Source of the DNA: a virus
Strand: one strand, 5' to 3'
Length of the DNA stretch: 26,313 bases
Virus record (IMG/VR): IMGVR_UViG_3300029787_000277
Span: 1-26,313 of that record
Shown here: positions 1 through 26,313 of the stretch, one piece after another
Position numbering within the stretch: position 1 is the stretch's first letter
Layout: the number at the start of each line of letters is the position of its first letter
Notes under the pieces: model-generated
The model's input: only the letters and a program-made list of their open reading frames with translations
Database searches by the model: none
Told to the model about the DNA's origin: nothing
Program-made: the position numbers and the translations under genes

Positions 1-2
1 CT

Positions 3-3000
3 CTAGCCCCGCGTGCAAATGTAGGCGTAGGGGCAACTGCTATACCTCGTAAGTTTGGTGAAGCACTCGGTTCTTTTGGAGGTATACTTGGAGCAACTCT
101 TGTTAATCCTGCAGCAGGTGGTACATTAGCTGTAACCGCAGGTATGGGTGAAGCTGTTGAAAGAGCAAGAGAAGCAGGAGCAACTCCTGCAGAACGAGCT
201 AGAGCTTCTATACTTGGAGGGGTTGTAGGAGCTTCTGAACTATTACCTGTAGGTTTGTTACTTGGTAGGTTTAGTAAAAATGTAGGTGGAAAACTTGCCA
301 AAGGGTATATAGAAGCAGGGAAACGTGTGTTCAAACAAGCAGGAGCTGAAGGGCTACAAGAATTTGGAGCTAACGTAGGTCAAAATCTTATTGAACAGGG
401 TATATACAACCCAGAACAAGGTACGTTTGAAGGTTCTCAAGACGCATTTGGCTACGGCGCAGGTGTAGGTGGTTTTGTACAAGCTTTTGCTGAGATGATT
501 GCACCGAGGGTTCGTGCTAGAGGTACACCGACTCCTACAGACCCAACTACAGAAGAACCTGATATTACAGATCAAATACAAGCTTTAGACCAAGAAAAAC
601 CTTTAGCATTACCTGCACCGCGTCCTGATATTGGACGCGAATTGTATCCCGACTCTCCAACATCTGCTACAAATCTTCAAATAGCACCAACAAAAGCAAT
701 AACAGATCAAACTCCTGCAGCCCGTGCGCGAGAAAAAATAGCAGAACAAACCACAACGCAAACAAAACGTAAATCTGAACTTGAACCACAAGCTGCAATA
801 ATAGAACCTGCAAAACAATTAGAAGGTCCTAGAAAACAATTACCTGCACCGCCAGACATTGTTGTTGACCCAGAAGGTACAGCAAGAACCGCAAGAGAAA
901 CAGTAGAAACAAAAAGACAAACTGCTGCAAGATTAGCAGCAGATCAAGAAGCTAGAGAAGCTGCTGCTGTTTCGTATGATACTCCTCCATTAGAAGTTAT
1001 ACAAGGACGACAACGGCTTGTTGCTAATATGAGACGTAAAGTTGTAGAAGATGCTACTATAAAAAATAAAGAACAACTTCTTAGTACGTTCGATCAACTA
1101 TACGCAAATCCAATAGGTGCAAAGGGTGTAGTACCAGAAGATATTTTTAATGAGGTAATTACAGCCGTTAAGAGAGAAACGCAAGACAAGGCTACTAAAG
1201 CTCAAATAGACACACTGTTTAAAAATGTTAACGTAGATGACTTGTATAGAAAGACAGGTGAGGCAGAGTATGTAGGGAGTTTAATAGACGCAAAACCTGC
1301 ACCCGCTGCACCAGTAGAACCTGTGGTTGCACCAGTAGAACCTGTGGTTGCACCAGTAGAACCTGTGGTTGCACCAGTAGAACCTGTGGTTGCACCAGTA
1401 GAAACAGAGGTTGCACCAGTAAAACCTGTGGCTGCACCTGTGAGGCGCGGTGCTAAAGCAAAAGTAGAACCTGTGGTTGCACCTGTGAGGCGCGGTGCTA
1501 AAGCAACTACTCAAGATGTAGAAGAAGATACAACAACGTTTCAGAAAGAAGTAAAAAAACAAATTTTAAAAAGAAAAACAGGTTCACCAACAGTAAATTT
1601 AGAAAGATTTTATAAAACTAACCCTGATCTTGTTGAGAGGTATGAAGACAAAGGGTTGTATATGTTAGATACAGGAGAAACAACAAGACAAACCCAAGAA
1701 AGAAAACAACGACAACGTAAAAAATTAAGTAGGCTTAGAGCGTTTAAAGTTAAATTTGATAAAGAAGAAGGAAGAATCAGAAATAACCCAGATATTAAAA
1801 AACGGTTAGAGAATAAATTAGAAGAAATATTTGACGTAGCTAGCCCTGACGCATTGAGAGCCGCAAATTTTGAATTTTACAAAAAAGAAGACAAAACAAG
1901 TCGTCTTAGAACGGATGATGCAACAAATAATTTTGATAAAGGCAAAGTTATTAATTTAATAAACGAGCAAAATATAAAATACACAAAAGAAGGAACGCTT
2001 GTTGGCACTGGCAATGTACTTTCTCCTAAGAAAGCAGCAGCTTTATATTTTGGAAAATACAAACGACCAATAGATGCACTTAGAGCAATGGCGCATGACA
2101 AAGAGTTTGGTCTAGCTAGTTATACTGGATCAAAAGGTGCGACTGCTGTACAAGACGCATTATATATAGGCACGGGTAAAGTTCGTGCAACAGCCGCGCT
2201 TAAATGGGTAAAAGCTAATTTAGGTGAAAGTGCAAATCAATTTGTTGTTAGGCAAGAACTAGATCAAAGTAGAGAAGCTGAAATAGATTTAACAGAACAA
2301 AAAACTAGAGAAGAAATTGACGCAGAAGATAGAGCTAAACTTAAAAAGAAAACTGAAGCTGACAAACGTTTTGAAGAAGATTTAAGAAAAGGTACAACTG
2401 TAGATTTTACAAGAGAACTTAGAGAATATACTAGAAGTGATAGGGCTGTTAATAAAGGTAACATATCTCTTAAGGGTGGTCTAAAAGCAAAAGACTATAA
2501 CTTAACCACAGACGCTGTAGTTCTAGATATACCCATGCACCCTGTTGTAAAAGCCTCGCTTATGGATGGCGATTTGAGAGGCGCTCTTGCAGGGTTGCAA
2601 ACAACAAGTCCAAACGCGGCAATACAAAAACTTGCGGGTACTTTATTAAACAATGTTGGCACAACCAAACTACAGATTGTAGATAAACTTGGCAAAGGTA
2701 GAGCAGGTATATTTAGTCCGACTACAAACACTATAAAACTAGACTCGGTAGAAGGCATTAATGTACACACGTTGTTACATGAAATGACACACGCTACGGT
2801 ATCTGCAGAGATAAAAGATAATTCTCAGTCAAGCCCAGTTGTAAGTCTAAAGAAAATATTTAATCAAGCTGTAGATAGATTAGACACAGTATATGGTACA
2901 CAAAACATTGACGAGTTTATGTCTGAAGCAATGAGTAACCCTCAGTTTCAAGAAAAACTTTCAAAGATAATAACAAAAGACTCCAGTTTAACTTTACTCC

Positions 3001-6000
3001 AAAGATTTAGACGTGCCATTGGAAACATACTAAGACGCATAACAGGCAGACCACTGGTATCATTAAACTCAGACGCACTTACAGAAGTAAACAGCATCTT
3101 TGAACAACTTGTTGCCCCTGCACCTAAGTATCGAAATGCAGGAGACCTAGAGCTACTGACTACTAGTAAAAAAAAAGTAAATGAATTAACTAACAGAATT
3201 GTTAAAGGATATTATGATTTTGGTAACACTGCCAAAGGTAAACCTTTAAGTGGTTTTTTAGATGCAGTCGGAGGTTTATTTAATAGTATTGGCAATGAAG
3301 GAGCTAAGTTTGTAGGGTTTAAAGTACTACCGTCTCAAGGACTAGCCGACGTTGCCTCTTACTTTGGACTTGAAAATGTACAGCGTATACACGAAGCATT
3401 TGAAAAACAACAGGGTGCAGTAAACCAAGCAGAGAAACCTCTTGATGGTACGTTGACAAACCTACGAAATTGGAAAATTGCTAACCCAACTTTAGCAAAA
3501 ACTTTTGATGATGTGGTGTATAAAAGCACAACACGGCGTGTTGACCCCTCGTTGGATAAAGAAACTTACATGAACAAAGACGGTTCTTCTAAAACAGATA
3601 GAGATGGTAATGCTGATCTATTAGATACGTGGGTAGCATTTAATGCTGAAAATGGAGATTGGACTAAACTAGGTGAAAGTGGTCAAGCCCAATACAAAGC
3701 TATGCGTGATACATATAAAGCGTTGTATGAACAACTTAAAGAAAGCATTTTTTACAAAATAGCTTCTCCTGATTTAAACTTAACAGAAGATCAAGTAAAA
3801 ACATTAAGAAACGATGTATTAGGAAATTTATTTAAAAAAGAATTAATTGAACCGTACTTTCCTTTAACAAGAGAAGGTGACTATTGGTTAACCTACGAAA
3901 CAAATGCGGGTGAGTATGTAGTCCAAGCGTTTGAAACCCCTGGCGCGGCTAGAAGAACACGTAGAGACGTTTTGGCAACAGGTAAAGTAAAAGAAGAAAC
4001 AATAGCAGAATTTACAAAATTTGAGACTATGACTTTTGATAAAGCCCCTACAGGTAGTTGGGTTAAACAAACACTTGATGTTTTAAAAGATAATAATGTA
4101 GAACCTTCTGTGCAAAACGAAATAATGCAAATGTTTGTAAGAGCTTTACCCGAATCGTCGTTTGCTAAGTCTATGCAAAGTCGAGGAGATAAGGCAGGTT
4201 ATATTGAAAATAGTGAACTTGCGTTTCAAACAAAAGCGTACAATCTATCACGGCAAATACAACAAATGCGCTCATCAGATTTATTACGAGACGAGCTTCG
4301 TAACTTAGCAGAACAAGTTGAGTTAAAAAACAAAGGAGATGAAAACCAACCTTCTGCTGATAATCTTTTAACTTTGAGGCGCGATGCTAATGCAAGTGGC
4401 GATCAAACAAGAATTGATGCTATTAATAAAAAGATAGCAGATTACGAGAAAAAATTTGGCAAGCTACTAGGTTCAAAAGACGCAAAAATATTATTAGATG
4501 AAATAGAAACACGAGTTAACTTTGCAATAAACCCTCCTAACAACGTGTATGAAAGAGCTGCACAGAATGCAAACAGGATAGCTTTCTTAGGTACTATTGG
4601 ATTTAACGTATCGTCTACCGTTGTTAATACGGTGCAAATACCTACCGTTGTTTACCCTGCACTCGCAGCGAAGATTGGATTTAAACGAGCAGGGACAAAC
4701 TTAAAGATTGCAGGCAAGCTCTTTACAGGAGCAGGGTTTGACCACCGCATACCCGCATATGGCACTGATAAGAGTGTGAGAACAGGTTCTCGGTTTGGAA
4801 TTAATAAGTTTGGAATTAAAACTGGGTATACAAAAGCAATAACAGCCCCATCTATAGACAATTATTTTATAGCAGATGTAGAAGGAAACTTAACACTACG
4901 TGACGACATGAACATTGACGATAAAGATGTATACTATGTCAATGCCTCTAATAAAAAATTTACACAAAAACAATTTTTAGAAATGATACAACCTTTTGTG
5001 CAAGAAGTATCTAATCGTGGGCTACTTAACAGGTCATTAATATTTGACACGCTTGGATCAGAAATATCTGGCAAGGCTCAAGGTAATATAGTTTCACGAC
5101 TTTATGATAGACTAACAACATACTCTGCACTTCCGTTTCATACAACAGAACGCATGAACCGTCAGGTAACACTCGTAGCTTCTTACTTAACTGAGATGGA
5201 TAGACTTGCTACTAATCCAAATCCTAACACTAACGAGAAAGACCTAACAGACGGGCAAATAGCAACACAAGCCATCAACACGGCTATGTACGATACACAA
5301 CAAACTAACGGCGGCGCTACGTTAACAACTGCTCCGCGTATTGCACAACAAAACATAGGTCGTGTAGCTATGATGTATAAGACGTTTGGTGTGCAGATGT
5401 ACTACACTCAAGCAAAGACATTCTTAAAAATGATAGGTATGGAGAAAGACCCCTATCTCAGAAAACAAGCTACAAAACAATTCTGGGCTACTCAAGGTTT
5501 TGTGATGGCACTTGCAGGGGTACAGGGACTTACAATGTACGGAATTATAGCAGGTCTGTACAACTTGTTTGTAGATGATGACGAAGAAACCTTCGAGACA
5601 CTGACACGTAAAGCTATTGGAGAAGGTTTCTTTAAGGGAGGTGTTAACGCTACGACAGGATTGTTGGGTGCAGAAGTAGACGTAGCCGCACGTATCGGAT
5701 TATCTAATCTAATACTTGGTTCTAACCGATACAACTTTGATCCATCCGTAGAAAAGAGCATAGTGCAAGCGTTTGGTGGGGTTGCATACAGTTACGGTTC
5801 TCAAATTGGTAGAGGTAGTATGATGATATTAGGAGGTGAGTATCAACGTGGTATAGAAAACATTTTACCTGCGGCGTTTAGAAATCCTGCAAAAGTTGTA
5901 AGGTTCGTTCAAGAAGAAGGTATACGAACACGTAGAGGAGATCTAATCTTTGACGATATGAATTTTGGATTGTATGCGGCACAAGCATTAGGATTTGCAC

Positions 6001-6332
6001 CTGCAGAATACACACTCAAACAAGAGATGAGTCAAGATACTAAGAAAATAGATAAAGCAGTAAATGCCACACGTAGTAAATTACTAAAACAATACTACTT
6101 AGCTAGACGTACAGGCGATATGGACGGTGTGTATGAAGTCGCAGATAAAATGGACGAGTTTAATAAGAAACACCCTGATGCTAAGATAACTAAAGAGACC
6201 ATTGACAGGTCGATGAAAACTCACATGCAAACTTCTAAAGACATGGTTGATGGTGTTACCGTAAGCCCCCTCATGCGAAGAGCGTTAGAACAAAGCCGAT
6301 CTGAGTACGATCAAGGCTTTACATTCTTTTAA
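3..6332 (+). CDS. Giant phage polyvalent/internal virion protein with HExxH metallopeptidase motif, 5'-partial
   Basis: The frame is open from the left edge, so the gene starts upstream; at least 2109 residues are visible, and the internal ATG at 144 is unlikely to be the true start. The order is: a Gly/Ala-rich N-terminal stretch, a charged helical region, a VEPVVAP repeat linker (1314-1508), a Lys/Arg-rich middle, then a zinc-peptidase motif LHEMTH (codons about 2775-2792) followed by DEFMSEAMSNPQF, whose acidic residues could supply the third metal ligand. The last third has long helices and hydrophobic segments near 4580-4680 and 5485-5570. Giant multidomain proteins of this kind in phages are usually packaged in the virion and ejected with the DNA; the C-terminal part resembles the 'large polyvalent protein associated' regions. 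This family placement is from memory of such proteins. It is the only plus-strand gene and converges on the minus-strand block. Confidence 0.8.
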   Translation, partial: LAPRANVGVGATAIPRKFGEALGSFGGILGATLVNPAAGGTLAVTAGMGEAVERAREAGATPAERARASILGGVVGASELLPVGLLLGRFSKNVGGKLAKGYIEAGKRVFKQAGAEGLQEFGANVGQNLIEQGIYNPEQGTFEGSQDAFGYGAGVGGFVQAFAEMIAPRVRARGTPTPTDPTTEEPDITDQIQALDQEKPLALPAPRPDIGRELYPDSPTSATNLQIAPTKAITDQTPAARAREKIAEQTTTQTKRKSELEPQAAIIEPAKQLEGPRKQLPAPPDIVVDPEGTARTARETVETKRQTAARLAADQEAREAAAVSYDTPPLEVIQGRQRLVANMRRKVVEDATIKNKEQLLSTFDQLYANPIGAKGVVPEDIFNEVITAVKRETQDKATKAQIDTLFKNVNVDDLYRKTGEAEYVGSLIDAKPAPAAPVEPVVAPVEPVVAPVEPVVAPVEPVVAPVETEVAPVKPVAAPVRRGAKAKVEPVVAPVRRGAKATTQDVEEDTTTFQKEVKKQILKRKTGSPTVNLERFYKTNPDLVERYEDKGLYMLDTGETTRQTQERKQRQRKKLSRLRAFKVKFDKEEGRIRNNPDIKKRLENKLEEIFDVASPDALRAANFEFYKKEDKTSRLRTDDATNNFDKGKVINLINEQNIKYTKEGTLVGTGNVLSPKKAAALYFGKYKRPIDALRAMAHDKEFGLASYTGSKGATAVQDALYIGTGKVRATAALKWVKANLGESANQFVVRQELDQSREAEIDLTEQKTREEIDAEDRAKLKKKTEADKRFEEDLRKGTTVDFTRELREYTRSDRAVNKGNISLKGGLKAKDYNLTTDAVVLDIPMHPVVKASLMDGDLRGALAGLQTTSPNAAIQKLAGTLLNNVGTTKLQIVDKLGKGRAGIFSPTTNTIKLDSVEGINVHTLLHEMTHATVSAEIKDNSQSSPVVSLKKIFNQAVDRLDTVYGTQNIDEFMSEAMSNPQFQEKLSKIITKDSSLTLLQRFRRAIGNILRRITGRPLVSLNSDALTEVNSIFEQLVAPAPKYRNAGDLELLTTSKKKVNELTNRIVKGYYDFGNTAKGKPLSGFLDAVGGLFNSIGNEGAKFVGFKVLPSQGLADVASYFGLENVQRIHEAFEKQQGAVNQAEKPLDGTLTNLRNWKIANPTLAKTFDDVVYKSTTRRVDPSLDKETYMNKDGSSKTDRDGNADLLDTWVAFNAENGDWTKLGESGQAQYKAMRDTYKALYEQLKESIFYKIASPDLNLTEDQVKTLRNDVLGNLFKKELIEPYFPLTREGDYWLTYETNAGEYVVQAFETPGAARRTRRDVLATGKVKEETIAEFTKFETMTFDKAPTGSWVKQTLDVLKDNNVEPSVQNEIMQMFVRALPESSFAKSMQSRGDKAGYIENSELAFQTKAYNLSRQIQQMRSSDLLRDELRNLAEQVELKNKGDENQPSADNLLTLRRDANASGDQTRIDAINKKIADYEKKFGKLLGSKDAKILLDEIETRVNFAINPPNNVYERAAQNANRIAFLGTIGFNVSSTVVNTVQIPTVVYPALAAKIGFKRAGTNLKIAGKLFTGAGFDHRIPAYGTDKSVRTGSRFGINKFGIKTGYTKAITAPSIDNYFIADVEGNLTLRDDMNIDDKDVYYVNASNKKFTQKQFLEMIQPFVQEVSNRGLLNRSLIFDTLGSEISGKAQGNIVSRLYDRLTTYSALPFHTTERMNRQVTLVASYLTEMDRLATNPNPNTNEKDLTDGQIATQAINTAMYDTQQTNGGATLTTAPRIAQQNIGRVAMMYKTFGVQMYYTQAKTFLKMIGMEKDPYLRKQATKQFWATQGFVMALAGVQGLTMYGIIAGLYNLFVDDDEETFETLTRKAIGEGFFKGGVNATTGLLGAEVDVAARIGLSNLILGSNRYNFDPSVEKSIVQAFGGVAYSYGSQIGRGSMMILGGEYQRGIENILPAAFRNPAKVVRFVQEEGIRTRRGDLIFDDMNFGLYAAQALGFAPAEYTLKQEMSQDTKKIDKAVNATRSKLLKQYYLARRTGDMDGVYEVADKMDEFNKKHPDAKITKETIDRSMKTHMQTSKDMVDGVTVSPLMRRALEQSRSEYDQGFTFF
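1314..1508 (+). repeat. 21-bp coding tandem repeat (VEPVVAP linker)
   Basis: Four exact copies of a 21-bp unit encoding VEPVVAP run from 1314 to 1397. Two diverged copies follow (VETEVAP, VKPVAAP), then a 24-bp unit encoding VRRGAKAK, another VEPVVAP and another VRRGAKA. The exact identity of the first four copies at DNA level points to recent expansion by slippage or unequal recombination. In the protein this is a Pro/Val-rich flexible spacer ending in a basic patch, between the N-terminal region and the rest. Confidence 0.95.
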
Positions 6333-6356
6333 AAAGAGACCGCCCGAAGGCGGTCT
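6331..6356 (-). terminator. Intrinsic terminator of the minus-strand replication block
   Basis: A perfect 8-bp stem (6337-6344 with 6349-6356) closes a four-base loop. Read on the minus strand the loop is UUCG closed by C-G, an exceptionally stable tetraloop, and the hairpin is followed within one base by five U residues (6331-6335). On the plus strand no U-tract follows, so it serves the minus-strand genes best. It sits directly after the plus-strand stop codon, in the convergent gap. A weaker 6-bp hairpin lies at 6374-6391. Confidence 0.85.
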
Positions 6357-6403
6357 AGTCTGGGAGGGAGAGTGACAGAAATACATCTGTCTTGCCACCC
6401 ATA

Positions 6404-6637
6404 TCACACAATTCTCCACATGCGAACCCCTAACTTTTTATTTTCTGTACGAACTTGAGTTTCTATCTGCCACCCTTTATCTTTTGTTATTTTTTCCAAG
6501 CTATGTAGTGCCGCCTGGGTGTTGATACACAAGATGAACACAGAGGAACCTGTTGTCATACGATCCCAATTAACTATGATACGAACCCCATCAGGGCAAA
6601 GATCATTCGTCTTCAGTATCCCCTGTCTTATTCTCAT
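6404..6637 (-). CDS. Small conserved-looking protein of unknown function
   Basis: This frame of 77 residues is the last gene of the minus-strand block. The ATG at 6637 overlaps the end of the primase-helicase gene by 35 bp. The part most likely to be functional begins around LCPDGVRIIVNWD and is hydrophobic and Trp-containing, followed by a Lys-rich helical section ending in MWRIV. No ATG fits the usual ATGA overlap here: the one at 6606 lies in another frame and stops after ten codons. I do not recognise a family. The position directly before a terminator and the absence of any competing frame support it being real, though the exact start is uncertain. Confidence 0.6.
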   Translation of the reverse strand: MRIRQGILKTNDLCPDGVRIIVNWDRMTTGSSVFILCINTQAALHSLEKITKDKGWQIETQVRTENKKLGVRMWRIV

Positions 6638-9353
6638 TCTCTACCGAACAATCTACTTGTATTACATGTGTCACAGGCAAGTCCATTTTTGTACCTTTAC
6701 TTAACCGCATCTTCGTACTTTTAGCACCCAATTTAGTTTTAAGGTCATGCACAAACGAACTATAATTTATCTGTTGTTCACCGCACCAAGCCTTCAACGG
6801 TTTTGGTATAAGGTAAGCACGTTTTAAATCTGTCTCGTATCGTGCAACAAGTCTAACCCTTGCACGTTCTTCGGGTATAATAAGATCAGTAACCCCACCT
6901 TCCTGTTTGCGTAAGTCATCTGTACTTTTTATCCATAACACATTGCTCCAATGCTCGTGTATATAATCATTGAGTGTTTCTTCTACTGATATACTCATAT
7001 CCTCAACTTGACGTTTGTTTTCTTTTAGCCTCTCTATCGCCCACGCAAATATCTTTTTTGTATCATAAGTGATAAGTCCTACACGTTTTGCTAGCATCAA
7101 TCCTGTTATAGTAGAAGCAACAAGAACAGACCAGAACCTGTTCTCAGCAGTTAACCCTGCTTTCTTATCGACGGCGGCTTGTACGTTCTCAAAAACTCTT
7201 TTAACTTCATCCAGATTGTCCATAACGTATTGTATATAGACCTCGCCTGCATGACCGTAGTTATTCTGCAAGCGAGCGCTAAATACATCAGTCTCTTCTT
7301 TAGTATCAAAATATATCTTCTTAACACGACACTCCATTATTCTCTGCGCTTCTGCCTTTGGCATGGCTTTAATAATATTAATACTTTCTATCAAACTTGT
7401 ATTGCCTGTTGATACAGAAATTAAACTCCATGCTTCACCCCTATATCGTTCTGCGTTACTGCTTGCCGCCATACGCCCTCGTTGCCTACCACCTGTTAAT
7501 TGATAGGCTAAGTTTGAAAGTTCTTTACCCCTAGCGTTTGTAAGTTCGTCCATGTAAAGTGGTAAGTTGTGGTATACCTCACCCCTGTTCATCTTAGTAT
7601 TGTAAGTGTCTCTTTCGTGTATAATAAGGTCTTCTGGATTACCCCATACAGATGCCCCTGCTGCCATAGCTGTTGTCTTACCTACTCCTGACCCCCCATG
7701 CAGATGTAACCCTGCACAATTAACTGGCGACATAGCCATGAGAGGAGACCCGAACGACGTGCCTACTACAAATTGATGTAACTCAAACCCATCACGATTA
7801 TAAAAATTAATTGTTTCAATCCAATCTTCTAGCGTACCTCTTGGTTCAAACGAGGGAAACAATCCTGCTGTTTGTGTAGAAGGTGGGTTAAACTCTATAC
7901 TGTCTTTACGTACCTCTTTGTTGCCAAGAACAAATCCTTCTAAGTTTTCGTTAGTCCACCCAAACTGTTTGTGTGCTTCATCTGCCACTGTTTGAGATTG
8001 TAACTCTGTTACCCATGTTGTTGTATACTGCATTATTTCATCCATCCTTGTTACTGCTATACCTTGCATAGACAGTTGTTTCCTTAATTCTTCTTTCGAT
8101 GTTACAGAAGTTAACGGAACTGTAAACTCTCTTATACCATCTTTTGGTAAATGAAGTCGCATTACAATAGCTTCTCCAATCTCTGCGTCCCGAACACGCT
8201 TAACCACATACAGATCGTTTTGGTATATCTGACGATCCTCGTCTTCACCATCTGCGTTCTTTACTCTTATATACACCCCACCACTTGCACCTCTAAAATA
8301 AGGGCTAGGGTAGTTGGGTATATCTTTGTGAGAAGGCGCTCTCTTAATCGAACGACCTAAAGCTAAAGGGTTTGTAATCTTTCCCCAATGTTTACAGGAC
8401 GTGCATACGTCAGGATTGTATTCATCAAATTTATCACAACCATACGGAGCCTTTATTAAATCAGCTTTTCTTTGCGTTGCTTCTTTTGTGTACCCTTCGT
8501 GATTTTTAGACATTATGTGTATAGCTTGTTCCGCATCATTGCAGTGGTTCGCAATAGATATACCTGCCCTCCACAAAGGCTCAACTATACTCTGTTGGTT
8601 TATAATAATATTTTTTATTTGTTCGCACCCTGTGCCTTCTTTGGTTTTAATTACTATAGTTTTAAAGTTATAGTCGGAGTCCCTTATCATTCCTTTTTTA
8701 AATGCACTTATCTCCATATCATAGGTTTTAGGTACTTGTGTTATACCCCCACCAAGTAAGTCAGAGAACTCACTAAAGTCTAAAGAAGTAGGTAGTCCAG
8801 GCACGTATAGCCTAACAGCCCTCGACGTGTTGTGCTTATAGTTGTGAGTATTGGGTACACGTAGTATTCTTGCACTATCGGCAGTTACAACAGGGTCAGC
8901 GTTCAACCCATGTTCCACACATAACTTCTTTAGCTTCGACGCTACAGGCAACCACTCATCATAAGTTACACTATGCGTCAAAGTCCAATATACATGTATA
9001 CCATACCCTGAGTTCATGAGAACAGGTTTGGGTAAGGTTAACTTCTTGCAGAATGTCCGCAAAGCTTTGTATGCTTCTTCTTGGCTAGGATAGTCTTTAC
9101 CTTCACCGCAATCTAAATCAAGATAAAATGAACTAAGGGATTTTACATTGTCTACCTTGCGAGAGTCCGCAGTTTTAAATGTAGCTAATCCAAAATAAGT
9201 TTCGTAGCCTTCCACATCTAAGTTGTGAGAAGCGTCTACAACGGCATCTATAGAGTCGTAAAATTTTTGTTTTGTGTGTTCTCCCTTGAACCCCAATACA
9301 GCATAATAACCACCACTATCTAACACCCTTTCTAAAAATGTCTTTGTTTCCAT
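6603..9353 (-). CDS. Fused archaeo-eukaryotic-type primase and DUF927-like helicase
   Basis: A two-domain replication protein of 916 residues. The N-terminal primase-polymerase half shows the metal-binding YLDLD motif (about 78-81), a NSGYGIHVYW motif (114-123) and DSARILRVPNTHNYK (159-173), the three hallmarks of AEP primases. A Cys cluster (Cys306, Cys317, Cys320) may bind zinc. The C-terminal half is a ring-helicase ATPase: Walker A GGSGVGKT (553-560), Walker B PLYMDE (598-603) and a following glycine-rich GGRQRGR stretch, resembling DUF927 helicases. The likely role is synthesising primers and unwinding DNA at the phage fork. The ATG at 9353 is preferred over the in-frame GTG at 9362, which lies inside a GGTGGAG ribosome-binding sequence. 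It follows the single-strand binding protein gene after an 84-bp gap with a hairpin. Confidence 0.85.
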   Translation of the reverse strand: METKTFLERVLDSGGYYAVLGFKGEHTKQKFYDSIDAVVDASHNLDVEGYETYFGLATFKTADSRKVDNVKSLSSFYLDLDCGEGKDYPSQEEAYKALRTFCKKLTLPKPVLMNSGYGIHVYWTLTHSVTYDEWLPVASKLKKLCVEHGLNADPVVTADSARILRVPNTHNYKHNTSRAVRLYVPGLPTSLDFSEFSDLLGGGITQVPKTYDMEISAFKKGMIRDSDYNFKTIVIKTKEGTGCEQIKNIIINQQSIVEPLWRAGISIANHCNDAEQAIHIMSKNHEGYTKEATQRKADLIKAPYGCDKFDEYNPDVCTSCKHWGKITNPLALGRSIKRAPSHKDIPNYPSPYFRGASGGVYIRVKNADGEDEDRQIYQNDLYVVKRVRDAEIGEAIVMRLHLPKDGIREFTVPLTSVTSKEELRKQLSMQGIAVTRMDEIMQYTTTWVTELQSQTVADEAHKQFGWTNENLEGFVLGNKEVRKDSIEFNPPSTQTAGLFPSFEPRGTLEDWIETINFYNRDGFELHQFVVGTSFGSPLMAMSPVNCAGLHLHGGSGVGKTTAMAAGASVWGNPEDLIIHERDTYNTKMNRGEVYHNLPLYMDELTNARGKELSNLAYQLTGGRQRGRMAASSNAERYRGEAWSLISVSTGNTSLIESINIIKAMPKAEAQRIMECRVKKIYFDTKEETDVFSARLQNNYGHAGEVYIQYVMDNLDEVKRVFENVQAAVDKKAGLTAENRFWSVLVASTITGLMLAKRVGLITYDTKKIFAWAIERLKENKRQVEDMSISVEETLNDYIHEHWSNVLWIKSTDDLRKQEGGVTDLIIPEERARVRLVARYETDLKRAYLIPKPLKAWCGEQQINYSSFVHDLKTKLGAKSTKMRLSKGTKMDLPVTHVIQVDCSVENENKTGDTEDE

Positions 9354-9375
9354 AATCTCCACCCATGTTTAAAGA

Positions 9376-9414
9376 CACCACGGCTAGGCATTGAAATACC
9401 GAATAGCCGTGGTG
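9376..9414 (-). promoter_or_regulatory. 11-bp-stem hairpin between SSB and primase-helicase genes
   Basis: A perfect 11-bp inverted repeat (9376-9386 with 9404-9414) encloses a 17-base loop, in the gap between the SSB stop and the primase-helicase start. On the minus strand it is followed by TCTTTAAAC, too weak a U-tract for a convincing terminator. It could act as a partial terminator that lowers primase expression relative to SSB, as an RNA-stability element, or as a protein-binding site. Confidence 0.6.
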
Positions 9415-9437
9415 AGACAGTATATTAGTAATTAGGA

Positions 9438-10121
9438 TTAGTCATCCTTCGGGGCATCGTCCCAATCATCAATAATACCATCTAGGTCATCGTCATCACC
9501 TTTGGGTGGAGGAGTTGATTTTTTAACAACCTTCTTTGGATCGTCGATAGTCTCTTCCTCTTCTACCTCTGTATCAAAAGGATTTGACTCATCTTCTATG
9601 GTAAAACCATCAACAGTGTCAAAAGGATTTCTATCCTCTAAAGGCACGTACTTAACAACTTGCACAGCCCTTAATCTAAGATTAACACTCTGTTTACCCC
9701 CAAAGTCATAGGGGTTAAATGTTACAGCAATATTTACAGTGCTACCTGTCGTAAGTAAAAAGTCATCTGGTAACTTTGTACCTTTTGCATCATACTGTAT
9801 TGGTTTTTTTGATACCACGTTATTATATGCACCTTTTAAATTAGCCTTATAGGTGTACATACCATCGTCGTCTTTAACAAGCACAGATTTGTCTAGCTTA
9901 GTTGCCCATTTTTCTTTTCTATTTGCTTGGTAAGACTTAGACATAGACATAAATAAATCTTTTGCAACAGCTTCACTCATCTTAAATTGTATAGAGTACT
10001 CTGCACCGTCTTCTAATGCACCGCAGGGCATAGACTTATTCACCTTGTTATCAAAATGATAAGTAGTATTAATCTTAGGCCAAAGAGCCTCTACGTTTTT
10101 TATTAAATATACTTCACTCAT
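9438..10121 (-). CDS. Single-stranded DNA-binding protein, DUF2815/gp2.5-like
   Basis: A protein of 227 residues. The core has the layout of DUF2815/T7 gp2.5-type phage proteins: an N-terminal MSEVYLIKNVEALWP segment, a central basic region and a beta-rich section (GSTVNIAVTFNPYDF, then VNLRLRAVQVVKYVPLED). The tail is strongly acidic, ending DDDDLDGIIDDWDDAPKDD. Such acidic tips in SSBs contact the polymerase and helicase and compete with DNA for the binding groove. It should coat single-stranded DNA at the fork, and its place just before the primase-helicase gene fits that. A ribosome-binding site GGAG stands eight bases before the ATG. Family assignment is from sequence pattern only; the replication role is well supported by tail and context. 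Confidence 0.8.
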   Translation of the reverse strand: MSEVYLIKNVEALWPKINTTYHFDNKVNKSMPCGALEDGAEYSIQFKMSEAVAKDLFMSMSKSYQANRKEKWATKLDKSVLVKDDDGMYTYKANLKGAYNNVVSKKPIQYDAKGTKLPDDFLLTTGSTVNIAVTFNPYDFGGKQSVNLRLRAVQVVKYVPLEDRNPFDTVDGFTIEDESNPFDTEVEEEETIDDPKKVVKKSTPPPKGDDDDLDGIIDDWDDAPKDD

Positions 10122-10142
10122 AATCGCTTCTCCACTTCCTAT

Positions 10143-10439
10143 TTATATATCTTCGTCTAGATCATTAAGGTCTAGATCGTCGTTGTTTTTGTACATATTC
10201 TTGATCGAATCAACCACATGTACTGTTTCTTTTTGTTTTGTGGCTTTTTCTTTACTCTCTTGCAAACGTTGCTCCACTAATGCGTCGGAAACAGCGTTTA
10301 ATTTATACCTATAAGTATTATTTACTTTTAGATAAGTGTGTTCAGGGATAAGTTTTTTACTTGTCCAAACACGTATGGTAGAACTAGAAACACCTAAGTG
10401 TTTAGCCAATTCTCCTTTAGTTACGAAAGGTTCGTTCAT
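10143..10439 (-). CDS. MerR/excisionase-type helix-turn-helix protein
   Basis: A protein of 98 residues. The N-terminus (FVTKGELAKHLGVSSSTIRVW, then a KLIPEHTYLK turn and NTYRYKL) is a winged helix-turn-helix of the MerR/excisionase kind. A charged helix rich in Lys and Gln follows, and the end is acidic (DDLDLNDLDEDI). It could be a DNA-binding regulator or a recombination directionality-type accessory. The acidic end resembles that of the neighbouring SSB, so a replication-accessory role is possible. The ATG overlaps the previous stop as ATGA (10436-10439), implying translational coupling. The inverted repeat at 10874-10894 just upstream is a candidate binding site; this is inference. Confidence 0.75.
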   Translation of the reverse strand: MNEPFVTKGELAKHLGVSSSTIRVWTSKKLIPEHTYLKVNNTYRYKLNAVSDALVEQRLQESKEKATKQKETVHVVDSIKNMYKNNDDLDLNDLDEDI

Positions 10440-10834
10440 TTTTTCCTCACAGAAATTACTACTTCCTTTTCGGTGTTTAAACCGTCAGGAACTTTAGTTG
10501 GGTTATCCGTTAGGTATTCTCTCATATTCTTTTGACTTACACGATTTTCAAGAAGTTCTGGAACATCATTTTCTTTTATGAAGTCGTGCATGGCATCCCA
10601 ATCACTTACCCAATATTTCGTTCTTTCAGACTTAAAGAAAAGACCTTCAACGGTTCTTACGCTTATTTCATTGTTTCTTTCACAATGGTCAAGCATTGCC
10701 TGTTTTATACGGTCTAGTTGTCTTGAGAGTTTATCGTCCTCTTCTTTAAACTTTGCGGATAGCAAAGACCGTTCTGCTCGTATTTTTATATAAGTTCTAG
10801 TCAACTTATCGGGGGTTATAAATTTTTCACCCAT
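10436..10834 (-). CDS. Conserved phage protein with N-terminal coiled coil, unknown function
   Basis: A protein of 132 residues. The first half is a charged helical stretch likely to form a coiled coil (KIRAERSLLSAKFKEEDDKL onward). The second half contains GLFFKSERTKYWVSDWDAM and ends in a beta-like EVVISVRKK strand. I recall similar frames next to SSB and helix-turn-helix genes in other phages but know no function for them. The ATG at 10834 has an ideal AGGAG eight bases upstream; the longer GTG start at 10843 would abut that AGGAG, so it is rejected. It is the first gene after the promoter/operator at 10867-10895 and overlaps the next gene by ATGA. Confidence 0.7.
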   Translation of the reverse strand: MGEKFITPDKLTRTYIKIRAERSLLSAKFKEEDDKLSRQLDRIKQAMLDHCERNNEISVRTVEGLFFKSERTKYWVSDWDAMHDFIKENDVPELLENRVSQKNMREYLTDNPTKVPDGLNTEKEVVISVRKK

Positions 10835-10866
10835 TACTCTCACTCCTGTTATATGTTAGAATAGTA

Positions 10867-10895
10867 CATATAGTGACTAAATCTACGTTAGTCAA
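10867..10895 (-). promoter_or_regulatory. Sigma70-like promoter with embedded inverted-repeat operator
   Basis: Reading the minus strand, TTGACT (10895-10890) is followed by a 17-base spacer and TATATG (10872-10867). Inside this is a perfect inverted repeat TGACTAA-N7-TTAGTCA (10874-10894, 7-bp arms) that overlaps the -35 element and spacer and also the SNF2 stop codon. The promoter would start transcription just ahead of the 132-residue gene and so drive the HTH, SSB and primase-helicase genes. The -10 is imperfect. A repressor bound to the repeat would block the promoter. Confidence 0.6.
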
Positions 10896-12423
10896 GTATT
10901 TCTTTATATAAATCGACAAATTTAGCGTGAACGTTAATTCTTTTGTCTAATAACTTGTAAACGTGTTTTTCAGCAGCAGAACCTTGTAGTTGTACTACAG
11001 TAGATTTGTGCTTCTGTCCTGATCTATGTACTCTGGCGTTGGCTTGGTCATAAGTTTCTAACGAACTTGTAGGTCCCCACCACACCACTGTGTTAGCAGC
11101 TGTCAACGTGACCCCATGTGCTGCTGCCTGTGGTTGTATAACAAGAACTCTAGGGTCTTTGTTTTCTTGAAAAGATTTAAATATATCTGTCCTTCTGTGA
11201 GCAGGTACATCCCCACGTATAACCTCAGTTGTTATACCTTCGCCTCTTAATTTGTCTGTCAGTATATCAATAACGTGCTTGAAGGGTACAAATATTAATA
11301 TTTTTTGACTCGATTCATCAATGACTTCCCGCAAAACTTTATATCGGTGTTTGATATCAAACTCTAAAGTTGAACCCTCATCTGTATATACAGCCCCTGC
11401 GGATATCTGTAGTAACTTGTTAAGGCTCACAGCTGCATTTATAGCGGTAACATGTTCCCCTGTTATATCCATAACCATTTTATCTTTGAGTTGTTTGTAG
11501 TACTTCTTTTGTTGAGCCGTAAGTTCTACTTCTCGTTTAGTGAACACCATGTCTGGTAAATCTAAACATTGTTCTTTTGTAAATCGTATCGCAGGTTGCA
11601 ACGCTCTAAACACCGTGTTTGTAGCCGTGGGTTTAACTTTCCAAGTAAACTGAGATACTTTGTACATAAGTTGATCTTTAAACGCTCCAAAAAACCTTGG
11701 CACTCCGTTAGGGTTTACGAGTTTTGCAATGCCATATGCGTCTGTAGGATTTTGGGCAGCAGGTGTTCCTGTCATCATCCACAACCACGTATCTTCTGTA
11801 ATTAACTTTCTTAGTGTTTTCCACCGTGTAGTTTGTGCGTTCTTATAGTGTGTTGCCTCGTCCACAATAATAAGATCAAACCCACCTTTCTTTATTTCAT
11901 CTGCTACTATGGCTACACCATCGTAGTTTATAATAACGTATTCTGAACCCTCGTTAATAATCTTCTTTCTTTTTTCTGATGAACCATGAGCTACAGATAC
12001 TGTTCTATGTGTAGCAAAGGTGAACAGGTCGTCACGCCATGCACTGTCCATGATCGAGAGAGGGCAGATAACTAACACCCTTTTAATAATACCTTGCTTA
12101 AGTAAATAATCTGATGCCCATATAGCACTCGCTGTCTTGCCTGTGCCTTGCTCGTTAAAACAAAACGCTTTCTTGTTCAACGTAAAGAAAGACGCTGTTG
12201 TTATCTGGTGCTTAAACGGTTTGTGTTTACCTGTCCACTGATACAATTTTTCTATGGGTGACGGTGCTTTTATATCCAAAGCATTAAGGCTCACTGCTTC
12301 TTGCAATCCCCAATGCACAACAACTTTATTGTTTCCAACATTTTTGCTTTTAGGTATGATACTCGTTACTTTACTAGGATCACGTAGGCGTAGCAACAAC
12401 GCCTTATCATCTATAATTTTCAT
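10888..12423 (-). CDS. SNF2-family DEAD/H-box helicase/translocase
   Basis: A protein of 511 residues with two RecA lobes. Motif I is NEQGTGKT (90-97); motif Ia is VLVICPLSI (116-124); motif II is DEAT (188-191) in place of the more usual DEAH; motif III is MMTGTPAAQN (216-225). Motif VI is QANARVHRSGQ (460-470), the arginine-finger signature of SNF2 proteins, preceded by VVWWGP. It lacks accessory chromatin domains, as expected for phage members. It probably translocates on duplex DNA to remodel protein-DNA complexes or assist recombination-dependent replication. The start at 12423 has GGGAG six bases upstream. It lies between the HNH-like gene and the operator-bearing promoter. Confidence 0.9.
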   Translation of the reverse strand: MKIIDDKALLLRLRDPSKVTSIIPKSKNVGNNKVVVHWGLQEAVSLNALDIKAPSPIEKLYQWTGKHKPFKHQITTASFFTLNKKAFCFNEQGTGKTASAIWASDYLLKQGIIKRVLVICPLSIMDSAWRDDLFTFATHRTVSVAHGSSEKRKKIINEGSEYVIINYDGVAIVADEIKKGGFDLIIVDEATHYKNAQTTRWKTLRKLITEDTWLWMMTGTPAAQNPTDAYGIAKLVNPNGVPRFFGAFKDQLMYKVSQFTWKVKPTATNTVFRALQPAIRFTKEQCLDLPDMVFTKREVELTAQQKKYYKQLKDKMVMDITGEHVTAINAAVSLNKLLQISAGAVYTDEGSTLEFDIKHRYKVLREVIDESSQKILIFVPFKHVIDILTDKLRGEGITTEVIRGDVPAHRRTDIFKSFQENKDPRVLVIQPQAAAHGVTLTAANTVVWWGPTSSLETYDQANARVHRSGQKHKSTVVQLQGSAAEKHVYKLLDKRINVHAKFVDLYKEILD

Positions 12424-12441
12424 TTAACTCTCCCAAGTTAT

Positions 12442-12699
12442 TTATTTCTTTTTCTTCTTATCCTTCTGTCCGTTTCTTGCACGGTTCTTTGAAGGACTTT
12501 CTAATCTCGTCCCATCTTTGTTTGACCCACCCTTGGCTAGGGCTTTGTTGTGTGAAACATCTTTACCTTTACGGTTAATACCTTTCTTGTCATACTCGCG
12601 TCTGGCACGTTGACGTTCCATTCTATCGGGGTGTTCCCCACGTTCTTTCTGTTTCTTATATTCTTTCTTGTAGGGTCTAGGTGATTTTGTATACGGCAT
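12442..12699 (-). CDS. Small basic HNH-like phage protein
   Basis: A very basic protein of 85 residues ending in a run of lysines. The N-terminus is rich in Arg, Lys and Glu. The conserved core is KGKDVSHNKALAKGG followed by SPSKNRARNGQK, which resembles the first and last parts of an HNH fold (DVxH...GG...N...NR). The metal-binding set looks reduced, so it may bind DNA without cutting it. The ATG at 12699 shares one base with the nuclease stop (TGATG), with GGGAG six bases upstream. Its place between a PD-(D/E)XK nuclease and a SNF2 helicase suggests DNA processing. The HNH assignment is tentative. Confidence 0.65.
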   Translation of the reverse strand: MPYTKSPRPYKKEYKKQKERGEHPDRMERQRARREYDKKGINRKGKDVSHNKALAKGGSNKDGTRLESPSKNRARNGQKDKKKKK

Positions 12700-13364
12700 C
12701 AATTACTCCCATTATATACACATTCAATTACTGCACAGTGGCGTTTACATAGCCCACTTGGTCTTGCGTTCCATACATCTTCTTTGTACGCAACCTCCAT
12801 ACGATCATAGTTCGCTAACCATTTATCCCACAAAGCAGGTTGCATGTCATCTGTATATTTTTGCTTAATAAGTTTTTTTGCTATAACAAATAACAACCCT
12901 GCATGAACTTTTTTTATTTTGGGAAAGTGTTTAAAGGTTGCCATAGCCATTAATTCAAGTTGTCCTTTGTCAGCGTATTGGGCAGACTTACTTGTTTTGT
13001 AGTCCACCACCCACGCAGTTTCTTTATCCATAATAACAAGATCAGCAATACCACGCCACCACACATTCTTAGCCTTAAACTCGCAAGGCTCTAGGTCCGC
13101 TGTCAAACCCATACGTATCTCTGTCAACTTGTTGCCACGTCTTCTACTTAAAGCTTCCAAGGGACCTCTCATGTAAGCAAACTTGTCAGGCACTGGCTTC
13201 CCATCACGAATAAACTCTTCAGCAACAAGGTGAGCCTCCGTTCCGTAACGCATAGCTTCGGTGTAAGATTCCTTATAATCTTTAGCTACCTTCATATGAT
13301 AGAACTGCTTCGGACATTGCTCAAAGCTTTTTACTCTACTAAATGACCACGGTGCTATGCTCAC
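12699..13364 (-). CDS. PD-(D/E)XK nuclease of the Cas4/AddB-like type with putative Fe-S cysteines
   Basis: A protein of 221 residues. The nuclease core is readable: GTEAH (41-45), GIADLVI with Asp108, VVDYKTSK with Asp121 and Lys123, then QLELMA (Gln135). Four cysteines, Cys17 in FEQCPKQFY and Cys206, Cys210 and Cys215 at the C-terminus, bracket the core as in RecB-type nucleases that hold a 4Fe-4S cluster (Cas4, AddB). The C-terminal spacing here is CX3CX4C. The likely role is trimming DNA ends during replication or recombination. The start is GTG at 13364, overlapping the upstream stop as GTGA, with GAGGG just upstream. Confidence 0.85.
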   Translation of the reverse strand: MSIAPWSFSRVKSFEQCPKQFYHMKVAKDYKESYTEAMRYGTEAHLVAEEFIRDGKPVPDKFAYMRGPLEALSRRRGNKLTEIRMGLTADLEPCEFKAKNVWWRGIADLVIMDKETAWVVDYKTSKSAQYADKGQLELMAMATFKHFPKIKKVHAGLLFVIAKKLIKQKYTDDMQPALWDKWLANYDRMEVAYKEDVWNARPSGLCKRHCAVIECVYNGSN

Positions 13365-13588
13365 TTTCCCTCTCTTTTTTTATTTGCAACATATCTTCGT
13401 TCCATTTCTTGAGGGCTTCTTTCTAATTTATAATCCATGGTACTTAAACGAATCAACCATTCGTCTGCATCTTTATCTAAAATAGAATTATCAACATAAT
13501 TAGGATCGTGAATTGCATGTTGTAAGTCAGCCCATTTCCTTCTCTTAAAAAGTTTTTTAGCTTCTTCTTTTTCTTCTTCATCTGTCAT
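13361..13588 (-). CDS. Small charged protein of unknown function between polymerase and nuclease
   Basis: A protein of 75 residues. It is highly charged with an acidic start (MTDEEEKEEAKK), a basic KRRKW patch and a C-terminal amphipathic ERSPQEMERRYVANKK. No family is recognised. It is locked into the operon by ATGA with the polymerase stop (13585-13588) and GTGA with the nuclease start (13361-13364). That favours the ATG at 13588 over the longer TTG start at 13594. A polymerase or nuclease partner is possible but is inference from position alone. Confidence 0.7.
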   Translation of the reverse strand: MTDEEEKEEAKKLFKRRKWADLQHAIHDPNYVDNSILDKDADEWLIRLSTMDYKLERSPQEMERRYVANKKREGK

Positions 13589-15393
13589 TCGCAATCACCA
13601 TATGATTTGCCTGTTCCCGATTCACAATTAATCGGTAAACCTTTTGCCCAATCGGGTGTCCAACGCATACATTCTTCGATGTACTCTTGCGCTTCTACTA
13701 CGTCCTCATCTTTTACGCAGCATACCACAGAATCATGAACTGTCAAAACGACCCTATGCTTCTGCGCTATCTTCAACATCTGTTCGCCAATAATACAACG
13801 CGCTATGGCTTGGCATACGTTCTCTATAACCTTACCGCCATATATCCTGTTACGCCCACGTCGAACTTTGTAATGAAACTCAAAACCTCTATCGGTTTGG
13901 TCAAACTGTAAGTCTTCGTATCGTAGCTTCAAACCAGACGGTAGTATTATTGTGCCATCTTCTATCTTCAATACATCCTTTAGACCAAACGTAGATGCGT
14001 GCTGCAGGTAGAGTTGTGCATCTCTCCACAACTTGTTAATGTTGTAGTTAGCTTCACGGTATATCTTTATGACGCGCCGTGCTTCATCTAACTCCATATC
14101 AAACCCGAATGTTTGCAGTTGGTTCTGAAACTTCTGCGCCCCCATACCATACCCTGCACCCAAGATAGTTGTCTTGCCAACGAACCGTTGATCCTTAGTA
14201 ACATCTTCTTCTTTGACCCCATAGATGCGTGATGCCATCTTCTTATATACATCTTCGCCATCTCTGAACGCTTGGGTTAAATCATCTTGCCCTGCAAGCC
14301 ACGCCAATACTCTTGCCTCAATCTGTGCGGAGTCAGCGTCTATCAACGTGCATCCCTCTGGTGCAAGTATGCTCTGCTTTAACTTCTTACCATTGACACC
14401 ACGGCTAGGTAAGTTCTGTAGATTAATCTTATCATCACCACCCCAACGTCCTGTGTGCGCTGCATAATATCGAACAGGTACAGGCAATAACCCACGAGTA
14501 TGTATGTCTATAAATCTCTGCGTTCGTGTCTCTTCTAATGTGCTTTTATTGCCAAGCCTTGCTGCTACAAGCTGCTGCACCCTTTCGTCTGGGTGGCTCT
14601 CAAGTGCTTTAAAACCTTCATCTGACTTTGCCAAAGCAAGAGTTTCTTTTCCTGTTGTCGGACTTATCTTCATAGGGGGTTCAACACCAAGACCTTTTAG
14701 TAACTCTGCAAACTTGGGGTTACTCATCAAGTCGTCACGTATCGCGCCCTCGACCTGGGAGAGTAAGTGTTCTTTACGTGAACGTGTTTCTATAAGATGT
14801 CTTTCTAGTAGTGCGTGATCCAAGCGTAAGACAGGCTCTACAAACATACGCAATGTCGTATCAATAAGTTTAAGTTCTTTCTTGGGAAACCCTTTAGCCA
14901 TCTTCGTAAATAGTTTGTATGTCAACTCTACATCGTTGACGCAGTAGTCACCGAACCGTCCTAATTCTTCGTCTGTAAACTGTTCACGTCTCTTACCTAA
15001 AGTGTTAAGGACTTCATCTCCCTTAACTCCGAGGTCATACCGTTCAGCCAACGCCTTGAGACTTACACTATGTTCAACTCCATGAACAGCACGACCAATA
15101 CAAAGAGTATCGGTATATACACGAGGACTAATGTTAAAATGCCAATTAAGTATAGCACCGTCAAACATCGTGTTGTGAGCAAGAACCATAGACTCCGACC
15201 ATTTAAAAGTGTGCAAATACTTTTTAATCTGTTCATGCGTGCCACTCGCCCACTCTGTTGCTCCGTTGTTTACCTTAACACATACGCCTATAACCTCAAA
15301 CAATGGGTCACGTATATATTCTTCTGTTGTCATCTTACGTAAAGATATGTTCTTATCGTAATACGTTTCAAAGTCTAGAGTAATTAAATCCAT
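13585..15393 (-). CDS. Family A DNA polymerase with 3'-5' exonuclease
   Basis: A replicative polymerase of 602 residues (numbering below from the longer GTG start; subtract one). Exonuclease motifs are LDFET (Asp8, Glu10), AHNTMFDG (Asp79) and YCVNDVELTY (Asp155). The polymerase domain has HTGRWGG...INLQNLPSRG (314-332), motif A DADSAQIEAR (Asp355), motif B RFVGKTTILGAGYGMG (Lys408, Tyr416) and motif C LTVHDSVV (His554, Asp555). There is no 5' nuclease domain, as in T7-like enzymes. Two details stand out: the residue aligned with E. coli Pol I Phe762 is Leu412, and motif C reads HDS where Pol I has HDE. The ATG at 15393 shares one base with the preceding zinc-ribbon stop (TGATG). Confidence 0.95.
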   Translation of the reverse strand: MDLITLDFETYYDKNISLRKMTTEEYIRDPLFEVIGVCVKVNNGATEWASGTHEQIKKYLHTFKWSESMVLAHNTMFDGAILNWHFNISPRVYTDTLCIGRAVHGVEHSVSLKALAERYDLGVKGDEVLNTLGKRREQFTDEELGRFGDYCVNDVELTYKLFTKMAKGFPKKELKLIDTTLRMFVEPVLRLDHALLERHLIETRSRKEHLLSQVEGAIRDDLMSNPKFAELLKGLGVEPPMKISPTTGKETLALAKSDEGFKALESHPDERVQQLVAARLGNKSTLEETRTQRFIDIHTRGLLPVPVRYYAAHTGRWGGDDKINLQNLPSRGVNGKKLKQSILAPEGCTLIDADSAQIEARVLAWLAGQDDLTQAFRDGEDVYKKMASRIYGVKEEDVTKDQRFVGKTTILGAGYGMGAQKFQNQLQTFGFDMELDEARRVIKIYREANYNINKLWRDAQLYLQHASTFGLKDVLKIEDGTIILPSGLKLRYEDLQFDQTDRGFEFHYKVRRGRNRIYGGKVIENVCQAIARCIIGEQMLKIAQKHRVVLTVHDSVVCCVKDEDVVEAQEYIEECMRWTPDWAKGLPINCESGTGKSYGDCE

Positions 15394-15515
15394 CACTCAC
15401 TCTTCCTCTTCTCTTCTTTTTGTTTTTTTAAAGCGCACACTGCACAATAAAACTTGCTTTGGTTATTTTGTTGAATAACTGCTTTTTCATTACAAAGATC
15501 ACATTTATTATTCAT
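15393..15515 (-). CDS. 40-residue CxxC/CxxC zinc-ribbon microprotein
   Basis: A short frame begins at the ATG at 15515, one base after the stop of the upstream gene (TGAAATG), and ends in a TGA that overlaps the polymerase ATG (TGATG). Its two CxxC pairs, CDLC at residues 5-8 and CAVC at 24-27, are separated by 15 residues and followed by a Lys/Glu tail (KKQKEEKRKSE). This is the layout of a minimal zinc ribbon. An AGGAAG sequence precedes the start at normal spacing. Perfect packing between two coupled genes and the paired cysteines make it very likely real. It may bind nucleic acid or the polymerase; its function is unknown. Confidence 0.85.
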   Translation of the reverse strand: MNNKCDLCNEKAVIQQNNQSKFYCAVCALKKQKEEKRKSE

Positions 15516-15516
15516 T

Positions 15517-15966
15517 TCACTCTTCCTCTTCCATTACGCACTCATACTCAATCCCAACATACGCCATGTTGTCTATGTAATGATCTTTTTCTAAAGGGGT
15601 TGTTTGCCGACGTGCCAACTTTGTCGCTTGGTGCATTATAGCTATGTCTCTCCCTGTAACATGTTTACCTGTGATAGCCGTATAAATGCGGGCGATGTGT
15701 TGGTGGTTATCAACAGGACTACCATAGTCTTTTAACCTATTACCACCTGTAAGGCTCACTGCTTCACGCAATAGATCACAACGGTCTAGTTTGTTGGCTT
15801 CTTTCTCAAACACCTCTCTTGGTGTGGATACTTTACTCATTAACTTGTAGGCATATCCATAAGATACCTTACAGGCTTTCGCTACCTCTGACGCTGTAGC
15901 TAATTTATTCTTTAGTAGGTATTGCCATACTTTATCTGCTTTCTTAGATCTTCTTACTCTCTTCAT
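15517..15966 (-). CDS. HTH domain fused to a DUF6378/MazG-like domain
   Basis: A protein of 149 residues. Residues 1-50 form a helix-turn-helix (KVWQYLLKNKLATASEVAKA then CKVSYGYAYKLMSK). From about 62 onward (LLREAVSLTGGNRLKDYGSP, then IARIYTAITG, TKLARR, DHYIDNMAYVGIEYE) it matches the helical DUF6378 type, related to MazG nucleotide pyrophosphohydrolases. Acidic residues in the last helices would bind metal. By analogy it may hydrolyse a nucleotide or alarmone to support phage DNA synthesis, with the HTH giving regulation or targeting. GGGAG lies before the ATG. The start overlaps the upstream gene by 23 bp. Confidence 0.75.
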   Translation of the reverse strand: MKRVRRSKKADKVWQYLLKNKLATASEVAKACKVSYGYAYKLMSKVSTPREVFEKEANKLDRCDLLREAVSLTGGNRLKDYGSPVDNHQHIARIYTAITGKHVTGRDIAIMHQATKLARRQTTPLEKDHYIDNMAYVGIEYECVMEEEE

Positions 15967-16150
15967 TCTCTTCTCCCTGTTCTTCGTGGTATACGTCTGT
16001 TAATATTGACGCTATTGTTAAACCTAAACTATCGGCTTTAATTTTAATTGCCTCATCAATAAGCCATTCAAAAATCTCTGTATCAAGATGCTCATACACA
16101 TTACCTCTTTTAAGCCCAATTTTGTCTAGACAATACTGCCTGTGTTTCAT
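15944..16150 (-). CDS. Small acidic protein of unknown function
   Basis: A protein of 68 residues. It is helical, with EWLIDEAIKIKADSLGLTIASILTDVY in the middle and an acidic end (HEEQGEENEES). The ATG overlaps the upstream stop as ATGA (16147-16150), and the 3' end overlaps the following gene by 23 bp. I recognise no family. The overlaps with both neighbours in the right phase support it being translated. Confidence 0.6.
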   Translation of the reverse strand: MKHRQYCLDKIGLKRGNVYEHLDTEIFEWLIDEAIKIKADSLGLTIASILTDVYHEEQGEENEESKKI

Positions 16151-16371
16151 GGCACTATTTCTCCGATAGCCTCTGGTCTTGGTATCGGGGGTGGTGTTAC
16201 ATGGTCAAGAATACCGTAAGTTAAATCACGGTCGCCTTCAAAACTTATTACTTTAGCACATGTGGGTGTGTGTCCCTCTGCTGAATTGTAATTTTTATAA
16301 AACGCATTGCACGTTGCTTCATCGTTGAACTCCATAACAATCAACGCAACGTATGTAACAACTTCTTTCAT
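16147..16371 (-). CDS. Small protein of unknown function
   Basis: A protein of 74 residues. It begins with a beta-like hydrophobic strand (EVVTYVALIVMEFND) followed by a helix and ends Pro-rich (TPPPIPRPEAIGEIVP). It contains two cysteines (in ATCNAF and PTCAKV). The alternation resembles a small ferredoxin-like alpha/beta fold, but no family is recognised. A GGGAG ribosome-binding site precedes the ATG and an ATGA overlap follows with the next gene. It comes directly after the AlpA-like regulator. Confidence 0.6.
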   Translation of the reverse strand: MKEVVTYVALIVMEFNDEATCNAFYKNYNSAEGHTPTCAKVISFEGDRDLTYGILDHVTPPPIPRPEAIGEIVP

Positions 16372-16380
16372 TCTCTCTCC

Positions 16381-16593
16381 CTATAATTTTTTTTCTGGAA
16401 ATTCCCAACTACCTGCTGTAGGTCTACTGTCTATCCATTCTTGAATATCACTCTCTAACCATGCAACAGCCCTTCTCCCAATTCGTATTGGTTTAGGAAA
16501 TTTATTTTCTTTTATAAGTTCGTACATAGTCGAGTTACTAATTAAAGTAATAGCTAAAACATCTTTTGCTCTAAGTAATTTTTTTACAGTCAT
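16381..16593 (-). CDS. AlpA-family helix-turn-helix regulator/excisionase-like
   Basis: A protein of 70 residues with the canonical AlpA layout: LLRAKDVLAITLISNSTMYE (helix-turn-helix), ENKFPKPIRIGRRAVAWLES (wing with the conserved FPxPxxIGxR-type run) and DIQEWIDSRP. AlpA proteins are small DNA-binding activators or excisionase-like factors in prophages and plasmids. It is the first gene after the 225-bp leader, with AAAAGGAG upstream, so it probably heads the replication operon and may control it. Its presence is suggestive of a temperate phage but does not prove it; no integrase is visible in the window. Confidence 0.85.
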   Translation of the reverse strand: MTVKKLLRAKDVLAITLISNSTMYELIKENKFPKPIRIGRRAVAWLESDIQEWIDSRPTAGSWEFPEKKL

Positions 16594-16818
16594 TTCTCTC
16601 TCCTTTTATTTTTATGGTCGCCCCTGCGTGAAAAATCAACGTGGCTTCTACAACACGTCCACAGGGACTAGATTTTTAGATGTCCTACCATCACAAGGTC
16701 ACAAGTCTATAGTCATATAGAAAGGAGTGACTTGCCCTTGTTGCAGTGGATAACAGCCCACAATTAAAACCAACGCTCTCACTGCTTACGCCCTAGTGGG
16801 TAAATTAACAAAACCCCA
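16594..16818 (-). promoter_or_regulatory. Leader region upstream of the AlpA-like gene
   Basis: There is no credible gene in this gap. It holds nested inverted repeats (CCCTG 16622-16626 with CAGGG 16662-16666, enclosing ACGTG 16639-16643 with CACGT 16654-16658). It also has a tandem TCACAAG-G-TCACAAG (16691-16705) and an 8-bp hairpin at 16793-16822 that overlaps the VRR-NUC stop. On the minus strand TTGATT, 17 bases, then CATAAA gives a weak sigma70-like promoter close to the gene start. These could form a regulated promoter with a structured leader. No tRNA is visible. Confidence 0.4.
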
Positions 16819-16822
16819 CTAG
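16793..16822 (-). terminator. Hairpin at the end of the VRR-NUC gene, possible weak terminator
   Basis: Perfect 8-bp arms (CTAGTGGG 16793-16800 and CCCACTAG 16815-16822) enclose a 14-base AT-rich loop and include the VRR-NUC stop codon. No U-tract follows on the minus strand, so intrinsic termination would be poor. It may protect or mark the 3' end of the upstream transcript. Confidence 0.4.
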
Positions 16823-17133
16823 TTTAACTCCAACTGTCTATCTCCCGACCAATTCAATAAATCTTCAACGATATTCATATTCTTCTCGTTACAAACAACG
16901 GCTATGCCCCCTGCTAATTCAATATCTTTTAGGTTTTTAAGCTGTAGTGCTGTAGGCTTGTTGCTACCTGCTTTGCACTCAATGCCAAAGAACGTACCTT
17001 TGTAGCACCCGACAATATCGGGAACACCTGACATACCGTAGCCACCTGTAACTGGATAAAAGTAATATGCTCCTAACAGCTTAAGCTGTCTTACCACTAC
17101 CTTTTTTACTTTTGCTTCTGGTGTTAGCACCAT
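16819..17133 (-). CDS. VRR-NUC domain nuclease
   Basis: A protein of 104 residues that is a stand-alone VRR-NUC domain, a PD-(D/E)XK nuclease type common in phages. The visible motifs are an early Glu in TPEAKVKK, YYFYPVTGGYGMSGVPDIVG with the catalytic Asp, FFGIECKAG with the Glu-Cys-Lys catalytic pair, and TALQLKNL with the conserved Gln. Eukaryotic and bacterial relatives (FAN1 type) cut branched or flap DNA, so resolving replication or recombination structures is plausible. GGGAG stands seven bases before the ATG. The 5' end overlaps the preceding gene by 53 bp. It is the last gene of the accessory block. Confidence 0.9.
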   Translation of the reverse strand: MVLTPEAKVKKVVVRQLKLLGAYYFYPVTGGYGMSGVPDIVGCYKGTFFGIECKAGSNKPTALQLKNLKDIELAGGIAVVCNEKNMNIVEDLLNWSGDRQLELN

Positions 17134-17356
17134 TCTTTATCTCCCTGTCTACGTCCCTATATATCATAAGTAGTGTCTCATCTGACAATACACCGTCAAA
17201 CATGACCTCTTTTGTTTTATGTGTTAGCTGATCTCTAACTGTTATTTTTACTTCCAAGTCTATCAAATCAGGCACTGGTTTCGGGAACTGGTCTCGTTGA
17301 GAAACCCGAAGGTTCCCCAACATATTGTTCAACCTGCTCGGCAGGTAGTTAACCAT
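17081..17356 (-). CDS. Small protein of unknown function carrying an in-frame palindrome
   Basis: A protein of 91 residues from the ATG at 17356, which overlaps the upstream stop by 8 bp; the longer frame to 17410 would overlap deeply and has no better signal. The N-terminus MVNYLPSRLNNML contains the palindromic repeat at 17332-17346, translated as LPSR. The middle (LIDLEVKITVRDQLTHKTKE) looks like beta strands, and the C-terminus is basic (ANTRSKSKKGSGKTA) where it overlaps the VRR-NUC gene. No family is recognised. The ribosome-binding site is weak, so coupling to the upstream gene is likely. Confidence 0.6.
   Translation of the reverse strand: MVNYLPSRLNNMLGNLRVSQRDQFPKPVPDLIDLEVKITVRDQLTHKTKEVMFDGVLSDETLLMIYRDVDREIKNGANTRSKSKKGSGKTA
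17332..17346. repeat. Palindromic repeat copy 1 (in coding sequence)
   Basis: ACCTGCTCGGCAGGT, 6-bp arms with a TCG centre on the plus strand. It lies in codons 4-9 of the 91-residue gene and reads LPSR there. It is one of seven copies in the window. Confidence 0.9.
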
Positions 17357-17645
17357 AGACCCAAAACTTGTCTTCACCTTGACCTCGCATACCGATACCT
17401 TTGACCTCATCGTCTAAAGCAGTACTCATAAAGCCTCTCACTTCTAACATCATAAGTACAGCTATTTTATCTTTCATCCACTTTGGTAGATCTTCCCAAC
17501 TGTCATAGCTGTCTTTTAATGAGTTGTCAATACAATTTATACCTAAACATATCACCTTTATTCTTTTAGTGTCTTTATCTAGGTATACATTGTATAAAGT
17601 ATCAGCAGGTAACTTACTGTGAACTTGTTTGTCAGAGTTGGACAT
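17349..17645 (-). CDS. Protein of unknown function
   Basis: A protein of 98 residues from MSNSDKQVHSKL at 17645. The frame continues upstream to 17678, but that would overlap the 290-residue gene further, and the overlap from 17645 is already 14 bp; ATG at 17657 is the alternative. The sequence runs from short beta-like strands (YNVYLDKDTKRIKVICLGIN) to an aromatic helix (DSWEDLPKWMKDKIAVLMML) and ends in GEDKFWVYG. The alternation is that of a compact small domain. No family is recognised. Confidence 0.55.
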   Translation of the reverse strand: MSNSDKQVHSKLPADTLYNVYLDKDTKRIKVICLGINCIDNSLKDSYDSWEDLPKWMKDKIAVLMMLEVRGFMSTALDDEVKGIGMRGQGEDKFWVYG

Positions 17646-18504
17646 AGAACATGCCATCACCAGAGTTAAACCCAACACCTTCTACATAATCTTTATGTGC
17701 GACCATGTTGAGGGTTGTTAACTTACCCATGAGCTGAGCGGGAAGTGTATCGCTCGTATAGGTTTCAACATCATCCTTTGGTGGTCTACTCATCTTGTGA
17801 AGTCCATACATTCTGACAACCTCAAAAGTCTGCTCGTCAAATTTATTGAACACACGTACAAATGCAACGTCCAAAGTCTTTTGCGATCTATCATTGTCTT
17901 CATCAACTGACGCAATATACTCTTGTACTTTATCACGTAAATCATTGTTAACAAACTCATAGCCCGATGCAACCATGTTGCGAAACTCTGACAACAACAC
18001 GTCCTCACCTGCACCAGAAGTCATGTTGTCCCAGTTTGTTCGCTTTGTTCTTTGTACAGTATACTTTATTGAGTTAAACGAATTTCTTATACCGTCAAGT
18101 TCAGCCTGTGCAATGTCTAGCGCATTAAAATTTCGTAAGTACTTCTTTGCGTTTTTAATACCCTTGTCTAGATGGACGGAGGCTGCAATTTTTTGTTGAT
18201 CCCCACCATTATACTTACCGTTAATAATGGTGTGTGCATATACTACAAACTTGCTGTCACCTACAACTTCAGTCTGCCAATCCCCGTAGGCTATATAGCC
18301 CATAGCAAATGGTTGTTCGTCCATGTAGACCCATAGATAATTTGCACCTTCATTACGTTGACCCGTTAGACCAAACTTAATACCACGCATATGTTGAGTT
18401 AAGGTTAACGCAAACTTTTGTAACGGTGTACTACGTAAACTCAACACGTCCTCATCTGTTACAGGCGTTAACGCACTAACTCTTGTATATAACTTATTAC
18501 TCAT
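17632..18504 (-). CDS. Protein of unknown function, accessory block
   Basis: A protein of 290 residues, soluble and mixed alpha/beta, without obvious nucleotide-binding or metal motifs. Visible segments include LWVYMDEQPFAMGYIAYGDW and FVVYAHTIINGKYN, which look like beta strands of a core. A long helical middle (about 115-215) and a C-terminal YVEGVGFNSGDGMFYVQL follow. It may be structural or DNA-associated; nothing decides. It has a clear AAGGAGAGAGA upstream of the ATG, and its 3' end overlaps the next gene by 14 bp. Confidence 0.7.
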   Translation of the reverse strand: MSNKLYTRVSALTPVTDEDVLSLRSTPLQKFALTLTQHMRGIKFGLTGQRNEGANYLWVYMDEQPFAMGYIAYGDWQTEVVGDSKFVVYAHTIINGKYNGGDQQKIAASVHLDKGIKNAKKYLRNFNALDIAQAELDGIRNSFNSIKYTVQRTKRTNWDNMTSGAGEDVLLSEFRNMVASGYEFVNNDLRDKVQEYIASVDEDNDRSQKTLDVAFVRVFNKFDEQTFEVVRMYGLHKMSRPPKDDVETYTSDTLPAQLMGKLTTLNMVAHKDYVEGVGFNSGDGMFYVQL

Positions 18505-18518
18505 TTCTCTCTCCTTCT

Positions 18519-18764
18519 CTAATGTATTGTTTCTCTTTGTTTATGTCCGTACAACTGAAACATTGTTTGATTAGCAATTATATTTACGTCAGCCAATCTC
18601 TGAAGACGTTTAGACTTCTTCACCTTTCTCCCAACAACGTGCATCTGCGAGTTGGTCAAATTCTCTGGCAATCCCATCATCTGAGACACCCACAACATGA
18701 CCTCAATTGCTTCCTTATGATGCTTCCATGCTTTTACATGTGCATTGTGTTTTTTATTTTTCAT
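18519..18764 (-). CDS. Small basic protein of unknown function
   Basis: A strongly basic protein of 81 residues with many His and Lys (MKNKKHNAHVKAWKHHKEA), a hydrophobic helix (IEVMLWVSQMMGLPENLTN) and a second basic patch GRKVKKSKRLQRL. Nucleic-acid binding is plausible from composition. The ATG overlaps the upstream stop as ATGA (18761-18764), so it is probably co-translated with the 359-residue protein. No family is recognised. Confidence 0.65.
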   Translation of the reverse strand: MKNKKHNAHVKAWKHHKEAIEVMLWVSQMMGLPENLTNSQMHVVGRKVKKSKRLQRLADVNIIANQTMFQLYGHKQRETIH

Positions 18765-19840
18765 TTTCTCTCCTTTACTATTTTTTCGTCACTGAGTGTA
18801 CCAACAAGTCCGAACACCTTGTTGACATAAGAATTGTACTTTGCTCTTACTTCTGATCCACTAGTAATATTTGCAAAGTCTACATTGCGTAGAAAATCTA
18901 CACCCAACTGCATACGCATGGGGTGTTGGTCTGTACTCATAATCTTAAGTAGTTTACCATGTTGTTCCTTCGGTCTTTCTATATGGCGAGGGTGTGTCCA
19001 CCCATACCCTGTGTACTGATGTCTTGAAGTAGCATCGCCTGTGCTAAGAAACCCATTTAGTTCTTCAACTGCTTTCTCTACATACTCCCTACGTTCTCTC
19101 CATTGATTAGGACTATTGCTAAAATCGGGCATGATGAAACTATGCATAACATCTAACCACTTGTAGAACACGTCTGCATGGGGCTTGATCTTTGCTTTAT
19201 ATTTTGTGTCAACACGTTTACGTTCGTGTTGTATCGTCCACGTATCACCAATTACCTTCCAATCGTATCTGTCACTACCAACTTTGCGAGCAAAGGTCAG
19301 ATACTTCTTGTCGTCTTTCACAGACATTGGAAAACCATTTTGCAGGGTATTATACGCATTAGGGGGATAAAACGGATTGTATCTGCTCTTGGGCAATAGG
19401 TATTGTGTGCCATTGCTGATGTACTGCTTACCATTGTGAACAATAAATCGTAGTCCTAGTGGTAACGTGTTCTCAAGAAAGGTATAACGAGAACAATGTG
19501 CACAATTACCTGACCCATTGCGTATTCGTATAGTCTCAATGTCACCCTTCGGTGATAGCGTCCACACAATCGGTGCAAGGGCTAGAGTTTCTTTCTCTGT
19601 CGGTGGCACTTTGTTACCCCAAGACTTGAACTTTGGATCTCCTGCACAGTAACCGTCATAGATCATGTACTTGTACGCTGATACCTTTATCATATGTTCA
19701 TGCTTGCGTGACCGTCTACCCACAGGTCTGATGTTATCCTCCCTTGTGTGGTTCTTACTGACAACAGGTTTGGTTGTGTTGTAGTTCTCTGCCATCTGAG
19801 CAAAGTCTTCGACTGATTGGTTTGTATCTCTGTAATTCAT
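18761..19840 (-). CDS. Protein of unknown function with a CxxC pair
   Basis: A protein of 359 residues. The N-terminal 50 residues are polar and basic (GRRSRKHEH). A beta-rich middle carries NGSGNCAHCSRYTFLE (Cys113, Cys116), then repeated Tyr/Asn-rich turns (YISNGTQYLLPKSRYNPFYP) and a helical C-terminal third with conserved-looking aromatic motifs (FYKWLDVMHSFIMPDF). A single CxxC with nearby His suggests at most one metal site. It is bound by ATGA overlaps on both sides (19837-19840 and 18761-18764). I know no family. The density of Trp and Tyr argues for a folded enzyme-like or recognition domain. Confidence 0.7.
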   Translation of the reverse strand: MNYRDTNQSVEDFAQMAENYNTTKPVVSKNHTREDNIRPVGRRSRKHEHMIKVSAYKYMIYDGYCAGDPKFKSWGNKVPPTEKETLALAPIVWTLSPKGDIETIRIRNGSGNCAHCSRYTFLENTLPLGLRFIVHNGKQYISNGTQYLLPKSRYNPFYPPNAYNTLQNGFPMSVKDDKKYLTFARKVGSDRYDWKVIGDTWTIQHERKRVDTKYKAKIKPHADVFYKWLDVMHSFIMPDFSNSPNQWRERREYVEKAVEELNGFLSTGDATSRHQYTGYGWTHPRHIERPKEQHGKLLKIMSTDQHPMRMQLGVDFLRNVDFANITSGSEVRAKYNSYVNKVFGLVGTLSDEKIVKERK

Positions 19841-20043
19841 TCTGCTTCTCCTTTTACAATTTTATATTCACCTTGATCGTTTAATTCGTATATGCGTATC
19901 TCATGGTGATCGTATGGTTTCTCTTTCTTTGCTTTATTTAATTCAGCTTCGGCAGATTTTATGTTGTCAAAGATTCCACGATCATAATCTGCGGACTGCA
20001 TAGCTAAATCTAGACTAGACTTAACTATATATATTTTTGTCAT
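19837..20043 (-). CDS. Small protein of unknown function
   Basis: A protein of 68 residues. It starts with a strand (MTKIYIVKSSLDLAM), has a helix (IKSAEAELNKAKKEKP) and ends in two strands (HHEIRIYELNDQGEYKIVKG), a beta-alpha-beta-beta layout. No family is recognised. TAAGGAG precedes the ATG, and the stop overlaps the next ATG (ATGA). A palindrome copy lies in the 52-bp gap between it and the VWA gene. Confidence 0.6.
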   Translation of the reverse strand: MTKIYIVKSSLDLAMQSADYDRGIFDNIKSAEAELNKAKKEKPYDHHEIRIYELNDQGEYKIVKGEAE

Positions 20044-20068
20044 ACTCTCTCTCCTTAATTTAATTGAA

Positions 20069-20087
20069 CTACCTGCCGAGCAGGTAG
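20069..20087. repeat. Palindromic repeat copy 2 (intergenic)
   Basis: An extended palindrome with 8-bp arms CTACCTGC and GCAGGTAG around CGA, so the core ACCTGCCGAGCAGGT (20071-20085) is inverted relative to copy 1. It lies between the VWA gene and the next gene. No U-tract follows on the minus strand, so it is not a standard terminator. Confidence 0.9.
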
Positions 20088-20095
20088 CATATTGT

Positions 20096-21301
20096 TTATA
20101 GGTCTCTTGATTTAATATGAATTACTTGACCGACACTTGGATTGGCACTCTTGTTGTCCAAGATACACCACAGTGTAGGACAATCCCAACTGCCCCATGA
20201 TCCACCCAAGTAACCATCAGTCAATATGATAGTAGCTTGTGGCTTGATACCATGCTCTGCCATGTACTTAGGAACACACTCTACCATAGTACCACCACCT
20301 CCGCTTGGCTTGGTTGACTTAGCAATGTTGTCGATTTCGTGCATCTCGTACTTCTCTGCACGACACACCTCTGTATCCCAGTATAGTATCCACACGCATG
20401 ACGGTGTAGCAACTCGACATATCTCCACCACTTCTGTTAAGCTAACACTTATCTCTCTTTGACCAATAGAGCCAGATGCATCTATACAATACACCAAGGC
20501 ATCAACCTTTTCAGCTATACCACTTGGCATGAATACACCCCTTGGAAATCTGCGGTTGCGTCGCTTGAACGTAGCCCTGTCCTTACCCACACATGTCTCA
20601 TACATGAAGTCTCGTAGCTTCTCTTGCCACGGCACTTGAGTTTCAAGTAATTCCTCAAGGGTACGGTCTCCACCACTACCTAGCTTACTTGCTACCATCA
20701 CGCCCTCACGTATAGCACCCTCGACTTCTTTGATATGTTCTTCCTTATCTTCTGCCGACATGTCTTGGGCTGTTTCCCAACCATGAGTGTCAGTAGGTTC
20801 ACCCCACCCTTCGGGGGGAGGGTTCTTCCCCCCATCTGTTTCCTCATGAAGTAACCAGAACACTTCAGCCGTATCCATACCACGATACTTCTCGTCCAAC
20901 AGTCCGATAACCCTACCATCAATCACAGGTCTGGTACAAAACTTACTGTCCTTGTTCTCGTCTTCGATCTCAAGGTTGATAACAAAATCCATAGCACAGT
21001 TCGCAAGATGTGCGTTGATCTTCCATAGATGTTGCCATGTGATAAGATGCCGATACGCTTTGTGCTTGCACTCATGGACTACGACATATCGTAACCCACT
21101 GTCAGAGATACTAGCCACGAACTTGCGTCCGTATGATTCGTTTCTCCCATCAGTGTTCGCTGTTGGTACATCATCCTTGATGCTTCGTTCGCCGATCATC
21201 AGCACTGCACCCAAGGCAAGGTAAGTCATATTGCCCATGACTGCGATCACGGCTTTGTCCAACCGTTGTTCTTCTGTTAACGCTCTTCCTACACTAAGCA
21301 T
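20096..21301 (-). CDS. VWA-domain protein with N-terminal HExxH metallopeptidase-like domain (DUF2201-like)
   Basis: A protein of 401 residues. The N-terminal domain carries YVVVHECKHKAYRH with HECKH at 76-80, a zincin motif. The linker is Pro/Gly- and acid-rich (155-205). The C-terminal VWA domain has the MIDAS metal set: DASGSIG (274-280), Thr338 in GGGGTMVE and Asp362 in LTDGY. This layout matches the DUF2201 family, which occurs with MoxR AAA+ ATPases. Here the ATPase gene lies one small gene upstream. Such pairs remodel or load cofactors into targets. ATG at 21301 has GGAGGG seven bases before it; the ATG at 21316 lies upstream of that site, so it is rejected. The start overlaps the upstream stop by 8 bp. 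Confidence 0.85.
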   Translation of the reverse strand: MLSVGRALTEEQRLDKAVIAVMGNMTYLALGAVLMIGERSIKDDVPTANTDGRNESYGRKFVASISDSGLRYVVVHECKHKAYRHLITWQHLWKINAHLANCAMDFVINLEIEDENKDSKFCTRPVIDGRVIGLLDEKYRGMDTAEVFWLLHEETDGGKNPPPEGWGEPTDTHGWETAQDMSAEDKEEHIKEVEGAIREGVMVASKLGSGGDRTLEELLETQVPWQEKLRDFMYETCVGKDRATFKRRNRRFPRGVFMPSGIAEKVDALVYCIDASGSIGQREISVSLTEVVEICRVATPSCVWILYWDTEVCRAEKYEMHEIDNIAKSTKPSGGGGTMVECVPKYMAEHGIKPQATIILTDGYLGGSWGSWDCPTLWCILDNKSANPSVGQVIHIKSRDL

Positions 21302-21569
21302 TGTTTGTCCCTCCATTGTTTAAGTCCTTCCTATGTTTGTTTTCAATTCTAATAAATTCTACAGTCCTCGCTTGTGGTCTGCAAAAATCACAACGACACT
21401 TGAAACGTCTTAGTTTCTCTCTTGTGCCAACAACCTCACATATCTTCTCTACAGAAGGTGAGCGAGAACGTGTATAACTATTTAATTTTGTATAGTTATC
21501 ACGATGTTTCACTCTGGCTCTATGTGCCATAGTGCGTCGAAATGCTAGTCCTCTATTATGATACCCCAT
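21294..21569 (-). CDS. Small basic Cys-cluster protein between ATPase and VWA genes
   Basis: A very basic protein of 91 residues (RRTMAHRARVKHRDN, KLRRFKCRCDFCRPQARTVE). The tight CxCxxC cluster (FKCRCDFC) with an additional Cys in EKICEVV could hold one zinc ion. No family is recognised. It starts two bases after the AAA+ stop, with GGTGTAGGT upstream, and overlaps the VWA gene start by 8 bp. It is therefore expressed with both, and an adaptor role in the complex is a reasonable inference. Confidence 0.65.
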   Translation of the reverse strand: MGYHNRGLAFRRTMAHRARVKHRDNYTKLNSYTRSRSPSVEKICEVVGTREKLRRFKCRCDFCRPQARTVEFIRIENKHRKDLNNGGTNNA

Positions 21570-21571
21570 AC

Positions 21572-22747
21572 CTACACCTTCCCAGTTGTAAACATGTAGT
21601 TGTACTTACCTGCAAACTCTTGAAACTTCGGGGTGTTCATCACCATACTACGAGCAAAATACTTCTCATCTTTTACACCATTGCCGAACATACCTTTGGC
21701 TTCATTACTCAACCGATCAAGATATGTCATAAACGGTGTGACAAACTCTCTGTCCATAGATGCAAGTGCTTTAAATATTACCATACATGTTGAACTCGCG
21801 TCTTGTGGCAACGGTGCGTTGTTTGGATCTTTGAGTATGTCCTCACGCTTCACCAACTTGTCTGCCAAGGTCACAAAGGTCATAATGTCCTTACCTGTGT
21901 GCGCCCCAAGAGTACCCATGAGTAGACATGTCAACGTGTGCGTATCAAACTTGTCACGCTGATCCAAGATGTGCGATGCTTTCTCAAGGGAACGACCTGT
22001 CACGAATGAAACTCTACTTGGGTCTTTCGGGTGAAAGATAGCAAGGTTATCTTCGGGTCTCTCCACGTCCTCAAACGCTGCGAATATCTGTGGGTTGTCT
22101 TTGGCATAACCAAGAACGATAGGGTTGATCTTCTTACCCTTCTTGTTGATACCCCATTCAATCCACTCCATGTTGTTGCTCTTACGCAAGTCAATGAATG
22201 TTAGACGATTGCATGTGTGCATACGCATCATGTCACCAACACCTTCTGAACCTTTGTTGGTTGTGGCATAGACGATGCTCCCTTCGGGTAGCTTCATGTT
22301 ACCCAACTGTCGCTCTTGCATTAGTCGTGTGAGTGCAAGTTGTACAGACTGATTGGCTTTACCCAACTCGTCGAGCATAATAATCACAGGCACGTTGAAA
22401 TGAATACCAAATGCTTCGTTCGGTGCATAGGTCACATACTTGCGAACAACAGGTTCAACTTGCTTCTCAACTGCTTTATCAACTGCTGATTGTATCTCCT
22501 CATTCACAGTCTGTCTTATCTCGTTGATGTCTGGTAACATCACGTCACCAAGATCAAGCATGCTACAGTCCACGTAACATAGAATGTGTTTAGGTAGTAT
22601 CTCGCCAACCATAGGCAGGGTTGAAGATTTACCATTACCCATATCACCTCTCAACATGTGTGTGATATCTGACCCAAGCAAGGCGATTGCCTGTACTGCG
22701 TTGTCGATGTTCATCTGAAAGTTAGTCGTTGCTATATTCTTAGCCAT
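21572..22747 (-). CDS. MoxR-type AAA+ ATPase
   Basis: A single-ring AAA+ protein of 391 residues. Walker A is GDMGNGKSS (34-42), Walker B is VIIMLDELGKA (121-131, Asp126 and Glu127), sensor 1 is VYATTNKGSEG (159-169), and arginine-rich QLALTRLMQERQLG (136-149) lies in the inter-subunit region. A long Gln/Glu/Val helix (79-103) is inserted between Walker A and B. The C-terminal lid runs to about 390. MoxR ATPases act with VWA-domain partners to insert metals or remodel protein complexes (CbbQ/CbbO and RavA/ViaA types). The matching VWA gene lies 270 bp downstream. AGGAG precedes the ATG. Confidence 0.9.
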   Translation of the reverse strand: MAKNIATTNFQMNIDNAVQAIALLGSDITHMLRGDMGNGKSSTLPMVGEILPKHILCYVDCSMLDLGDVMLPDINEIRQTVNEEIQSAVDKAVEKQVEPVVRKYVTYAPNEAFGIHFNVPVIIMLDELGKANQSVQLALTRLMQERQLGNMKLPEGSIVYATTNKGSEGVGDMMRMHTCNRLTFIDLRKSNNMEWIEWGINKKGKKINPIVLGYAKDNPQIFAAFEDVERPEDNLAIFHPKDPSRVSFVTGRSLEKASHILDQRDKFDTHTLTCLLMGTLGAHTGKDIMTFVTLADKLVKREDILKDPNNAPLPQDASSTCMVIFKALASMDREFVTPFMTYLDRLSNEAKGMFGNGVKDEKYFARSMVMNTPKFQEFAGKYNYMFTTGKV

Positions 22748-22766
22748 TATATTTACTCCTTGTTGT

Positions 22767-22781
22767 ACCTGCTGAGCAGGT
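22767..22781. repeat. Palindromic repeat copy 3, variant centre
   Basis: ACCTGCTGAGCAGGT in the 41-bp gap between the 314-residue gene and the AAA+ gene. The arms are identical to the other copies, but the centre is TGA instead of TCG. It lies upstream of the AAA+ ribosome-binding site. Confidence 0.9.
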
Positions 22782-22788
22782 GGGTTAA

Positions 22789-23733
22789 TTAGCCGAGTGT
22801 CGGCAGGGTTGAAAGAACGTCATCTACTTGACGCTTCGTGTTGCTACGCAATACTTCATCATGGCGTAGCCCATCTGGTGTGACCCCTTGCAATGCGTAC
22901 TCCATCTTCCTTACTGCATCTTTTAGTATGGGGTCATCATCAAAATTATCGTGCTTAATTAAGTCAAGTATGCTGTACACGTTTGTAACCAACGTATCCT
23001 TGAAGCCGTTCTTGACTTGCTCACCTTTGTCGTTCTCACTGTAGTCGAGACGTAGGGACATGTTCTGAAGAGGTGTGATAAGACGCATAAACATGTCACG
23101 CTTCATCTCTTTGAACACTTCTACGTTTTGCTTTGCGATCAACTCGTCTATCACTTCTTGCCGTTCCTTCTCGACACCTTGCATGGGGTGGCTCATGGGT
23201 GGTATGCGCACTGTCTCCAACGTGAAGTACAAACGCTTGTCCATATCTTCGAGAGACAAGTAGTCGGCTCTGTTGTACAGATCACCAAATACTTTCGGTG
23301 CTTCAACGTCACGCATATGTTCATACATGGGCATCAGTATAGATTTGAATTTGTAGAAGTCCGATTGCATGGCTTGTAAAGTATTCCATATACCGTCTGT
23401 TTGGTTGCTACCAAAGTATCTGCCATTAGAACATATACGTGTCTTCTCATTCCCCAAAGGCAGGGTTGCGCCAGTATAGTACCTACGTGTTGCAGAGACA
23501 TGTGTGTGTATTGTTGTCAGTTCTTCGCAATGTCCCATCAAGTCTTTGTACAGACCTGTGACTTCTCTGGCTTTAGGACTGTTCACCCCATGTTGGTCGT
23601 TGATCTGTTTAGTTATTCGGCTGTCCAACTTCTTGGTACGATAGTCACCGATATTCAAATTGATCCCCAAGAAGCTTGAGGATATGTCTGGCACTACAGA
23701 CGTGTTGAGTGCTGTTGTTGTCATCATGTTCAT
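22789..23733 (-). CDS. Helical partner protein of the MoxR/VWA module, unknown function
   Basis: A protein of 314 residues from the ATG at 23733, which has AAAGGAG seven bases upstream and overlaps the previous stop as ATGA; the longer frame to 23799 is rejected. The protein is mainly helical and charged. Visible segments are SSFLGINLNIGDYRTKKLDS, then a His/Thr-rich ELTTIHTHVSATRRYYTGAT, and a C-terminal DDVLSTLPTLG. Position directly before the MoxR gene resembles DUF3150 proteins, which accompany phage and bacterial MoxR/VWA pairs, but I cannot confirm the similarity by eye. A substrate-binding or adaptor role is inference. Confidence 0.65.
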   Translation of the reverse strand: MNMMTTTALNTSVVPDISSSFLGINLNIGDYRTKKLDSRITKQINDQHGVNSPKAREVTGLYKDLMGHCEELTTIHTHVSATRRYYTGATLPLGNEKTRICSNGRYFGSNQTDGIWNTLQAMQSDFYKFKSILMPMYEHMRDVEAPKVFGDLYNRADYLSLEDMDKRLYFTLETVRIPPMSHPMQGVEKERQEVIDELIAKQNVEVFKEMKRDMFMRLITPLQNMSLRLDYSENDKGEQVKNGFKDTLVTNVYSILDLIKHDNFDDDPILKDAVRKMEYALQGVTPDGLRHDEVLRSNTKRQVDDVLSTLPTLG

Positions 23734-23999
23734 GATTTTTCTCCTTTCGGTTTGATTGTTCTTTGAACACTTTCTTTTAAGTCGTCTAAAACTTCCCATG
23801 TTCTACATACGATACACGTTGGTTCGTAATCATCGCATCTTACACCATACTCCCTGTAAACGTGGTTAGTCAGTCTCTTTAAAGATTTTTTCAATTTATC
23901 TTCTCCCTTTTCTGGCATGTTACGTGCGAACACGTCGTTGAGAACGTCTTCGATATCGTCGGCTCTCATGAGCATCTTTTCTTTTGCTACTTCACTCAT
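23730..23999 (-). CDS. Small helical protein of unknown function
   Basis: A protein of 89 residues. Acidic and basic helices (ADDIEDVLNDVFARNMPEKG, KLKKSLKRLTNHVYREYG) precede a short Cys-containing region CDDYEPTCIVCRTWE, which could bind one metal ion. AAAGGAG lies before the ATG, and an ATGA overlap links it to the 314-residue gene. No family is recognised. It is the second gene after the strong promoter. Confidence 0.65.
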   Translation of the reverse strand: MSEVAKEKMLMRADDIEDVLNDVFARNMPEKGEDKLKKSLKRLTNHVYREYGVRCDDYEPTCIVCRTWEVLDDLKESVQRTIKPKGEKS

Positions 24000-24011
24000 A
24001 GTCTCTCTCCT

Positions 24012-24242
24012 TTACGGTTTGTTTAAATATAGTAGGTCTTCTTTTCTGCTTACCACAATAATGTTTGACTTGTGCATTGGTACTGTGCATCGTATAACTT
24101 TCTTTGCGTTTATCTCGCCACAATCCATACAGGTTGAAAAACCTGCTTGTGTCAAACGCCTGATGTCATACTCTTCGCCACAGTCTGTGCATGTTGCCCA
24201 CCTGCTCGGCAGGTCGATAAACTGCTTTGTATTTTTTACCAC
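24012..24242 (-). CDS. Zinc-ribbon protein, TraR/DksA-like C4 motif
   Basis: A protein of 76 residues. It has TCTDCGEEYDIRRLTQAGFS then TCMDCGE, two CxxC pairs 17 residues apart with the CxxCGxxI..RL pattern seen in C4 zinc fingers of the TraR/DksA kind. It lacks the long coiled coil that DksA inserts into RNA polymerase, so it is not a full DksA. GTG at 24242 is chosen because AAAGGA stands seven bases upstream; a TTG at 24269 is the longer alternative. It carries an in-frame palindrome copy (24200-24214). It is the first gene after the promoter at 24280-24308, so it may be an early regulator. Confidence 0.7.
   Translation of the reverse strand: MVKNTKQFIDLPSRWATCTDCGEEYDIRRLTQAGFSTCMDCGEINAKKVIRCTVPMHKSNIIVVSRKEDLLYLNKP
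24200..24214. repeat. Palindromic repeat copy 4 (in coding sequence)
   Basis: ACCTGCTCGGCAGGT inside the zinc-ribbon gene, read as LPSR just before the first CxxC. The reading frame relative to the palindrome is the same as in copy 1. Confidence 0.9.
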
Positions 24243-24278
24243 AACACGTTCCTTTCTGATAGAGTTCAATTATGTTTA

Positions 24279-24308
24279 TAGTATAGCATAAGTATACTAA
24301 AATGTCAA
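24279..24308 (-). promoter_or_regulatory. Strong sigma70 promoter with inverted-repeat operator
   Basis: On the minus strand a perfect TTGACA (24308-24303) is followed by a 17-base spacer and TATACT (24285-24280, five of six consensus bases). A perfect inverted repeat, TAGTATA-N7-TATACTA (24279-24299), covers the -10 and most of the spacer. Transcription would begin about 30 bases before the zinc-ribbon gene and run through the MoxR/VWA block. The overlap of the repeat with the -10 is typical of repression by a dimeric protein. This is the best promoter in the window. Confidence 0.8.
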
Positions 24309-24556
24309 TAAATGCTAGAACATTAGTTTTTCATGGTTTTGGTGTTTAAACCTGTGTTTTTGTGTATTGTGCTATATTGTTCCTTATTGTAACCTCGTGT
24401 TTTCCTGTAAGTATTTGAAAAGATTGAAATGTTACAATGTTACCTTTTTCTGAGAATTGAGCAATCCTGAGAGGTGCGAATGTTGGGAGGTTACAAAGGT
24501 ATCTGCGAGACCTCATCTCGTACGGTTTGGGTACAATTTTTCTAAAAGGTAACATT

Positions 24557-24580
24557 ATATAATATATATATATATATATA
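24557..24580. repeat. TA dinucleotide tract
   Basis: Nine uninterrupted TA repeats (24563-24580) follow ATATAA, directly after one of the GGTAACATT copies. This is the lowest-stability DNA in the control region and a natural melting site. It is also prone to slippage in copying or assembly. Confidence 0.9.
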
Positions 24581-24610
24581 GTTTTTTGCTTCATTGCTAA
24601 CTACTACAAG

Positions 24611-24640
24611 ACAGGTTTAGGCAGGTTTAGGCAGGTTTAG
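24611..24640. repeat. Triple 10-bp tandem repeat
   Basis: Three copies of GCAGGTTTAG (the first begins with A instead of G) lie head to tail. At about one helical turn per unit, proteins bound to each copy would sit on the same face of the DNA. Confidence 0.9.
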
Positions 24641-24746
24641 AATTGTAACTTTTTGCCCTAAAAAAAGGTAACATTAGGTTACATTAGAGGGGGTAAAAGT
24701 TACATTGCCTTATTTGTATGGACGAAAGAGGTAACATTGCAATTCT

Positions 24747-24921
24747 ACCTGCTCGGCAGGTGAACACGTTGCTACATTGAGGCGCAACGCTACACTAGAA
24801 ACTGGTATATTACACCAACGTGTTTACCTGCTCGGCAGGTGAGAGACACATTGCTACACCGAAAGGCGCGTGGCTACACATGTTGTCAGACAATAAAATA
24901 GTTTTTACCTGCTCGGCAGGT
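24747..24921. repeat. Palindromic repeat copies 5-7, array at about 80-bp spacing
   Basis: Exact ACCTGCTCGGCAGGT occurs at 24747-24761, 24826-24840 and 24907-24921, spaced 79 and 81 bp. The first two are each followed by GA and then similar GCTACA-containing sequence (GTTGCTACATTGAGGCGC and ATTGCTACACCGAAAGGCGC), so the unit is longer than the palindrome. Confidence 0.9.
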
Positions 24922-25010
24922 AGTTCGCCCGTCCTTGTTTTGTTGGGGGAACATTTGGGGAACATCTGTTTGACTTGGCGAGGCGCAACGCTAAAAATGT
25001 AACTGGTATC

Positions 25011-25029
25011 AAAGGCCCCCGAAGGGGCC
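25011..25029 (-). terminator. GC-rich UUCG-loop hairpin, minus-strand terminator
   Basis: A 6-bp all-GC stem (25014-25019 with 25024-25029) has a loop that reads UUCG on the minus strand. It is followed by UUUGAU, a short U-tract. It lies six bases after the stop of the 33-residue membrane protein gene, so it ends that transcript before the control region. Confidence 0.75.
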
Positions 25030-25035
25030 AATGAC

Positions 25036-25137
25036 TTATAGTGAACAGAAGAAGACTATTATTAGTACCACAGTAGCACCTGCAACTAATGCCGCTACTA
25101 TGTTCTTCAACCAAGCCATAAGAAGATCATGATCCAT
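25036..25137 (-). CDS. 33-residue single-span membrane microprotein
   Basis: A short frame starts with an ATG that shares one base with the previous stop (TAATG) and ends just before a terminator. The N-terminus is charged (MDHDLLMAWLKN), and residues 13-33 form one hydrophobic span (IVAALVAGATVVLIIVFF then CSL). The coupling and the terminator directly after it make a real gene likely. A holin-like, anti-holin or membrane-anchored role is possible, but no lysis gene is visible nearby, so the function stays open. Confidence 0.75.
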   Translation of the reverse strand: MDHDLLMAWLKNIVAALVAGATVVLIIVFFCSL

Positions 25138-25562
25138 TATAACTCTACCTTAAGTTGTATGTTTAAGATTTTGTGTTGGCTTCCAAATATACCCTGCGCA
25201 ACATCATGTAACAAATTCATTACTTCAACTTGCATAAGATATTCTCTATACCAATCTACTGTTACTATCATAGCAGTATTGTCAGGCATGTCCGCGTGTC
25301 CCTCTTCAGGTAAAGGATCAGGAACGTGTGTCCAAGCCGCTGCTTCTACTTCTTCGTAGTATTCTCGTAACGCCACACATTCAGTATCTCCTACAATAAA
25401 CGGGTCTACCGTTGTCATTGTCGCGTCTACCTTCTCTTGTACCTCGTGCATACGACTGTCTATTAAGTCTGGTATACTTATTGCACTAATTGTTCTTGGT
25501 CTACAGTGTACAATACCTGTTGTGGTATCTATACCTGTAACTTTTCTTGTTAGTTCTGGCAT
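25137..25562 (-). CDS. Protein of unknown function
   Basis: An acidic protein of 141 residues with an ideal AGGAGG five bases before the ATG. The N-terminal part looks beta-rich (VTGIDTTTGIVHCRPRTISA), the middle is helical and acidic (EYYEEVEAAAWTHVPDPLPE) and the C-terminus is amphipathic (LLHDVAQGIFGSQHKILNIQ). No family is recognised. It is coupled to the following membrane microprotein by TAATG, and its leader begins with repeat hairpin A. Confidence 0.65.
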   Translation of the reverse strand: MPELTRKVTGIDTTTGIVHCRPRTISAISIPDLIDSRMHEVQEKVDATMTTVDPFIVGDTECVALREYYEEVEAAAWTHVPDPLPEEGHADMPDNTAMIVTVDWYREYLMQVEVMNLLHDVAQGIFGSQHKILNIQLKVEL

Positions 25563-25580
25563 TGTTGCCTCCTATATTAA

Positions 25581-25623
25581 TGTTGAGTGAAGCAGGCACC
25601 GATTGTGCCTGCCCCGTTGTTGT
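25581..25623 (-). repeat. Intercistronic hairpin repeat A
   Basis: A 43-bp sequence containing perfect 8-bp arms GCAGGCAC (25592-25599) and GTGCCTGC (25605-25612) around a five-base loop. It is homologous over its full length to repeat B at 25763-25806. On the minus strand it is followed by TTCACTCAACATTAATATAGGAGG, the leader of the 141-residue gene. It has no U-tract. Confidence 0.85.
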
Positions 25624-25781
25624 TACCGTAAACTCCGATACTCGTTGTCCTTAGATCGTTCATAACTTCTAAGAAGTTTCACAAGCTTGCGCTTGTATCG
25701 AAGTTTGTGAAGTTCTGTTAGTCTACGCTGTGTCTTACAACGATACAGAACTTCTTGGTAGATGTTGCGTGAAGTAGGCAC
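25623..25781 (-). CDS. Possible small basic protein, or structured RNA segment
   Basis: The frame of about 52 residues ends at the TAA at 25623-25625, between hairpins A and B. It has no ATG; a GTG at 25781, inside hairpin B, is the only conventional start giving most of the frame. The sequence is very basic (RCKTQRRLTELHKLRYKRKL). The same DNA contains a 10-bp inverted repeat (GAAGTTCTGT 25709-25718 with ACAGAACTTC 25745-25754) and further complementary TTCACAA/TTGTGAA stretches, so a structured RNA is an equally good explanation. An ORF running from 25856 overlaps the neighbouring gene and is not believable in full. Confidence 0.3.
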   Translation of the reverse strand: MPTSRNIYQEVLYRCKTQRRLTELHKLRYKRKLVKLLRSYERSKDNEYRSLR

Positions 25782-25806
25782 TAGATTGTGCCTACCTCGT
25801 TGTTGT
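25763..25806 (-). repeat. Intercistronic hairpin repeat B
   Basis: The homologue of repeat A, with arms GTAGGCAC (25774-25781) and GTGCCTAC (25788-25795) around a six-base loop. Relative to A, one C-G pair has become T-A with both sides changed, so the stem is kept. It directly follows the stop of the partial gene on its right, with no U-tract. Confidence 0.85.
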
Positions 25807-26313
25807 CTAAGACTGGTCAAGCTCTTTCTCAAACTTTTCCAACTTTCCGTCTGCAATCGCTTTGATTGCTTTCAGTGTCTGTGAGAAGTTAAGCCCACCG
25901 AGCACGTCAAACGTATCATCGAGTTTGAAGTTCTTAAGAACAATGCCTTCAGTGCCTACTAAATTAATAAGCTTAGAGACCTCATCTGCTATACGAACTT
26001 CTGCAGATCGGGAAGTATTGGCTCCGCCGCTTTCTTCCAAAGACAACATAGCTTTACGGGCTTTTGCTAGAACGCTGTAAACGTCGCCCCTAGCATCTTC
26101 CCTGTCACGCTTCGCTGCGATAACATCATCGCCATGCTTACCGTCTTTGATGTTGTCCATAGTCCACAATGCGGCCTCAAACCCTGCGAATGAAGCAATC
26201 GTAGGGAACAAGTACTCATCAAACCATACCTTCGTAGAAGTAGATTTGTGCGCATTCGGTCCACTATGCGGGTATAAATCCGTTACAACAAACCCGTCGT
26301 CGTATAGGCTTTT
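25807..26313 (-). CDS. Protein of unknown function, 5'-partial (runs off the right edge)
   Basis: The frame is open from the right edge, in phase from base 26313, so the gene begins outside the window; 168 residues are visible. The first part (KSLYDDGFVVTDLYPHSGPN, then TKVWFDEYLFPTIASFAG) looks like a folded domain with aromatic residues. The rest is helical and charged (DVIAAKRDREDARGDVYSVL, KLINLVGTEGIVLKNFKLDD) and ends LEKFEKELDQS. No family is recognised. A TTG at 26211 would give a shorter frame but has no reason to be preferred. Hairpin B follows its stop. Confidence 0.65.
   Translation of the reverse strand, partial: KSLYDDGFVVTDLYPHSGPNAHKSTSTKVWFDEYLFPTIASFAGFEAALWTMDNIKDGKHGDDVIAAKRDREDARGDVYSVLAKARKAMLSLEESGGANTSRSAEVRIADEVSKLINLVGTEGIVLKNFKLDDTFDVLGGLNFSQTLKAIKAIADGKLEKFEKELDQS

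Follow-up and report, generated by a model that had tools for sequence, protein, structure and literature searches.

The window, i.e., the whole 26,313-nucleotide stretch of the virus record IMGVR_UViG_3300029787_000277, contains a set of early genes into which a sigma-70 promoter points leftward (TTGACA-17-TATACT, 11 of 12 consensus positions; 24280–24308, minus strand). The first gene after the promoter encodes a zinc-ribbon protein (24012–24269). Beyond it lie, all on the minus strand as well, an early gene of 316 amino acids whose relatives give a weak DUF3150-like signal (22789–23739), an AAA/MoxR-type ATPase gene (PHROG 1297; 21572–22747), the VWA/DUF2201 gene that served as the query for finding relatives (N4 gp25-like; 20096–21316) and a 109-aa gene (17349–17678). 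On the other side of the promoter, a non-coding region with three palindromes and other short repeats (24309–25136) is a candidate control or origin region. Further on, a homologue of the F25 protein, the proposed binder of the palindromes, is encoded on the minus strand and runs off the contig end (25807–26313; hmmsearch E=4.6e-6).

Seven palindromes of the early region

The sequence-only reading claimed seven copies of the palindrome ACCTGCnnnGCAGGT, and all of them were found where it had placed them, within 17.3–24.9 kb. On the plus strand, ACCTGCTCGGCAGGT occurs at 17332, 24200, 24747, 24826 and 24907; the copy at 20071, with a CGA centre, is the same site inverted, and that at 22767 has a TGA centre. 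A search of the whole record for ACCTGCNNNGCAGGT returned these seven sites and no others, in agreement with the claim that the family is confined to this part: neither 1–17331 nor the stretch beyond 24921 holds a copy. With three mismatches allowed, ACCTGCNNNGCAGGT gives 14 strand-matches, compared to a mean of 0.26 and a maximum of 2 in shuffled sequences, which places the seven copies far above a random frequency.

The leftmost candidate operator (17332–17346) follows the stop codon of the 109-aa gene and precedes the next start, a junction that holds GTTAGGGATTCCCTAAC in one relative (L069:9013) and two GTTAGTG sites in another (L073:11053/11091). The inverted copy (20071–20085) sits between the stop of the VWA/DUF2201 gene and the next ribosome-binding site, where L069 is also occupied (L069:6662). 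The TGA copy (22767–22781) separates the 316-aa gene from the start of the ATPase gene, and a palindrome of their own is found 0–80 nt upstream of this ATPase in 86 of 118 relatives. The fourth site (24200–24214) is not in a gap: it overlaps the opening codons of the zinc-ribbon gene, at about +66 relative to the predicted early start and 65 nt from the -10 box; L069 has GTTAGGGAATCCCTAAC at the equivalent place in its zinc-ribbon gene. The three remaining copies (24747–24761, 24826–24840 and 24907–24921) form an array in the non-coding region and are kept in the relatives L060 and L008. The statement that the palindromes are not terminators holds, since no U-tract of an intrinsic terminator is found at the sites in 23900–26313 or in the flanks of all sites, which were inspected as well.

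Palindrome families in related viruses

The set of loci was widened through VWA alignments; no match was obtained when bacterial and archaeal genomes were scanned in this way. Among 150 non-redundant loci, 125 have the same early region with their own family of at least three identical gapped palindromes (3–14 copies per relative, 14–19 bp; at most 2 in shuffled controls), i.e., several sites of the same sequence per genome above chance. Fewer than three copies were found in the other 25 loci, many of which are short. The letters differ from those of the window (GTTAGTGnnnCACTAAC, GTTAGGGnnnCCCTAAC, GTAGTGnnnCACTAC and others) and vary by lineage, further examples being GTTAGTG in L101, GTTAGTCC in L106, GTTAGGG in L068 and GTTATAC in L155; the positions are homologous and often at gene junctions. 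The presence of differently lettered palindromes at homologous spots indicates that the sites stay where they are although their letters are replaced. Stem letters are fixed, the centre is free and some palindromes have no loop. Deviant copies are altered on one side in 148 cases and compensated in 8, a bias compatible with a dimer that reads half-sites in DNA.

In 64 of 67 loci, compared to 14.2 expected, the equivalent region contains a promoter with at least 10 of 12 sigma-70 consensus positions, and a candidate operator is usually found 40–126 nt downstream of a strong sigma-70 promoter. The site 5' of F25 lies upstream of the F25 promoter and about 80 nt before the F25 start site.

Covariation of an F25 helix with the half-site

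F25 is the first early gene and its product is predicted to be all-helical. Family searches in Pfam, PHROG and NCBIfam returned nothing, sequence and fold comparisons with the PDB revealed no relative, the AlphaFold model, which is that of the monomer only, matched no known DNA-binding fold, and tblastn revealed no homologue among the isolated phages of the collection. A Rhizobium phage relative carries 12 GTTACC-n6-GGTAAC sites, some of them within the polA and helicase genes, and has no detectable F25 homologue. The window's own F25 is incomplete, its N-terminal part being missing.

In a partial Mantel scan of 63 loci that covered 1,874 15-residue windows from seven protein families, the top 12 windows all belong to a single segment of F25 (r 0.557, compared to 0.377 for the next family, the ATPase; label permutations p 0.001, maximum 0.315). 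Visual inspection of 29 loci had already drawn attention to this segment ahead of the unbiased scan, and the later set includes these 29. The covarying positions 1, 5, 8, 12 and 13 lie on one face of the predicted helix 90–122. The best residue-base pair joins helix residue 13 to half-site base 10, the inner base: G is accompanied by Asp in 34 loci and Asn in 3 (37 in total), and C by Lys in 15 and Arg in 4 (19 in total). No locus contradicts this code (no D/N with C, no K/R with G); the key position, which is D109 in L101, is neutral (A, Q or T) in six loci and the base is not defined in one. Among 1,081 columns of F25, the VWA protein, the ATPase and g336, the F25 column reaches a z of 19.6 with a purity of 0.97, compared to a z of 6.9 and a purity of at most 0.75 for the best control column. 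On a tree built from VWA, ATPase and g336, the pair switches about 11 times independently with 0 mismatches across 56 loci, whereas the null gives a minimum of 9 mismatches (p<=0.00005). The covariation and its independence of gene relatedness are, like the operator families and their positions, computational observations. In the window, the F25 segment that matches the covarying helix (REDARGDVYSVLAKARKAMLSLE; 26035–26103, minus strand) has Lys at the key position, as the code predicts for the half-site ACCTGC.

Judged by covariation, sites and a phage-encoded protein change specificity together. Most probably, a phage protein that had not been described before docks at the seven palindromes, and the likely binder is F25, which would bind as a dimer.

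Candidate operators, their possible mode of action and the alternatives

The model as a whole, in which the palindromes are operators recognised as double-stranded DNA by F25, an early phage protein that would be symmetric and probably a dimer, appears to us highly probable. One long F25 helix would read each half-site in the major groove, and the letters would be identical across the operators of one phage because a single protein reads them all. Between phages, the helix and the entire operator set would have changed together, many times. It is also fairly probable that F25 represents a new class of DNA-binding protein, with a fold unmatched in the PDB, one recognition helix with a simple, repeatedly rewritten code and operator sets that switched letters with it about 11 times within one phage group. 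Of the candidates proposed earlier, a phage protein's binding site gains support and a mobile palindromic element does not; no result speaks for a signal in packaging or recombination.

How F25 would act is more weakly inferred. Since an operator lies about 35–120 nt into the transcript and others recur at gene junctions, bound F25 might act as a roadblock that retards or halts RNA polymerase on its way from the strong early sigma-70 promoter. As F25 accumulates, the early genes would be turned down, and the operator upstream of its own start site could provide autoregulation. Temporal early shut-off by such a roadblock is favoured by the position of the operator downstream of a strong promoter and by the absence of a tyrosine integrase (PF00589) from 18 near-complete records of 60–68 kb. 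However, operators are also found on the F25 side and in the array, i.e., outside the main leftward early transcript, where a pure roadblock model has no need of them.

Alternatively, F25 may bind as an activator or as an antitermination-like factor that aids polymerase through the early operon. Sites along the operon, and one in an activator-like position before the F25 start site, are compatible with this, but the operon promoter is already near consensus (10–12 of 12) in almost all loci and no activator is called for, so that this role seems unlikely. It is quite improbable that the operators are read by another protein and that F25 merely travels along as a linked module. As no gene is closer to the first sites than F25, exchange of a linked block would yield a correlation, and the ATPase, likewise flanked by sites, does correlate weakly. 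Nevertheless, the signal resides mainly in one F25 helix rather than in the whole protein (partial r 0.557 vs 0.216), and the residue-base rule stays uncontradicted through 11 switches.

We give slightly less credit to centromere-like or origin-organising sites (ParB/parS-like or read by a replication initiator) near the phage origin. Three or more copies are indeed located in a non-coding stretch that is rich in repeats and a possible origin, but many others occupy gene junctions across 8 kb or more, ParA/ParB are absent among the window proteins scanned and the F25 profile has no ParB-like PDB match. RNA hairpins in early transcripts, recognised by a protein or an RNase and serving translation control, processing or mRNA protection, are very unlikely. 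Many copies are just 5' of ribosome-binding sites on the transcribed strand, and each of the copies is able to fold into a short stem; however, a fixed stem with a free centre is the opposite of a structure-recognised hairpin, the pairing is mostly broken on one side, certain palindromes are loopless and the site 5' of F25 precedes the F25 promoter. A mobile palindromic element, to which several copies in one region and the two copies in a 30-bp tandem inside coding sequence of L079 might point, can practically be dismissed: no clean insertion was seen, copies are in place in near relatives, distant ones have unrelated letters at the same junctions, and nothing is common to the copies beyond 15–19 bp.

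Control of many identical palindromic operators by a single global regulator is familiar from KorA/KorB of plasmid RK2, which are helix-turn-helix proteins. Among phages, the stoperators of the temperate Cluster A mycobacteriophages (L5, Bxb1) are asymmetric 13-bp sites, mostly in one orientation, bound by the helix-turn-helix repressor Rep (PMC6550527, PMC9283540). Both systems have many short phage-specific sites spread along the genome in the path of transcription and one phage protein (putative here), and motif and protein diverge together between phages. The Cluster A repressor stops elongating polymerase, with which the position of the candidate operators here, downstream of the promoter, is compatible. 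In contrast, the sites described here are palindromes of 14–19 bp rather than asymmetric 13-mers. A tyrosine integrase was not found in the 18 long records, and F25 gave no fold or family match. The SPBRE of Bacillus phage SPbeta, a 15-bp motif at promoters of one prophage, was likewise first recognised from sequence alone as a repeated intergenic element; binding was shown later for MrpR, a degenerate tyrosine recombinase and phage master regulator that maintains lysogeny (PMC10516654). In Cluster K mycobacteriophages, asymmetric 13-mers (SAS) are found at translation starts and 17-bp inverted repeats with imperfect half-sites and variable spacers (ESAS) travel with a gene family; these, too, are conserved repeats that immediately precede the starts of only some genes, although a binding protein and lineage-wide rewriting are not described in the parts of that report consulted (PMC3203893).

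It is a long-standing question how a regulator can alter its specificity if numerous sites have to follow, and few natural examples are well sampled. The present set comprises about 70 genomes in which protein and operators are paired; several of these genomes are close relatives with different letters, and the one-residue, one-base rule is testable by swapping. The model would also give a role to the first early gene in a large group of uncultivated phages, a gene outside all family libraries.

Other binders were considered. One segment of the zinc-ribbon protein correlated with the sites in a 14-locus subset, but its gene is absent from L063 and others and it cannot be a universal partner. 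The HTH_17 protein (10143–10439), which is conserved and encoded near replication genes, has a helix-turn-helix region that hardly varies between lineages whose sites differ. Hairpin promoters of the N4-type virion RNA polymerase should be recognised by loop or structure, with a free stem, contrary to the pattern here. The window proteins scanned gave no RNA polymerase hit. Finally, a small conserved protein encoded on the opposite strand adjoins the first operator (L069:953-1555); it has no match in Pfam and by eye resembles a terminase small subunit.

Palindrome families in the window and its relatives

The palindrome ACCTGCNNNGCAGGT occurs in exactly seven copies in the whole 26,313-base record. 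The sequence-only reading had placed them at 17332, 20071, 22767, 24200, 24747, 24826 and 24907 and confined them to one half of the window; a search of the record bears out all seven and finds zero copies in 1-17331 and zero past 24921, while shuffled sequences give 0.26 matches with three mismatches permitted. The six-base arms are invariant around a centre of TCG, CGA or TGA. Copies are found at gene junctions in the upstream part of the minus-strand block, in a non-coding region (three copies) and, once, within the first codons of a zinc-ribbon gene. The record probably represents part of a ~60-kb phage; its DNA polymerase is closest to those of Rhizobium phages RHph_TM (36 %) and Pseudomonas phages KPP25/phiR18 (35 %). 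The minus-strand genes include primase/helicase, SSB, SNF2 helicase, PD-(D/E)XK nuclease and PolA, as well as an AAA ATPase (21572-22747) and a VWA/DUF2201 protein (VWA, 20096-21316) resembling N4 gp25.

All seven sites are kept in one near-identical contig (L060) and four are present in another, a short fragment (L008). Relatives with 55-60 % VWA protein identity contain no sites with the window half-site, ACCTGC; they carry families of their own, namely GTTAGTGnnnCACTAAC (8-9 copies), GTTAGGGnnnCCCTAAC (8 copies) and TAGCCAnTGGCTA. The relatives' families are restricted to ~8 kb in two near-complete 60-kb genomes and are likewise restricted in a third record (L106); a fourth (L252) has 11 sites over 14 kb. 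Three wider scans brought the set to 150 non-redundant loci, mostly metagenomic fragments without known host. In 125 of them one gapped palindrome occurs three or more times, and Markov-shuffled versions of the same loci yield two copies at most. With site types assigned by exact arms, about twenty different half-sites are seen across the loci. The isolated Rhizobium phage RHph_TM3_14A, whose host is known, carries GTTACC-n6-GGTAAC twelve times over its early block, at positions from 8501 to 34046, in some cases inside the polA and helicase genes.

A fixed stem with a free centre suggests recognition as duplex DNA. Ninety loci with a clear consensus hold 588 exact sites. Among their deviant sites, 148 are changed in one half only, a count that includes possible G-U pairs, and where both halves are changed 8 match and 7 do not; the shuffle control gave 1 one-sided and 4 unmatched sites.

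Covariation of F25 with the half-site

The candidate binder is F25, encoded by the first early gene (25807-26313, minus strand), with the first operator on one side and the array on the other. F25 was detected in 74 loci, and by eye a similar-looking gene occupies the same place in further loci that lack a match to the F25 profile. The window homologue is detected at E 4.6e-6, its gene running off the contig end. Pfam, PHROG and NCBIfam gave no worthwhile match; no relatives were found in isolated phages, nor was an F25 homologue detected for the RHph_TM3_14A sites. AlphaFold2 predicts an all-helical protein (pLDDT 88, pTM 0.61), with no convincing match to the model in the PDB.

An F25 segment that tracks the half-site was first spotted by eye and then recovered by an unbiased scan, in which 1,874 windows of 15 residues from seven protein families were tested for correlation with half-site similarity while controlling for identity in VWA, ATPase and the 316-aa protein (22789-23739). 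This one segment accounts for all of the top 12 windows (0.557), compared with 0.377 for the next-best family and just 0.216 for F25 taken whole. The strongest residue-base pair within F25 links helix residue 13 to the innermost half-site base. Among 62 loci, an inner G goes with Asp (34) or Asn (3) and an inner C with Lys (15) or Arg (4), the residue is Ala, Gln or Thr in six, and the opposite combinations, Asp/Asn and C or Lys/Arg and G, do not occur in any locus. The window, with Lys and C, fits the rule. One base further out, the partner is the neighbouring residue 12, and the outer bases pair with residues 1, 5 and 8; these covarying positions share one face of the predicted helix. In known contacts, acidic residues approach cytosine and basic ones guanine on the partner strand, a chemistry that the pairing of residue 13 matches.

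On a tree of VWA, ATPase and the 316-aa protein, this pair undergoes 11 switches with zero mismatch in 56 loci, and random placement of equally many switches produces at least 9 mismatches (p<=0.00005). The column z is 19.6 for F25 versus at most 6.9 for control columns of the other three proteins; the tree and Mantel tests lower the effect of shared ancestry and linked exchange, some of which remains.

Site positions and a possible mode of action

Site positions are homologous between loci despite different letters. Upstream of the ATPase start, 86 of 118 loci have a site within 0-80 nt; 44 of 124 have one ahead of VWA, and in 50 of 68 a site precedes F25 by ~100-160 nt. The counterpart of the zinc-ribbon site in L069 has the same place in the gene. 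Between F25 and the 316-aa gene, a sigma-70 promoter (at least 10/12) is present in 64 of 67 loci versus 14.2 expected, and in most loci with this promoter 41-126 nt separate the -10 box from the start of the nearest downstream operator. In the window, 65 nt separate the end of the promoter (TTGACA-17-TATACT) at 24280 from the start of the operator. Where F25's own promoter is recognisable, the operator is upstream, at roughly -80.

What the comparisons establish, as sequence patterns, is the set of operators, where they lie and that they change together with one F25 helix. F25 very probably binds the operators as a symmetric dimer. Because transcription from a strong promoter would run into an operator soon after its start, and into others at gene junctions, bound F25 would plausibly act as a roadblock, turning down early transcription. 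A role in lysogenic immunity is less likely than temporal control, since a search of 18 records of 60-68 kb yielded no tyrosine integrase.

A literature search found no paper describing these palindromes. Cluster A mycobacteriophage stoperators are similar in comprising many genome-wide sites that share one phage-specific sequence (PMC6550527, PMC9283540). However, stoperators are asymmetric and the F25 sites, being palindromic, are not classed with them. The next nearest systems are SPBRE/MrpR (PMC10516654) and the Cluster K start-associated sequences (PMC3203893).

Other sequence elements

The non-coding region 24309-25136 also holds a second repeat family, CCAGTT...GTAGCGTTG(C/A)GCC (24779-24808 and 24980-25009, minus sense), AATGTTACC-like repeats, a TA run and a ten-base tandem repeat, CAGGTTTAGG (24614-24643). 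Since the second family is common to the window and relatives (L073:4150-4450), the region may be a replication origin. A G-rich tract, for example GGGGGTGGGGTGGGG, immediately precedes the F25 operator in L101, L102, L110, L118, L155, L073 and others; it adjoins a gene resembling terminase small subunit and is possibly a packaging or G-quadruplex signal. A conserved TGAAACCAGTTTTT stretch upstream of the VRR-NUC gene (L069:9030-9070, L073:11110-11125, L066:3440-3480), in two cases directly 3' of a hairpin, is possibly a terminator variant. At L079:13315-13361, two operators form a 30-bp tandem in the coding start of the gene preceding the ATPase, and the encoded peptide is a near-repeat of DNVSxTLT. 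Elsewhere in the window, a conserved HTH_17 protein with a nearly constant HTH region is encoded beside the SSB gene (10143-10439, minus strand), and in-frame 21-bp tandem repeats (1286-1502) lie in a 2,062-aa protein with LPD/DarB-like similarity.
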